Source: Alphaproteobacteria bacterium
Lineage (GTDB): Bacteria; Pseudomonadota; Alphaproteobacteria; Ferrovibrionales; Ferrovibrionaceae
DNA length: 64,000 nt
Direction: 5' to 3'
NCBI GenBank assembly: GCA_017307375.1
Contig: JAFKFH010000003.1
Location: 62,001 to 126,000, forward strand
Each line of letters starts with the position of its first letter. Positions within the stretch are counted from its first letter, which is position 1. The notes under the pieces were generated by a model. It worked only from the letters and a program-made list of their open reading frames with translations. It ran no database searches and was not told the DNA's origin. The position numbers and the translations under genes are program-made. Shown here piece by piece: positions 1 to 64,000 of the stretch.

Positions 1-183
1 GAGAACCACAAGGCGATCCACATCTACGAACGGATGGGCTTTGCGGTCGAAGGCGTGCTGCGCCACGAGTTCTTCATCAACGGGCAGTACCGCGACGTGA
101 CGCGGATGTGCCTGTTCCAGCATGAATTCCTGGCCCGGCACCGCCCGGCCCAGCCCAGCATGCTGAAGCCGACCGCCCAGTAG
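1..183 (+). CDS. GNAT family N-acetyltransferase, C-terminal part (5' end outside window)
   Basis: The reading frame is open from the first base to TAG at 181-183 and encodes the last 60 residues of a protein. It begins [14 protein letters not shown] and continues with [17 protein letters not shown]. This is the acetyl-CoA-binding end of the GNAT fold: the N-x-x-A-x-x-x-Y-E-x-x-G-F helix, then the beta-strand typical of RimJ/RimL-like small-molecule or protein acetyltransferases. The substrate cannot be inferred from this fragment. The gene converges on the MscS gene, with stop codons 36 bases apart. Confidence 0.8.
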
Positions 184-219
184 AGCCGGCGCCGACGATG
201 ATCGCTCAAGCCGGGCCGC

Positions 220-2337
220 TCAGGCCGCCGATGGCGCCGGCTTGGCGGTCGCGTCGAGCGCGGTGCGCGCCACCGCCGCCTCGGCCGCTTCGTCCGAGCC
301 GGCGACCTGCACCGTCGGCATCGCGAACTTGATGCCGTTCTGCTCGAACGCCTTCTTGATCAGGGCGAAGGCCTTGCGGCGGATGGTGAATTGCTGGCCC
401 GGCTTGGTCATCATCTTGACCCGCAGCTCGACCGCGAAGTCGCCGAAGGCCTCGACGCCCTGCATCTTCATCGGTTCGAGGATGTCGGCGGCGAATTCCG
501 GATCGGCGGCGAGATCCCGGCCGATCTGCTTGACCAGCTTGCGCGCCTTCTCGATGTCGCTGTCATAGGTGATGCGGATCGGGAACTTGTCGATCACCCA
601 GTCGCGGCTCATGTTCTGGATCGCGCCGAGCGAGCCGAAGGGCACGGTAAACAGCGGCCCGCGATGATGGCGCAGCTTGACCGAGCGCAGCGAAAACGAT
701 TCGACGGTGCCCTTGTAGCTGCCTGACTGGATGTATTCGCCGACCCGGAAGGCATCGTCGAGCAGGAAGAACATGCCGGAGATGATGTCCTTGACCAGGG
801 TCTGGGCACCGAAGCCGACCGCCACGCCGACGACGCCGGCACCGGCGATCAGCGGGCCGACCTCGACACCCAGCCCTGCCAGCACCATCAGCACCGCCAT
901 CACGGCAAAGACGATGAACAGCACGTTGCGCAGGATCGGCAGCAGCGTGCGCAGGCGGCCCATGCGCCGGGCGACATCGCCCTCGGTCTCGGTCGAGGCG
1001 AGCGCCTCGGCAAGCTTGCGATCGATGATCGTCTTGACCAGATGCCAGAGGAAATCGGCGATCAGCAGCACCATGACACCCGAGAGCACGCCACGGATCG
1101 CCCGGGTGCCCAGCGTGTCCTGGACGGTGAGCGCGCCGAGATCGACCTGCCAGGCGCGGGCCAGCAGCAGGGCCGAGCCGATGATCAGCAGGGCGCGCAA
1201 TCCCCGCTCGAGGCAGACGGCCAGCACCGTCGGGATCTCCTGGTCGCCATGCTCGGAGCCGGGCGGGCGGAGGATATGGTTGACCGAGCGCTGGACGACG
1301 CCGACGACGACCGGCAGGCCGACGACGACGGCCAGTGTCCACATGATGCCGGAGGCGCCGATCGCGCGCAGGACCCAGAGGGCCAGGAAGAACAGGGTTG
1401 CCAGCACCGATACCGCCCGCGGCCCAAGCAGCGGATGGGCCGCGGTCGTCGCCGGCCGGCGCCAGATGATTTCGAGGGTCAGCAGCAGGGTGACGAGGCT
1501 GAGGCCCGAGATGATCAGGTTGACGACATCGTGCGACAGGCCGAGCGGGGCGAGGAAATTGATCGTCGCCATGCCGAAGGCGATCCAGCCGACCACGACG
1601 GTCAGCCGGCGATGCCAGAACCAGGCGGCGGCGGTGTCCATCGGGATGATGCGGAAACGCTCGCCGCCCGGCGCCAGCAGGAAGCGGCCGACCACGACCG
1701 ACATGCGCTGGGCCAGCAGCGCCAGCAGGTAGTTGAGCACGAGCAGGCGCAACAGGGGCGGCCAGTCGAAGGCGAGAAACGCCCCGACCGAACCCAGCGC
1801 GAACGAGCAGATCGCCCCGGTGCCGAAGCCGAGCCGGACGGCCACCGCAAGCAGGCGGTTGGAGACCGAATCGAGCGGCTGGGCGATCAGCCATCTGATA
1901 TTGCGCCGCGACAACCGCCAGTAGAGCCATTCGAAGCCGCCGCCGAGGGCAAGGAAACCGACCAGGACGAGGACGACCGGCAGGATGCCGCGCTCGCGAA
2001 TCTGGTGCAGCGAGGTATCGGCGATCTGGCCGAGTTCGACCGGCAGGCGCGGCAGCGCGGCACCGATGCCGGCGATCTGGTTGCGGATCGTGTCGAGCTG
2101 GCCGGTGACGGGGTCTACGGCTTCCGGTGCCGATACCGGCGCGGGCCGGGCCGCCCGCTCGCGCTCGAGCCAGCCGCGCACCGCCGGATCGTTGAGCAGG
2201 TCGAGCAGTTGCCGTACCTGCGCCGGCGGGTCCTGCGCTGCCGAGTCCTGCGCCGTCTGGGCGGTGGCCGCGCCGCCGCCGAACATCGCCGCCGACACCA
2301 GCAGGACCAGCCACCAGCCAATCAGCCGCTTGCCCAT
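220..2337 (-). CDS. MscS family mechanosensitive ion channel, large multi-TM type
   Basis: Predicted 705-residue inner-membrane channel that would release solutes on hypo-osmotic shock. A signal peptide (GWWLVLLVSAAMF, then Ala-rich) is followed by a periplasmic segment and about ten hydrophobic helices. The MscS pore signature follows (AGAGVVGVAVGFGAQ, then LVKDIISGMFFLLDD), and then the beta and alpha/beta cytoplasmic vestibule domain. The length is more than twice that of the basic 286-residue MscS, so it belongs with the extended MscK/YbdG-like members. The ATG at 2337 is preferred over an in-frame upstream ATG (2403) because GGGGAG lies 5 bases before it. It is separated from pnp by the pnp terminator, so it is probably a separate transcription unit. 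Confidence 0.93.
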   Translation of the reverse strand: MGKRLIGWWLVLLVSAAMFGGGAATAQTAQDSAAQDPPAQVRQLLDLLNDPAVRGWLERERAARPAPVSAPEAVDPVTGQLDTIRNQIAGIGAALPRLPVELGQIADTSLHQIRERGILPVVLVLVGFLALGGGFEWLYWRLSRRNIRWLIAQPLDSVSNRLLAVAVRLGFGTGAICSFALGSVGAFLAFDWPPLLRLLVLNYLLALLAQRMSVVVGRFLLAPGGERFRIIPMDTAAAWFWHRRLTVVVGWIAFGMATINFLAPLGLSHDVVNLIISGLSLVTLLLTLEIIWRRPATTAAHPLLGPRAVSVLATLFFLALWVLRAIGASGIMWTLAVVVGLPVVVGVVQRSVNHILRPPGSEHGDQEIPTVLAVCLERGLRALLIIGSALLLARAWQVDLGALTVQDTLGTRAIRGVLSGVMVLLIADFLWHLVKTIIDRKLAEALASTETEGDVARRMGRLRTLLPILRNVLFIVFAVMAVLMVLAGLGVEVGPLIAGAGVVGVAVGFGAQTLVKDIISGMFFLLDDAFRVGEYIQSGSYKGTVESFSLRSVKLRHHRGPLFTVPFGSLGAIQNMSRDWVIDKFPIRITYDSDIEKARKLVKQIGRDLAADPEFAADILEPMKMQGVEAFGDFAVELRVKMMTKPGQQFTIRRKAFALIKKAFEQNGIKFAMPTVQVAGSDEAAEAAVARTALDATAKPAPSAA

Positions 2338-2396
2338 CGTCGCTCCCCGTTTCCCCGCCGTCATCGCGGATTTAAGCCCAGCGACGATAGTCCCAC

Positions 2397-2430
2397 AAAA
2401 CAAAAACGGCGGGGTGTCGCCACCCCGCCG
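2397..2430 (-). terminator. Rho-independent terminator of pnp
   Basis: A perfect 10-bp stem (CGGCGGGGTG / CACCCCGCCG, loop of 4) lies 28 bases past the pnp stop codon. On the minus strand it is followed by TTTTTGTTTT. It ends the rpsO-pnp end of the translation operon. Confidence 0.9.
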
Positions 2431-2457
2431 CCGGACATTCCCCGTAGGGAAAATGCC

Positions 2458-4599
<2,142 letters not shown>

Positions 4600-4719
4600 G
4601 TCTCTGTCTTCCTTCCGCATCGGTCGGCACCGCCCATCGGCGCCGGCCGTGGAAACCGGCCCTGCCGGTTTCCGTCCTTGCCCCGTCGGATCGTCGCTCA
4701 ATCGATAATCCGGGAGGTT

Positions 4720-4752
4720 TCAGCCGGCGATGATAGCTTAATCATCGGCTGA
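4720..4752 (-). promoter_or_regulatory. Hairpin in the pnp leader, candidate RNase III / autoregulation site
   Basis: An imperfect hairpin of 12 bp lies in the 259-base rpsO-pnp gap: TCAGCC and GATGAT pair with ATCATC and GGCTGA, around a 6-base loop with a 3-base bulge. It sits about 120 bases before the pnp start. In enteric bacteria a double-stranded pnp leader is cut by RNase III and then degraded by PNPase as autocontrol. A similar role here is inferred from position and structure only. Confidence 0.45.
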
Positions 4753-4815
4753 TCGCGGCGCCTAATTCCCCTCGGGGTGCGCCCGGACCGGCAAGCCGGT
4801 TCCGTCTTGATGGAG

Positions 4816-4849
4816 AAAAGCCTGCGCAGGGGTGCTGCGCAGGCTTTTT
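4816..4849 (-). terminator. Terminator after rpsO (probably bidirectional)
   Basis: A perfect 10-bp stem GCCTGCGCAG / CTGCGCAGGC with a 5-base loop lies 15 bases past the rpsO stop. It is flanked by AAAA on one side and TTTTT on the other, so it could act on either strand. On the minus strand the U-tract is short (4). Partial read-through into pnp is therefore likely. Confidence 0.8.
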
Positions 4850-4858
4850 CCGTGGCCG

Positions 4859-5128
4859 TTACTTGCGCAGGCCGAGGCGCTGGATCAGGCTCGCATAGCG
4901 AGCATGGTCGATCTTCTTGAGGTAGTCGAGCAGACGGCGGCGCTGGCTCACCATCATCAGGAGGCCGCGACGCGAGTGCACGTCCTTCTTGTGCTCCTTG
5001 AAGTGCTCGGTCAGGTTGTTGATGCGCTCGGTGAGCACGGCAACCTGCACTTCGGCCGAGCCGGTGTCGCCCGGCTTGGTGGCGTATTCGGTGATGAGCG
5101 CCTGCTTGCGCTCCGGCGTGATCGACAT
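4859..5128 (-). CDS. rpsO: 30S ribosomal protein S15
   Basis: An 89-residue protein, exactly the usual S15 length. It starts [12 protein letters not shown] and contains the conserved [14 protein letters not shown] helix and the [20 protein letters not shown] 16S-rRNA-binding segment. S15 is a primary binder of the central domain of 16S rRNA. It follows truB with 17 bases between and precedes pnp. An AAGGAG ribosome-binding site lies just upstream of the ATG. Confidence 0.99.
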
Positions 5129-5145
5129 CGGGATCTCCTTTCAGA

Positions 5146-6039
5146 TCAGAGGTTGAAGACCCTGACCGGGCGGACGCAGCCGTCCTCGATTTCGGCGAGG
5201 GCGACGAGGGTGCCTGCATTCATCACGCGGGAGATGCCGTCATCACGATGGATGACCCTGATCTCCTGCCCGGAACGCAGGCGGTCCGCCTGAGGGCCGG
5301 TCACGGCCAGCGCCGGGATGTCGTCCAGCGCGGTCTCGACCGGCAACAGGGTGTCCGAAGACGGCGGGTTCTCCCACAATTCCCCGAGTTTTTCCAGCGA
5401 AAACGCCTGTTCCTCGCGGAAGGGCCCGACCCGGGTGCGGCGCAGGGCCACGATGTGGCCATAGCAGCCGAGCACGGCGCCGAGATCGCGGGCCAGGGCG
5501 CGGATATAGGATCCCTTGCCGCAATCGACCTCGAACACGGCGTGATCGGCGTCGGGCATGTCGATCAGGTCGAAGCGGTCGATGCGGATCGGGCGTGCCT
5601 CGAGGACGGGGGCTTCGCCGCGGCGGGCCAGGTCATAGGCGCGTTCGCCATCGACCTTCAGCGCCGAATAGACCGGCGGCACCTGCATGATGTCGCCGCG
5701 GAAACCTGGCAGGGCCGCTTCGATCGCCGCCCGGTCCGGCCTGGCATCCGAGGTTTGCGTCACCGCGCCCTCGGAATCGTCGGAATCGCGCCCCTCGCCC
5801 CAACGGACGGTAAATCGGTAGGTCTTGGCGCCGTCCATGGCATAGGAAACAGTCTTGGTCGCCTCGCCCAGCGCCAGCGGCAGGATGCCGGTGGCCAGCG
5901 GATCGAGCGTGCCGGCATGGCCGATCTTGGCAGCCTGGGTCATCCGCTTGACCTTGGCCACGACATGCGCGGAGGTGAGGCCCGGCGGCTTGTCGATGAT
6001 CAACCAGCCGTCGAGCTTGAGGCCCTTTTTCTTGCGCAT
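5146..6039 (-). CDS. truB: tRNA pseudouridine(55) synthase
   Basis: A 297-residue enzyme that converts U55 in the T-loop of tRNAs to pseudouridine. The motif GHAGTLDPLATGILPL carries the catalytic Asp (about D46), and the N-terminus has GWLIIDKPPGLTS. KGSYIRALARDLG and the small C-terminal PUA-like region (RSGQEIRV to VRPVRVFNL) complete the family pattern. ATG 6039 gives the conserved short lysine-rich lead. It follows rbfA with only 7 bases between, so the two are co-transcribed. Confidence 0.97.
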   Translation of the reverse strand: MRKKKGLKLDGWLIIDKPPGLTSAHVVAKVKRMTQAAKIGHAGTLDPLATGILPLALGEATKTVSYAMDGAKTYRFTVRWGEGRDSDDSEGAVTQTSDARPDRAAIEAALPGFRGDIMQVPPVYSALKVDGERAYDLARRGEAPVLEARPIRIDRFDLIDMPDADHAVFEVDCGKGSYIRALARDLGAVLGCYGHIVALRRTRVGPFREEQAFSLEKLGELWENPPSSDTLLPVETALDDIPALAVTGPQADRLRSGQEIRVIHRDDGISRVMNAGTLVALAEIEDGCVRPVRVFNL

Positions 6040-6046
6040 GATTCGG

Positions 6047-6454
6047 TCAGGTCTCGTCGTCTTCCGGCTGGCCGAGGTCGGCCACCACGCGGGGGTCGTG
6101 GAGCAGGCGGCCGATCCGGTCGGCCTCGTCGAAGCTGTCGTCGCGCTTGAACGACAGGTTCGGGGCGAAGCGGAGCCGCAGTCGCTTGGCGATCTCGCCA
6201 CGCAGATAGGCCGAGGCACGGCCGAGCGCCGCCAGCACCGTCGCATCGTCCCGGCCGCCGAGCGGCAGGACGAAGGCGGTGGCGTTGCGCAAATCCGGGC
6301 TGATGCGGACTTCCGACACCGTCACCGAGACCCCGACCAGGTCGGGGTCGCGGAACTCGGCACGCAGGAACACCTCGGCGAGCGCGTGGCGGATCTCCTC
6401 GCCCACGCGCAACTGCCGCTGGCTGGCGGGCGTGCCGCGGTCACCTTTCTTCAT
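6047..6454 (-). CDS. rbfA: Ribosome-binding factor A
   Basis: A 135-residue KH-fold protein needed for late maturation of the 30S subunit (16S rRNA 5' end, cold adaptation). Diagnostic segments are RVGEEIRHALAEVF near the N-terminus, VSVTVSEVRISPDLRNATAF in the centre and KRLRLRFAPNLSFKRDDSFD towards the end. The acidic tail PEDDET is dispensable in homologues. It sits between infB (36 bases upstream) and truB, its classic place. Confidence 0.97.
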   Translation of the reverse strand: MKKGDRGTPASQRQLRVGEEIRHALAEVFLRAEFRDPDLVGVSVTVSEVRISPDLRNATAFVLPLGGRDDATVLAALGRASAYLRGEIAKRLRLRFAPNLSFKRDDSFDEADRIGRLLHDPRVVADLGQPEDDET

Positions 6455-6490
6455 GACGGTACCTCGCGTGAAGCGGGGGCGCGCAGCGGA

Positions 6491-9618
<3,128 letters not shown>

Positions 9619-9622
<4 letters not shown>

Positions 9623-10362
9623 CCTTGCACCGACACCTGGCCCCCGACCGTCTCAGGCCGGACTGCGTTCAGTCCGTCTGGCAGCGATTGCCGGAAGCCG
9701 CGCAGGCGCGCGATCTCCACGACAAAACGATCCGCCAGTCCACCGGGAGCGAGGGCTGCATGTATGACATTTTCCCGGCCGAAAGCCAAACTCAATTCAG
9801 TACTGGTCAAATCCGCGACGACCGGCCGTGCGCCAGCCAGACGGGCCAGTTTCGCCCGCCCGTCGGCGGCACCGTCGGCCGCCTGGACCAGCACGGCGAC
9901 GCGACCGGCCTGAAGCCACTCGCGCACCTTCTCGAACCCCGAGACGGCCTCGCCGGCACGCCGGGCGAACGCCACGAGGTCGACGGCCCGGCGGGCCAGC
10001 AGTTTCTCGATCAGATCGGACAGCGCGTCGGGCGCCGCGACGCGGCGCTTGGCCGCCCGCGAAAACAGCCCCTTGGCTGCCGCGCGGTCGACCGCCTCGC
10101 GGCTGGCGGTCACCCACATGCCACGGCCCGGCAGGCGCGCAGCGACATCGGGCACGACCAGATCGCCGGGTCCGACCACGAAACGCAGCCGCGTCGGGCG
10201 CGGTCCCGCCTCGCCGCTGACGATGCAGCGGCGCAGGCGGGGTTCCGGTGACGACGACGGTGGCGCGCTCAGCGTTCCTTGCCTCTGTATGCTCTGTCTC
10301 AGTTCGGCTGCCCGGCGTCCGGCGCGGAACCGTCGTCCTCGCCGCCCTCTTCGGCAAACCAA
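9619..10362 (-). CDS. YlxR-like RNA-binding protein with L7Ae-like C-terminal half
   Basis: Up to 247 residues in the place of ylxR between nusA and infB. The first half holds the DUF448/YlxR pattern ([38 protein letters not shown]-like [13 protein letters not shown]). The second half ([32 protein letters not shown]) resembles the L7Ae/L30e fold, a fusion usual in alphaproteobacteria. The start is uncertain. The only ATG in frame (10362) lies 64 bases inside nusA and adds an Arg-rich lead. A CTG at 10272 with AAGGA just upstream would give the usual short N-terminus. It shares ATGA with infB. Confidence 0.85.
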
Positions 10363-11849
10363 TGCTCGCGCGCGGCCATGATGATCGCATTCGCATCGTC
10401 GAGGTCGAGCGCACCCTGGACGATGTCCTTCAGCTCGTCACCGGCCAGATCGGCCAGGTCGTCGAGCGTCTTGACGCCATTCTCGCCGAGCTGGACCAGC
10501 ATCGGCAGGGTCAGCCCTTCGACCGAGGCCAGTTCGTCGGTGACCCCGAGCGCCACGCGCTTCTCGGTCAGTTCCTGGTTGACCCGCTCGACATGCTCGA
10601 CCGCGCGGCTGTGCAGCTCGGCGGCGACATCCTCGTCGAAGCCCTGGATCGAGGCCAGTTCGTCGGCCGGGCTGTAGGCGATTTCCTCGACCGAGGTGAA
10701 GCCCTCGGTGACCAATAGCTGGGCAATGGTCTCGTCGACGTCAAGGGTGTCGATGAAATGCTGGCTGCGCTCGCGGAATTCCTTCTGGCGGCGCTCGGAC
10801 TCTTCTTCCTCGGTCAGGATGTCGATGTCCCACGACGTCAGCTGCGAGGCCAGGCGCACGTTCTGGCCGCGGCGGCCGATGGCCAGCGACAGCTGCTCGG
10901 TCGGGACGACGACCTCGACGCGATGCGCATCCTCGTCCATCACGACCTTGGCGACTTCGGCGGGGGCCAGCGCGTTGACGATGAAGGTGGCGGGGTTCAC
11001 CGACCAGGGAATGATGTCGATCTTCTCGCCCTGCAGCTCGCCGACCACCGCCTGGACGCGGCTGCCGCGCATGCCGACGCAGGCACCGACCGGATCGATC
11101 GACGAGTCGTTCGACATCACCGCGATCTTGGCGCGGCTGCCCGGGTCGCGGGCGACGGCGCGGATCTCGATGATGCCGTCGTAGACTTCCGGCACTTCCT
11201 GGGCGAACAGCTTGGCCATGAACTGCGGATGGGTGCGCGACAGGAAGATCTGGGGCCCGCGTGCCTCGCGGCGGACGTCGTAGATGTAGGCGCGGACGCG
11301 ATCACCCTGGCGGAAGGTCTCGCGCGGCAGCAGCTCGTCGCGGCGGATGACACCCTCGGCCCGGCCGAGATCGACGGTCACGTTGCCGTATTCGACCCGC
11401 TTGACCAGCCCGTTGACGATTTCGCCGATGCGGTCCTTGTATTCGCTGTGCTGGCGCTCACGCTCGGCCTCGCGCACCTTCTGGACGATGACCTGCTTGG
11501 CGGTCTGGGCGGCGATGCGGCCGAAATCGATCGGCGGCAGCGGCTCGGAGATGAAGTCGCCGACCTCGGCGGCCGGGTTGCGGCGCTTGGCTTCGCGCAG
11601 CGTGATCTGCTTGGCGTCGTCCTCGACGTCGTCGACGACCTGCAGCAGACGCTGCAGCTTGATCTCGCCCGACTTGCGATCGATATCGGCCTTGATCTCG
11701 TTCTCGAAGCCGTAGCGCGAACGCGCGGCCTTCTGGATCGCCTCCTCCATCGCCAGAAGCACGATGTCGCGGTCGATGACCTTCTCCCGCGCGACCGCAT
11801 CGGCCACCTGAAGCAACTCCAAACGATTGAGGCTGGTTGCGCCTTCCAT
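10299..11849 (-). CDS. nusA: Transcription termination/antitermination factor NusA
   Basis: A 516-residue RNA polymerase-associated factor. In order it has the N-terminal RNAP-binding domain (to about 130), an S1 domain (GLVKRVEYGNVTVDLG), two KH domains (VGACVGMRGSRVQAVVGEL and SLAIGRRGQNVRLASQL) and two C-terminal acidic helix-hairpin-helix repeats (from about 370). The tail is strongly acidic ([10 protein letters not shown]). ATG 11849 has GAGGAA about 7 bases upstream and is preferred to an in-frame ATG 18 bases earlier. It lies 28 bases after rimP. NusA may also act on the attenuator-like leader of its own operon (inference). Confidence 0.98.
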   Translation of the reverse strand: MEGATSLNRLELLQVADAVAREKVIDRDIVLLAMEEAIQKAARSRYGFENEIKADIDRKSGEIKLQRLLQVVDDVEDDAKQITLREAKRRNPAAEVGDFISEPLPPIDFGRIAAQTAKQVIVQKVREAERERQHSEYKDRIGEIVNGLVKRVEYGNVTVDLGRAEGVIRRDELLPRETFRQGDRVRAYIYDVRREARGPQIFLSRTHPQFMAKLFAQEVPEVYDGIIEIRAVARDPGSRAKIAVMSNDSSIDPVGACVGMRGSRVQAVVGELQGEKIDIIPWSVNPATFIVNALAPAEVAKVVMDEDAHRVEVVVPTEQLSLAIGRRGQNVRLASQLTSWDIDILTEEEESERRQKEFRERSQHFIDTLDVDETIAQLLVTEGFTSVEEIAYSPADELASIQGFDEDVAAELHSRAVEHVERVNQELTEKRVALGVTDELASVEGLTLPMLVQLGENGVKTLDDLADLAGDELKDIVQGALDLDDANAIIMAAREHWFAEEGGEDDGSAPDAGQPN

Positions 11850-11877
11850 TGTCGTTCCTCGTGTCAAACTCGGGTGG

Positions 11878-12369
11878 TCAGTTCTGCAGTTGCTCGCCCG
11901 ACGCGGCCTTGATCAGTTCGTCGGTCAGGATCAGCTTGGCGTCGTGGACGTCGGCGAAGGCGAAAGTCATCTCGGTGCCGTCGACCAGGATGCGGACGGT
12001 GCCGGCATCGACCCCGAACAGCAGGCCGCGGAAGCGCTTGCGCCCCTCGACCGATGCCTTCAGCTCGACCTTGGCTTCATGGCCGGCCCAGCGGGCGAAA
12101 TCCTTCAGCCGGGTCAGCGGCCGGTCGATGCCGGGCGACGAGACCTCGAGATTATAGGCCTGCGCGATCGGATCCTCGACGTCGAGGATCGCGGACACCG
12201 CGCGGCTCACCGCCTCGCAATCGTCGATATCCATCAGGCCGTCGGCCGCACGCTCGGCCATGATCTGCAGCACCGCCGGCTTGCCGCCGAAACGCACGCG
12301 CACGATCTCGTAGCCCATGTCGGCCAGGGTCGGCGCAATCAGCGCCTCGATGCGGGACACCGCGTCCAT
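11878..12369 (-). CDS. rimP: Ribosome maturation factor RimP
   Basis: A 163-residue protein required for 30S assembly, first gene of the rimP-nusA-ylxR-infB-rbfA-truB operon. Conserved segments are RIEALIAPTLADMGYEIVRV at the N-terminus, MDIDDCEAVSRAVSAILD, YNLEVSSPGIDRPLT in the centre, and the C-terminal Sm-like domain (FRGLLFGVDAGTVRI). ATG 12369 is chosen because the only longer frame begins at a TTG inside the U-tract of the upstream terminator. The ribosome-binding site is weak (GAGG about 12 bases away), which fits a regulated leader. Confidence 0.95.
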   Translation of the reverse strand: MDAVSRIEALIAPTLADMGYEIVRVRFGGKPAVLQIMAERAADGLMDIDDCEAVSRAVSAILDVEDPIAQAYNLEVSSPGIDRPLTRLKDFARWAGHEAKVELKASVEGRKRFRGLLFGVDAGTVRILVDGTEMTFAFADVHDAKLILTDELIKAASGEQLQN

Positions 12370-12406
12370 CGCGAAGGGAAACCTCTTTATCAGGCAGCGA
12401 GAAGAC

Positions 12407-12431
12407 AAAAAAAAGTGGGCCGCCGGCCCAC
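12407..12431 (-). terminator. Intrinsic terminator in the rimP leader (attenuator candidate)
   Basis: On the minus strand, GTGGGCC-GGC-GGCCCAC is followed directly by eight Ts (12414-12407). It lies 71 bases downstream of the -10 box of the promoter at 12502-12529 and 38 bases before the rimP ATG. It could end the upstream receiver gene, but because the only good promoter for the rimP operon lies before it, it must also be crossed by rimP transcripts. An 8-base complement (GAAGACAA at 12452-12445, TTGTCTTC at 12408-12401) brackets it. Confidence 0.88.
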
Positions 12432-12501
12432 CGTTCAGCTCGAATTGTCTTCGATGCCCGGATCCTGACTGCTAAACGATCAGGCCAGCAAACTGGCGCG
12501 C

Positions 12502-12529
12502 AATATAACCATCGCGCCGCCGCTGTCAA
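12502..12529 (-). promoter_or_regulatory. Sigma70-type promoter of the rimP-nusA-infB operon
   Basis: On the minus strand there is a perfect -35 TTGACA (12529-12524), a 16-base spacer and TATATT as -10 (12507-12502). It lies immediately downstream of the receiver gene. Transcription would start near 12495 and give a leader of about 125 bases before rimP. Confidence 0.75.
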
Positions 12530-12539
12530 TCGAAAGGAA

Positions 12540-12965
12540 TCATCCCCGCACCCGGCGCAGCAGATTGCGTGCCGCGGCGGCCAGTTCGACGCTGTCGACC
12601 GGCTTGATGAAATAGAGATCGGCGCCGGCGCGCAGGGCGGACAGGCGCGACGCGGTGTCGCGCCGCCCGGTGAAGACGATCACCCCCATCGTCGTCCGCT
12701 CGGCCACGAACGAGGCTATGGAGACGCCGTCCTGGTCGGGCAGGCCCAGGTCGATCATCGCCAGTTCGAATTCGGCGGCCGCGAGCTTGCGATAGAATTC
12801 GGCGGCAGTCGCCACCCCGGTGACGGCAAACCCGGCCAGCCGCAGATAGTCGCCGACGGCTTCGCGCAGATCGACATCGTCGTCGACGAGCAGGATGCCG
12901 GGCCGCCCCTCCAGGGCGCCCGCATCGGGCCGGCTGTCGCTTGCGATAGACGCCGGCTGCGGCAT
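12540..12965 (-). CDS. Single-domain response regulator (receiver only)
   Basis: A 141-residue protein that is almost entirely a CheY-like receiver domain. It has the acidic cluster DDD (28-30), the phospho-acceptor D72 in AMIDLGLPD, T99 in VFTG and K121 in FIKPV. There is no output domain, so it must signal by protein contact. ATG 12965 is preceded by AGGGA at 7 bases and is preferred over a TTG at 13058. It is divergent from the sensor kinase at 13156 and close to the Pel operon. A role with that kinase in biofilm control is likely by context but not shown. It has a long N-terminal lead (about 22 residues) before the fold. Confidence 0.9.
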   Translation of the reverse strand: MPQPASIASDSRPDAGALEGRPGILLVDDDVDLREAVGDYLRLAGFAVTGVATAAEFYRKLAAAEFELAMIDLGLPDQDGVSIASFVAERTTMGVIVFTGRRDTASRLSALRAGADLYFIKPVDSVELAAAARNLLRRVRG

Positions 12966-13155
12966 CTGTCGTCCCTGCAAGTTCGTCACATCGAAGGTTC
13001 CCACACGCTGCCCGCGCAGCGCTGCCCCCAATCTCCGGATGAACCGGGCCGGCTTCAAGCCACGTATCGGAACAGCTTCGTTCCATAAGTGACAAAATGT
13101 AACTGACGACAGGGAAAGCTATTCGCGTCGGCAGCCGCACCCTACACTGACGGCT

Positions 13156-15177
13156 GTGTTGGCCCATCTCTCCCGGATCAGGCTGGTCCTGGCTGTTCTG
13201 CTGGTCACGGCCATGATCGCGCCGGTCGCTGGTCTTGCCGCGCCGGCCCTGGTCTTTGACGACCGTCAAGAAGAAGCCGGCCTCGAAGGCCATGTCGACC
13301 GCCTGCGCGATCCGACCGGATTGCTGACGCTAGACGATGTCGCCTTCGGCGCCGCCGCCGGCGATTTCCAGCCGGTCCGGGGCGATATCGGCCTCGGCTA
13401 TACCAATGACGCGGTGTGGCTGCGCTTCCAGGTCACGCGCGTGCCGCCCGGCGGCAGCGAAATCTACCTGCAGTTCGTCCCGAATTTCCTGTCGACCATC
13501 GCGGTCTACCAGCCGCTGCGGCCGGACCCGTCCGGACCCGGCGACTATCGCCGACTGTCGCTCGATGCGCCGGCCTTCTTCACCCATCGGCCGTTCGTCT
13601 CGATCGAACGTGTCTTCGCGCTGGAAGTGCCGGCGGGCGAGACGTTCACCTTCTACGCCCGGGTACGCACCATGGGCTCGATGGCGCTGGCGCTGACCCT
13701 GCGATCGGGCGAGGCGCAGGCGGCCCATGCCCTGCGCACCGCCCTGTTCGCCGGCGCCTACCAGGGCACGATCGCGGTGATGGTGCTGGCCAATCTGCTG
13801 TTCTTCATCGTCGTCCGCACACCGCTCTACCTGAACTACGCACTGTTCCTGGCGGCGATCGCGGGGTTCCACTTCCTGACCAACGGTCTTGCCCGCTTCT
13901 TCTTTCCCGGGCTGACCGCAACGGGCCTGCAGGCCGCGATCTGGGCGACATGGTGCGCGCAGAGCATCTTCGGGCCCTTGTTCTTCCGCGACGCCCTGGC
14001 CTTCGGCGGCCGGCGCCCGTGGGTCGACCGGGTCAGCCTCGCCGTCGCCGGCATCTCGACCGCCTGCCTCGCCCTGACCGCCGCCGGGCTGCTGAGGCCA
14101 TTCGCCAGCGCCCTCGTCCTGGTCCAGCTCGGCTTCCTGCTCTTCTGCCTCGTCACCGTCACCGCGAACCTGGTACGGCGCCCGACCGCCTACGCGGTCT
14201 GGGTCTTCATCGCCTTCACCCCGCAATATCTCGGCGGTCCGCTGGCACTGCTGCGCGCCATCGGGATCGTCCCGCAAAGCGGGCTTTCCTACACCGCCTA
14301 CCAGGTCGCGACGCTCGCCCATGTCCTGCTGATGAACATCGTGCTGGGCGGACGGGTCAAGCTGTCCCAGGCGATGGCGGTGGAGGCGGCGCGCGCCTCC
14401 GAACAACGGGCCCAGACGCTGGCCGAGCAGCGCACCCGCGACCTGGCCGCCGCCAAGGCCCGCGCCGAAGCCGCGCTGGCGGCCGAGCAGGAGGCGCAGG
14501 CCGAGCAGGTCCGGCTGGTCGACATGATCTCCCACCAGTACCGGACACCGCTGTCGACGATCCGCAATTCGGCCGACAGCATCGCGCTGGCGCTGGCCGA
14601 CGACGACGTCGACAACCGCAATCGGGTGGAGCGGATCGGCCGGGCGGTCGCGCGCCTGTCGGAAATCCTCGACATCACCCTGCATCCCCGCCGCATCGAG
14701 CACGCGGCGACGGACCTGAACCGCCAGCCGCTGGCCGTCGGACCGTTCCTGTCGGCAGCGGCCCAACGGACGCGCGACGGCCATCCCGGCCGCCGCATCG
14801 ACCTCGAGATCGACACCGCGGCGGCGGCGGCGGTCGTCAGCGCCGATGCCGCGCTGCTCGACATCGCGCTGGCCAACCTTGTCGAGAACGCCTTGAAGTT
14901 CTCGCCGACCACGCGCCCGGTGACGCTTTCGGCCACGCTGGACGGGGCGGCGGTGCGCATCACCATCGCCGACCGCGGCATCGGCATCCCGCCGGGCGAC
15001 CTGCAGCTGATCTTCCGCAAATATTACCGCGCGGCCAACGCGGCCAACCATGCCGGGATGGGTGTCGGGCTGCGGCTGGTCCGCCAGATCGTCGAGGCGC
15101 ATGCCGGACGCATCGCCATTGACAGCCGGGAAGATCATGGTACCGCCATTACTGTAGAGCTGCCGCTCGGCGGTTGA
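13156..15177 (+). CDS. 7TMR-DISM sensor histidine kinase
   Basis: A 673-residue membrane kinase. After a signal anchor, a periplasmic 7TMR-DISM extracellular domain (about 35-190; GYTNDAVWLRFQV) is expected to bind a carbohydrate-like ligand. Seven hydrophobic helices (about 195-400) follow, then a coiled coil rich in Ala/Glu/Arg, the H-box DMISHQYRTPLSTIRN with phospho-acceptor H460, and an HATPase_c domain (N box LANLVENALKFS; G boxes DRGIGIPPGD and GMGVGLRLV). The start is GTG at 13156, with TTG at 13159 possible and no strong ribosome-binding site. It diverges from the lone receiver and precedes the Pel operon by 105 bases, so it probably senses a surface or polymer cue for Pel production (inference). 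Confidence 0.93.
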   Translation: MLAHLSRIRLVLAVLLVTAMIAPVAGLAAPALVFDDRQEEAGLEGHVDRLRDPTGLLTLDDVAFGAAAGDFQPVRGDIGLGYTNDAVWLRFQVTRVPPGGSEIYLQFVPNFLSTIAVYQPLRPDPSGPGDYRRLSLDAPAFFTHRPFVSIERVFALEVPAGETFTFYARVRTMGSMALALTLRSGEAQAAHALRTALFAGAYQGTIAVMVLANLLFFIVVRTPLYLNYALFLAAIAGFHFLTNGLARFFFPGLTATGLQAAIWATWCAQSIFGPLFFRDALAFGGRRPWVDRVSLAVAGISTACLALTAAGLLRPFASALVLVQLGFLLFCLVTVTANLVRRPTAYAVWVFIAFTPQYLGGPLALLRAIGIVPQSGLSYTAYQVATLAHVLLMNIVLGGRVKLSQAMAVEAARASEQRAQTLAEQRTRDLAAAKARAEAALAAEQEAQAEQVRLVDMISHQYRTPLSTIRNSADSIALALADDDVDNRNRVERIGRAVARLSEILDITLHPRRIEHAATDLNRQPLAVGPFLSAAAQRTRDGHPGRRIDLEIDTAAAAAVVSADAALLDIALANLVENALKFSPTTRPVTLSATLDGAAVRITIADRGIGIPPGDLQLIFRKYYRAANAANHAGMGVGLRLVRQIVEAHAGRIAIDSREDHGTAITVELPLGG

Positions 15178-15282
15178 GTTCGGGCAGAATTGCGCCAGGG
15201 CCATGGCAAATCCAGGCGATAGATTATTTCGGGTGGTCGGCCCGGGTGCTACAAAACCGCCGGGGCTTCAGGGGATATTCAC

Positions 15283-16221
15283 ATGGCGACCTGGCTGATC
15301 ACCGGCGGTGCCGGCTTCATCGGCTCTCACCTTGCGGAACGGCTGGTTGCCAGGGGCGACAACGTCCGGGTGATCGACGACCTGTCGAGCGGCAAGCCGG
15401 AAAACCTGCCGGCCGCCGCCGAACTGACGATCGGCGATGCCGCGGATCTCGATCTGGTGGAACGCTCGATGGCCGGGGCAGATGGCTGTTTCCATCTCGC
15501 CGCGATCGCCTCGGTCCAGCGCTCGACCGAGGATTGGCTGGCCACCCATCGCGCCAACCTGACCGCGACGATCACGGTGTTCGAGGCGGCGCGGCGCGCG
15601 CGGCCCGACCGGCCGCCCCCGGTCGTCTATGCCTCCTCGGCCGCCGTCTATGGCGACAATCCCGCCCTGCCGCTGGCCGAGACGGCGACGCCTTCGCCGC
15701 TGACCGCCTACGGCGCCGACAAGCTGGGCTCGGAGCAGCATGCCAGGGTCGGCTGGCTGGTGCATCGCGTGCCGTCGACCGGCTTTCGCTTCTTCAATGT
15801 GTACGGCCCCCGCCAGGACCCGAAATCGCCCTATTCCGGGGTGATCGCGATTTTCGCAGGGCGCGTCGCCGCCGGCCAGCCGATCAGCATCAACGGCGAC
15901 GGGCTGCAGACCCGCGACTTCGTCTATGTCGGCGACGTGGTCGACCATCTGATCGCCGCGATGGACCGTCCCGCGCCCGACGCCCGCGTCTTCAACGTAT
16001 GCACCGGCCGCGCCACCACGATACGCCGACTGGCCGAGGTCGTCGCCGGCATCGCCGGGGCAAGCCCGACGATCACCCATGGCCCGGCCCGCGCGGGCGA
16101 CATTCGCGAATCGCTCGGCAATCCGGCAGCCGCGACAGCGGCGCTCGGGGTGGTGGCGGCCACACCGATCGAGGAAGGGCTGACCGCGACGCTGCGGGCA
16201 GTCGCCGGGTCCGCGGGATGA
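15283..16221 (+). CDS. NAD-dependent nucleotide-sugar epimerase, PelX-like
   Basis: A 312-residue extended short-chain dehydrogenase. It has the NAD-binding GGAGFIGSH (8-16), Ser118/Ser119 in YASSAAVYG and the catalytic YxxxK (Y143, K147 in TAYGADK). RFFNVYGPRQDP and TRDFVYVGDVV follow, as in UDP-glucose/UDP-GlcNAc 4-epimerases. It is the first gene of the Pel operon and overlaps the PelA hydrolase gene by ATGA. In Pseudomonas relatives PelX makes UDP-GalNAc for Pel, a GalNAc/GlcNAc-type polymer, and the same job is likely here. It starts at ATG 15283 after AGGGGAT. Confidence 0.87.
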   Translation: MATWLITGGAGFIGSHLAERLVARGDNVRVIDDLSSGKPENLPAAAELTIGDAADLDLVERSMAGADGCFHLAAIASVQRSTEDWLATHRANLTATITVFEAARRARPDRPPPVVYASSAAVYGDNPALPLAETATPSPLTAYGADKLGSEQHARVGWLVHRVPSTGFRFFNVYGPRQDPKSPYSGVIAIFAGRVAAGQPISINGDGLQTRDFVYVGDVVDHLIAAMDRPAPDARVFNVCTGRATTIRRLAEVVAGIAGASPTITHGPARAGDIRESLGNPAAATAALGVVAATPIEEGLTATLRAVAGSAG

Positions 16222-17066
16222 GGCGCCTCGTCAGGAGGCTTGCCGCGCTGGCGGCCGCAGCGGCCCTGCAGGCCACACCGGCCGCCGCGGCCGATCCGCC
16301 CTGGATCGTCTACTATGGCGACAGTGCGCCGGTCGCCGCCTTCGCCCCTTACCGGGTCGTCGTGCTGGATGCCGACCACTATCCCCAGCCGCTGCGCGCC
16401 ATCGCCGCCCAGGGTTCGCTGCTGCTCGGCTATATGAGCCTGGGCGAGGTCGAGAACCATCGCAGCCACTATCAGGCGACCGTCGCCGCCGGCATCGTGC
16501 TGGACGAGAACCCGAACTGGCCCGGCAGCTATTACGTCGACGTCCGCAGCCCGGCCTGGACCCGGCTGATCGTCGACACGCTCGCCCCCGCCATCCTGGC
16601 CAAGGGCTTTTCCGGGTTCTTCCTCGACACGCTCGACAACCCGCCGTATCTGGAGCGCACCGACCCCGCGCGCTTTGCCGGCATGACCGACGGAGCGGCA
16701 AATCTGGTGACGGCGCTGCGCCAGCGCTTTCCGCAGGCCCCGATCATGTTGAACCGCGCCTTCGAGATCCTGCCGCGCGTCGTCGCCGACATCGACTTTT
16801 CCCTGGGCGAGAGCGTGCTCGCTGCCTACGATTTCGAGACCAAGAAGTACAAGCCGACGCCGGCCGAAGACCGCAAGTATCTGATTGCGCAGCTGCAGGC
16901 GGCGCGGAAGGCGCGGCCCGAGCTGAAGGTGATGACGCTGGATTACTGGGACCCCGACGACAAGCCCGGGATCGCCAAGCTTTATCAGAGCGAGCGGGCG
17001 CTCGGCTTCAATCCCTACGTCGCCACCATCGACCTGCGCCGCATCGTGCCGGAACCCCGCCGGTGA
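16218..17066 (+). CDS. pelA: PelA glycoside hydrolase part (GH114/GH166-like), separate gene
   Basis: A 282-residue secreted protein with a signal peptide (RRLAALAAAAALQATPAAAA). The remainder is a single TIM-barrel of the endo-alpha-1,4-polygalactosaminidase type: WIVYYGD, YRVVVLD, LLGYMSLGEVE, GFSGFFLDTLDN, DFSLGESV and MTLDYWD, in the order seen at the N-terminus of PelA. Glu198 in LGES is my candidate for the catalytic acid that corresponds to the essential Glu of Pseudomonas PelA. In Pseudomonas this domain is fused to a deacetylase in one protein of about 950 residues; here the deacetylase is the next gene, overlapping by GTGA. It would cut Pel in the periplasm. Confidence 0.9.
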   Translation: MRRLVRRLAALAAAAALQATPAAAADPPWIVYYGDSAPVAAFAPYRVVVLDADHYPQPLRAIAAQGSLLLGYMSLGEVENHRSHYQATVAAGIVLDENPNWPGSYYVDVRSPAWTRLIVDTLAPAILAKGFSGFFLDTLDNPPYLERTDPARFAGMTDGAANLVTALRQRFPQAPIMLNRAFEILPRVVADIDFSLGESVLAAYDFETKKYKPTPAEDRKYLIAQLQAARKARPELKVMTLDYWDPDDKPGIAKLYQSERALGFNPYVATIDLRRIVPEPRR

Positions 17067-19288
17067 GGGTCATCGCCGTCCTGCTGGCACTGATCCTGAC
17101 CGCCGCTCCGGCCTGGGCTGCGCCGATGCAGCGCACGGTCGTCGCCTTGTTCGACGGCCAGCGCGCCGGCTCGGCCAGGCTCTCCAACATCCATCGCATG
17201 GCGGCAATGCCGCTGAACTGGCTGGGACTCGTCGTCAGGTTCCACGACCTGCGCGATGGCCTGCCGCCGGTCTGGAACGACCCGGACGTGCGCGGCGTGC
17301 TGACGTTCTCGATGCAGCCCGGCGTCCCCGACCCGGCCGCCTATGTCGACTGGGCCGAGAAGGTCGTCGCCGCCGGGCGCAAGCTGGTGGTGCTGGGCGA
17401 GCTCGGCCCCACCGAGGATGCCAGGGGCAAGCCGGTGCCGCATGCACTGCTGGCACGTTTCGTCGGGCTGCTCGGCCTCGCCCATGACGGCGACTGGAGC
17501 CCGGTGGCCTATGACGCCCGGATCGTCCGGGCCGATGCCGCGATGGTCGGCTTCGAGCGCGCCTACGGCGACATCCTGCCGCCGTTCGAACTGTTCGAGC
17601 CGCTGACCGCCGATACCCGCTCGCATCTCGTCATCGGCCGCGCCGATCTCGACCGGCCGAGCCACCTGATCGTGACCGGCCCGAACGGCGGGTTCGCTGC
17701 GGCCGGTTTCACCCATTTCCGCGACCCGGCCCAGAATTTCACCCAATGGTACCTCAATCCGTTCGCCTTCTTCGAGGCGGCGTTCGGGCTGGGCGGCGAA
17801 CCGCGGCCGGACACCACGACGCAGGGCGGACGCCGGCTCTATTTCAGCCATATCGACGGCGACGGCTGGCGCAACCTGTCGACGGTCACGAAGTACCGCA
17901 AGGAACCGACCCTCTCGGCCTCGGTGGTCATGGCCGAGGTGATCGCGCCGAATCCCGACCTGCCGGTCACCGTCGCACCGATCGCCGCCGATCTCGACCC
18001 GGCCTGGTTCGGTACCGACCAGGCGCAGAAAGCGGCACGCGATCTGTTCGCCCTGCCCCAGGTCGAGCCGGCGAGCCATACCTACAGCCATCCGTTCCAG
18101 TGGAGCTTTTTTCGCAACTACACCTGGGAAAAGGAAAAGCCCTACCTGTCGCGCTACGAGGCGCAGGCGGGCGGCATCCCGATCTTCGAAGGCTCGCCCG
18201 ACGAGGATGCCGAGGAAGATCGGGGCGGCGACCAGATCGGCGCCGCCGGCACCGAAGACGACCGGCTGCGGCCGGGCTATGCGATTCCGCGCGCCTACGC
18301 GACCAGACCGTTCGAACTCGACAACGAGATCGCCGGCGCGATCCGCTACATCGACCAGTTCGCACCGCGGGGCAAGTCGGCAAGGCTGGTGCAATGGTCG
18401 GGCGACACCTCGCCCTTTCCCGAGGCGCTGGCGGCGACTAAGGCGGCCGGCGCCCACAACATCAACGGCGGCGACTCCCGCCTCGACAACGACTATCCGT
18501 CGGTATCCTGGGTGGCGCCGACCGGCGTGCCGGTCGGGCGCACGCTGCACATCTACGCGGCGATGAGCAACGAGAACACCTATACCGAACTGTGGAGCGC
18601 GCGCTTCTTCGGCTATCGCGACCTCGTCGCCACGCTCGAGAACACCGACCGGCCGCGACGGCTGAAGCCGATCAATCTCTACTATCACATGTATTCCGGC
18701 GAGAAGCAGGCCTCGCTGAAAGCCCTGCTCGACAACGTCGCCTGGATCAAGAAGCAGGAAATCCAGCCGGTCACCGCCACCCGTTTCGCCGAAATCGCCG
18801 AAGGGTTCTTCACGGTGCAGATCGAGCCCGACGGGCCGAACGCCTGGCGGATCCGCAATCGCGGCGCCTTGCAGACGGTGCGCTTCGACCATGTGGCGCC
18901 GACCGCGCTGCCCGACCTCGCCACCTCGACCGGCGTGATCGGCGCCCGCCGGGTCAACACCTCGCTCTACGTCGCCCTCGATCCGGCAGTGCAGGAGCCG
19001 CGCGTGGTCCTGACCGGCGGCCCGGCCCCGGCCGCGATGCTCGTCTCCTCCCGCTGGCCGGTCGAAGCCGTGATCCGCCAGGGCGGCGGGGTCGCGTTCG
19101 ATGCCGCGAACGGCTTCGGCGCCGGCGAGATGCGCTGGCAGATGCCGGCACCGGGGCGCTACACGATCACCGCGGCCGGCGAAAGCCGGCCGGCCGAAAC
19201 CGGTGCCGACGGCCAGCTGTCGTTCACCCTGCCGCCCGGATCGGCGGCCGGCCAGCGCGTGACCATCACGCCGCGGCCGGCGGACTAA
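17063..19288 (+). CDS. pelA: PelA deacetylase part (CE18-like), separate gene
   Basis: A 741-residue protein starting at GTG 17063, with its own signal peptide (VIAVLLALILTAAPAWA). A Rossmann-like region (30-220) comes before the deacetylase core. YFSHIDGDGW gives D265/D267 and ASHTYSHPF gives H339/H343, which match the Asp-x-Asp and His-x3-His metal-binding pattern of PelA. A C-terminal beta-rich domain (about 600-741) follows. It should remove acetyl groups from Pel in the periplasm so that the polymer becomes cationic. The separate signal peptide shows this is a genuine two-gene arrangement rather than a frameshift. Confidence 0.92.
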   Translation: MRVIAVLLALILTAAPAWAAPMQRTVVALFDGQRAGSARLSNIHRMAAMPLNWLGLVVRFHDLRDGLPPVWNDPDVRGVLTFSMQPGVPDPAAYVDWAEKVVAAGRKLVVLGELGPTEDARGKPVPHALLARFVGLLGLAHDGDWSPVAYDARIVRADAAMVGFERAYGDILPPFELFEPLTADTRSHLVIGRADLDRPSHLIVTGPNGGFAAAGFTHFRDPAQNFTQWYLNPFAFFEAAFGLGGEPRPDTTTQGGRRLYFSHIDGDGWRNLSTVTKYRKEPTLSASVVMAEVIAPNPDLPVTVAPIAADLDPAWFGTDQAQKAARDLFALPQVEPASHTYSHPFQWSFFRNYTWEKEKPYLSRYEAQAGGIPIFEGSPDEDAEEDRGGDQIGAAGTEDDRLRPGYAIPRAYATRPFELDNEIAGAIRYIDQFAPRGKSARLVQWSGDTSPFPEALAATKAAGAHNINGGDSRLDNDYPSVSWVAPTGVPVGRTLHIYAAMSNENTYTELWSARFFGYRDLVATLENTDRPRRLKPINLYYHMYSGEKQASLKALLDNVAWIKKQEIQPVTATRFAEIAEGFFTVQIEPDGPNAWRIRNRGALQTVRFDHVAPTALPDLATSTGVIGARRVNTSLYVALDPAVQEPRVVLTGGPAPAAMLVSSRWPVEAVIRQGGGVAFDAANGFGAGEMRWQMPAPGRYTITAAGESRPAETGADGQLSFTLPPGSAAGQRVTITPRPAD

Positions 19289-19295
19289 GCCGCCG

Positions 19296-22200
19296 ATGCG
19301 GGGGAACCTTGTCCTCGTCGCACTGCTGGCCGTCGGGTCGCTGCTGCTGGCCTGGGCGATGATCCCGTCGCCGATGGAGATCGCGGCGATGCAACTGCGC
19401 GATTTCGACTATGACCCGGCCCAGGCCTATTTCGAGGCGCAATACGACCAGGGCGACCGGTCGCCCCAGATCGTCGGGCGGCTGGCCGATCTCTATCTCG
19501 AACTGGGCGACCCCGACCGCGCCCAACAGGTCCTGGCAGGCTATGTGACGGCGCATCCCCGCGATCTTTCCGCCCTGCGGCGTTTCGCGGACGTGCAATA
19601 CCTCGTGCGCGACTATTCTGGCCTGCGGGCGAGCCTGGAAAAGCTTGCCGCGGTCGAACCCGACATCGCCATCCTGCGGCGGCTGGCCAATATCGCGGTC
19701 ATGCAGAACGACGGGGTGCGGCGCACCCGCTGGCTGCGTGGCCTGATGCAGCGCGGGGCGGTGACCGACGAGGAGGTGACCGAACTGACGCTGCGGCTGG
19801 CGGCACGCGACAAGGCCGAAGCGCGAGCGGTCCTGGCCGACTGGCTCACCCGCAAGCCATCGGCGCGCAATACCGCATCGCTGCAGCTTCTTGCCAGTCT
19901 CGCCGCCGATATCGGCGATACGACCGCCCTCGAGCAGGCCGGGCGGATGGCACTGTCGGCCGGCGGGATGCCGATGTTCCTGACGCTGATCGCCGTTGTC
20001 GCCGAACGCGACAAGCCCAGGCTGGCGCTCGATCTCGCCCGCTCGGCCGTCCCGGCGGGCGAGGCGATGCCGCCGCCGCTTGCCACCCGCGCCGCGCAGA
20101 TCGAACTGACCGACGGCCGGCCGCAGAACGCCTATGCCCTGCTGCTGCCGCTGTTGCGCGCGAACACCATCGAGCGCGACGCGCTGATCACCCTGATCGA
20201 TGCCGCGATCAGCCAGCGCGACACCGCCACCGCGTTGGCGGCCGCCTTGCGCTACGGCGTCGCCGACCTGCCGCGCGACCGCCTGCGCGGCCTCCTGTCC
20301 TTCGCCCAGGGGCAGGGCCGGGAACGCGTCTTGGCCCTAGATGCCCAGGTGACTGCAGCCCAGCGTCAGGCCGACCCGCTGCTGGCCGCCGAACTCGCCG
20401 CAGCCCTCGGCCTGCAGGACGAAAGCCGGCGTGCCCTGGCGCGCATCGATCAGCCCGAAGCCCTGCCGCTGAACGACCGCCTGGCCTATGCCGGCCTGGC
20501 CCTGCGGCTCGGCGACCGCGCAGGCGCGCTGCCGATCCTGGCCGCGGTCGCCGAGGATGCCGATGTGCCGACCGCCGTGCTGGGCGAGCTCGGCCGTCTC
20601 TACCTCGATCTCGGCCGCGCCGCCGACGGCCTGCCGCTGTTCCGCCGCCTGAGGACGACCAGGCCGGGCGGGACGGTCCTGACCGCCTGGGCCGAACTCG
20701 AGGCGACCGCGGGCGATCCCGCGGCAGTCGAGCAGTGGCTGGGCACCGGGCCGGAGGTCGACCGCCAGACCCTGCAGGACCTCTACTGGATCGGGCGCGA
20801 TCGCGGCCGGGCCAGGCTGTCGATGCTGGCGGTCGACCAGATCTCCCGACGCTTTCCCGGCACGCTCGACCCGGCGATGCAGGCCCGTGCGCTGCTCGAC
20901 GGCGGCGACGCGGCGGGCGCCCTGGCGATTGCCGAACCGATGGCCGGCCGCGGCGGCGAGGCGGAAGCGGTCTACATCGCCGCGCTGGCACGGCTCGGCC
21001 GGGATGGCGAGGCCAAACGCTATCTCGTCACCCGCCTGGCCGATCCGCACAGCGACGAAGCGCGCATCACCGCGCTGGCGCAGGCACTGGCCGACCTGCC
21101 CGGGCCGCTGCCCGCCGACGCCGCGGCCGTGACCCGGCTGGCCGACGATATTCGGAAGGCGGCCATCGCCCCCGCCGCGCGTGATGCCCGCCTGGTGCTG
21201 CTCGACCGCCTCGATCCCGCGGTCGCCCGACAGGTGGCGGCAGCACTTGCCCAGGCCGACCCAGACGGCGCAACCCCGACCGTCGTCACGCTGGTCGGGC
21301 CGGACGCGGCGTTCGAGCTGCTGCTGCGCCAGCTGCGCCAGGACCGGCTGTCGCCCGACCTGTCGCCGCTGCTGGTCCAGCTCGCCTTCGACCGGGGCCA
21401 GACCGCCCTGGCCGAACAGGTCGCGCGGCGTACCGGCCTCGGCCCGCTGGCCGACGACCTGGCCCGCGCCCTGATCGCCCGCGCGGTGGCCGAGCGCCAC
21501 GGCGACGTGCTGGCGCAATGGGACCAGGAATTCCCGCCGGCTGCGCGCGAGGCGCGCCCGCTGGTTGCCGTGGCCCTCGATCTCGCCTTCGGCCGCAACG
21601 AGGCCGCCCAGCGCCGGATCGATGCGCTGATGCATATCGCGGCCGATCCAGGCACCGCTCCGGCGACCGTGATCAGCATCGCCGACGCGCTGGTCGCCAT
21701 GGGCCGCGCCGCACAGGCGGTCGCGGTGCTCGACCAGGCGCGCCGCAATGCAGGCGATCCGGCGCTTGCCATCGCCTGGGCCCGGATCGCCGCGCGACGC
21801 GGCGACGGCGCCAAGGTCGCCGCCTGGCTCGGCGCGACCCGGCCGGCCGATCCGCTGCTGCTGCGCGACATCTACTATGCCGCGGTCGAGGCGAAGTCGT
21901 TTGCGCTGGCCACGACCGCCGCCGACCAGCTGCTGCAGCTGGAGCCCGGCGCCGACAATTCGCTGCTCTACGCCCAGGCGTTGGCCGGCGCCGGGCGCAA
22001 GCCGGCCCTGCGCGACTTTCTGTTGCGCCGGATGGCCCGCACCGACCTGACCACCGCCCAGCGCACGGAGATGGGCTGGCTGCTGGTCGAGGCGCTGCCG
22101 GGTGCCGCACCCGACGAGAACGGCACCCTGGCCCGCATCATCGACGAGGAGCTGGAGCGGCGGACGCTGACCCCGCAGGTCGAGGACCAGCGCCTCGCCA

Positions 22201-23177
22201 TCCTCGCCGCGATCAGCCCCCAGCGCGCCGCCCGGCGCATCGCCGCGGCCGCCGAGGATCCACAGGCGACGCGCGAACAGCGCCGCAACCTCGCCGGCCG
22301 GCTGCTCGCCCTCGGCGGCAAGGCGATGGCAGAACCGGTCTACCGGCGCCTCGCCGCGGGGCAGCCGCCCGATTCGCCCGACGTCGCGGAATTGCTGTTC
22401 CTGTGGGGACCGGCGCCGACTGCGGGCGAACTCGCCTGGCTGACAGACCGCGCGCGCAACGCCGCGCCGGCCAGCCGTGACGCATGGGCCCGGCTGCTGC
22501 TCGAGCGCGGCGCGCCCGAACGGGTGCTGAGCCTGGTCGAGGCGCTGCCGCCCGAAGCGGTCACCCCGGCGCTGGACCAGGTCTATGTCGAGGCGCTGGC
22601 GCAGGGCGGCCGGGCCGGGAATCGGATCGGGCTGGCGATCCAGCGCGCCATTGTCCGCAACGCCCCCACCGCACAGCTGGTGGCGCTCGGCACGCTGGCG
22701 GAAGGCGAGCAAGTGACAGGTGCCGCCAACGCAGCCTGGAATGCGATCCTCGCCCGCGACCCCGATTCGGGTCCGGCATTGCGCGGCCTTGCCCGCCTCG
22801 CCTTCGCCGAAGGCCGGCGTCGCGACGCCATCGCCCTCTATCAGCGCTTGCTGACGCGGAATGCCGGCACCTGGCCGGACCACTACCAGCTCGGTGAACT
22901 GCTGCTGGCCCGCGGCGACCGCGCCGCCGCCCGCCCGGAACAGCAGAAGGCGCTGGCCCTGATCGACGCCGAGCGCAAGCCCGACCCGGCCGCGGCGACG
23001 GCACGCGCCCAGTTGCTCTACCGCCTCGGCCGGACCGACGAGGCGCTGGCCGCCTTCGAGGCACAGCGCCGCGCCCGGCCGCGCGACAAGGACCTGCTGG
23101 CCGACTATGTCGGGGTGCTGATGGAACTCGGCCGCAACGGCGAGGCGGCGCGGCTGCTCGGCGGGAACGCGTCATGA
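19296..23177 (+). CDS. pelB: PelB TPR scaffold part, separate from the porin
   Basis: A 1293-residue, Ala/Leu/Arg-rich helical protein with one N-terminal membrane anchor (LVLVALLAVGSLLLAWA). Tetratricopeptide-like repeats cover almost the whole length, for example GRLADLYLELGDPDRAQQVLAGYV, LADLYLDLGR-type units and the last RLGRTDEALAAFEAQRRARPRDKD. It corresponds to the long periplasmic TPR region of PelB, which brings PelA to the export path. In Pseudomonas this region is fused to the outer-membrane barrel in one protein of about 1190 residues; here the barrel is encoded by the next gene, overlapping by ATGA. Repeat number was not counted exactly. Confidence 0.85.
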   Translation: MRGNLVLVALLAVGSLLLAWAMIPSPMEIAAMQLRDFDYDPAQAYFEAQYDQGDRSPQIVGRLADLYLELGDPDRAQQVLAGYVTAHPRDLSALRRFADVQYLVRDYSGLRASLEKLAAVEPDIAILRRLANIAVMQNDGVRRTRWLRGLMQRGAVTDEEVTELTLRLAARDKAEARAVLADWLTRKPSARNTASLQLLASLAADIGDTTALEQAGRMALSAGGMPMFLTLIAVVAERDKPRLALDLARSAVPAGEAMPPPLATRAAQIELTDGRPQNAYALLLPLLRANTIERDALITLIDAAISQRDTATALAAALRYGVADLPRDRLRGLLSFAQGQGRERVLALDAQVTAAQRQADPLLAAELAAALGLQDESRRALARIDQPEALPLNDRLAYAGLALRLGDRAGALPILAAVAEDADVPTAVLGELGRLYLDLGRAADGLPLFRRLRTTRPGGTVLTAWAELEATAGDPAAVEQWLGTGPEVDRQTLQDLYWIGRDRGRARLSMLAVDQISRRFPGTLDPAMQARALLDGGDAAGALAIAEPMAGRGGEAEAVYIAALARLGRDGEAKRYLVTRLADPHSDEARITALAQALADLPGPLPADAAAVTRLADDIRKAAIAPAARDARLVLLDRLDPAVARQVAAALAQADPDGATPTVVTLVGPDAAFELLLRQLRQDRLSPDLSPLLVQLAFDRGQTALAEQVARRTGLGPLADDLARALIARAVAERHGDVLAQWDQEFPPAAREARPLVAVALDLAFGRNEAAQRRIDALMHIAADPGTAPATVISIADALVAMGRAAQAVAVLDQARRNAGDPALAIAWARIAARRGDGAKVAAWLGATRPADPLLLRDIYYAAVEAKSFALATTAADQLLQLEPGADNSLLYAQALAGAGRKPALRDFLLRRMARTDLTTAQRTEMGWLLVEALPGAAPDENGTLARIIDEELERRTLTPQVEDQRLAILAAISPQRAARRIAAAAEDPQATREQRRNLAGRLLALGGKAMAEPVYRRLAAGQPPDSPDVAELLFLWGPAPTAGELAWLTDRARNAAPASRDAWARLLLERGAPERVLSLVEALPPEAVTPALDQVYVEALAQGGRAGNRIGLAIQRAIVRNAPTAQLVALGTLAEGEQVTGAANAAWNAILARDPDSGPALRGLARLAFAEGRRRDAIALYQRLLTRNAGTWPDHYQLGELLLARGDRAAARPEQQKALALIDAERKPDPAAATARAQLLYRLGRTDEALAAFEAQRRARPRDKDLLADYVGVLMELGRNGEAARLLGGNAS

Positions 23178-24991
23178 GGGCCCGCCATCTCGCCCGCGCC
23201 TCGATGCTGCCGCTGCTGCTGCTGGCCGGCCCCGCCCTGGCCACGACGATCGCCGTCGACCTGCCGCTGGCGCCGGAAACGATCGAACGCCGCGACAATG
23301 ATCCGCGCACGGTGCTGCTGCGCTTCGGCCAGGTCATCGATCCCGCCGAATTCATGGAGCTGACGGCCGCCGACACCAGCAGCCTGGCGATCGGCGAGGA
23401 CACGGTGACGCTGGCCTTCGGCCATCCGGTCGTGGCCTCGCTGCGCGACGGCCACCAGCTGTTGCTTGCCGATGCCACGCCCGACCCCGAGGACATGATG
23501 GATATCGGCGGCGGTGCCGCCGAGCCGGCGCCGCCGATCGTCGGCGGTCCGCCAGGCCCGGCGCGCCTGGACATCCCCCTGCCGCAGGCCCCGGCCCTGG
23601 TCGGCCAGCGCGACGGCGATCCGCGCACGGTGGTACTGAGCTTCGCCGAACCGATCGACCCGGCGGCGTTCGGCGACGTGGCCGGGGCGGAGATCGAGGG
23701 CATCACCCTGGGCTACGACACCGCACTGCTGCAGTTCGACCGGCCGGTCCAGGCCTCGCTGGACGGGCCGCGCAACCTCGTCGTCGCCGACCTGCCGGCC
23801 CCGCGCGTGCCGCTCGCGGCCGATCGCGGGCAGTTGCGCCTCGACATCCTGAAGGCCGAGCTGGAGGCCCGCACCGGCGATCCGGTCGCCGCCCGCGGCG
23901 CCCTGCAGGCGCTCGACCTCGATACCCGCGGCGACCCCGACGTGCTGACGGCACTGGCGTCGGTCGAACAGCAGCTGGGCGGCTGGAACCGGGCGATCTC
24001 CACCTACGACCGGATCCTGGAGACCCGGGCCGGTGACGAGGGGGTGATCGGCGAACGGGACAGGCTGGAACGGAACTACGGCCCGCAGGTCCGCACCGAT
24101 CTCGACTGGCAGGAAGTGAAGGACCAGGACCGCCAGTGGATCTCGCGCACCACGGCGCGCGCGCCGGTCGACCAGAACACGACGGTAGACGGCGCCGTCG
24201 AGGCACGCCGGGTGATCGCACCGAATGTCGTGCAGCCGAACGGCGTGCAGACAAACGTGGCGACCAACAAGATGCGCGGCGAGATCGCGATCGCCCATGA
24301 CTGGGGCAACGGCCAGGAAACCCGCGCCGCGCTCTACGGCCAGGAAGGCTCGGCCGGTATCGGCGCCAGCCACCGCCTGCGCAACGGCGAGACGGAAACC
24401 AAGGTTACCGCCTATTATCACAAACCCTTCTGGGATCTGGTCAACGGCATCACCGACCGCGGCACGGTCGACGGCATCGAGCTGCGCCGCGAACAGCCGC
24501 TGTGGCCGCGCTGGTCGGCAGCGGCCGGCGTCACCCTGTCGCGCTACGGCGTCGACGGCGACGACGATGTCGGCCGCTCGCTCGGCGTCACCGCCGGCCT
24601 GCGCTACGCGCTGGTTCAGGACAAGCCCTTCGTCTCGATCGGCTATGGCTTCGACGGGCTGTTCGTGACGGGCGTGGAAGCGCGCACCAACGCCCAGGGC
24701 GTGCGCTACCAGCCGCTGCCGCTGTCCAAGCGCCAGGCCCATTCGCTGGACATCTATGCGACCGACCACCTGCCATGGATCAGCGACAAGCTGCGCTACG
24801 ACGCCTTCCTCGGCTATTCCGTCGATCCCTACAACGTCAATGGCGTGTTCGGCGGGCTGACCCTCGCCTACGAGGCAACCGATCGCCTGGAGGCCGGCCT
24901 GCGCGCCGCCTACAGCGCCAATTCCGGCACCGGTACCGGCACCGTCGCCCCGGTGACCCGGATCGGCGGCTACGTCCTGTGGAGATTCTGA
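23174..24991 (+). CDS. pelB: PelB outer-membrane barrel part with tandem beta-domains
   Basis: A 605-residue protein with a signal peptide (LPLLLLAGPALA). Two related domains of about 80-90 residues follow; each begins with ..LPLAP/LPQAP, then ER/QRDxDPRTVxLxF, IDPAxF, and ends VVASL / VQASL. Next come a short TPR-like helical segment (about 215-290) and an anti-parallel beta-barrel from about 300, ending YVLWRF with the terminal Phe typical of outer-membrane proteins. The barrel contains ALYGQEGSAGIGASHRL and repeated alternating strands. It should be the Pel export pore. The two N-terminal domains are not part of Pseudomonas PelB and resemble AMIN-type periplasmic domains. Confidence 0.83.
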   Translation: MRARHLARASMLPLLLLAGPALATTIAVDLPLAPETIERRDNDPRTVLLRFGQVIDPAEFMELTAADTSSLAIGEDTVTLAFGHPVVASLRDGHQLLLADATPDPEDMMDIGGGAAEPAPPIVGGPPGPARLDIPLPQAPALVGQRDGDPRTVVLSFAEPIDPAAFGDVAGAEIEGITLGYDTALLQFDRPVQASLDGPRNLVVADLPAPRVPLAADRGQLRLDILKAELEARTGDPVAARGALQALDLDTRGDPDVLTALASVEQQLGGWNRAISTYDRILETRAGDEGVIGERDRLERNYGPQVRTDLDWQEVKDQDRQWISRTTARAPVDQNTTVDGAVEARRVIAPNVVQPNGVQTNVATNKMRGEIAIAHDWGNGQETRAALYGQEGSAGIGASHRLRNGETETKVTAYYHKPFWDLVNGITDRGTVDGIELRREQPLWPRWSAAAGVTLSRYGVDGDDDVGRSLGVTAGLRYALVQDKPFVSIGYGFDGLFVTGVEARTNAQGVRYQPLPLSKRQAHSLDIYATDHLPWISDKLRYDAFLGYSVDPYNVNGVFGGLTLAYEATDRLEAGLRAAYSANSGTGTGTVAPVTRIGGYVLWRF

Positions 24992-24993
24992 GC

Positions 24994-26385
24994 ATGGCTT
25001 CCCCGGCGCCCGAACCTCTGACCGCGCCCGGCGACCGGCAGGCATGGCGCTGGCCGGCCAATCCCCGCGCCCTGCTCGAAATTCTGCTGTTCGTCGCCGT
25101 CACCCTGGCCATCGACCACTTCTTCTTCGACGGCCATCGTTTCCGCACCGTCACGCTGCACCCGTTCTGGCTGATGGTGTTGCTGGTCTCGGTCCAGTAC
25201 GGCGTGGCCGAGGGCCTTGCCGCGGCGCTTGCCGGCACCGCGGCGCTGTGGATCGGCAACCTGCCGCCGGCCAGGCTCGACCAGGATCTCTACGGCTACT
25301 GGCTCGGCGTGGCCGCGATGCCGGCGGCCTGGCTGGCGGCCGCCGTGCTGTTCGGCGAGCTGCGCGCCCGCGACCGGCGGCGGATCATCGTGCTGTCGCG
25401 CGCCCTTGCCGACGGCGAGCGGCAGAACGAGACGCTGAGCCGGGCCTACGACGAGATCAGCGCCGCCAAGCGCGAGCTGGAGGCCCGCGTCGCCGGCCAG
25501 CTCAGGACCGTGTTCTCGATCTACCAGGCCGCCAAGGCGATCGAGCGGCTGGGGCCCGGCGAGGTGCTGTCGGGCGTAGCCGAGCTGGTGCGGGCGATCC
25601 TGTCGGCCAAGCGCTTCTCGGTCTTCCTGCTGAAGGGGGACGCGCTCGAGGCGATCGCGCTGGAATCGGTGGTGACCGAAGGCTGGGGCGCCGACGAACG
25701 CCTGCCCGAGCGCTATGATGCGGGTTCGGCGCTGTTCCAGGCGGTGGTAGGCGGCCAGCGCTTCCTGTGCGCCGCCCGCGCCGCCGATGCCGGCATTCTG
25801 GGCGATGACGGGGTGCTGGCCGGCCCGATCCTGTCCGCCGAGGGCCGGGTCCTCGGCATGCTCAAGATCGAGGGGCTGGCCTTCCTCGACCTCAACCTGA
25901 CGGCGATCGAGAATTTCCGCATCGTCTGCGACTGGATCGGCACCGCCTTCGCCAAGGCCCAGGCCTTCGAGACGGCGGCCAGCGACAGCCTCTATTCCAG
26001 CGAGCGCATGATGCTGTCGACGAGCTTCCTGGAACGCCAGATCGCCTTTCTGACCTCGCTCGGCCGGCGGATGAAGTTCGACGTCACGCTGCTCGAGGTC
26101 ACCATAACCGGGGCCGAGCAGGCGGTCGAGGCCGACCGGCTGCTCTATGCCCGCACGGTCGGCGAAGTCGTCGGCCGCTCGCTGCGCAATACCGACCTCG
26201 CCTTCGACCACAAGCGTTCGGGCTTCGAGTTCGCGGTGCTGCTGCCGGCGACCTCGACCGCCGAGGCCCGCATCGTCGCCAACAAGCTGGAACGGGCGGT
26301 GCGCGAACAGCTCGGCGCCGCCCAGGCCGAAGCGGCGGGGATCACGATCGGCGTGCGGGCCCTGGTGCAAGGGGCCGCGCCATGA
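24994..26385 (+). CDS. pelD: PelD, membrane c-di-GMP receptor
   Basis: A 463-residue inner-membrane protein. It has about four helices within 25-122, a coiled-coil linker (130-170), a GAF domain (about 170-325; RFSVFLLKGD) and a degenerate GGDEF domain (from about 330) with no GGDEF signature. The inhibitory-site motif RNTD is present at R398-D401 in GRSLRNTDLAF; the RxxD pair is what binds c-di-GMP in Pseudomonas PelD. Polymer synthesis is thus predicted to be switched on post-translationally by c-di-GMP. It starts 2 bases after the barrel gene and shares ATGA with pelE. Confidence 0.93.
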   Translation: MASPAPEPLTAPGDRQAWRWPANPRALLEILLFVAVTLAIDHFFFDGHRFRTVTLHPFWLMVLLVSVQYGVAEGLAAALAGTAALWIGNLPPARLDQDLYGYWLGVAAMPAAWLAAAVLFGELRARDRRRIIVLSRALADGERQNETLSRAYDEISAAKRELEARVAGQLRTVFSIYQAAKAIERLGPGEVLSGVAELVRAILSAKRFSVFLLKGDALEAIALESVVTEGWGADERLPERYDAGSALFQAVVGGQRFLCAARAADAGILGDDGVLAGPILSAEGRVLGMLKIEGLAFLDLNLTAIENFRIVCDWIGTAFAKAQAFETAASDSLYSSERMMLSTSFLERQIAFLTSLGRRMKFDVTLLEVTITGAEQAVEADRLLYARTVGEVVGRSLRNTDLAFDHKRSGFEFAVLLPATSTAEARIVANKLERAVREQLGAAQAEAAGITIGVRALVQGAAP

Positions 26386-27446
26386 CCGGCGCCGCCCGCC
26401 GTGAACCCCGGCTGGGGGCAGATTTCTGGGTGATGGCCGTCGCAGCCGCCGTCGTCGAGACCATCCTGCTGGCGCTGCTGGTCCACAAGGTCGTCGGCCT
26501 CGGGCTGTTCGGCGCGACCCATTGCGCGGTCGTGCTGGCAATGGCCGGCTGGTGCCGGCTGAACCGCACGCGATCGGCGGTGGCCTGCCTGCTGTGCCTC
26601 GCGGCCACGACGACGATGGCGGCACCGGGCGCCTGGGGCGCCCTGGGCGCCGGACTGGCGCTGCTCCTCTTCCGCCGCCGCGCCACGTCGTTCGAAGACT
26701 GGTATGCCTCGCTGTTCCCGACCGAAGCCGAGAGCCGGGCACTGGCCCTCTACCGGCGGCTCGAGGCCGGGCAGGAAGGTGTTGCCGCCTCGTCCAGCCT
26801 GACCGCCTTCGTCGACATCCTGCGGCTTGGCACGCCCGAGCAGAAGGAAGCCGTCGTCACCATCCTCAGCCGCAACTTCCGGCCCGCCTTCGCGCCCGCC
26901 CTGCGGCTCGCCCTGCAGGACGCGGTCCCGTCGGTGCGTGTGCAGGCGGCCACGGCGGCAGCCGAGATCGAGAACGATTTCCTCGCCCGTTCGATCGCCC
27001 TGCGCCGCGAGATCGAGGCACGGCCCGACGATGTCGAGGCCCATGTCCAGCTGGCGTCGTTCTACGACGACTACAGCTATTCCGGCATGCTCGACCCGCT
27101 ACGCGAGGAAGAGAACCGCCGGCTGGCCCTGGTGCACTATCGCGAGGCGCTGAAGCGCCGGCCCGGCGACCTGGCGCTCGAAGCCGCGGTCGGGCGCTGC
27201 CTGGTCCGGTCCGGCGACGTGGCGCGGGCCGAGCGCTGGATCGCCCGCTCGCTGCGTCGCGGCCTCGACGATCGCGCGCTGTTCGTCTGGTATCTCGACT
27301 GCCTGTTCGCGCTGCGCCGCTTCGACGAGTTGCGCGACCTGATCGGCAAGAACCAGGCCATCCTGCTCGGTGACGGCCAGACCCGGCCCGGCGACCCGGT
27401 GCCGGCCTCGGTGCAGCTGTGGCTGGCGGAGGAAAAGGCGGCATGA
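26382..27446 (+). CDS. pelE: PelE, membrane protein with helical-repeat tail
   Basis: A 354-residue protein. Hydrophobic helices lie at about 14-36, 40-56 and 64-97, followed by a soluble alpha-helical region with HEAT/TPR-like repeats (EQKEAVVTILSRNFRP, RQ-type VRVQAATAAAEIE, VEAHVQLASFYDDYSYSG, ALEAAVGRCLVRSGDVARAERW). It matches PelE in size, topology and gene position between pelD and pelF. PelE joins PelD, PelF and PelG in the inner-membrane synthase complex. It overlaps pelD and pelF by ATGA each, so translation is coupled. Confidence 0.85.
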   Translation: MTGAARREPRLGADFWVMAVAAAVVETILLALLVHKVVGLGLFGATHCAVVLAMAGWCRLNRTRSAVACLLCLAATTTMAAPGAWGALGAGLALLLFRRRATSFEDWYASLFPTEAESRALALYRRLEAGQEGVAASSSLTAFVDILRLGTPEQKEAVVTILSRNFRPAFAPALRLALQDAVPSVRVQAATAAAEIENDFLARSIALRREIEARPDDVEAHVQLASFYDDYSYSGMLDPLREEENRRLALVHYREALKRRPGDLALEAAVGRCLVRSGDVARAERWIARSLRRGLDDRALFVWYLDCLFALRRFDELRDLIGKNQAILLGDGQTRPGDPVPASVQLWLAEEKAA

Positions 27447-28948
27447 CCCGGCCGATCGATGTCTGCCTGGTGCTCGAAGGGACCTACCCCTATGTCGTCG
27501 GCGGGGTATCGAGCTGGGTGCACGATCTGGTCAAGGCGCAGGCCGACCTGAATTTCCACGGCGCCTGCCTGATCGCCGAGGCCAAGCCGCCGCAGATGCG
27601 GTTCGAACCGCCCGGAAACTTCGTGACCCATGCCGCGATCTCGCTGCAGCGCCTGGCGCCCGGAAAAAGCGACGAGGCGCTGGCCCGCCGGCTGTTTGCC
27701 GAACTGGAAGGGCCACTGACCCGGCTGCTGCATCGGGGGGGCCTTGCCGAACTGCGCGCGGTCTTGGCGCTGGTCGCGCCGCTGCGCGGGCACATCGGCC
27801 GGGCGATCGTGCTGGACAGCCGTGCGGCCTTCGGCTGCGTCGAGCGGATGTATGATGCCGCGATGCCCGGCGCCTCGTTCCTCGACTACTTCTGGACCTG
27901 GCGGGCGCTGGTCGGCGGCCTGATGGCCGTGCTGCTGGCACCGGTGCCGCCGGCGCGGCTCTATCACACCATCTCGACCGGCTATGCCGGCCTGCTCGCC
28001 GCCCGCATGGGGGTCGAGACCGGACGGCCGGTGCTGCTGACCGAGCACGGCATCTACACCAACGAACGGCGCATCGAGATCGCAATGGCCGACTGGCTGC
28101 ATGCGGGCGATGCGCAGGGCCTGGCCATCGAGAAACCGCGGCGCGACCTGCGCGACCTGTGGATCGATGCCTTCGTCGCCTATGCCCGCGCGACCTACGA
28201 GGCCGCCACCGAGATCGTCACGCTCTACGGCGGCAACCAGGATCTGCAGCGGCGCGAGGGCGCGCCGCCGGAAAAGCTGAAGGTGATCCCGAACGGCATC
28301 GACTATCCGCGCTTCTCAGGGATCGCCCGCGACCGCTCGGAACGGCGCCCCACCGTGGCGCTGATCGGCCGGGTGGTCCCGATCAAGGACCTGAAGACGT
28401 TCATCCGCGCCATCGGCATCCTGCGCAACGAAGTCCCCGACGTGCTGGCCGACATCCTCGGGCCGACCGAGGAAGACGCGCCCTATGCCGAGGAATGCCG
28501 GCGCATGGTCACCCATCTCGGCCTCGAGAACAACGTGCGCTTCCTCGGCCGCGTCAAGCTCGACGATCACCTGGGCCGCGTCGACGTGGTCGCGCTGACC
28601 TCGATTTCCGAGGCGCAGCCGCTGGTCATGCTCGAAGCCGGTGCGGCGGGCATTCCGTCCGTCGTCACCGATGTCGGCGCCTGCCGCGAGATGATCTTCG
28701 GCCGGCCCGGGGTCGATGCCCATCTCGGCCCCGGCGGCGCGGTGACCCCGGTCGCCAGCCCCGATGCGACCGCCGCGGCGCTGGCCCGCCTGCTGACCGA
28801 CCGCAGCTGGTGGCATGCCTGTTCGACCGCCATGAAGGAACGGGTGCGCGTCAGCTACAACAAGGTCGAGATCGATCGCATCTACGCCGGGCTCTATCAC
28901 GACCATCTCGACAGCCGATCGCACGGGCTGCGGGCGGGGGCGGCCTGA
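27443..28948 (+). CDS. pelF: PelF, GT4 family glycosyltransferase
   Basis: A 501-residue cytosolic glycosyltransferase that polymerises Pel from UDP-sugars. The N-terminus DVCLVLEGTYPYVVGGVSSWVH is a PelF hallmark. LYHTISTGYAGLLAARMG and LLTEHGIYTNERRIEI follow. The GT-B nucleotide site is at VALIGRVVPIKDLKTFIRA, and the E-x7-E motif is at SEAQPLVMLEAGAAGIPSV. The ATG at 27443 overlaps the pelE stop. The typical length of PelF is about 500. Confidence 0.95.
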   Translation: MTRPIDVCLVLEGTYPYVVGGVSSWVHDLVKAQADLNFHGACLIAEAKPPQMRFEPPGNFVTHAAISLQRLAPGKSDEALARRLFAELEGPLTRLLHRGGLAELRAVLALVAPLRGHIGRAIVLDSRAAFGCVERMYDAAMPGASFLDYFWTWRALVGGLMAVLLAPVPPARLYHTISTGYAGLLAARMGVETGRPVLLTEHGIYTNERRIEIAMADWLHAGDAQGLAIEKPRRDLRDLWIDAFVAYARATYEAATEIVTLYGGNQDLQRREGAPPEKLKVIPNGIDYPRFSGIARDRSERRPTVALIGRVVPIKDLKTFIRAIGILRNEVPDVLADILGPTEEDAPYAEECRRMVTHLGLENNVRFLGRVKLDDHLGRVDVVALTSISEAQPLVMLEAGAAGIPSVVTDVGACREMIFGRPGVDAHLGPGGAVTPVASPDATAAALARLLTDRSWWHACSTAMKERVRVSYNKVEIDRIYAGLYHDHLDSRSHGLRAGAA

Positions 28949-28949
28949 G

Positions 28950-30332
28950 ATGGCGGGCATCGGCTTCGTTCTGCGCCGGCTGACCCAGCGCGACGACCTG
29001 CTGGGCCTGGCCCAGGGTTATCTGCTGTCGGCGCTGGTCTCGTCGGGGCCGTGGCTGCTGACCGTGCTGGCGATCGCCGGGGTCAACCTGATCGGCACGG
29101 CGGTCGCCGGCATCGCCCAGGTCGAACAGTTCCGTATCGTCATCATCTACAACTTCGGCTTCTCGCTGCTGTTTTCCGGGCCGATCCTGCTGGTCGGCAC
29201 GCGTTATCTGGCCGATCGCATCTTCACGCGCGACGTTTCGGATGCGCCGTCGATGTTCCTGGGGGCCTATGCGCTGATCGTCGCGACCCAGGCACCGATC
29301 GTGCTGGCCTTCTATCTGTGGTACGTGCAGACTGACGACCTTGTCCGGGTCGGCGCGATCACCAACTATTTCCTGGTCGCCGCCCTCTGGCTCGTCACGA
29401 TCTTCCTGTCGGCACTGAAGGATTACCGGACCATCGCCGCCGCCTTCGCGCTGGGCATGGTGGTGGCGATCGGGTCGACCGCCTGGGCGGGGAAGGCATT
29501 CGGCGCCGCGGGGCTCTGCTTCAGCTTTTCGGCCGGGCTGGCCGTCGTGGTCTTCCTGATGGTCGCCCGGCTGTGGGCCGAGTATCCCTATGGCTTCAAT
29601 CGCCCATGGGACTTCCTGCGCTACTTCGGGCGTTTCAAGGCACTGGCCGCGATCGGCTTCTTCGCCAATGCTGCGGCCTGGATCGACAAATGGATCATGT
29701 GGGCGGCGCCCGAGCGCAGCTGGCCGGCGCATGGCATGGTATCCTACCCGGCCTATGACAGCGCGATGTTCCTGGCCTATCTGGTCATCGTGCCGACGCT
29801 GGCCCTGTTCATCGTCCAGGTCGAGACCGAATTCTTCGAACAGTACAAGCGCTTCTACGACGCAATCCAGCGGCACGCCACCCGCGCCCAGATCCGCGAG
29901 AACCAGCGGGCGATCATCGCCACGGTGATTCGCGCGTCGCGCAACCTGATCATCCTGCAGGTCGTGCTCTGCGGCCTCGTCATCCTGCTGTCGCCGGAGA
30001 TCTTCTCGGGCCTCGGCATCTCGTTCAACCAGATCGGCATGTTCCGCATCGGCGTGCTGGGCGCGATGTTCCACGGGCTGATCATGTTCGCCTGCATCCT
30101 GCTGGCCTATTTCGACCTGCGGCGCGACATGCTGATGGTCAACCTGATCTTCTTCGGCCTGAACGCGGCGTTCACCGCCGTCACGCTGAACCTGGGTTTC
30201 CCCTATTACGGCTACGGCTATTTCCTGGCCGCGCTGGCCACGTTCCTGTTCGCCTACGGCCTGGTCGCGCGGCGGCTGGCCGACCTGCCCTACCTGACCT
30301 TCGTCAAGCAGAACCAGTCGGTTGCGTCCTGA
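28950..30332 (+). CDS. pelG: PelG, Wzx-like polytopic membrane protein
   Basis: A 460-residue protein with about twelve membrane helices, opening with AGIGFVLRRLTQRDDLLGL and YLLSALVSSGPWLLTVLAI, typical of PelG. It belongs to the polysaccharide transport/MOP flippase superfamily and is thought to move the growing Pel chain through the inner membrane together with PelD, PelE and PelF. It is the last gene of the Pel operon, 1 base after the pelF stop, and is followed by a strong terminator. Confidence 0.93.
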   Translation: MAGIGFVLRRLTQRDDLLGLAQGYLLSALVSSGPWLLTVLAIAGVNLIGTAVAGIAQVEQFRIVIIYNFGFSLLFSGPILLVGTRYLADRIFTRDVSDAPSMFLGAYALIVATQAPIVLAFYLWYVQTDDLVRVGAITNYFLVAALWLVTIFLSALKDYRTIAAAFALGMVVAIGSTAWAGKAFGAAGLCFSFSAGLAVVVFLMVARLWAEYPYGFNRPWDFLRYFGRFKALAAIGFFANAAAWIDKWIMWAAPERSWPAHGMVSYPAYDSAMFLAYLVIVPTLALFIVQVETEFFEQYKRFYDAIQRHATRAQIRENQRAIIATVIRASRNLIILQVVLCGLVILLSPEIFSGLGISFNQIGMFRIGVLGAMFHGLIMFACILLAYFDLRRDMLMVNLIFFGLNAAFTAVTLNLGFPYYGYGYFLAALATFLFAYGLVARRLADLPYLTFVKQNQSVAS

Positions 30333-30348
30333 GAGTGGCCCGGAACTT

Positions 30349-30383
30349 GCGACGCGGATGGCCGAGGGCCGGATCCGCGTCGC
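30349..30383 (+). other. Hairpin after pelG
   Basis: A perfect 11-bp inverted repeat (GCGACGCGGAT / ATCCGCGTCGC) with a 13-base loop lies 16 bases past the pelG stop and upstream of the U-rich terminator. It may protect the 3' end of the long Pel mRNA from exonucleases. Confidence 0.6.
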
Positions 30384-30406
30384 GACCGGCCGCGATGGCG
30401 CTTTGA

Positions 30407-30430
30407 CGGGCGGCAAGCCGCCCGTTTTTT
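30407..30430 (+). terminator. Rho-independent terminator of the Pel operon
   Basis: Stem CGGGCGG / CCGCCCG with loop CAAG (extendable to 8 bp) is followed by TTTTTT (30425-30430). The T-run ends only 10 bases before the LysR start codon. Confidence 0.92.
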
Positions 30431-30440
30431 CGGCAGGGGC

Positions 30441-31382
30441 ATGATCAGCTTCGACATCCGCATGCTGCGTTCGATGCTGTCGGTGGCCGAGACCGGCTCG
30501 ATCACCGAGACGGCGCGGCGCCTGGGTCGCACGCAACCGGCGATCACCCTGCAATTGCAGCGGCTGGAGGAGCTTTCCGGCCGTATCCTGTTTCGCCAGG
30601 AAGGCCGGCGCATGGTGCTGACCCCGGATGGCGACATCGTCCTGTTCTATGCCCGCTCGATCCTGCGCATGCATGACGAATTGCTGACCAGGCTGTCCTC
30701 GCCGGAAATCGAGGGCCATGTCACGCTGGGCACTCCGGACCTCTACGCCGCCTATGTCCTGCCCTCGATCCTCAACCTGTTCCGCCGCTCGTTCCCGCGC
30801 ATCCAGGTCGAGCTGCGCTGCGCGCTGTCGACCCCGCTGGTCGGCATGGTCCACCGCAACGAAGTCGACATCGCGCTGGTGACGCGGATGAACGATTTCA
30901 CCGGCGGGCAGGTCGTGCGCCAGGAACAGCTCTGCTGGATCACGGGCGAGCGGTCGCAGGCCCAGCACGAACATCCGCTGCCGCTGGCGCTGCTGCCGCC
31001 GGGCAACATCTATCGCGACCACGCCATCGACCGGCTGGACCAGGCCGGCCGCTCCTGGCGCATCGCCTGCGTCTCGGAAAGCGTGTCAGGGCTGCAGGCG
31101 GCCGTGTTCGCCGGGATGGCGATCACCGTGCTGGGCCGGTCGGCCCTGGTGCCGGGCATGCGCGAGATCCTGCCCGACGAGACGCTGCCGCCGCTGCCCA
31201 AGGTCGACCTGCTGCTCTACAAGGCGCAGAGCGCGCTGTCGGATGCGGCCAACGCGCTGCACGACTATCTCGCCCACTATCTGGGGCTCGATATCCGCAT
31301 CGACGACGCCGCGCCTAAAGAGACGGCGAGCGCCCCGTCCACGGCCGTACCGATTCGAACCCCGCTGCAATCCGCAGGATGA
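30441..31382 (+). CDS. LysR family transcriptional regulator
   Basis: A 313-residue regulator. The N-terminal winged helix-turn-helix is clear (LSVAETGSITETARRLGRTQPAITLQL), and the C-terminal half is the periplasmic-binding-protein-like effector domain (GHVTLGTPDLYAAYVLPSIL). The ATG at 30441 is adjacent to the Pel terminator; the internal ATG at 30462 would also give a full HTH. It converges on the amidase gene and the two coding regions overlap by 68 bases at their 3' ends. It could regulate the molybdenum hydroxylase operon, but that operon's promoter is about 9 kb away, so this is only a guess from context. Confidence 0.92.
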   Translation: MISFDIRMLRSMLSVAETGSITETARRLGRTQPAITLQLQRLEELSGRILFRQEGRRMVLTPDGDIVLFYARSILRMHDELLTRLSSPEIEGHVTLGTPDLYAAYVLPSILNLFRRSFPRIQVELRCALSTPLVGMVHRNEVDIALVTRMNDFTGGQVVRQEQLCWITGERSQAQHEHPLPLALLPPGNIYRDHAIDRLDQAGRSWRIACVSESVSGLQAAVFAGMAITVLGRSALVPGMREILPDETLPPLPKVDLLLYKAQSALSDAANALHDYLAHYLGLDIRIDDAAPKETASAPSTAVPIRTPLQSAG

Positions 31383-32769
31383 GGGGTTCGCCCAGCCAGG
31401 GGGCGACGATCTGCAGCCCGATCGGCAGGCCTTCCGCATCGACGCCGCAGGGAATGCTGGCCGCCGGCAGCCCGGCCAGGTTCATCGGCCAGGTGAACGG
31501 CGACCAGCCGAGATGCCGGTCGACCGCGCGGCCGTCGATCCGGTCGACCCCCAGCGTGCCGGCGGCGAAGGCGGTCACCGCGACGGTCGGGGTCAGCAGC
31601 GCATCGACCGACTTGAACATTTCGTGGAACCGGGCGCGCAGGCCGCTGCGGCGATGCATCGCCTCGACATAGGCGACCGCGGCGTCGCGCCGGCCGGCTT
31701 TCAGCACGTCGACGAATTCGGGATCGGACCCGGCGAAATCGGCGTCGCTGCGGCTGCCGACCGAGGCCGCCTGCTCGGCGAAGGCGATCGGCTTCAGGAT
31801 CCGTTCGAGCGCCTCCGGATCGATGCCGGGATCGATCGGCACGATGGTGGCGCCGAGATCGGCCACCACGTCGACCGCGGCCAGCACCGCGGCACGCACC
31901 GCCGGATCGACCGCGGCATGGCCGAGATCGAGGCTGTAACCGATCTGCAGGCCGGAAAGGCTGCGCCGGCCGGCATCGAAACGGCGCGGCGGCTGGGGCA
32001 GCGAGGCGGCATCGCGGGCGTCGTAGCCGGCGATGACCTCGAGCATCAGCGCGGCATCGGCGACCGATCGGGTGATCGGCCCGGTATGGGCGAGGCTGGC
32101 CCATGACGGCGGCGCGAAACCCGGCGCGCGCGATACCAGGCCGAAGGTCGGCTTCAGCCCGAACACGCCGCAGAACGAGGCCGGCACGCGGATCGAGCCG
32201 ACGCCGTCGGTGCCGACGGCCAGCGGGCCGCAGCCGGCCGCGACCGCCGCCGCGGCACCGCCCGACGACCCGCCCGAGGTGCGGTCGAGCGCCCAGGGGT
32301 TGCGGGTGATCCCGGTCAGCGGGCTGTCGGCCGTCAGCTTGTAGCCGCTTTCGCAGGTGGTGGTCTTGGCCAGCACGATCGCACCGGCCTCGCGCAGCCG
32401 CGCCACCACATGGGCATCTGCCGGGGCGACGAAGTCCTTCAGCGACGGCGCCCCACCCTTGGCCGGCACGCCGCCGACGAAGACCAGGTCCTTGACCGTC
32501 ACCGGCAGCCCGGCCAGCGCCCCGGCGGGTTCGCCCAGCCGCCAGTCGCGCGTCGCCGCCTCGGCGGCGGCCAGCGCCTCATCGTAGAGCGGCGTGACCA
32601 CGACGTTGCAGGCGGCATCGGTGCGCTTCAGTGCCGCGATCGACGCCTCGACCACATCGCGCGGCGTGAAGCGCCTGGCGCGGTAGCCCGCCAGCATCTC
32701 GGCGGCGGTCAGGCGCGCAAGATCCTCCGCCCCGGCGGGAACGCCGGGCATAGCCGGTACCGTGTTCAT
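31315..32769 (-). CDS. Amidase (amidase signature family)
   Basis: A 484-residue amide hydrolase. The Ser-cisSer-Lys triad is visible: Lys in GLPVTVKDLV, the Gly/Ser-rich stretch DRTSGGSSGGAAAAVAAG and the nucleophilic Ser in GTDGVGSIRVPASFCGVFGLKP. Its end SIPCGVDAEGLPIGLQIV is typical. Preferred amides cannot be inferred. It is the last gene of the ABC transporter / molybdenum hydroxylase operon, 8 bases after the FAD subunit with AGGAG before its ATG, which suggests that the oxidised product or the substrate contains an amide. Its 3' end overlaps the opposing LysR gene. Confidence 0.93.
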   Translation of the reverse strand: MNTVPAMPGVPAGAEDLARLTAAEMLAGYRARRFTPRDVVEASIAALKRTDAACNVVVTPLYDEALAAAEAATRDWRLGEPAGALAGLPVTVKDLVFVGGVPAKGGAPSLKDFVAPADAHVVARLREAGAIVLAKTTTCESGYKLTADSPLTGITRNPWALDRTSGGSSGGAAAAVAAGCGPLAVGTDGVGSIRVPASFCGVFGLKPTFGLVSRAPGFAPPSWASLAHTGPITRSVADAALMLEVIAGYDARDAASLPQPPRRFDAGRRSLSGLQIGYSLDLGHAAVDPAVRAAVLAAVDVVADLGATIVPIDPGIDPEALERILKPIAFAEQAASVGSRSDADFAGSDPEFVDVLKAGRRDAAVAYVEAMHRRSGLRARFHEMFKSVDALLTPTVAVTAFAAGTLGVDRIDGRAVDRHLGWSPFTWPMNLAGLPAASIPCGVDAEGLPIGLQIVAPWLGEPLILRIAAGFESVRPWTGRSPSL

Positions 32770-32777
32770 GGCAACTC

Positions 32778-33578
32778 CTAGGAAAACGCGATCGCGGCGG
32801 CCACCGCCCGTCCGGCCATCACCCCGACGAGATGGGCACGATAGGCGGCATCGGCGTGGATGTCGCTGTTCAGCCCCGCCGGATCGATGGCCACGGCGCG
32901 TGCAGCCTCGGGCGTGAAGCTCTTGTCCAGCGCCGCCTCCATGGCCGGCAGCCGGAAAACCGACGGCCCCGCCCCGGTCACGGCGACGCGTACGCCGGCC
33001 GGCAGCGCGGCGACGAACACCCCGGCCAGGGCATAGCGCGATGCCGGGCTGCGGAACTTGGCATAGGCGGCACGGCGCACCGCCGGAAAGCGGATCGCGG
33101 TGACGATTTCACCGGGGGCCAGCGCGGTTTCGAACAGCCCGACGAAAAAATCGTCGGCGACGATCGCCCGGCGGTCGGTCACCACCTCGGCGCCCAGTGC
33201 CAGCAACGCGGCCGGATAATCGGCCGCCGGATCGTTGTTGGCGACCGATCCCCCGATCGTGCCGCGATGACGCACCTGGGGATCGCCGATGCCGCCGGCC
33301 AGCGCCGCCACGCCGGGCAGGACCCGCGCCAGGATCGGCGAGGCGGCGACGTCGGCATGGCGGGCCGTCGCGCCGATCGTGACGACGCCGTCGGCCTCCG
33401 CTATGCCGGAGAGCGGCAGGGCCGCGAGGTCGACCAGCGCCTCCGGGGCGGCCAGACGCTGCTTCATCGTCGGCAGCAGCGTCATGCCCCCGGCCAGCAC
33501 CCTGGCGTCCTCGATCGTGGCGAGCAGGCCGGCAGCGGCCTCGATCGTCGCGGGCTTGTGATAGGCGAAATCGCGCAT
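32778..33578 (-). CDS. Molybdenum hydroxylase FAD subunit (CoxM/CutM type)
   Basis: A 266-residue flavoprotein that passes electrons from the iron-sulfur subunit. It has the FAD-binding segments [15 protein letters not shown] and [21 protein letters not shown] (the TIGGS/DP pattern), and the C-terminal CO-dehydrogenase flavoprotein domain. It starts at ATG 33578 after GGAGGAG. The gene lies between the large subunit (15 bases upstream) and the amidase. Confidence 0.94.
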
Positions 33579-33593
33579 CGGCGTCTCCTCCCC

Positions 33594-35986
<2,393 letters not shown>

Positions 35987-35990
<4 letters not shown>

Positions 35991-36466
35991 GCCTCCGTTC
36001 CCTGATGCATCGCGGCGGCGCCGGCGATGACCGATTTGACGATGTTCTGATAGCCGGTGCAGCGACAGATATTGCCTTCCAGCCAGTGGCGCACCTCGGC
36101 CTCGGTCGGCGCCGGGTGGCTGGCGGCAAAATCGGTCGCGCTCATCATCATGCCCGGGGTGCAGAAGCCGCATTGCAGGCCGTGGCAGTCGCGGAAGGCC
36201 TGCTGCATCGGGTGCAGGGTCCGGCCGTCGGGCGACAGCCCCTCGACCGTCGTGACCGCGCAGCCGTCGGCCGAGACGGCGAGCATCGTGCAGCTCTTGA
36301 CCGAGCGGCCGTCGACATGGACGACGCAGGCGCCGCACTGGCTGGTATCGCAGCCGACATGGGTGCCGGTCAGCCCCAGACGTTCGCGCAGCAGCTCGAC
36401 CAGCAAAGTCGCCGGCGGCACGTCGACGGCGGTCTCCCGGCCGTTCAGCGTGAAGGAGATGTCCAT
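35987..36466 (-). CDS. Molybdenum hydroxylase [2Fe-2S] small subunit (CoxS type)
   Basis: A 159-residue protein with two iron-sulfur domains. The plant-type cluster is bound by [16 protein letters not shown] and the following KSC. The second cluster is bound by [16 protein letters not shown] and [13 protein letters not shown]. It moves electrons from the molybdenum centre to FAD. The start MDISFTLNG at 36466 follows the ABC ATPase gene by 17 bases. It is the usual companion of the large and FAD subunits. Confidence 0.96.
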
Positions 36467-36483
36467 GGCCAAAACCCCCGTTC

Positions 36484-37584
36484 TCAAGCCAACAGATGGG
36501 CGCGATCGATCGCCCAGGTCGCCAGCACGACGTCGCCGACGTCGAGCGGATCGGTGAAGAAGCGCCGTTCGGGCACATAGGCGACGAACTCGTCCGACCC
36601 GACGGGATCGAGCATCACCTTGACGAAGGCGCCCTGGTATTCGATGGCCTGCACCCGGGTGGTGACGGCCGTGGTCGCCGGGTCGGCCGGGCCGCTGCCC
36701 GGCCGCACCAGCTCGATATCGTCGCGGCGCACCGCGACGTCGAGGCGATCGCCCTGGACGAGGCCCGGGCGCAGCGGGATCTCGATGCCGCGCAGCTGCG
36801 GCGCGGCGAGGGTGGCCCGCGCGCCGTTGACCCGCGTCACCTGGCCCGACAGCACGTTCTGGCCGCCGAGGAATTCGGCGACATAGCGGTCGCGCGGCGC
36901 GGCATAGACGTCGCGTGCCGGTCCGGCCTGGCGGATCTTGCCCTTCTCCATCACCACCACCACGTCGGCCAGCGCGATCGCCTCGAGCTGGGTGTGGGTG
37001 ACATGGATGAAGGTGATCCCGAGCTCGCGCTGCATCCGCCGCAATTCCTGGCGCATCTGCACCCGCAACTGCTCGTCCAGCGCCGACAGGGGTTCGTCGA
37101 GCAGCAGCACGCGGGGCTCGGTGATCGCCGCGCGGGCCAGGGCGACGCGCTGCTGCTGGCCACCCGAAAGCTGCGCGGGCAGGCGGTCGGCCAGTTCGGT
37201 CAGCCGCACCTTTTCCATCATCTGGTCGGCCCGGGCATGGCGCTCGGCCTTGTCGAGGCCGCGCACGCGCAGCGCGAAGGCGATGTTGTCGCGCACGGTC
37301 AGATGCGGGAACAGCGCATAGGACTGGAACATCATCGCCGTCCGCCGCTCGGCCGGCGTCAGCCCGACGACGTCCTGGCCGCCGATCAGGATCTCGCCGT
37401 CGGTCGGGTCCTCGTGGCCCGCGACCATCCGCAGGATCGTGGTCTTGCCGCAGCCCGACGGGCCCAGGAAGCAGCAATAGGCGCCGTCCGGGATCTTGAG
37501 GTTTACTCCATCGACCGCCATGAAGCGGCCGTCATAGGTCTTGGTGATGCCGGCAAGCTCGATGTCGCCGCGTGTTATGGCCAT
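36484..37584 (-). CDS. ABC transporter ATP-binding protein, PotA-like
   Basis: A 366-residue ATPase of the spermidine/putrescine-type importer. It has Walker [10 protein letters not shown], a Q-loop ([10 protein letters not shown]), signature [14 protein letters not shown], Walker [13 protein letters not shown] and H-loop [10 protein letters not shown]-terminal TOBE/MOP-like domain (about 280-366) follows. Start ATG 37584 shares its A with the stop of the permease gene (TGATG). It powers the two downstream-type permeases encoded just before it. Confidence 0.95.
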
Positions 37585-38423
37585 CAGTGTCCTCCCCCCG
37601 CGGCGCGCCGGCGCTGGATCAGCACGATGCTGCCGAGGCTCAAGCCGATGATCAGGAACGAGATCAGCGTGGTGACGGTGCCGAGCGCGTAGAGCGACGG
37701 CGAGGTGACGTTGAGCGTCATGCTCCAGATTTCCAGCGGCAGGGTGTTGAGCGAGCCGGCGGTCTGCAGCGACCGGGCAAATTCGTCGTAGGACAGCGTG
37801 AAGCCGAACAGCCCCACCGCCACCAGCCCGGGCGCCAGCACGGGGACCACGACCAGGCGGATGGTCTGGGCCGGGGTGGCGCCGAGGTCGCGGGCCGCCT
37901 CCTCCCAGCGGCCGTCGAAGCGCGACATCACCGCGAACATCACGAGCACCCCGAAGGGCAGCGTCCAGGAGAGCTGCGCGCCCAGCGCCGACGAATACCA
38001 GGCCGCTTCCAGCCCGAGGAAGGTGCAGGCGAGGCCGACGCCGATCCCGAGCACCAGGCCGGGCGCCACCAGGCTGCCGATCATCAGGTAGAACACGATG
38101 CCGTCGCCGCGGAAGCCGCGCCGGAAGCCCAGCCCGGCCAGGAACGAGGCGACCACGGTGATCAGCGTGACCGCCAGGGCCAGCCTGATCGACCGGTCGA
38201 ACGACCCCTTGACGTCGCCGGTCCGCGCCTGGGTGAACAGATCGACGAACCAGTGCAGCGACGTCCCCTTCATCGGGAAGACCAGTCCGCCGCGGATATC
38301 CTGGAACGACAGGATGTAGATGCAGATCATCGGGCCGTAGAGGGCGGCGACGTAGAGGATGAAGACGCCCGCGAGCACGTAGAACGTCCACGGCCGCCGC
38401 TGGTCGCGGGTGACGCGGCTCAT
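37584..38423 (-). CDS. ABC transporter permease, PotC-like
   Basis: A 279-residue inner-membrane permease with about six helices. The EAA-type coupling loop is EEAARDLGATPAQTIRLVVVPVL. An early FYVLAGVFILYVAALYGPMICIY helix is typical of PotC/YdcV proteins. It overlaps the PotB-like gene by ATGA. Confidence 0.94.
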   Translation of the reverse strand: MSRVTRDQRRPWTFYVLAGVFILYVAALYGPMICIYILSFQDIRGGLVFPMKGTSLHWFVDLFTQARTGDVKGSFDRSIRLALAVTLITVVASFLAGLGFRRGFRGDGIVFYLMIGSLVAPGLVLGIGVGLACTFLGLEAAWYSSALGAQLSWTLPFGVLVMFAVMSRFDGRWEEAARDLGATPAQTIRLVVVPVLAPGLVAVGLFGFTLSYDEFARSLQTAGSLNTLPLEIWSMTLNVTSPSLYALGTVTTLISFLIIGLSLGSIVLIQRRRAAGGGH

Positions 38424-39283
38424 CGCGTGATCTCCCGCCGGATGTCGACGCTGCGCAGGATCAGCGCGACGACCAGGGTCAGGACCAGGGTGAGCACGAT
38501 GGCGCTGGCCGCAGCCGGCGGATATTGCAGCACCGAGATATCCTCGTAGAAGGCACCGACGACCGAGGCCGAACCGCCGCCGCTCATCACCTTGACGACG
38601 AAGAAGTCGCCCATGACGATCGAGACGACGAAGATCGAGCCGAGCGCGATGCCGTTCTTGGCCATCGGCAGGACGATCAGCCGCAGCACGTCGAAACGGC
38701 TGGCGCCGGCATCGAGGGCTGCCTCGACGATGCGCTTGTCGATACGGGCCAGCGCATTGAAGATCGGCACGATCATGAAGATCGTCAGCTGGTGGACATA
38801 GGCGACGACCACCGCGAAGTCGGAGAAGAGCAGGAATTCCAGCGGCTGGTCGACGACACCGGCGCCGATCAGCGTCGAGTTGACCAGGCCTTCCTTGCCC
38901 AGGAGCGGGATCCAGGAAATCATCCGGATGATGTTCGAGGTCCAGAACGGCACGGTGCAGACCAGGAACAGCCCGATGGCGATCAGCGGGTTGCGGATAT
39001 GGAAGACCAGGAAATAGGCCACCCAGAAGCCGATGATGCCTGAGAACGCCCAGGTCAGGATCGTGAACTTGATCGTGGCCAGGTAGAGATCGAGGGTCAG
39101 CTTCGAGGTCAGCACGCCGGCGTAGTTGGCAAGCGTGACGGTCGGGATGATGCCGCCGAACCCGTCGGTCTCCATGAAGCTCGCCGCCAGCACGACCAGG
39201 ATCGGCAGCACGAAGAACGGCACCAGCACCAGTACCAGCGGCGAGACGTAGAGCCATCCGGCGAGATTGCCACGTCGGGTCAT
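38420..39283 (-). CDS. ABC transporter permease, PotB-like
   Basis: A 287-residue inner-membrane permease with about six helices (WLYVSPLVLVLVPFFVLPIL at the start) and the coupling loop EAALDAGASRFDVLRLIVLPMA. ATG 39283 is chosen because GGAG lies 8 bases upstream; another ATG (39301) would add six residues with no ribosome-binding site. It is separated from the binding-protein gene by 76 bases that contain a palindromic repeat. Confidence 0.93.
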   Translation of the reverse strand: MTRRGNLAGWLYVSPLVLVLVPFFVLPILVVLAASFMETDGFGGIIPTVTLANYAGVLTSKLTLDLYLATIKFTILTWAFSGIIGFWVAYFLVFHIRNPLIAIGLFLVCTVPFWTSNIIRMISWIPLLGKEGLVNSTLIGAGVVDQPLEFLLFSDFAVVVAYVHQLTIFMIVPIFNALARIDKRIVEAALDAGASRFDVLRLIVLPMAKNGIALGSIFVVSIVMGDFFVVKVMSGGGSASVVGAFYEDISVLQYPPAAASAIVLTLVLTLVVALILRSVDIRREITR

Positions 39284-39312
39284 CGACTGAACTCCATGCA
39301 CAGGCGGACCGG

Positions 39313-39340
39313 CGTCATCCCGGCGCGGGCCGGGATGACG
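39313..39340. repeat. REP-like palindrome between the binding protein and permease genes
   Basis: A perfect 12-bp inverted repeat CGTCATCCCGGC / GCCGGGATGACG with loop GCGG. Sequences of this GTCATCCCGGC type are dispersed, repeated intergenic elements in many alphaproteobacterial genomes. Placed here it can form a stable hairpin at the 3' end of the binding-protein transcript, which would favour high binding-protein mRNA over permease mRNA. Confidence 0.75.
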
Positions 39341-39359
39341 ATAGGTACGGATTCCAAGG

Positions 39360-40697
39360 TCAGGCGACCTTGAAGTCGTTCCACCGCTTGTTCATGTAGG
39401 CCGCCTCGTCCATCAGCGTGTTCCAGCAGGAAATGTTGGTGACGCGCTCGATGAACGACCCGCCGTCGCGGACCGCGCCGGCCTTCTCCATCGGGACGCC
39501 GTAGGGATCGGGGATGTCGGCCGAGGCGGGCTTGCCCTCGTACCAGTACTCCCATTCCGCCTGGGTCAGCAGCTTCTTGGCGGTCGAGGGCACCGGCGAA
39601 TAATAGCCGTAGCGGGCCACGAAGGCGCCCTGCCAGCCCGACAGATACCAGTTGATGTAATCGTAGGCGGCACCGAGCTTCTTGCCCGACAGGTGCTTCA
39701 TCAGGCCCATGCCGTTGCACCAGCCGCGATAGCCTTCCTTGCCGTTCTTGATGTTGACCGGGGCATAGACGCAGGGCAGGCCCTTGACCCGGACGGCAGC
39801 GACCGCGGGCGACCACATCGACTGGATCTCGACCTCGCCCGCCGCCATCAGCTGCACCGACTGGTCGAAGGTGGTCCAGGTGGCGCGGAAATGCCCCTGC
39901 TTCTTCAGCTCGATCAGCTTGTTGATGGTGAAGTCGATCTCCGACTTCGTCATGTTGCCCTTGTTGCCGTACTTGATCAGCCCGGCGCTCTCGAAGCAGA
40001 GGGCGGCGTCCATGATGCCGATGGCGGGCACGTCGAGGATCGCGGCCTTGCCCTTGAACTTCGGGTCGATCAGCTCCTTCCACTCGGTCACGGCATGGCC
40101 GACGAGGTCGGGGCGATAGCCGATCGAATCGGCGTTGTAGACCTGGGGCAGGAAGGTCATCCAGCCGGTGACGCCCTCGTGCAGGTCGGTGGCGTCGGGC
40201 TTGGCGATGTACATCGCCTCGTAGGGCGAGATGCCCTGGCGGGGGATCTTGTGGCCGTTGATCTCGCCCTTGGTGAAGATCGGCAGGATGTTGTCGAACT
40301 CCTTGATCTTCTTCACCTCGATGCCCTGCAGCACACCGCGCTTGGTCGCCAGCTTGGCCTGCCAGCCCTCGACGTCGGCGATGTCGACGGTATTGGGCTG
40401 GGTGATGAAGCGGTTGATCGCCGCCGAGGTGTCGAGGTTCTGCATCGACACCTTGAAGCCGAGATCCTTCGATGCCTGGTCGCCGATCGCCTTGACGACC
40501 GAATAGGAGACGCCGACATGGCGCAGCTCGATATCCTTGATTTCCTGCGCCCAGATGGTCGGGAAACCCTTGATCAGGCCGGCACCGGCGACCGCGCCGG
40601 CGGCACCGGCCGCACCCTTGAGCAGGCGACGGCGGGAAATATCGGTCGGCGCGCTCGTCTTGGGTGCGCCGCCACGATCGGACTTATTCTTGGTCAT
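39360..40697 (-). CDS. Extracellular solute-binding protein, PotD-like, Tat-exported
   Basis: A 445-residue periplasmic binding protein. The N-terminus carries a twin-arginine signal ([22 protein letters not shown]). The mature part has the spermidine/putrescine-type fold (GWMTFLPQVYNADSIGYRPD, YDYINWYLSGWQG). The first gene of the minus-strand operon, it should define substrate for the importer and, by context, for the molybdenum hydroxylase. The ligand is unknown. GGAGG precedes the ATG. Tat export suggests that it folds in the cytoplasm. Confidence 0.94.
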   Translation of the reverse strand: MTKNKSDRGGAPKTSAPTDISRRRLLKGAAGAAGAVAGAGLIKGFPTIWAQEIKDIELRHVGVSYSVVKAIGDQASKDLGFKVSMQNLDTSAAINRFITQPNTVDIADVEGWQAKLATKRGVLQGIEVKKIKEFDNILPIFTKGEINGHKIPRQGISPYEAMYIAKPDATDLHEGVTGWMTFLPQVYNADSIGYRPDLVGHAVTEWKELIDPKFKGKAAILDVPAIGIMDAALCFESAGLIKYGNKGNMTKSEIDFTINKLIELKKQGHFRATWTTFDQSVQLMAAGEVEIQSMWSPAVAAVRVKGLPCVYAPVNIKNGKEGYRGWCNGMGLMKHLSGKKLGAAYDYINWYLSGWQGAFVARYGYYSPVPSTAKKLLTQAEWEYWYEGKPASADIPDPYGVPMEKAGAVRDGGSFIERVTNISCWNTLMDEAAYMNKRWNDFKVA

Positions 40698-40864
40698 TGC
40701 ATGCCTCCGATGCGATGAAGCCTAAGATTTGACCTGGCGTTTTCCGCTTATTTTCGCGGGGAGTATTTCGCCGAGGTTCCCTGTCTCTCGGAAGCAATTA
40801 GGTCACGTCGATGCCGCAGTGCAAAATCAGAAGTTCATATCCGGCGCATAAGGGAAGCTTATTT

Positions 40865-40883
40865 ATTTGTATTTAGGACAAAT
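40865..40883. promoter_or_regulatory. Inverted repeat in the AT-rich divergent intergenic region
   Basis: ATTTGT-n7-ACAAAT (centre 40874) lies in the 243-base gap (40698-40940) between the binding-protein gene and the first M48-like gene. The gap is noticeably richer in A/T than its surroundings and must hold the promoter of the minus-strand operon. The repeat is a plausible regulator-binding site; I cannot assign the regulator. Confidence 0.35.
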
Positions 40884-40940
40884 CATGCTCGCCGTGTGAG
40901 CTTCCAATTGTTCTCGTTTTGTCCAGACAGACATGCTTAA

Positions 40941-42458
40941 ATGCCCGCCTTCAGGGTTTTCATCGAAGGGTCGACAATCTTGTCCTCGCCATCCTGGCGC
41001 CCCATCAACCCGATCGGGACGTTCGTCGCCGTGATCCTCGTGCCGCTGGCCCTGGTCGCGCTGGGGCTCTGGCAATATCAGCGCGCCGCAGCCGACCTCA
41101 CGGCCAATGCCGCCGCGGTCGTCGAGATCGGCGCGACCGGCCACCCTTCTTCCCCAATCGCTGCACAAGACGCGCTGCCGCGCCTCGAAAGCGAACGGAA
41201 GAAGGCCGGGTTGCGCCGGAACCTGGCCTGGGTCGTCATGATCGCCGGGGCGATCACCGGTGTGCTGGGGCCGATATTCATGGGTGCGGCCTGCGTGCTC
41301 GGCCAGGCGGGCCGCCGGTCGCGCACGACGCTGATCGTCAGCTATCGGCGGGTTCGCCGCCTGCTGCCGGCGCTGATGATCCTCCTCCTCCTCGCCCCGC
41401 CGGCAAGCCTGGCCGCAGCCGCCTATGGCGAGGTTCTGGTCGGCGAACAGCTGCGCATCTGGCTGGCTGTCCCCTTCACCCTCGTCGTCGCACCGGCAAG
41501 CCTGCTGGGCGGCGTGATGGCATTCCTGTGGGGCGACATCATCGGACTTGGCTTCTCCGCCGACCCGGTCCTCGTGCCGGGCCGCCCGGTCTCGCACGTC
41601 GAGGCACCCGGCCTCTGGCAGTTGGTCGCCACCTTGGCCGCGCGGCTCGGCACCCAGCCCCCCGAATCCGTAATGGTCGGGCTGACCGGGGACATTTCGC
41701 TGCTCGCCGGTCCGGTGCAGGCCGAAGGCACGACGGCGGCATTGCCGGGCAACACGCTCTATGTGCCGCTGCCCCTCCTCGCCTTCCACCGCGAGGACGA
41801 GATCGCCGCCAACATCGCATACGAGATCGCCCATTTTGCCGGGGCGGATCCCGGCTATCCCGACGGCTTCGCCCTGATGGAAGCCGATATCGACCGGTCG
41901 ATGGGCGATCTGCTCAAGCGGCACGCCCGGTACGGCACCGACACGCTGAGCCTGCTGCTCTGGCCGGGCCCGCCTGTCGGCATCTACGCGATGGGCCAGT
42001 TTCTGCATGCCATGCGGTACTGGCACCGCCAGCGCGTGTTCGCGGCCGATGCCGCGGCCGCGACCCTGGTTTCCCCTGCGGCGATGGCGCGCGCGCTGCT
42101 GCGGCGGGAGGCCGTGCGCAGGCCGATCCGCGATGCGCTGAAACTCGCCTGGAACCAGCATGACCAGGCACGAGACGGTTCTTTCATCGCCTTGGCCCTG
42201 GCGCATGCCGCCGAGCAGGGGTTGGACGCCCCGATACGGCGGCAGCGCGGCCCGGATCCCGCGATCCGCGACCGTATCGGCGCCCTCGGCCAGGACTTGT
42301 CCGCCATGATCGCCGAAGCGAAGGCAGCGCCTGAGCCGGAGGCGGCTGGCCGTCTCGGCCTCTATCTGGCGGATCCCGAAGCCACCGTGCGCGACGCGAC
42401 CAGGCGCTTCGTCGCGCGCGGCGCGCCCGGACGGCCAACCAGGCGGCGGACGGCCTGA
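40941..42458 (+). CDS. Membrane M48-like protein lacking zinc ligands (pseudoprotease)
   Basis: A 505-residue protein with about four membrane helices (near 23-45, 93-120, 138-158 and 172-190), then a cytosolic domain that aligns with its neighbour along the whole length. At the place of the zinc motif it has YEIAHFAG (Y294-E-I-A-H298) instead of HExxH. The third ligand position (ELAAD in the neighbour) reads VFAAD (V366). Two of three zinc ligands are therefore gone while the fold is kept. It should not hydrolyse peptides and may regulate or scaffold the active paralogue. The start ATG 40941 has no clear ribosome-binding site. No family name beyond M48-like can be given. Confidence 0.8.
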   Translation: MPAFRVFIEGSTILSSPSWRPINPIGTFVAVILVPLALVALGLWQYQRAAADLTANAAAVVEIGATGHPSSPIAAQDALPRLESERKKAGLRRNLAWVVMIAGAITGVLGPIFMGAACVLGQAGRRSRTTLIVSYRRVRRLLPALMILLLLAPPASLAAAAYGEVLVGEQLRIWLAVPFTLVVAPASLLGGVMAFLWGDIIGLGFSADPVLVPGRPVSHVEAPGLWQLVATLAARLGTQPPESVMVGLTGDISLLAGPVQAEGTTAALPGNTLYVPLPLLAFHREDEIAANIAYEIAHFAGADPGYPDGFALMEADIDRSMGDLLKRHARYGTDTLSLLLWPGPPVGIYAMGQFLHAMRYWHRQRVFAADAAAATLVSPAAMARALLRREAVRRPIRDALKLAWNQHDQARDGSFIALALAHAAEQGLDAPIRRQRGPDPAIRDRIGALGQDLSAMIAEAKAAPEPEAAGRLGLYLADPEATVRDATRRFVARGAPGRPTRRRTA

Positions 42459-42500
42459 CCAGGCCCCTTTGGCCGAGTAGTGATCGGAGGATGGAGCCCC

Positions 42501-44042
42501 ATGCCCCTGCTGTTTCGACCGATCGGCACGGTCATCACCGCCATCGCCCTGCCGCTGGCCTTCGCCGCCTTCGGGCTGTGGCAGGCGCAGCGCGCCGACC
42601 GGGACCTGGCCGAGGTCGACGCCTGGCGGGCCAGGACCGCGGCACAGCTTACCGCCATGGACGCCCGCCCGGGCCCGGCCGGGGGAATCAATCCGGACTG
42701 GCGCTTCACGCGTCGCGGCCACATCTATGAGGGCGACGATGCGCGGCGTGAGGCGCAGGCGGCGTTGCGCGCCGCCGATGACGAGATGATGATGGCGCGC
42801 TGGTGCCGGCATCTGGCACCGGTTGTCACCGCGTCGGGCGTCATCGTCGCCGCGCTCGGATCGCTTGTCCTGGCTGCGGCCTTCGTGCTCGGCCGCGCCG
42901 GCCGCCGGTCGCGCGAGTGGCTGATCGCAGGGTTCTCGCTGGTCCAGCGGGTATTGCCGGCACTGCTCATCGGGCTGGTGGTCGTGACCACCGTCGGCAT
43001 CATTGCGGCCGTGATCTTCGAGACGCTGGCCCTCAGGGCCATCCTCGTCGGCCTTGTCGTGATCGGTGCAACCTTGATCATCGCCCTGGCTGCCGTGCTG
43101 CAGCTGCGCGGCACCGCCGGGCTCCATATTCCCGAACCGGCAGTGATCGCCGGCCGTCCGGTTTCGGTCGACGAGGCGCCGGGCCTCTGGCAGGTGACGG
43201 GGGATCTTGCCGCCCGGCTCGGCACGGCGCCGCCGGATGACATCGTCGTCGGGCTGACCGAGGGCTTCTTCGTAGCCCCCGGTCCGATCGGCCTGGATGG
43301 CACCGACCAGACCCTCGCCGGCAACGTACTCCATGTGCCGCTGCCGCATCTCGCCCTGCTCCAGGACGACGAGATCGCCGCCGCCATCGGGCATGAGCTT
43401 GCCCATTTCGCCGGGCAGGACACGGCATACGGCAAGCGCGCCGATCCGGTCCATGACGGCATGCTCCGGTCGCTCGACGCGCTGGTCGCGGCGGGCACCA
43501 CCCGGCGGGGGTCGATTTCGCTGCTGATCCAGCCAGCACTGGCCCTCGCCGTCTTCGTCACGGACCAGTTCTACCAGGCGGCACGGCACTGGGGCCGGCA
43601 CGCGGAACTGGCCGCGGATGCCGCCGGCGCTGCCGTCGTCTCGGCGCCCGCGGCGGCGCGCACGCTGCTGCGCCAGGAAGCGCTACGTGATCTTGTCGAG
43701 CACACCCTGGACTCGGCCTGGACAAGCCCCGCCAAGGCGCCGCGGGATCTGGTCGCCGCCATCATTGCCCGGGCAGCAAAGCACGGGCTGAACGATCCGA
43801 CCGGGCGGCTCGACGACGAGATGCCGCATCCGGCCGACAGCCATCCGCCGACCCGCGCGCGCCTCGCCGCGCTCGGCCAGGATCTGTCGCCCGAGATGAT
43901 CGCGGCGGTGATGGCCCCGCCCGAACCGGAAGCCGCCGCCCGCCTCGGCCGCTATCTGGCCGATCCAGACGCCATCACCGTCGAGGCGACCGCACGCTTC
44001 GTCGCTCGCGCGAGAAAAGCGGCGCGGGAAGAAGATGCCTGA
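42501..44042 (+). CDS. Membrane M48-like zinc metallopeptidase
   Basis: A 513-residue paralogue of the preceding protein: N-terminal helices (PIGTVITAIALPLAFAAFGLW and three more), then a metallopeptidase domain. It has an intact H298-E-L-A-H302 (AIGHELAHFAGQD) and the downstream Glu ligand E369 in HAELAADAAGA, the M48 arrangement. It is therefore expected to be active, with a cytosolic or membrane-face catalytic site, perhaps in membrane protein quality control like HtpX (inference). ATG 42501 is preferred over a GTG at 42480 because GGAGG lies about 10 bases before it. It follows the pseudoprotease gene by 42 bases. Confidence 0.85.
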   Translation: MPLLFRPIGTVITAIALPLAFAAFGLWQAQRADRDLAEVDAWRARTAAQLTAMDARPGPAGGINPDWRFTRRGHIYEGDDARREAQAALRAADDEMMMARWCRHLAPVVTASGVIVAALGSLVLAAAFVLGRAGRRSREWLIAGFSLVQRVLPALLIGLVVVTTVGIIAAVIFETLALRAILVGLVVIGATLIIALAAVLQLRGTAGLHIPEPAVIAGRPVSVDEAPGLWQVTGDLAARLGTAPPDDIVVGLTEGFFVAPGPIGLDGTDQTLAGNVLHVPLPHLALLQDDEIAAAIGHELAHFAGQDTAYGKRADPVHDGMLRSLDALVAAGTTRRGSISLLIQPALALAVFVTDQFYQAARHWGRHAELAADAAGAAVVSAPAAARTLLRQEALRDLVEHTLDSAWTSPAKAPRDLVAAIIARAAKHGLNDPTGRLDDEMPHPADSHPPTRARLAALGQDLSPEMIAAVMAPPEPEAAARLGRYLADPDAITVEATARFVARARKAAREEDA

Positions 44043-44062
44043 GGGAGCCCCGTCGAACCGGA

Positions 44063-44806
44063 TCAGACCGGCGCGAACGAGGCCATGTCGAGCGGCGTGT
44101 TCATGTCGACGCCGGTGCGCTCGTAGCCGCGCTTGAAATCGGCCATGTGACGGGTCATCCAGCTGCGCGCGCCTTCGGCGTCGCGGGCGGCGAGCAGGGC
44201 GTAGATCGCCTTGTGCGCCGCGAGGATGCGCGCCTGGGTCTTCAGCCGCGGCAGGATGATGCGCCCGGCCGGCAGGAACAGCAGGCCGATGGGTTCGCGC
44301 GCCAGGGCCAGCGCCCGGTTGCCGGCGTTCTGGGCGACGATCTCGTGGAATTCCATGTCGAGGCGCACGACCTCGTCGATATCCTCGATCGCCTGCTCCA
44401 TCCGCGCGATGTTGCCGGCCAGCGCCGCCAGGCCATCGTCGTCGATATGGATGGCCGCCGCGGCCGCCGCGACCGGCTCCAGCGCCATCGAGGTTTCCCA
44501 CAATTCGCGGAACGTGACCTGCTGCATGGCGAGCGCCCGCGAGGCGCGTGACGCCAGGTCCATGTAGTGCGGCAGGGTCACGGTCAGCCGCTTGCCGCCC
44601 CGGGCGACGAAGCCGGAATGCTCGAGCAGGCGGATCCCCTCCCGCACGGTCGACCGGTTGACGCCGAACTGGCGGGCCAGGTCGAGCTCGGAAGGCAGCA
44701 GGTCGCCGGGCGCCAGTCCGCCCGAGACGATCTGGTGCTCGATGGCATCGAAGATCTGCTGATAGGCCGGGGCCATCGCCAATGGCTTGAACAGGTCAGC
44801 CTTCAT
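44063..44806 (-). CDS. GntR family (FadR/FCD) transcriptional regulator
   Basis: A 247-residue repressor-type regulator. It has an N-terminal GntR winged helix (IFDAIEHQIVSGGLAPGDLLPSE; ARQFGVNRSTVREGIRLLE) and a C-terminal all-helical FCD ligand domain, with metal/ligand residues in RLDMEFHEIVAQNAGN and HKAIYALLAARD. ATG 44806 has AAGGA 8 bases upstream and is preferred to ATG 44869. It is divergent from the acyl-CoA operon, and the gap between them holds a motif array fitting this subfamily, so it most likely represses that operon until an acyl-CoA or acid ligand binds. Confidence 0.93.
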   Translation of the reverse strand: MKADLFKPLAMAPAYQQIFDAIEHQIVSGGLAPGDLLPSELDLARQFGVNRSTVREGIRLLEHSGFVARGGKRLTVTLPHYMDLASRASRALAMQQVTFRELWETSMALEPVAAAAAAIHIDDDGLAALAGNIARMEQAIEDIDEVVRLDMEFHEIVAQNAGNRALALAREPIGLLFLPAGRIILPRLKTQARILAAHKAIYALLAARDAEGARSWMTRHMADFKRGYERTGVDMNTPLDMASFAPV

Positions 44807-44877
44807 ACGTCGATTCCTTGTGCGTCCTCGGAGGTAGTCATAACCCATTGCCTGTCCGGTTGTCGTCATTTATACAT

Positions 44878-44912
44878 GTCGGACTGTCGGACCGTCGAAC
44901 AGTTAGTCTGAC
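44878..44912. promoter_or_regulatory. Array of GTCnGAC operator motifs
   Basis: The palindromic core GTCGGAC occurs at 44878-44884 and 44886-44892, a one-mismatch copy GTCGAAC at 44894-44900, and GTCTGAC at 44906-44912. The first three are spaced exactly 8 bases apart. The core fits the FadR-subfamily operator form (y)GTM-N0-1-KAC. It lies between the GntR gene (start 44806) and the hydratase gene (start 44939), where it would cover both promoters. Confidence 0.65.
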
Positions 44913-44938
44913 GGGCAACGAAAGTAGGGTGGAAACGG

Positions 44939-45742
44939 ATGGCGGAAACAGCCTCCCAGGTGGAAAACGTGCTGGTCGCGCGTGATGGCGATTGCGCCGT
45001 GGTCACGCTGAACCGGCCGGACAAGCTCAATCCGCTGGACCGCGTCACGATCGCTGCGCTGCTGGATGTGGTGACCGCGCTCGAAGCCGATCGCGGCCTG
45101 CGCAGCGTCGTCATCACCGGCGCCGGCCGCGCCTTCTCGGCCGGCGGCGATCTCGACGGCTACCTGTCGCTCTATCGCGACCCCCAGGCCTTCCGCGTCT
45201 TCCTCGACACCTTCTACCGGCTGCTGGCGGCGATCGAACGGTCGGACAAGATCTATATCGCCGCGATCAACGGGCCCTGCGTCGCCGGCGGCCTCGAGCT
45301 GCTGCTGTCCTGCGATGTCGTCATCGCCGCCGAAACGGCGACGATCGGCGACGGCCATCTCAATTTCGGCCAGCTGCCCGGCGCCGGCGGATCGCAGCGC
45401 CTGCCGCGCGCGATCGGCGCCCTGCGCGCCAAGCACCTGATGCTGACCGGCCGGATGATCGATGCGGCCGAGGCCGAGCGGATCGGGCTGGTGGCCGAGG
45501 TGGTGCCCGCCAGCGCCCTGCTGGACCGCACCCTGGCCTTCGCCCGCGACCTCGGTGGCAAGAGCCCGGCGGGGCTGCGCGGCGCCAAATATCTGGTCAA
45601 CCAGGGGCTGAACGGCACGCTGGAGAGCGGGCTGCAGCTCGAGATCGCCTATGTGCACAACTATGCGACGACCGAGCCCGACGCCACCGAGGGGCTGGTC
45701 GCCTTCAAGGAAAAGCGCAAGCCGGCCTACGGCTGCGCCTGA
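44939..45742 (+). CDS. Enoyl-CoA hydratase/isomerase family protein
   Basis: A 267-residue crotonase-fold protein, first gene of the 12-gene operon. It has the oxyanion-hole segments GAGRAFSAGGDLDG and AAINGPCVAGGLELLLSCD, then GDGHLNFGQLPGAGGSQRLPRAIG. The position usually held by the first catalytic Glu of hydratases is NFGQLPGAGG, that is Gln rather than Glu, while the second region keeps GAGGSQRL; the exact reaction (hydratase, isomerase or hydrolase) is therefore open. An acyl-CoA substrate is expected from the family. Confidence 0.9.
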   Translation: MAETASQVENVLVARDGDCAVVTLNRPDKLNPLDRVTIAALLDVVTALEADRGLRSVVITGAGRAFSAGGDLDGYLSLYRDPQAFRVFLDTFYRLLAAIERSDKIYIAAINGPCVAGGLELLLSCDVVIAAETATIGDGHLNFGQLPGAGGSQRLPRAIGALRAKHLMLTGRMIDAAEAERIGLVAEVVPASALLDRTLAFARDLGGKSPAGLRGAKYLVNQGLNGTLESGLQLEIAYVHNYATTEPDATEGLVAFKEKRKPAYGCA

Positions 45743-45755
45743 GGAGTATCGTCCC

Positions 45756-46913
45756 ATGTGGAAGTTGCGCGACAAGTATTCGATCAGCGGCATCGGCCAG
45801 ACCGCGTTCACCAAGGCCTCGGGCCGCACCGTCCTCGACCTGGCCTCCGAAGCGTGCAAGGCCGCGGCCGAGGATGCCGGCATGGCGCTCGACGAGATCG
45901 ACGGCATCATCTCGTTCCACTTCAACGATTCGATTCCGGCGATGGCGGTCGCCTCGAACCTCGGCATTCCCGCGGTCATGCATGCGGTCGACTACACCGC
46001 GGGCGGCAACGGCGCCAACCTGATCATGCTGGCCGCCACCGCCGCGATCGAGGCCGGGCTGGCCCGGAACGTGCTGTGCTATCGCGCGATGAACGGCCGG
46101 TCGGGCTTCCGCCTCGGCGGCGGGCGGGAATTCTCGGCCCAGGGCATCACCCAGTATACCGCCCCGTTCGGCTGGATCACCTATCCGCAGGCGATGGCGA
46201 TGTGGGTGCGGCGCCATATCGTCAAGTACGGCACCACCGCCGAACAGCTCGGCCAGGTCGCGATCACCTTCCGCGAGAACGCCGGCCGCAACGAGGCGGC
46301 GATGCAGCGCGCCCCGATCACGATGGACGACTACCTGGCCTCGCGCATGATCGTCGAACCGTTCCGCATGCTCGACATCTGCCTGGAATCGGACGGCGCC
46401 TGCGCCGTGCTGATCACGGGCAAGGACCGCGCCAGGGACCTCAGGCAGAAGCCGGTCTACATCACCGGCGGCGCCTATGGCGGCGGCCCGTCGCAGGGCG
46501 ACGACCTGTTCGACGCGATCCGCTGGCCCGATCATTCGCAGAACTACGCCGCCTATATCGCCGACGACCTGTGGGGCTCGGCCGGGCTGAAGCCCGAGGA
46601 CGTCGACGTCGCCGAGATCTACGACTGCTTCACCTACAGCGTGCTGATGCAGCTGGAGGGCCTGGGCTTCTGCAGGCCGGGCGAAGGCGGCCCGTTCGTC
46701 CAGGAAGGCCATCTGGCGCGCAACGGCCGGCTGCCGACCAACACCCACGGCGGCCTGCTGTCGGAAGCCTATATCCATGGCACCAACCATGTGCTGGAAG
46801 CCGTGCGCCAGCTGCGCGGCACCGCCGGCGCCCGCCAGATCGCCGATGCCGAGATCGCCCTGACCACCGCCGGCGCGATGACCTGCGGCAGCGCGATGCT
46901 CCTGAGGAACTGA
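45756..46913 (+). CDS. Thiolase-fold acyl-CoA protein without nucleophilic Cys (Ltp2-like)
   Basis: A 385-residue protein of the SCP2-type thiolase group. The place of the thiolase nucleophile reads AVDYTAGGNGAN: the Cys is replaced by Tyr80. The C-terminal half keeps ETYD-like AEIYDCFTYSVL (Tyr289, Tyr294), THGGLLSEAYIHG and TTAGAMTCGSAMLL. Loss of the Cys together with a DUF35 partner encoded next is the pattern of retro-aldolases of steroid side-chain breakdown (Ltp2 / ChsH2-type) rather than of true thiolases. GAGGAG lies 10 bases before ATG 45756. Predicted role: C-C cleavage of a hydroxyacyl-CoA. Confidence 0.85.
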   Translation: MWKLRDKYSISGIGQTAFTKASGRTVLDLASEACKAAAEDAGMALDEIDGIISFHFNDSIPAMAVASNLGIPAVMHAVDYTAGGNGANLIMLAATAAIEAGLARNVLCYRAMNGRSGFRLGGGREFSAQGITQYTAPFGWITYPQAMAMWVRRHIVKYGTTAEQLGQVAITFRENAGRNEAAMQRAPITMDDYLASRMIVEPFRMLDICLESDGACAVLITGKDRARDLRQKPVYITGGAYGGGPSQGDDLFDAIRWPDHSQNYAAYIADDLWGSAGLKPEDVDVAEIYDCFTYSVLMQLEGLGFCRPGEGGPFVQEGHLARNGRLPTNTHGGLLSEAYIHGTNHVLEAVRQLRGTAGARQIADAEIALTTAGAMTCGSAMLLRN

Positions 46914-46917
46914 TCGC

Positions 46918-47334
46918 ATGAACACGCCCGCATACAACAAGCCCCTGCCTGCCCCCGATCCCGATTCGGCCCCGTTCTGGGAAGGCACGCGCGCCCATGA
47001 GCTGCGCCTGCAGCGCTGCGACGACTGTGGCACCCATCGTTATCCCGCCGGCCCGCATTGCCCGTCCTGCCGCTCGACCCGTGCGACCTGGATCAAGTCA
47101 TCGGGCCGCGGCAAGGTCTATTCCTGGATCGTCGTCGTCCATCCGGTACCCAAGGAGGTCTATCATCAGGACGTGCCCTACGCCGTCGCGCTGATCGACC
47201 TGGCGGAAGGCGTGCGCATCGCGTCCAACATCGTCGGCTGCGATCCGCGGGCGATCACTGCCGACATGCCGGTCGAGGTCGTGTTCGACGCGGTGACGGC
47301 GGACGTCACCCTGCCGAAGTTCAAGCCGGCCTAG
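46918..47334 (+). CDS. DUF35 OB-fold / zinc-ribbon partner protein
   Basis: A 138-residue protein. A rubredoxin-like zinc ribbon with four Cys (CDDCGTHRYPAGPHCPSC) is followed by an OB-fold (GRGKVYSWIVVVHP to VEVVFDAV). Such proteins bind CoA or support a thiolase-type partner. It lies 4 bases after the thiolase-fold gene, supporting a heteromeric complex with it. Starts ATG 46918. Confidence 0.92.
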   Translation: MNTPAYNKPLPAPDPDSAPFWEGTRAHELRLQRCDDCGTHRYPAGPHCPSCRSTRATWIKSSGRGKVYSWIVVVHPVPKEVYHQDVPYAVALIDLAEGVRIASNIVGCDPRAITADMPVEVVFDAVTADVTLPKFKPA

Positions 47335-47339
47335 CCACC

Positions 47340-48737
47340 GTGGATTTCCTTCGTTCCTCGCCGCTGCTGGCCGGCCTCGCCGCGATGTCGCGGACCGAGC
47401 TGCAGGCGCTGCAGCTGGCCAAGATCCGCGCCCAGATGGCCCGGCTGTGGGAGGCGAGCCCATTCTATCGCGCCCGGTGGCAGGCCGCCGGCATCCGTCC
47501 CGGGGACATCACCAGCCTGGACGACTTCCGCCGCCTCGTACCGACCGTGAACAAGCAGGATTTCCTGCAGGACCAGGCCGATCATCCGCCGTTCGGCGGG
47601 CGCCTCGGCATCCGGCGCGAGGATGTCGCGCTGGTGTCGATGACCGGGGGCACCTCGGGCCAGGGCCAGGAAGTCTACGGGCGCAGCCAGGCCGACATTG
47701 CCGTTCAGGGCCATCTGCATTTCCTGCCCTGGTTCATGGCGGGCCTGCGCCCCGGCCACCTGGCGCTGAACTGCGTGCCGGCCGGCGGGCTGACCACCGG
47801 CGGCTGGGGGCCGTCGGAGGGTTTCCGCCTTGCCGGCGCCACCGCCTTCCACGCCGGCGGCACCTTGAGCACCGAGGCCAAGATCGACCTGCTGCTGCGG
47901 TTCGGCGAGCTGCATTTCATCTATGCCTCGACCAACTACCTGCACACCCTGACCCAGGCCTTCCTGCGCCGCGGCATCGTGCCGGCGGAACGCTTTCCCA
48001 TGCTGGCCGGCATCCAGATCGCGGCCGAAGGCTATCCGGCGGAATGGGCGCGCGAGACCCAAAAACTGTGGGGCTGCGCGTTGCATGAAGGCTATGGCAG
48101 CACGCAAGGCGCGGGCTTCGTCGCGACCACCTGCGACCAGGGCATCGTGCGCGAGGATCGCGAGCGCGGCCTGATGCGCATTCTGGAATGGCTGAACTAT
48201 GCCGAGGTGATCGACCCCGATACCGGCCGGCATGTCGCGCCCGGCGAGGAGGGCGAGATCGTCCTGACCAACCTCGACATCGAAGGCTCGCCGGTCATCC
48301 GCTTCGCCACCCGCGACAAGGCGCGCTGGTTCCCGCCCGAATATTGCGGCGGCGGCCTGCCCTGGGGCGGGATCGAGGCCGGTTCGATCGGCCGCTACGA
48401 CGACATGATGAAGGTGCGCGGCAACAATATCTGGCCGCTCGCCGTCGATACCGTGGTCTTCGCCGCCCCGGAAGTCGCCGAATATGTCGGGCGCGTCTAT
48501 GTCGACGACGAGGGCAGGACGGAGGTCGAACTGCGCCTGGCCCTGAAGCCCGGCGCCTGCGACGAGGCCGCGCGCCCCGCCCTGTTCGACGCGCTGCGCG
48601 CGACGCTGAAGGCGCGCACGAATGTCTGGATGCAGATCCGCGAGGTGCCGTTGGCCGAGCTGCCGCAGTTCACCTACAAGGCCCGGCGCTGGACCGACGA
48701 GCGCAAGGCCGGATATCGCCCGGGGGCCGCATCATGA
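47340..48737 (+). CDS. Phenylacetate-CoA ligase-like (PaaK family) adenylate-forming enzyme
   Basis: A 465-residue acid-CoA ligase. The N-terminal PaaK lead is present (TELQALQLAKIRAQMARLWE, SPFYRARW). The nucleotide loop is MTGGTSGQGQ, and later HEGYGSTQGAGF, GEEGEIVLTNLDIEGSPVIRF and RYDDMMKVRGNNIWP follow, ending with the small C-terminal domain. It should activate the pathway's carboxylic acid to acyl-CoA; an aromatic or cyclic acid is suggested by the family but not proven. The start is GTG 47340, 5 bases after the DUF35 stop, with no strong ribosome-binding site, so it is probably translationally coupled. Confidence 0.9.
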   Translation: MDFLRSSPLLAGLAAMSRTELQALQLAKIRAQMARLWEASPFYRARWQAAGIRPGDITSLDDFRRLVPTVNKQDFLQDQADHPPFGGRLGIRREDVALVSMTGGTSGQGQEVYGRSQADIAVQGHLHFLPWFMAGLRPGHLALNCVPAGGLTTGGWGPSEGFRLAGATAFHAGGTLSTEAKIDLLLRFGELHFIYASTNYLHTLTQAFLRRGIVPAERFPMLAGIQIAAEGYPAEWARETQKLWGCALHEGYGSTQGAGFVATTCDQGIVREDRERGLMRILEWLNYAEVIDPDTGRHVAPGEEGEIVLTNLDIEGSPVIRFATRDKARWFPPEYCGGGLPWGGIEAGSIGRYDDMMKVRGNNIWPLAVDTVVFAAPEVAEYVGRVYVDDEGRTEVELRLALKPGACDEAARPALFDALRATLKARTNVWMQIREVPLAELPQFTYKARRWTDERKAGYRPGAAS

Positions 48738-48973
48738 GCCGCCAGGACGAACTGGCGCTGCTGCGCCGCATGGAGGCGCAGGCCAGGCAACTTCTGGACA
48801 GCCCGGACGCGCTGATGGTCGGGCAATACCGACATCTGCACGGGCGGATCAGGGCGCTGATCGCCATCTTGACGTCGACGCCACAAGAGCGCGCGTTTGT
48901 TAGGGAGAACGACCATGCCGAGACTGACGGGCCGCGTGGCCCTGATCACGGGGGCGGCGTCGGGCCTCGGTGA
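48734..48973 (+). CDS. Small hypothetical protein
   Basis: A 79-residue frame that begins at an ATG overlapping the ligase stop (ATGA) and runs 59 bases into the next SDR gene. The first 50 residues (RQDELALLRRMEAQARQLLD; HLHGRIRALIAIL) look like two amphipathic helices; the tail is read out of frame from the SDR start and is probably unstructured. I recognise no family. The coupling and the otherwise empty 177 bases between ligase and SDR favour a real gene. Confidence 0.5.
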   Translation: MSRQDELALLRRMEAQARQLLDSPDALMVGQYRHLHGRIRALIAILTSTPQERAFVRENDHAETDGPRGPDHGGGVGPR

Positions 48974-49688
48974 GGCTACCGTCCGCCGCTTCGTCCAGGA
49001 AGGCGCCCGCGTCGTCATCACCGATATCGACGAGGGCCGGGGCGAGCGCCTGGCCCGCGAACTCGGGCCCGACACCGCCTTCGCCCCTTGCGACCACACG
49101 AAGCGGGCCTCCTGCACCGCCGCCGTGCAGGCGGCGCTGAGCCGCTTCGGCCGCCTCGACATCCTGCACAACAATGCAGGCGGGCCGTTCGCCGGTTCGG
49201 TCGAGAGCGCCGACGATGCCGTGCTCGAACGCGTCATCGGCGTCAACCTGCTCGGCGTCTTCAAGATGACGCAGGAAGCGCTGCCGGCGCTGCGCGAGTC
49301 GGCGGCCAGGCATCCGGCCGGCGCGGCGATCCTGTTCACCTCGTCGCTGCAGGGTGTCAAGGCGCGGCCGAATTTTTCGGTCTATACCGCCGCCAAGCAC
49401 GGCATCGTCGGGCTGGTGAAGAGCCTGGCGCTGGAGCTGGCACCGGCCAACATCCGCGTCAACGCCGTCTGCCCGACCGTGACCGAGACGCCGATGCTGG
49501 CCAAGTTCCTGCCCGGCATGGCCGACGACATGGACGAGGCGCGGCGCCGCTTCCGCGCCACCATCCCGCTCGGCCGCATGCCGGAGACCGTCGATACGGC
49601 GAACGCGCTGCTCTTCCTCGCCTCCGACGAGGCGCGGATGATCACCGGCGTCGCCCTGCCGATCGACGGCGGACAGATGGCGGGATGA
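48915..49688 (+). CDS. Short-chain dehydrogenase/reductase (first of two)
   Basis: A 257-residue classical SDR. It has TGAASGLG (cofactor loop), D at the end of the second strand (ITDIDEGRG, favouring NAD(H)), NNAG, the catalytic Ser in LFTSSLQG and Y-x3-K in VYTAAK. It ends LFLASDEARMITGVALPIDGG. Likely oxidises a hydroxyacyl-CoA or hydroxy acid in the operon's pathway. ATG 48915 is preceded by AGGGAG at 7 bases. It shares ATGA with the next SDR. Confidence 0.93.
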   Translation: MPRLTGRVALITGAASGLGEATVRRFVQEGARVVITDIDEGRGERLARELGPDTAFAPCDHTKRASCTAAVQAALSRFGRLDILHNNAGGPFAGSVESADDAVLERVIGVNLLGVFKMTQEALPALRESAARHPAGAAILFTSSLQGVKARPNFSVYTAAKHGIVGLVKSLALELAPANIRVNAVCPTVTETPMLAKFLPGMADDMDEARRRFRATIPLGRMPETVDTANALLFLASDEARMITGVALPIDGGQMAG

Positions 49689-50458
49689 CGATGCTGCCCA
49701 ACCTAACCGATCTCTCCGGCCAGGTCGCCGTCGTCACCGGGGCCGCGGGCGGCCTCGGCGCGCTCGCCTGCCGCACCTTTGCCGCCGCCGGTGCCGACAT
49801 CGTGCTGGTCGGCCGCAATGCGGCGCGCATGGAAGGCATGATCCCGGCGATCGAAACGCTGGGACGGCGCGCCGTCGCCATTGCGGCCGACGTCACCGAC
49901 CGCGCCTCGGTCGCCGCGATGGCCGAAAAGGCCGCTTCGGCGTTCGGCCGCGTCGACATCCTGCTGAACAATGCCGGCACCACCTCGCCGAAGGACCTGT
50001 TCAGCCTGACCGACGAAGACTGGCACGGGGTGATGGATACCTCCGCGACCGGCACGTTCCTCTGCGTCCAGGCCATCGCCCCGGCGATGATCGCGGCCGG
50101 ATCCGGCCGCATCATCAACATGGGGTCGATCCTGTCGCTGCGCGGCATGGCCCGGCGCGTCGCCTATGCCGCCGCCAAGGGCGCGGTCGCCAACCTGACG
50201 CGCGCGCTCGCCTTCGAACTCGGCCCCCACGGCATCACCGTCAACGCGCTCGGCCCCACCGTGATCGAGACCGACCTGAACCGCGAGCTGATCCGGACCC
50301 AGCCCGAACTCTACCGCGCCGTGCTCGACCGCACCCCGATGGGCCGGCTGGGCCAGCAGGACGATCTCGCCGGCGCGCTGCTGTTCCTCGCCTCGCCCGC
50401 CGCCGGGTACATCACCGGGCAGGTGCTGTGCGTCGACGGCGGCTATACCGCGGGATGA
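49685..50458 (+). CDS. Short-chain dehydrogenase/reductase (second of two)
   Basis: A 257-residue classical SDR. It has TGAAGGLG, an Arg after the second strand (LVGRNAARM, suggesting NADP(H)), NNAG, INMGSILSLRG with the catalytic Ser, YAAAK, and the ending LFLASPAAGYITGQVLCVDGG. The different cofactor hint compared with the first SDR suggests distinct steps. Starts ATG 49685 (ATG 49691 possible), overlapping the first SDR and, at its end, the APH-like gene. Confidence 0.92.
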   Translation: MTMLPNLTDLSGQVAVVTGAAGGLGALACRTFAAAGADIVLVGRNAARMEGMIPAIETLGRRAVAIAADVTDRASVAAMAEKAASAFGRVDILLNNAGTTSPKDLFSLTDEDWHGVMDTSATGTFLCVQAIAPAMIAAGSGRIINMGSILSLRGMARRVAYAAAKGAVANLTRALAFELGPHGITVNALGPTVIETDLNRELIRTQPELYRAVLDRTPMGRLGQQDDLAGALLFLASPAAGYITGQVLCVDGGYTAG

Positions 50459-51486
50459 CCGGCATGGCTGATTTCGACATCGCCGTCCTCGCCGACCGCC
50501 TGCGCCCCAGGCTGCCGGGCGACTGGAACAACCTGACGGTCGACCGCTTCGTCGGCGGGCAATCGAATCCGACCTACCGCCTCGGCGCCGGCGGCCGTTC
50601 CTACGTGCTGCGCAAGCAGCCGCCGGGCAGGCTGCTGCCTTCGGCCCATGCGATCGATCGCGAATTCCGGGTGATGCAGGCACTGCACGCCGCGGGCTAC
50701 CCGGTGCCGCAACCGCTGCTCTATGTCGCCGAGCCCGAGATCGTCGGCACGCCGTTCTACGTGATGGCCCATGTCGCCGGCCGGGTGTTCAAGGACCCGG
50801 CGCTGCCCGGCCTGGCACCGGCCGAACGCGGGGCGATCTACCAGGCGATGGCCGAGGCCGAGGGCCGGCTACACCGGATCGATCCGGCGGCGGTCGGCCT
50901 GGATGATTTCGCCAAGCCGGGCACGGGCTTCTATGCCCGGCAGGTCGCACGCTGGACCGACCAGTACCGGGCGGTGGCCGACGGCCCCGTGCCGGCGATG
51001 GAAAGCCTGATCGACTGGCTGCCCCGCAACCTGCCGGCATCCGAGGAACGGCGCCTGTTCCACGGCGATTTCCGGCTGGAAAACCTGATCTTCCACCCGA
51101 CCGAGCCGCGGCTTCTCGCCGTGCTCGACTGGGAACTTGCGACGCTGGGCGATCCGCTTGCCGATCTCGCCTATTCGGCGATGGCCTGGCACCTGCCGCA
51201 GCGCGCCTTCGGGGGCTTCACCGATCGCGACATCACCGGCAGCGGCGTGCCGGGCGAGGGCGAGTACCTCGCCGCCTATTGCGCCGCGGCCGGGCGCCCG
51301 GCGATCGGCAACTGGGATTTCTACGTCGCCTTCGCGATGTTCCGCCTGGCCGCGATCCTCTACGGCGTGCTGCGCCGCGGGCTGGACGGCAATGCCGCGT
51401 CGCCCGACGCGATCGAACGCGGGCGTCTCGGCCTCGTCTGCGCCGAGGCCGGCTGGGAAGCCGCAAGCCGGGGGGCCGCGTCGTGA
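50455..51486 (+). CDS. APH/ACAD10-like phosphotransferase family protein
   Basis: A 343-residue kinase-fold protein of the aminoglycoside phosphotransferase family, ACAD10/11-N-terminal-like subgroup. It has FVGGQSNPTYRL (nucleotide loop), YVLRKQPPGRLLPSAH (ATP-binding Lys), the catalytic loop FHGDFRLENLIFHP and the metal site VLDWELATLGDPLADL. Relatives such as LvaA in levulinate catabolism phosphorylate 4-hydroxyacyl-CoAs. Such a step here is plausible and would be unusual, since no acyl-CoA dehydrogenase is present in the operon. It overlaps both neighbours by 4 bases. Confidence 0.88.
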   Translation: MTGMADFDIAVLADRLRPRLPGDWNNLTVDRFVGGQSNPTYRLGAGGRSYVLRKQPPGRLLPSAHAIDREFRVMQALHAAGYPVPQPLLYVAEPEIVGTPFYVMAHVAGRVFKDPALPGLAPAERGAIYQAMAEAEGRLHRIDPAAVGLDDFAKPGTGFYARQVARWTDQYRAVADGPVPAMESLIDWLPRNLPASEERRLFHGDFRLENLIFHPTEPRLLAVLDWELATLGDPLADLAYSAMAWHLPQRAFGGFTDRDITGSGVPGEGEYLAAYCAAAGRPAIGNWDFYVAFAMFRLAAILYGVLRRGLDGNAASPDAIERGRLGLVCAEAGWEAASRGAAS

Positions 51487-52334
51487 CCATCCATATCCTC
51501 AACGGCTTCGTCTATGGCGGGCTGCTCTACATCCTCTCGGTCGGCCTCGTGCTGATCTTCGGCCTGCGCCGCGTCGTCAACTTCGCCCATGGTGGCCTGT
51601 TCATGGTCGGGGCCTATGTCGGCTACGCCGTGGCGCTGCATGCCGGGTTCTTCACCGGCCTGGCGGCGGCGATAGCGGTGCTGGCGGCCATCGGCATCCT
51701 CCTCGACATCGGCGTCTTCCGCCCGCTGCAGCGCCACGACCCGCTGCTGACCGTGCTGGTCACCTTCGGCATCCTGCTGATCCTCGAAGACCTCGTCCGC
51801 TCGATCTGGGGCAAGGACTACGTCACGGTCTCGGTACCTGCGCTGCTGTCGGGCAATGTCGAGTTCCTCGGCCTGCAATATCCGGTCTATCGCCTGATGG
51901 TGATCGCCCTGGCCCTGGTCACGATGGCGGGGCTGACGCTGTGGCTGAAGCGCAGCGCGATCGGCCTGCATGTCCGGGCCTCCAGCGTCGATGCCGTGAC
52001 CACCGCGATGCAGGGCGTCAACACCGACCGGGTCTCGGCGACCGTGGTCGGCATCGGCGCGGCGCTCGCCGGCATGTCCGGCGTCGTCGCCGGACCGCTG
52101 CTGACCCTGTCGCCGTCGATGGGCAGCTACATCCTGGTGGACTGCTTCATCGTCGTCGTGGTCGGCGGCCTGGGCAGCTTCACCGGCGCCTTCCTGGCCG
52201 CGATGGCGATCGGGCAGATCCACAATTTCGGCATCGTCTACCTGCCCTGGGCCGCCTCCTCGATTCCGTTCCTGATCATGATCGGGGTGCTGATCTGGCG
52301 GCCGCAGGGCCTGGCCGGGGGTGCCTCGACATGA
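51483..52334 (+). CDS. livH: Branched-chain-type ABC transporter permease (LivH family)
   Basis: A 283-residue inner-membrane permease. It opens ILNGFVYGGLLYILSVGLVLIFG, with RRVVNFAHGGLFMVGAYVGY following, the LivH hallmark. About eight helices and the coupling segment GVNTDRVSATVVGIGAALAG are present. GTG 51483 overlaps the kinase stop. The family imports branched-chain amino acids but also aromatic and carboxylic acids. Here the context points to an acid fed into the CoA pathway. Confidence 0.94.
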   Translation: MTIHILNGFVYGGLLYILSVGLVLIFGLRRVVNFAHGGLFMVGAYVGYAVALHAGFFTGLAAAIAVLAAIGILLDIGVFRPLQRHDPLLTVLVTFGILLILEDLVRSIWGKDYVTVSVPALLSGNVEFLGLQYPVYRLMVIALALVTMAGLTLWLKRSAIGLHVRASSVDAVTTAMQGVNTDRVSATVVGIGAALAGMSGVVAGPLLTLSPSMGSYILVDCFIVVVVGGLGSFTGAFLAAMAIGQIHNFGIVYLPWAASSIPFLIMIGVLIWRPQGLAGGAST

Positions 52335-53335
52335 GCGTGCAGGCCGCAACCTCCCTGCCCGCCCCGGCGGCGCGCCCCGCCGCGATCGCCTTCGGCATCG
52401 CGCTGGCCGCGGCCGTCGTCGGCATCGTCCTGCCGCTGCTCGTGGCGTCGCCGGTGACGCTCAGCCTGGCGACGCAAGGCCTGACCAATGCGATCCTGGC
52501 GACGTCGGTCGGCTTTCTGATCCGCCAGTCGGGTTTCGTCTCGTTCGGCCACGCGACGTTCTTCGGCATGGGCGCGTATGTCACCGGGCTGCTGCTCAAG
52601 CATACCGGCCTGGCGCTCGAGGCGATCCTGCCGCTGGCCATCGCCTTGCCCGCGGCGCTGGCCTTCGTCGTCGGCCTCGTGGTCGTGCGCGTCTCGGGCG
52701 TCGCCTTCTCGATGCTGACGCTCGCGGTCGCCCAGGTCTTCTACGAGATCGTCGTCAAGTGGCGCGATTTCGCCGGCGGCGACGACGGGCTGTCGGTCAC
52801 CCTGCCGCCGAGGGTCTTCGGCCTGCCGACGACGCTGTTCCAGGAACCCGGCGACATGTTCCGCATCGTCTGGGTCACCCTCGTCGTCATCCTGTTCCTG
52901 CTGTTCCTGCTCGCGCGCTCGCGCTTCGGCCGGCTGTGCTTCGCGATCAAGGACAATGAGGAACGCGCCCGCTTCATCGGCTATCGCACGCTCATGCCCC
53001 GCGCCCTGGTCTTTGCGATCTCGGCGGCGATCGGCAGCATCGGCGGCGTGCTGTTCGTGCTCTACAACGGCTTCGTCTCGCCCGACGTACTGCACTGGAC
53101 GATGTCGGGCTCGGCGCTGGTGATGGCGATCATCGGCGGCGCCGAATTCCTGATCGGGCCGGCGATCGGCGCGGTCGTCTTCCTCGCCGCCAAGGACAAG
53201 CTGGGCGACATCACCGAACATTGGCAGGCGATCATCGGCTTCACCCTGATCCTCGTCACCGTCAGGTGGCCGCACGGCCTGGTCGGAACCATCTGGCACT
53301 GGATCAGGCGGCGCGGCCGCGGGGGGCGGGCATGA
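52331..53335 (+). CDS. livM: Branched-chain-type ABC transporter permease (LivM family)
   Basis: A 334-residue permease with about ten helices. It has the LivM motif RQSGFVSFGHATFFGMGAYVTG, RVSGVAFSMLTLAVAQVFYEI and the coupling segment AIKDNEERARFIGYRT. It ends WPHGLVGTIWHWI. It overlaps livH and livG by ATGA, as expected for a stoichiometric complex. Confidence 0.95.
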   Translation: MSVQAATSLPAPAARPAAIAFGIALAAAVVGIVLPLLVASPVTLSLATQGLTNAILATSVGFLIRQSGFVSFGHATFFGMGAYVTGLLLKHTGLALEAILPLAIALPAALAFVVGLVVVRVSGVAFSMLTLAVAQVFYEIVVKWRDFAGGDDGLSVTLPPRVFGLPTTLFQEPGDMFRIVWVTLVVILFLLFLLARSRFGRLCFAIKDNEERARFIGYRTLMPRALVFAISAAIGSIGGVLFVLYNGFVSPDVLHWTMSGSALVMAIIGGAEFLIGPAIGAVVFLAAKDKLGDITEHWQAIIGFTLILVTVRWPHGLVGTIWHWIRRRGRGGRA

Positions 53336-54036
53336 CGACGCCGGCATTGCAAGGCATCGGCCTGTCGCGGCACTACGGCGGCTTCGCCGCCTTGCGCAAC
53401 GTCGACATCGCCGTCCCGGCGGGCGAGATCCGCGGGCTGATCGGGCCGAACGGCGCCGGCAAGTCGACCCTGATCGACGTGCTGTCGGGCCGCGCCGGCA
53501 AATGGTCGGGCCAGGTGCTGATGGCCGGCACCGACGTCAGCCGGCATTCGCCGCAGATGCGGCGCCGGCACGGCATGGCCCGATCGTTCCAGCGCACCTC
53601 GATCTTCCCCAACCTGGCGGTGCGCGAGCAGCTGGAGCTGGCCGCCCACCATGGCGGCGGCGTCGACGAAGTGCTGGAACAGCTGAAGCTGGACGGGCTC
53701 GGCACCGGCCCGGCCTCGGAACTGTCCTATGGCGACCAGCGCCGGCTGGACCTCGCCCTGGCCCTGATCGGGCGGCCGCGCGTGCTGCTGCTGGACGAGC
53801 CGGCGGCCGGCCTGACGGTGCAGGAATCGCTCGACCTGGCGCGGCTGCTGCGCGACCTGGTCAAGAGCTGGGGGGTCACCGTGCTGCTGGTCGAGCACGA
53901 CATGGAGGTCGTGTTCTCGATCTGCGACCGCATCACCGTGCTGCATCTGGGCGAACGGCTGATGGAAGGCACGCCCGACGAGGTGCGCAGAAGCCCCGAG
54001 GTCGTCACCGCCTATCTCGGGAGGTCGGCACATTGA
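53332..54036 (+). CDS. livG: Branched-chain-type ABC transporter ATPase (LivG family)
   Basis: A 234-residue ATPase. It has Walker A GPNGAGKST, signature LSYGDQRRLDLALAL, Walker B VLLLDEPAAGLT and H-loop LLVEHDMEVVF. The region ARSFQRTSIFPNLAVREQL is the LivG Q-loop. It is a little shorter than E. coli LivG (255). Forms the ATPase pair with the next gene. Confidence 0.95.
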   Translation: MTTPALQGIGLSRHYGGFAALRNVDIAVPAGEIRGLIGPNGAGKSTLIDVLSGRAGKWSGQVLMAGTDVSRHSPQMRRRHGMARSFQRTSIFPNLAVREQLELAAHHGGGVDEVLEQLKLDGLGTGPASELSYGDQRRLDLALALIGRPRVLLLDEPAAGLTVQESLDLARLLRDLVKSWGVTVLLVEHDMEVVFSICDRITVLHLGERLMEGTPDEVRRSPEVVTAYLGRSAH

Positions 54037-54728
54037 CCCTGCTCTCCTTCCGCGACGTCGCCAGCTACTACGGTTCGGCCCGCATCCTCGACGGCGTCAG
54101 CCTCGAGGTCGGGCCGGGCGAGCGCATCGGCGTGCTCGGCCGCAACGGGGTCGGCAAGACCACCGTGGCCAACACCATTCTGGGCATCGCCACGATGAAG
54201 GCGGGCCGCCTCGAGATCGGCGGGCGCGAGATGAAGGCCCCCCGGCATTTCGATGCCGCGCATGCCGGGATCAGCATCGTGCCGCAGGGCCGGCGCATCA
54301 TCCCGGTGCTGACGGTGCGGGAAAACCTGCAGCTGGGCGCGGCGACGCGCCGGCCCGGCCCCTGGACCGTCGAGGCGATCTACGACCTGTTCCCGATCCT
54401 GCGCGAACGTGCCGACCGGCCCGGCACGGCGCTGTCGGGCGGGCAGCAGCAGATGCTGGCGATCGGCCGGGCGCTGATGGCCAACCCCGATCTTCTCGTG
54501 CTCGACGAGCCCAGCGAAGGGCTGGCCCCGGTGATCGTGGACCAGCTGGTCGACGTGCTCAACCGGCTGGGTCGCGCCGGCACGGCGATCATGCTGATCG
54601 AACAGAACATCGGTTTCGTGCGCGACGTGGTCGAACGCTACTACGTGCTGTCGAAAGGCCGGGTGGTCGACCAGGGGCGTCTCGACGGCGTCTCGCTCGA
54701 GGCGCTGAAGGCCCATGTCTCGGTATAG
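54033..54728 (+). CDS. livF: Branched-chain-type ABC transporter ATPase (LivF family)
   Basis: A 231-residue ATPase. It has Walker A GRNGVGKTT, Q-loop ISIVPQGRRIIPVLTVRENL, signature LSGGQQQMLAIGRAL, Walker B LLVLDEPSEGLAP and H-loop MLIEQNIGFV. The start is TTG 54033, which overlaps the livG stop (TTGA) and has GGGAGG 8 bases upstream; no later start keeps the first strand of the fold. Confidence 0.94.
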   Translation: MTLLSFRDVASYYGSARILDGVSLEVGPGERIGVLGRNGVGKTTVANTILGIATMKAGRLEIGGREMKAPRHFDAAHAGISIVPQGRRIIPVLTVRENLQLGAATRRPGPWTVEAIYDLFPILRERADRPGTALSGGQQQMLAIGRALMANPDLLVLDEPSEGLAPVIVDQLVDVLNRLGRAGTAIMLIEQNIGFVRDVVERYYVLSKGRVVDQGRLDGVSLEALKAHVSV

Positions 54729-54767
54729 CGGCTAACCAACGAAGACCAAGAAGGAGGAGGAGCGACA

Positions 54768-55952
54768 ATGAACAGGAAATGGGTGGCGGCGGCAGCCGTG
54801 GCGACGGCGCTGGCCTGGGGCGGCCCCGCCCTGGCGCAGGACATCCGGGTCGGCGTGCCGACCTCGCTGTCCGGCCCGTGGGCCGATCTGGGCAACCAGG
54901 TCAAGCGCGCGGTGGATTTCGCGGTCAACGAGCAGAACGCCGCCGGCGGCCTGCTCGGCCGCAAGATCGCGGTCGAGTATCTCGACAGCGAGGGCAAGCC
55001 CGAGGTCGCGCGCAAGCAGGCGGAAAAGCTGGCGCTTTCGGGCAACAAGCTGCTGGTCGGGCTGATCGCCTCGGGCGAGGGTCTCGCCATCGCCCCGATG
55101 GTCGGCCGGTGGGACGCGCTGTACCTTTCGACCATCAACAAGACCGACAAGCTGACCGGCGACACCTGCCAGCCGCGCGTCTTCCGCGTCAACCGCCCCG
55201 ACGCCGCCGACGCGGTCACGGTCAAGCCCTGGCTTGCCACTCGCAAGGAGATGAAGTGGGCCATCATGGCCAACGACATCGCCTGGGGCCGCAATTCGGG
55301 CGAGAGCTTCTCCAAGGGCGCGCAAAGCCTGGGCAAGCAGATCGTCTCCGAGAACTACGCCGCCGCCGGCGCCAATGACTTTGCCCCCTACATCCAGAAG
55401 ATCAAGGATGCCGGGGCCGAGGGCGTGTGGGTGGCGCTGGCCGGCCGCGACGCCCTGAACTTCGCCCAGCAGGCCAAGCAGTTCGGCCTGCTGGACAAGA
55501 CCACCGTCGCCGGGGTCTCGTTCGTCACCGACAACACCGTCGCCACGCTGGGCGACGTGTCGAAGGGCATCTACGGCATCGTCAACTACTCGTCGACCCT
55601 CGATACCCCGGCCAACCAGAAGTTCGTCAAGGCCTGGCAGGCGGCTTATCCCGGCACCGAGCCGTCGAACTTCGAGGGTGAAACCTATATCGGCATGCAG
55701 GTGCTGTTCGAGGCGATCAGGAAGGCCAGCAGCGACAAGCCCGGCGACGTGGCCAAGGCGATGGCGGGCGCGACCTTCGACACGATCCTGGGCAAGCAGG
55801 TGATGCGGGCCGCCGACCACCAGCTGGAAGGGCCGAACTTCTTCGGCATCGTCGCCGAGCAGGGCGGCAAGCTGCGCCCGGTCATCCAGAACACCATTCC
55901 GGCGGCCGAGGCCCTGCCGCCGCCCGACGGCTCCTGCAAGCTGCCGTCGTAA
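54768..55952 (+). CDS. livK: Branched-chain-type periplasmic substrate-binding protein (LivK family)
   Basis: A 394-residue periplasmic binding protein with signal peptide (VAAAAVATALAWGGPALAQ). IRVGVPTSLSGPWADLGNQV and the type I periplasmic fold (AWGRNSGESFSKGAQSLG; GVSFVTDNTVATLGD) place it in the Leu/Ile/Val-binding superfamily, in the subgroup linked with aromatic or carboxylic acids. AAGGAGGAGGAG precedes the ATG, a very strong site suited to the high dose of a binding protein. It is last in the operon and is followed by a terminator. The ligand is unknown. Confidence 0.94.
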   Translation: MNRKWVAAAAVATALAWGGPALAQDIRVGVPTSLSGPWADLGNQVKRAVDFAVNEQNAAGGLLGRKIAVEYLDSEGKPEVARKQAEKLALSGNKLLVGLIASGEGLAIAPMVGRWDALYLSTINKTDKLTGDTCQPRVFRVNRPDAADAVTVKPWLATRKEMKWAIMANDIAWGRNSGESFSKGAQSLGKQIVSENYAAAGANDFAPYIQKIKDAGAEGVWVALAGRDALNFAQQAKQFGLLDKTTVAGVSFVTDNTVATLGDVSKGIYGIVNYSSTLDTPANQKFVKAWQAAYPGTEPSNFEGETYIGMQVLFEAIRKASSDKPGDVAKAMAGATFDTILGKQVMRAADHQLEGPNFFGIVAEQGGKLRPVIQNTIPAAEALPPPDGSCKLPS

Positions 55953-55974
55953 CCGTTGCCGTTGCACCTCCCCG

Positions 55975-56007
55975 CCCCCCGGCTTCGCCCCCGGGGGGTT
56001 CTTTTTT
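55975..56007 (+). terminator. Terminator of the acyl-CoA / ABC operon
   Basis: Stem CCCCCCGG / CCGGGGGG (8 bp, 8-base loop) is followed by TTCTTTTTT, 22 bases past the livK stop. Confidence 0.93.
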
Positions 56008-56108
56008 GCTATTCCCTGCCGGCATGGCACGAGGGCTTGAAATTTGCCCCCGTCGCCTGATTTCCTGGGGTCGGGGGTCGTCCCCGCCATTGATGGGATC
56101 GCTAGTAC

Positions 56109-57110
56109 ATGCCGGCTCTGTCCATTCTCGATCTTTCGCCGGTGATTCAGGGCGAAACGCCCGCCGAGGCGCTGCGCAAGTCGCTCGATCTCGCCCGCAA
56201 TGCCGAGCGGCTCGGCTATCGCCGCTACTGGGTGGCCGAGCATCACAACATGGTCGGCATCGCCAGCGCCGCGACCTCGGTGGTGATCGGCTATATCGCC
56301 GGCGGCACGGCAAGGATCCGGGTCGGGGCGGGCGGCATCATGCTGCCCAACCATTCGCCGATGGTGATCGCCGAGCAGTTCGGGACGCTCGAATCGCTCT
56401 ATCCCGGCCGTATCGACCTGGGGCTGGGCCGCGCTCCCGGCACCGATCAGCGCACGCTGCGCGCGCTGCGCCGCGACCCTGCCGCGGCCGACAATTTCCC
56501 GCAGGACGTGGTCGAGCTGCAGGCGCTGCTGGGCCCCGCGCAGCCTGGCCAGACCATCCAGGCGGTGCCGGGCACCGACACCAACGTGCCGCTGTGGATC
56601 CTCGGCTCGAGCCTGTTCGGCGCCCAGCTGGCGGCGATGCTGGGGCTGCCCTATGCCTTCGCCTCGCATTTCGCGCCCGACGCGCTGATGAGTGCCTTGA
56701 ACATCTACCGCGAGCGCTTCGAGAAATCGGCCCAGCTCGACAAGCCCCATGCGATGGTCGGCTGCAACGTCATCGCCGCGCCCACGGATGCCGAGGCGAA
56801 GTACCTGTTCACCTCGCCCCAGCAATCCTTCACCAACCTGTTCCGCGGCACCCGCGGCCGGTTGCGGCCGCCGATCGACGATATCGACACCTACTGGACC
56901 CCGGCCGAGAAGGCGCAGGCTTCCGGCATGCTGCGCTGTTCGTTCGTCGGCGGCCCGGAGACGATCAGGCGCGAGCTGGCGAAGTTCCTGGAGGATACCC
57001 GGGCCGACGAACTGATGGTGGCCGCCGCGATCTACGACCACGCCCACCGCGTCCGTTCCTACGAGATCCTGGCCGAGGTCGGCCGCTCGCTTGGGCTGGA
57101 GCTGGCCTAG
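56109..57110 (+). CDS. Luciferase-like (LLM class) flavin-dependent monooxygenase
   Basis: A 333-residue TIM-barrel flavoenzyme of the MsnO8/YhbW group. It opens [19 protein letters not shown], with [41 protein letters not shown] and [15 protein letters not shown], all typical of this group. It would use FMNH2 and O2 on an unknown small molecule. It is isolated between a terminator and the toxin-antitoxin locus, and I see no obvious partner flavin reductase. Confidence 0.93.
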
Positions 57111-57139
57111 GAAGTACGCCTTCCTCGCATTGCGCGAAT

Positions 57140-57155
57140 GTAACCTATAGGTTAC
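57140..57155. promoter_or_regulatory. Perfect 16-bp palindrome, toxin-antitoxin operator
   Basis: GTAACCTATAGGTTAC reads identically on both strands and ends 9 bases before the toxin start codon. A site of this form and place is typical of autoregulated type II toxin-antitoxin operons. Confidence 0.8.
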
Positions 57156-57164
57156 GTTGGGGTG

Positions 57165-57503
57165 ATGTATGAGCTTCTACTGACCGATGGCTTTACTGCT
57201 TGGTTGAAAGCTCTCAAGGATCATGTGGGCGCTGCCGCCATCGCCATGCGGCTGAACCGACTAGCGAAAGGCAATGCTGGCGACGTCGCACCGATCGGCA
57301 AGGGGCTGTCGGAGCTGCGCATTGATCACGGCCCGGGCTATCGCGTCTATTTCATGCGGCACGGCCAAAGAGTTTATGTCGTCCTTGGCGGGGGCATAAA
57401 GCGAACTCAAGCTGCCGACATAGAGGCGGCCCAGAGGCTGGCCGCAGATATCAGGCAGTCCCTTGGAGATGAGGGAAAGAGCAGTGGCAAAGATAAAACT
57501 TAA
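57165..57503 (+). CDS. Type II toxin, RelE/ParE superfamily (HigB / PF05973-like)
   Basis: A 112-residue small basic protein with the addiction-module killer pattern: MYELLLTDGFTAWLKALKD, AIAMRLNRLAKGNAGDVAPIG, GLSELRIDHGPGYRVYFMRHG and VVLGGGIKRTQAADI. Such toxins are usually ribosome-dependent mRNA interferases. ATG 57165 gives the family start; a GTG one codon earlier is also possible. The toxin gene comes first and its end overlaps the antitoxin start by 20 bases, the order of HigBA-type modules. Confidence 0.9.
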   Translation: MYELLLTDGFTAWLKALKDHVGAAAIAMRLNRLAKGNAGDVAPIGKGLSELRIDHGPGYRVYFMRHGQRVYVVLGGGIKRTQAADIEAAQRLAADIRQSLGDEGKSSGKDKT

Positions 57504-57810
57504 GGCCTTCGATCCGGCAGAATTTCTACATACGCCGGAGCGCCAGGCGGCTTATCTCAATGAGGCTTTTGCCAGCCGAGATCCGGCGGAGGTAGCTGAC
57601 GCGCTGGGAACGATTGCTAGGGCACGGGGCATGGCTAAGGTCGCAAAGAATTCAGGTCTGGCGCGCGAAGCGCTCTATCGTGGCCTGAGCCGCACCGGCA
57701 ATCCGGAATTGGGCACCGTGCTGAAAGTGATGGATGCCCTCAATCTTAAGATTGCGGTTGACGCGGATACGCCTCGGCCACGGCGTCCCACGGCCAAGAG
57801 CGCCTCCTGA
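57484..57810 (+). CDS. Type II antitoxin, HigA-like HTH protein
   Basis: A 108-residue protein of the addiction-module antidote group: AFDPAEFLHTPERQAAYLNE, DALGTIARARGMAKVAKNSG (helix-turn-helix), LAREALYRGLSRTGNPELGTVLKVM and a short Ser/Arg/Pro tail. GTG 57484 is chosen because GAGGGA lies 7 bases upstream; an ATG at 57469 lacks proper spacing. It should neutralise the toxin and bind the palindrome at 57140. Base composition is clearly lower in GC than in the neighbouring operons (about 48% in 57481-57540), which suggests transfer. Confidence 0.88.
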   Translation: MAKIKLKAFDPAEFLHTPERQAAYLNEAFASRDPAEVADALGTIARARGMAKVAKNSGLAREALYRGLSRTGNPELGTVLKVMDALNLKIAVDADTPRPRRPTAKSAS

Positions 57811-57823
57811 TCAGGGGTGTGGA

Positions 57824-58081
57824 ATGCCGGCCCGCACCGTCTCCAGAAGAGGTCAGGTCGCGCTGGGCAAAGATCTCCTGGCGCATATGGGGGTCCGGCC
57901 GGGCGACAAAATCCACGTCGAGATGATGGGCGATGGATTGATCCGCCTGGAGGCAGAAAAGCCAATGACTCATCCCACCGGCAAGATCTCGGATATCTTC
58001 GGCCTGCTGAAGCGGGAAGGAGGACCATCACTCTCGATTGATGAGATCAACGAGATTTCCGGCCCTCCCGGCGAGATATGA
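57824..58081 (+). CDS. AbrB/MazE-like antitoxin-type DNA-binding protein
   Basis: An 85-residue protein with the SpoVT-AbrB swapped-hairpin pattern: ARTVSRRGQVALGKDLLAHMGVRPGDKIHVEM followed by GDGLIRLEAEKP. It starts at ATG 57824 after AGGGG, 13 bases past the HigA-like stop, so it is probably co-transcribed. MazE/VapB-type antitoxins of this fold normally have a PIN or MazF toxin directly after them; none is present, as the next gene is on the other strand. It may be a third, regulatory member of the module or an orphan. Confidence 0.85.
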   Translation: MPARTVSRRGQVALGKDLLAHMGVRPGDKIHVEMMGDGLIRLEAEKPMTHPTGKISDIFGLLKREGGPSLSIDEINEISGPPGEI

Positions 58082-58085
58082 GCCC

Positions 58086-59573
58086 CTACCCCGCGTAGAG
58101 ATCCCTGTATTTCTCGCGCAGCACGTTCTTCTGGACCTTGCCCATGGTGTTGCGCGGCAGGTCGTCGACGAACAGCACGCGCTTGGGCTGCTTGTAGCGG
58201 GCCAGACGGCCGTCGAGGGCCGCGAGGACTTCGGCCTCGCCGAGTGACGCGCCGGGCTTGCGCACCACCACCGCCGTCACCCCCTCGCCGAAGTCCCGGT
58301 GCGGCAGGCCGATGACCGCCGATTCGACGACACCGTCGAGCGCGTCGATCTCGCCCTCGACCTCCTTCGGATAGACGTTGTAGCCGCCCGAGATCACGAG
58401 GTCCTTGCCGCGGCCCGAGATCTGGACGTAGCCGGCGGCATCGATCAGGCCGAGATCGCCCGAGATGAAGAAGCCGTCGGGGCGGAATTCGGCGGCCGTC
58501 TTTTCCGGCATGCGCCAATAGCCCTGGAAGACGTTGGGGCCACGGATCTCGATCATGCCGATCTCGCCGTTCGGCAATGCGCGCCCGCTTTCCGGATCGA
58601 CCACGCGCACCTCGACCCCCGGCAGCGGCGGGCCCACCGTGCCGGCGACCCGCGGGCCGTCATAGGGGTTCGACGTGTTCATGTTGGTCTCGGTCATGCC
58701 ATAGCGCTCGAGGATGGCGTGACCAGTGCGCTGCCTCCAGGCCTCGTGGGTCTCGGCCAGCAGCGGCGCCGAACCCGAGACGAACAGGCGGATGTTCGCG
58801 GTCGCCGCCTGGTCGAGCCCCGGGTCCTGCAGCAGGCGGACATAGAAGGTCGGCACGCCCATCATCACCGTCGTCTGCGGCAGCAGCCGCAGGATCTCGG
58901 CCGGGTCGAAGCGCGTCAGGAAGATCATCGACGCGCCCGACAGCAGGATGACGTTGGTGGCGACGAACAGGCCGTGGGTATGGAAGATCGGCAAGGCGTG
59001 CAGCAGCACGTCCGAGCGGGTGAAGCGCCAGCTGTCGACCAGGGTCGACGCGTTCGAGGCGAGGTTGCGATGGCTGAGCATCGCGCCCTTCGAGCGCCCC
59101 GTCGTGCCCGAGGTATAGAGGATCGCGGCGAGATCGTCGGGGCCGCGGGCGACGTCGGCGAATTCTGCCGACTGGCCGGCCGCGCGCGCCGCGAAGGCGG
59201 CAAGCGTCTCGGCCTGCGGGCCCATCGCGGTGATCGCCTCGACCCGATCGGCGCCGCAGATCACCAGGCGGGGTTCGGCATCACCGACGAAGTACTCGAC
59301 CTCGTTGAGCGTATAGGCGGTGTTCAGCGGCAGGAAGATTGCGCCGGCGCGCACGCAGGCGAGATAGAGCAGGATGGCGTCGGGGCTTTTCTCGACCTGC
59401 ACCGCCACCCGGTCGCCCGGCTTGACGCCGGATTGCAGCAGCAGATTGGCCATCCGGCCCGAACGGGCCAGCAGATCTCCATAGGAAAGCCGCAGGCCGC
59501 CCGGCGTCGACAGGAAGGTGGCATCGGCCGCCGGCATCGCCGCGCGGATCGCGTCGAACAGATGATTGGTCAT
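58086..59573 (-). CDS. matB: Malonyl-CoA synthetase
   Basis: A 495-residue adenylate-forming ligase that turns malonate, CoA and ATP into malonyl-CoA. It has the P-loop LYTSGTTGRSKGAMLSH, YGMTETNMNTSNPYDGPR, VAGTVGPPLPGVEVRV, ISGRGKDLVISGGYNVYPKE and the catalytic Lys in PRNTMGKVQKN. The NTSNPYDGPR stretch is typical of MatB. ATG 59573 lies 5 bases after the decarboxylase stop. It is the last gene of the malonate operon. Confidence 0.94.
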   Translation of the reverse strand: MTNHLFDAIRAAMPAADATFLSTPGGLRLSYGDLLARSGRMANLLLQSGVKPGDRVAVQVEKSPDAILLYLACVRAGAIFLPLNTAYTLNEVEYFVGDAEPRLVICGADRVEAITAMGPQAETLAAFAARAAGQSAEFADVARGPDDLAAILYTSGTTGRSKGAMLSHRNLASNASTLVDSWRFTRSDVLLHALPIFHTHGLFVATNVILLSGASMIFLTRFDPAEILRLLPQTTVMMGVPTFYVRLLQDPGLDQAATANIRLFVSGSAPLLAETHEAWRQRTGHAILERYGMTETNMNTSNPYDGPRVAGTVGPPLPGVEVRVVDPESGRALPNGEIGMIEIRGPNVFQGYWRMPEKTAAEFRPDGFFISGDLGLIDAAGYVQISGRGKDLVISGGYNVYPKEVEGEIDALDGVVESAVIGLPHRDFGEGVTAVVVRKPGASLGEAEVLAALDGRLARYKQPKRVLFVDDLPRNTMGKVQKNVLREKYRDLYAG

Positions 59574-59578
59574 GGTCC

Positions 59579-60889
59579 TCAACCCTGCTTGCGCCGCGAC
59601 TTGGGCGCAGTCTTCAACAACCTGGTGACGGCGGGCGCGGCGACGACCTTGCCCTGCACCGCATAGGCCTCGTGGTTCTTTTCGATGTCGGGCAGGCGAT
59701 AGAGATAGTTGACCATCAGGCCATGCGCCTGCTTGAAGCCGCGCGGCGACAGATCGCCCAGGAAATTGATCCGTTCGAGCCGGGCGCCATTGCCCAGATG
59801 AAAACGCGCGACCGGATCGATCACCCGCCCGCCACGGCCGCGCGCCTCGACGAAATAGCGCGCCGCCATCGGCAGCAGGGCCTGCTCGACCTCGGCGCGC
59901 ACCGCCTCGTCGCGCCACCAGCCCGGTTGGTCCAGGGCCGCAGGGCGACCCTCCTCGCCCTTCACCCAGGCGGCGAAACCCGGCACCGGCGACAGCGTGA
60001 CGAAGGTGTCGAGGCCGGGCAGGTCGCGGCGCAGTTCCTCGACCACCTGCTTGATCAGGAAGTTGCCGAAGGAAATCGCGCGCAGGCCCTTCTGGCAATT
60101 CGAGATCGAATAGAATACCGCTGTCGTCGCCTGCTCGGCCGCAATCGGCGTGCGGTCCTCGGCCAGCACCTCGGCGATCGTCGCCGGAATGTCGCGTGTC
60201 AGCGCGACCTCGACGAAGATCAGCGGTTCGTCGGGAAGCTGCGGATGGAAAAAGCCGAAACAGCGCCGGTCGGCGGGCGCCAGCCGGCGGCGCAGATCGT
60301 CCCAGCCGGCGATCTCGTGCACGGCCTCGTACTGGATGATCTTCTCGAGAATATGCGCGGGAGTGGTCCAGTCGATACGACGCAACACCAGGAAACCTCG
60401 GTTGAACCAGGACGAGAACAGGTGGACGAAATCGGCGTCGACGGCGTCGAGCGCCGGGTGCTCGCCCTGATGGCGGAACAGTTCCTCGCGCATCCTGACC
60501 AGCGTGGCGATGCCGCCGGGGGCGAGGTTCAGCCGCCGGATCAGTTCCTGGCGGCGCGGCTCGGCCGCCTCGTGCAGCGCGGCCATCGTCAACGGGCCGG
60601 GGTCGGCCCGCCAGGCATCGACCGCGCGGGCCAGGCGCTGCGGGTCGGGGCCGTAGCGGTCGGCCAGCATCTTGAGGAAGCCGAGCCGGCCGGCATCGTC
60701 GAGCGCTTCCCAGCGATCGAGGATGGCGAGCGCCCGGCCGGTGCCGGATGCCTCGCCCCGGCTGGAGAGCAGGGTTTCGCAGGCGAGGCTGAGATCGCCT
60801 TCCTCGGGCGCCTGCGCACGACCGCGGATCAGGTCGCGCCCACGGTCGGTGATCGTCTGCAGCAGGTCGCCGAGGAAGGACAGGCTCAT
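59579..60889 (-). CDS. matA: Malonyl-CoA decarboxylase
   Basis: A 436-residue enzyme that makes acetyl-CoA from malonyl-CoA. The N-terminal part is a helical domain and the C-terminal part is a GNAT-like catalytic domain. It has the catalytic Ser segment DTFVTLSPVPGFAAWV and the catalytic His in KQAHGLMVNYLYRLPDIE. FYSISNCQKGLRAISFGNFLIKQV is also highly conserved. It shares ATGA with the TRAP large permease gene. With MatB it forms a malonate-to-acetyl-CoA route. Confidence 0.96.
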   Translation of the reverse strand: MSLSFLGDLLQTITDRGRDLIRGRAQAPEEGDLSLACETLLSSRGEASGTGRALAILDRWEALDDAGRLGFLKMLADRYGPDPQRLARAVDAWRADPGPLTMAALHEAAEPRRQELIRRLNLAPGGIATLVRMREELFRHQGEHPALDAVDADFVHLFSSWFNRGFLVLRRIDWTTPAHILEKIIQYEAVHEIAGWDDLRRRLAPADRRCFGFFHPQLPDEPLIFVEVALTRDIPATIAEVLAEDRTPIAAEQATTAVFYSISNCQKGLRAISFGNFLIKQVVEELRRDLPGLDTFVTLSPVPGFAAWVKGEEGRPAALDQPGWWRDEAVRAEVEQALLPMAARYFVEARGRGGRVIDPVARFHLGNGARLERINFLGDLSPRGFKQAHGLMVNYLYRLPDIEKNHEAYAVQGKVVAAPAVTRLLKTAPKSRRKQG

Positions 60890-62235
60890 CTTACCCCCAT
60901 CACCAGGTCGGGCAGCGCGGTGGCGATGCCCGGGAAGAAGCACAAGAGCACGACGGCCAGCGCCATCAGCAGCACGAAGGGAACCGTGCCCCAGATCACG
61001 TCCGACAGCGGAATGTCCGGGGCGATGTTCTTGATGACGAAGATGTTGAGGCCCACCGGCGGGTGGATCAGCCCCATCTCCATCACGATCGTCATGACGA
61101 TGCCGAACCAGATCAGGTCGAAACCGGCGGCCTTCAGCGGCGGCAGGATGATCGGGGCGGTCATCAGGATGATCGAGACCGGCGGCAGGAAGAAGCCGAG
61201 CACGACGACCAGCAGCAGGATCGCCGCGAGCAGCACCCAGCGCGAAAGCTGCAGCGAGACGATCCATTGCGCCGCGCCCTGGCTGATATGCAGGTAGCTC
61301 ATCACATAGGAATAGAGCAGCGACATGCCGATGATCATCATCAGCATCGTCGATTCGCGCAGCGTCGAGGACAGGATCGGGTCGAGGTCGCGCGGCCGCC
61401 ATACGCCGTAGATCGCGGCAATCAGCAGCAGAGCCAGGATGCCGCCGAGCCCCGCGGTCTCCGACGGTGTCGCATAGCCGCCGTAGAGGGCGACCATCAC
61501 GCCGGTCAGCAGCACGATGAACGGCAGCACCCGCGGCAGCGCCGAGAATTTTTCGGCCAGCGTGAAATGCTCGTCGCGCAGCAGTTCGGAATGCACCGCG
61601 CCGCGTTCGTAGGCGGCGCGGGCGCGGGCATGTTCCTGGCGGAAGCGGATCACGGCATAACCCGCGAACAGCATGACCAGCAGGAAGCCCGGCCCGATGC
61701 CGGCCAGGAACAGTCGGCCGAGCGACTGTTCGGCGGCAACCGCATAGAGGATCATCGTGATCGACGGCGGCAGCAGGATGCCGAGCGTGCCGCCGGCCGC
61801 GATGATGCCGGCGGCGAACCCGCCGGAATAGCCGCGCCTGCGCATTTCGGGAATGCCGGCCGAGCCGATCGCCGAGCAGGTCGCCGGCGACGAGCCCGCC
61901 ATCGCCGCGAACAGGGCGCAGGCGAAGACATTGGCGATCGCCAGGCCCCCCGGCACCTTGTGCATCCAGACATGCAGCGCCGAGTAGAGGTCCTGGCCGG
62001 CCCGCGACTTGCCGATCGCCGCGCCCTTGAGGATGAACAGCGGAATCGACAGCAGGGTGATCGACGCCATTTCCTCGTAGACGTTCTGGGTGACCATGTC
62101 GAGCGAAGCGGCCGGCATGAAGCCCATCATGAAGACCAGGGCGACGGCGCCGAGCGCGAAGGCGATCGGCATGCCCGAGAACATCACCGCCAGCGTCGCG
62201 CCGCCATAGAGCAGGCCGACATAGAGCGTGCTCAT
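60886..62235 (-). CDS. TRAP transporter large permease (DctM family), malonate
   Basis: A 449-residue inner-membrane protein with about twelve helices. It has FSGMPIAFALGAVALVFMM, LSIPLFILKGAAIGKSRAGQDLY, MAGSSPATCSAIGSAGIPEM and AAGGTLGILLPPSITMILYA. It is the ion-coupled transport subunit. The operon, and a homologous MatPQM system known from rhizobia, point to malonate. Overlaps the small permease by ATGA. Confidence 0.94.
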   Translation of the reverse strand: MSTLYVGLLYGGATLAVMFSGMPIAFALGAVALVFMMGFMPAASLDMVTQNVYEEMASITLLSIPLFILKGAAIGKSRAGQDLYSALHVWMHKVPGGLAIANVFACALFAAMAGSSPATCSAIGSAGIPEMRRRGYSGGFAAGIIAAGGTLGILLPPSITMILYAVAAEQSLGRLFLAGIGPGFLLVMLFAGYAVIRFRQEHARARAAYERGAVHSELLRDEHFTLAEKFSALPRVLPFIVLLTGVMVALYGGYATPSETAGLGGILALLLIAAIYGVWRPRDLDPILSSTLRESTMLMMIIGMSLLYSYVMSYLHISQGAAQWIVSLQLSRWVLLAAILLLVVVLGFFLPPVSIILMTAPIILPPLKAAGFDLIWFGIVMTIVMEMGLIHPPVGLNIFVIKNIAPDIPLSDVIWGTVPFVLLMALAVVLLCFFPGIATALPDLVMGVR

Positions 62236-62789
62236 CGCGCGGCCCTCCGCGCCAGCCCGGCGGCGATCTGGGCGAAGAGCTGCAGGGTCAGCAGCCCCAT
62301 GCCGATCGTCATCACCGCATAGGGGATCCACAGCGGCGGCGCCCAGGTCGAGGACGACACCTGGCCATCGACCCAGGCCTCGTGCAGCAGCGCCCAGGAT
62401 TTCCAGGTGAAGAAGGCACAGAACAGGAAGGAAGCGAGGTCGACCAGGATCAGCCGCATCCGGTTGACCCCGGCGGGCAGCAGGCCGGTGATCGCCTCGA
62501 TCGCCACATGGCCGCGGCGCGACTGGACATGGGCCGACGACAGGAAGGTGGCGCCGACCAGCAGGAACACCGAGGCTTCGTCCTGCCAGTAGGTCGGCAT
62601 GTGGAACAGGTAGCGGGTGACGACCGAGTAGGAAAGAATGACGCTGGCCGCGATCAGCGCGACCGACGCGGCCAGCATGATCAGCCGGTTGAGACGGGCG
62701 AGCAGCAGGTCGAGAGGCGCAAGCAGCGGATGGGCCGGAGCCGGCCCATCCGCCGCCGCCGCGGCGCCGAGATCGACGCCGTGGCTCAT
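62232..62789 (-). CDS. TRAP transporter small permease (DctQ family), malonate
   Basis: A 185-residue membrane protein with four helices (about 35-60, 70-90, 110-130 and 150-175). It has the DctQ pattern RYLFHMPTYWQDEASVFLLV and SAHVQSRRGHVAIEAI. It pairs with DctM. Starts ATG 62789, overlapping the binding-protein stop. Confidence 0.9.
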   Translation of the reverse strand: MSHGVDLGAAAAADGPAPAHPLLAPLDLLLARLNRLIMLAASVALIAASVILSYSVVTRYLFHMPTYWQDEASVFLLVGATFLSSAHVQSRRGHVAIEAITGLLPAGVNRMRLILVDLASFLFCAFFTWKSWALLHEAWVDGQVSSSTWAPPLWIPYAVMTIGMGLLTLQLFAQIAAGLARRAAR

Positions 62790-63817
62790 GCCGAGACCTC
62801 CAGCGCCTGCTTGATCAGCTTGGCCGAGGTCGCGGTCTTGCCCTCGTAATCCTTCCAGGCGGTGGCGCGCGCGATCGCCTGCCACTTTTCGATGGTGGCG
62901 ACGTCGAGGTCATGGGTGGTCGCACCCGCCTTCCGGTAGACGGTCGCCACCGCCTCGTCGTCGGCCATCGCCGCATTGAGGCCGAACGCCTCCATCTCGG
63001 CACCGACGGCGAGGATCACGTCCTGCTGGGCCTTGGGCAGGCCATCGAGGATCTTCTTCGACATCAGCAGCGGTTCGAACATGAACCAGTAGCTGCGGCC
63101 GCGCCCGGTGGTCAGATGCTTCGACAACTCCTCCAGCCGGAACGAGATCAGGCTGGTCGACGAGGTGATGCCGGCATCGCAGGCGCCGGTCTGCATCGCG
63201 GCGTAGAGCTCGTTCGACGGCAGCGACAGCACGGCCGCGCCCGCCGCCTGCAGCACCAGGTCCATCTCGCGGCTGCCGCCGCGGACCTTCATGCCCTTGG
63301 CATCCTCGGGCGCCACCAGCGGCTTGGCGCGGCTGGCGACACCGCCGGCCTGCCACACCCAGGTGACGATCGAGACGCCCTTGTCGGCCAGGAAGCCGGT
63401 GAGGTCGCGGCCGACCGCGGCCGACTTCCAGGCCAGCCCCTGCTTGTAGGTCGAGACCAGGCAGGGCATCAGCCCGATATTGCATTCCGGCAGTTCGCCG
63501 CCGGCATAGGACAGCGGATAGAGCGACAGGTCGAGGGCGCCCTTGCGCAGCGCCGAGAACTGCGCGTTGGTCTTCATCAGCGACGAGCCCGGATGGATCT
63601 CGAAGCGCAGTTCGCCGTTGGTCCGTTTCTCGACCTCGGCGGCGAACTTGCGCACCAGCCGGTCGCGGAAATCGCCGTCGTCGATCGTGCCGCCGGGGAA
63701 TTGGTGCGAGATCTTGAGCGTGGTGGCGGCGCGGGCCCGGCCGATGCCGAAACCGAGCGTGCCGGCCGTCGCGGCGGCCGAACCGAGCAGCGTGCGGCGC
63801 GTCAGAATGATACCCAT
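62786..63817 (-). CDS. TRAP transporter substrate-binding protein (DctP family), malonate
   Basis: A 343-residue periplasmic binding protein. A Tat-like signal (LTRRTLLGSAAATAGTLGFG) is followed by the DctP fold: TTLKISHQFPGGT, EKRTNGELRFEIHPGSSLMK and GMKVRGGSREMDLVLQAAGA. The Arg in KVRGG is the conserved carboxylate-binding residue in this family. GGAGGAG precedes the ATG. First gene of the malonate operon, divergent from matR. Confidence 0.93.
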   Translation of the reverse strand: MGIILTRRTLLGSAAATAGTLGFGIGRARAATTLKISHQFPGGTIDDGDFRDRLVRKFAAEVEKRTNGELRFEIHPGSSLMKTNAQFSALRKGALDLSLYPLSYAGGELPECNIGLMPCLVSTYKQGLAWKSAAVGRDLTGFLADKGVSIVTWVWQAGGVASRAKPLVAPEDAKGMKVRGGSREMDLVLQAAGAAVLSLPSNELYAAMQTGACDAGITSSTSLISFRLEELSKHLTTGRGRSYWFMFEPLLMSKKILDGLPKAQQDVILAVGAEMEAFGLNAAMADDEAVATVYRKAGATTHDLDVATIEKWQAIARATAWKDYEGKTATSAKLIKQALEVSA

Positions 63818-63901
63818 GGTGTCTCCTCCTTAACTTTCGCTTGTATGGCTTTGCGCGAATTCGGGCGACATGGTATGGCTATCTGCCGACACGGACAAGA
63901 G

Positions 63902-63915
63902 TTATGTATACAAGA
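63902..63915. promoter_or_regulatory. MatR-like operator
   Basis: On the minus strand the sequence reads TCTTGTATACATAA, with the perfect core TGTATACA. From memory, the MatR site of Rhizobium leguminosarum bv. trifolii is TCTTGTA/TACACGA, matching the first 11 bases. The core also fits the FadR-subfamily form yGTM-KAC. It overlaps the putative matR start codon, so it could give autoregulation as well as control of the transporter operon. Confidence 0.65.
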
Positions 63916-64000
63916 TCGGATCCAAAGGAAACACAGGCTGGATCGAGCGCCGGATCGCGGCTGCGCGACGAGATCGAGAACGAGATCCTGACCGGGCGGC
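63904..64000 (+). CDS. matR: GntR family regulator MatR, N-terminal part (runs off the window)
   Basis: The frame from ATG 63904 is open to the window end. After about 18 residues it reads LRDEIENEILTGR, the first helix of a GntR/FCD-type winged helix. Divergent placement next to a malonate operon is the matR position in rhizobia. The start overlaps the operator and has only a weak ribosome-binding site (AAGAG), so a later start cannot be excluded. Confidence 0.8.
   Translation, partial: MYTRSDPKETQAGSSAGSRLRDEIENEILTGR

Follow-up and report, generated by a model that had tools for sequence, protein, structure and literature searches.

Can the Pel polysaccharide leave a Gram-negative cell without PelC? 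In the 2025 PelBC structure paper (PMC12141448), PelC is a hallmark, essential in Pseudomonas aeruginosa, and the need for its ring is called 'puzzling'. The paper also ascribes transport to the negative interior of the PelB barrel and states that BcsC and PgaA need no lipoprotein; by contrast, PMC12022489 has export proceed through the electronegative channel of PelC. The question is raised by a nine-gene Pel operon (positions 15283-30332, + strand) in the 64,000 nucleotides of alphaproteobacterial DNA analysed here, hereafter the window. Its features are as follows.

15283..16221, + strand: PelX-like NAD-dependent sugar epimerase, likely a UDP-GlcNAc/UDP-GalNAc 4-epimerase (Epimerase PF01370, 1.9e-52; 6wjb/6wj9, 1e-76)
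16218..17066, + strand: PelA hydrolase, a separate protein (GH114 Pfam family, 4.1e-23; solved PelA hydrolase 5tcb, 4.3e-22)
17063..19288, + strand: PelA alpha/beta plus deacetylase (CE21-type), a separate protein (GTG start; 4-base overlap with the hydrolase gene; PelA 9cgy, 1.2e-59)
19296..23177, + strand: PelB TPR scaffold, 1293 aa, N-terminal hydrophobic stretch (TPR matches; blastp against the Azospirillum thermophilum scaffold, 4e-37)
23174..24991, + strand: PelB outer-membrane protein, 605 residues, with signal-like N-terminus, two AMIN-like domains, TPR and 16-strand barrel (AlphaFold2 mean pLDDT 86.3; 9h80_M, Z 31.8; blastp against the A. thermophilum barrel protein, 7.5e-59)
23243..23473, + strand: AMIN-like domain 1, aa 24-100 of the barrel protein (in-house profile 3.3e-11, the domain itself being a seed; modelled strands from 25 to 100)
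23558..23794, + strand: AMIN-like domain 2, aa 129-207 of the barrel protein (in-house profile 9.1e-16, the domain itself being a seed; folded alone, pLDDT 90; AmiC 4bin, Z 7.0)
24994..26385, + strand: PelD, degenerate GGDEF receptor (GAF_3, 7.7e-10; PelD_GGDEF, 5.7e-4, below cut-off; 45% identity to A. thermophilum PelD)
26382..27446, + strand: PelE, membrane and TPR protein (TPR_19, 5.9e-7; A. thermophilum gene at the same place by blastp, 2.8e-56)
27443..28948, + strand: PelF glycosyltransferase, GT4 (NF038011, 2.2e-128, 429.4 bits against a cut-off of 100)
28950..30332, + strand: PelG inner-membrane transporter (PF16933, 1.2e-122, 410.5 bits against a cut-off of 29)

The gene content and order claimed by an earlier note on this DNA are borne out: PelA and PelB are each split in two, and PelD, PelE, PelF and PelG follow in the normal order on the + strand. 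Five of the eight junctions are 4-base overlaps, the other three being gaps of 7, 2 and 1 bases. All nine products match their A. thermophilum counterparts by blastp, with identities of 30 to 64% and E values of 4e-37 or better, the epimerase being 64% identical to the one that heads the pel locus of that species. The best solved relatives of the window's epimerase, 6wjb and 6wj9, are presumably PelX structures. The core shared with other Pel loci, including Gram-positive ones, is present as PelF, PelG and a PelA-type deacetylase with its catalytic motifs. Compared with pelABCDEFG of P. aeruginosa, the locus has the same PelD-E-F-G order, a PelA hydrolase and deacetylase, and a PelB made of TPRs and a 16-strand barrel; it differs in that PelA and PelB are two proteins each, PelC is missing and the epimerase lies inside the operon. 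Upstream, a 7TMR-DISM histidine kinase (13156-15177, + strand) stops 105 bases before the epimerase, and a response regulator (12540-13058, - strand) lies near it on the opposite strand; the two are possibly a regulator of the Pel operon.

Alignment of the deacetylase to solved PelA (9cgy) shows that the H-x-D-G-D, HxxxH and YYHxYSG stretches are conserved, in which PMC12022489 places the base, metal ligands and acid of the enzyme. In the hydrolase, aligned to 5tcb, the Glu that differs between 5tcb and 5tsy is conserved, and so is the D of FLDTLD. To judge by these alignments, the Pel enzymes look intact. PelD reaches 20.2 bits with PelD_GGDEF, under the cut-off of 27; its RNTD aligns opposite RSSD of WspR, which we take to be the c-di-GMP I-site, an alignment in keeping with PelD as a c-di-GMP receptor. 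These observations bear on whether the operon could be decaying, with PelC the first part lost and no Pel exported. Relatives do manage without a Pel system: pelF was found in none of 17 other genomes of the order, leaving the window's own genome as sole carrier among 18. Decay is nonetheless very improbable in our judgement, given nine open frames, the conserved catalytic residues and the recurrence of the PelC-less form across many lineages (below). Since pelF occurs in this genome only among the 18, the operon may have been acquired sideways.

The two halves of PelB are encoded in different reading frames, their genes overlapping by 4 bases, and the barrel half has a signal-like N-terminus of its own. 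A sequencing error or otherwise artefactual split was considered and rejected as very unlikely on these grounds and because the same break is found in many genomes. The AlphaFold2 model of the barrel protein comprises two small beta-rich domains, a five-helix TPR and 16 strands. Residues 219-605 superpose on residues 803-1191 of PelB (9h80_M; rmsd 3.4 over 360 aligned residues); weaker structural matches are BcsC (6tzk, Z 24.1) and 4y25 (Z 24.0), the latter presumably PgaA. The model also shares two details with PelB as described in PMC12141448: strand 7 is separated from strand 8 by a short helix, and the loop joining strands 15 and 16 contains three glycines. In the region where an equivalent of PelB Tyr-1103 was sought, a conserved His starts strand 12 in 49 of 51 barrel rows; the A4 profile search for that equivalent gave alignments in the TPR only.

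Scaffold and barrel can be separate proteins, because they are encoded far apart elsewhere: in genome G197 some 2.9 Mb of the same contig separate the scaffold and deacetylase genes from barrel-D-E-F-G, and in G082 the two sets are on different contigs. Both genomes belong to group f83 (the paired loci are L183 and L040 in one case, L184 and L044 in the other); in G290, of the same group, the deacetylase alone was located.

To place both splits in context, pel loci were collected from a sample of the class. PelF was found at E<=1e-60 in 20 of 385 genomes, own included. In 18 of these 20 genomes the barrel has a frame of its own, apart from the scaffold: the two are neighbours in 13, and the others are G044, G351 and three members of group f83 whose locus shows the barrel only. 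No genome has a one-chain PelB, the arrangement being unreadable in G064 and G217. At the G064 locus (L050), PelD comes after the end of a scaffold, without a labelled barrel frame in between. Both PelA parts are seen in eight of the 20 genomes, and in all eight they are separate. The operon had been called rearranged in the earlier note; comparison with these alphaproteobacterial loci shows that this does not apply, the split being the standard form of the clade. A wider set of 101 profile-annotated loci was obtained, after removal of duplicates, from plasmid records, the class sample and named genomes, of which 576 were scanned and the best 80 taken, a choice biased to PelF like the query. 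It holds 50 split barrel frames, at least three of them cut by contig starts (L059, L090 and L108), against 10 one-chain PelB. Among its 58 loci with a deacetylase, the hydrolase is a separate frame in 29, the deacetylase stands alone within the stretch in 25, and the two share one frame in only four (L010, L011, L012 and L014), all beta- or gammaproteobacterial.

The absence of a visible pelC, also claimed before, is upheld and extends to the whole genome. The barrel gene ends at 24991 and PelD begins at 24994, so that a pelC has no room between them. Six-frame searches of the whole genome for PelC gave a best E of 6.55, over 26 positions only, with a 5-sequence profile, and nothing at E<=10 with a 17-sequence profile. 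As positive controls, eight of eight genomes were recovered by the latter at 5e-27 or better (seven with pelC at the locus, and G351, with pelC on another contig beside the barrel), a control that is partly circular, as three of the 17 profile rows come from G380, G383 and G274, and G114, G178 and G351 stand close to two of these three. A close comparison is with Azospirillum (A. thermophilum, A. lipoferum and others), whose Pel loci share the gene order and both splits, carry one AMIN-like domain on the barrel and have a true pelC between barrel and pelD, which the window lacks. The A. thermophilum locus runs epimerase, hydrolase, deacetylase, TPR, barrel, PelC, PelD, E, F, G, and the PelC encoded there is a true one by its match to 5t11 (2.7e-13). 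This PelC scores above the cut-offs of the CsgG and GNA1162-like families, with a weak match to LpoB. Unlike in other Azospirillum, no PelC was found in A. oleiclasticum (L056).

These family matches indicate that lipoproteins of the PelC fold are several, so that a stand-in is conceivable: a PelC-type ring could be formed by another lipoprotein, unrelated to PelC or very divergent from it, whose gene lies outside the operon, and an unrelated one would be invisible to profile searches. When the 17-sequence profile was applied to 22 genomes without pelC at the pel locus, six gave weak matches: G044 (3.4e-9, in a frame of 812 aa), G407 (1.9e-8, 329 aa), G401 (2.9e-4, 1241 aa), G406 (5.3e-4, 663 aa), G126 (0.008, 139 aa) and G197 (0.014, 594 aa). 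The short frame of G126 could be a small lipoprotein. On the other hand, 16 of the 22 gave nothing at E<=0.1, the window's own genome gave no PelC-like match at E<=10 and its operon holds no extra gene. We therefore regard a substitute ring as unlikely, and favour an exporter that has lost PelC outright.

The distribution of PelC points the same way. Within the class sample PelC is clear in 8 of the 20 PelF-bearing genomes, and no convincing PelC was found in 12, own included (completeness 68% for G064 and 95% or more for each of the remaining 11). In the 101-locus set, the PelC state was readable in 65 loci, 30 with PelC and 35 without. On a PelF+PelG tree of these 65 loci the PelC state changes at least six times; removal of six doubtful rows (59 rows left) still leaves six changes, and the 59-row tree rejects the grouping of all PelC-less loci in one clade (p-AU 8e-75), both trees being quick ones and the first having given long-branch warnings. 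PelC keeps one place: among the 30 loci that have it, the barrel or PelB stands just before in 28, and next comes PelD in 27 (three after a second pelC) or PelF in 3. Because the place is kept, loss is simpler than repeated gain, and repeated PelC loss is the simplest reading. The row nearest to the window on the tree is Aerophototrophica crusticola, where no PelC was found either. Neither the two splits nor the lack of PelC is peculiar to this genome. Two further arrangements were noted in the survey. Three loci of gammaproteobacterial MAGs (L078, L084 and L085) carry two tandem, divergent pelC genes between barrel and PelD, possibly giving a hetero-oligomeric ring; and L037, with the order X-d-D-E-h-T-b-C-F-G, is a real rearrangement in which PelD and PelE have moved forward.

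In P. aeruginosa, PelC docks at the barrel turns that face the periplasm. The Lys/Arg content of these turns shows no trace of a lost dock: it is 0.092 per residue where PelC is present (23 barrels) and 0.101 where it is not (28 barrels). Asp/Glu per residue in the same two sets is 0.186 with PelC and 0.135 without, kinship being ignored.

The barrel protein carries two N-terminal repeats of about 80 residues, which were read as AMIN-like from their sequence ahead of any fold search and from which an in-house profile was built, both window copies being among its seeds. Pfam AMIN (PF11741) matched none of 35 members of the domain at E<=10, and gave no match in the window's own genome at E<=0.1. 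A Pfam scan of the 35 members found no family matching more than one of them (best E 0.023). Comparison by hhalign with 24 AMIN sequences gave a probability of 15.7%, against 0.76% for the best of 30 column-shuffled controls. The domain was also folded alone, since the VIA rows for the whole barrel protein cover residues 225-605. The top four VIA rows for this model are AmiC (Z 7.0, under 8), a type IVa pilus machine chain (6.9) and PilQ twice (5.7 and 5.3, the last tied by ArgR). Foldseek was weak, with nothing better than E 0.2, arginine repressors in the first seven places and PilQ at rank 8. With moderate confidence, then, the modelled domain is AMIN-like by fold. The AMIN fold binds peptidoglycan in AmiC and PilQ, and the domain may be what keeps a split exporter in position.

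The profile finds the domain in 45 of the 50 split barrel frames. Of the five others, three are cut by contig starts, L038 has no match in a 370-aa frame, and in L047 (7822-11058) the domain is found not on the barrel but at the scaffold C-terminus, the split point having moved. It also occurs in six of the ten one-chain PelB, sited between scaffold and barrel, and because these chains join both parts with the domain inside, the notion of scaffold and barrel acting in line is supported. None was found in the three classical PelB scanned, all beta-proteobacterial (L010-L012). Two Nitrospinota loci (L076 and L083) encode, besides the barrel protein, a further TPR protein that carries an AMIN-like domain close to the N-terminus. 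The earlier suggestion that the split form may assemble a different secretion apparatus is supported in part: PelC is missing, and the domain was not found in the three classical PelB, but one copy is also present in 23 of 25 split barrels with PelC. The AMIN-like domain is hence a mark of this type of PelB rather than of PelC loss, which it does not explain, being present with and without PelC.

A takeover of the PelC job by the AMIN-like domains, as a periplasmic collar or acidic funnel, was also weighed. Two copies occur in only four of the 45 domain-bearing split barrels (the window, L040, L041 and L044), all four PelC-less, and the two window copies with their linker have a net charge of -20. 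However, L040, L041 and L044 form one group, and among the 25 split barrels without PelC, 18 have just one copy, like those with PelC, and in 3 none was found. Tests for compensation by charge (mean charge being scored only in barrels where the domain had been found) or by doubled domains gave no result, as the tree offered three independent pairs only. Doubled domains as compensation for PelC are at most suggestive, and we consider a takeover improbable.

We consider it probable, though by no means assured, that this is a complete Pel operon of the modular type common in Alphaproteobacteria, that it has lost pelC, and that it works broadly as follows. The epimerase would supply UDP-GalNAc, and PelD, PelE, PelF and PelG would make and pass the polymer, with c-di-GMP on PelD as the switch. 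The separate deacetylase would work on the TPR scaffold, itself held in the inner membrane, and the free hydrolase would trim or release polymer. Since the isolated PelA hydrolase of P. aeruginosa does not bind PelB, according to PMC12022489, a free hydrolase forfeits no known contact. The scaffold would then hand the cationic chain to the AMIN-TPR-barrel protein, whose AMIN-like domains may anchor the barrel in the wall and aid its encounter with the separate scaffold. The barrel would work as those of BcsC and PgaA do, so that, on our analysis, a working Pel exporter needing no lipoprotein ring is the most likely reading. Such an exporter fits the view, put forward in PMC12141448, that the negative barrel interior drives transport and that the need for PelC is puzzling; as described there, BcsC (cellulose) and PgaA (PNAG) likewise combine a TPR scaffold and a 16-strand barrel with no lipoprotein ring. 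They differ from the Pel exporter in their polymers and synthases. Both are single chains, and neither is known to have an AMIN-like domain.

The broader proposal is that there is a widespread class of PelC-independent Gram-negative Pel exporters, built from a wall-anchored AMIN-TPR-barrel protein and a separate inner-membrane TPR scaffold, for which PelC would be a dispensable accessory lost many times; for this we judge the chances to be even. If it is true, a survey using PelC to find Pel systems would have missed the PelC-less class. According to PMC7112168, an earlier survey was queried with PelC as unique to Pel. That paper also describes Gram-positive pelDEA(DA)FG loci, which resemble the window in having a deacetylase-only PelA, with the hydrolase a separate gene nearby in bacilli, and differ in having no outer membrane and, as described there, no outer-membrane exporter. 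The pipeline of PMC7112194, as far as the accessible text describes it, is not based on PelC, and its figures may show some of the present loci; the legend to its Fig 5 reports 'pelB fission' in aquatic thermophiles, a split PelB like that of the window but in other taxa, and PelB, PelC and PelE are described as more divergent. The accessible text mentions neither a split PelA nor PelC loss nor an AMIN-like domain. The PelB split is consequently already in print, and what is new is a PelC-less Pel exporter bearing AMIN-like domains. This novelty is limited to the literature searched, in which neither Gram-negative Pel loci devoid of PelC nor a PelB with an AMIN-like domain turned up, the search having left out most subscription papers and all figures. 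Natural PelC-less loci make the function of the ring a question of comparison, as between A. oleiclasticum and the other Azospirillum with PelC.

Another feature of the survey concerns OPX (Wza-like polysaccharide export) proteins, which are encoded near PelF/PelG in Pel loci of Sulfitobacter, Cereibacter, Microvirga, Methylobacterium and Hyphomicrobiaceae. The loci concerned are L008 and L009, by annotation only, and L069, L115, L123, L130 and L132, by profiles and with no PelB barrel labelled. The OPX protein is possibly another way out for Pel.
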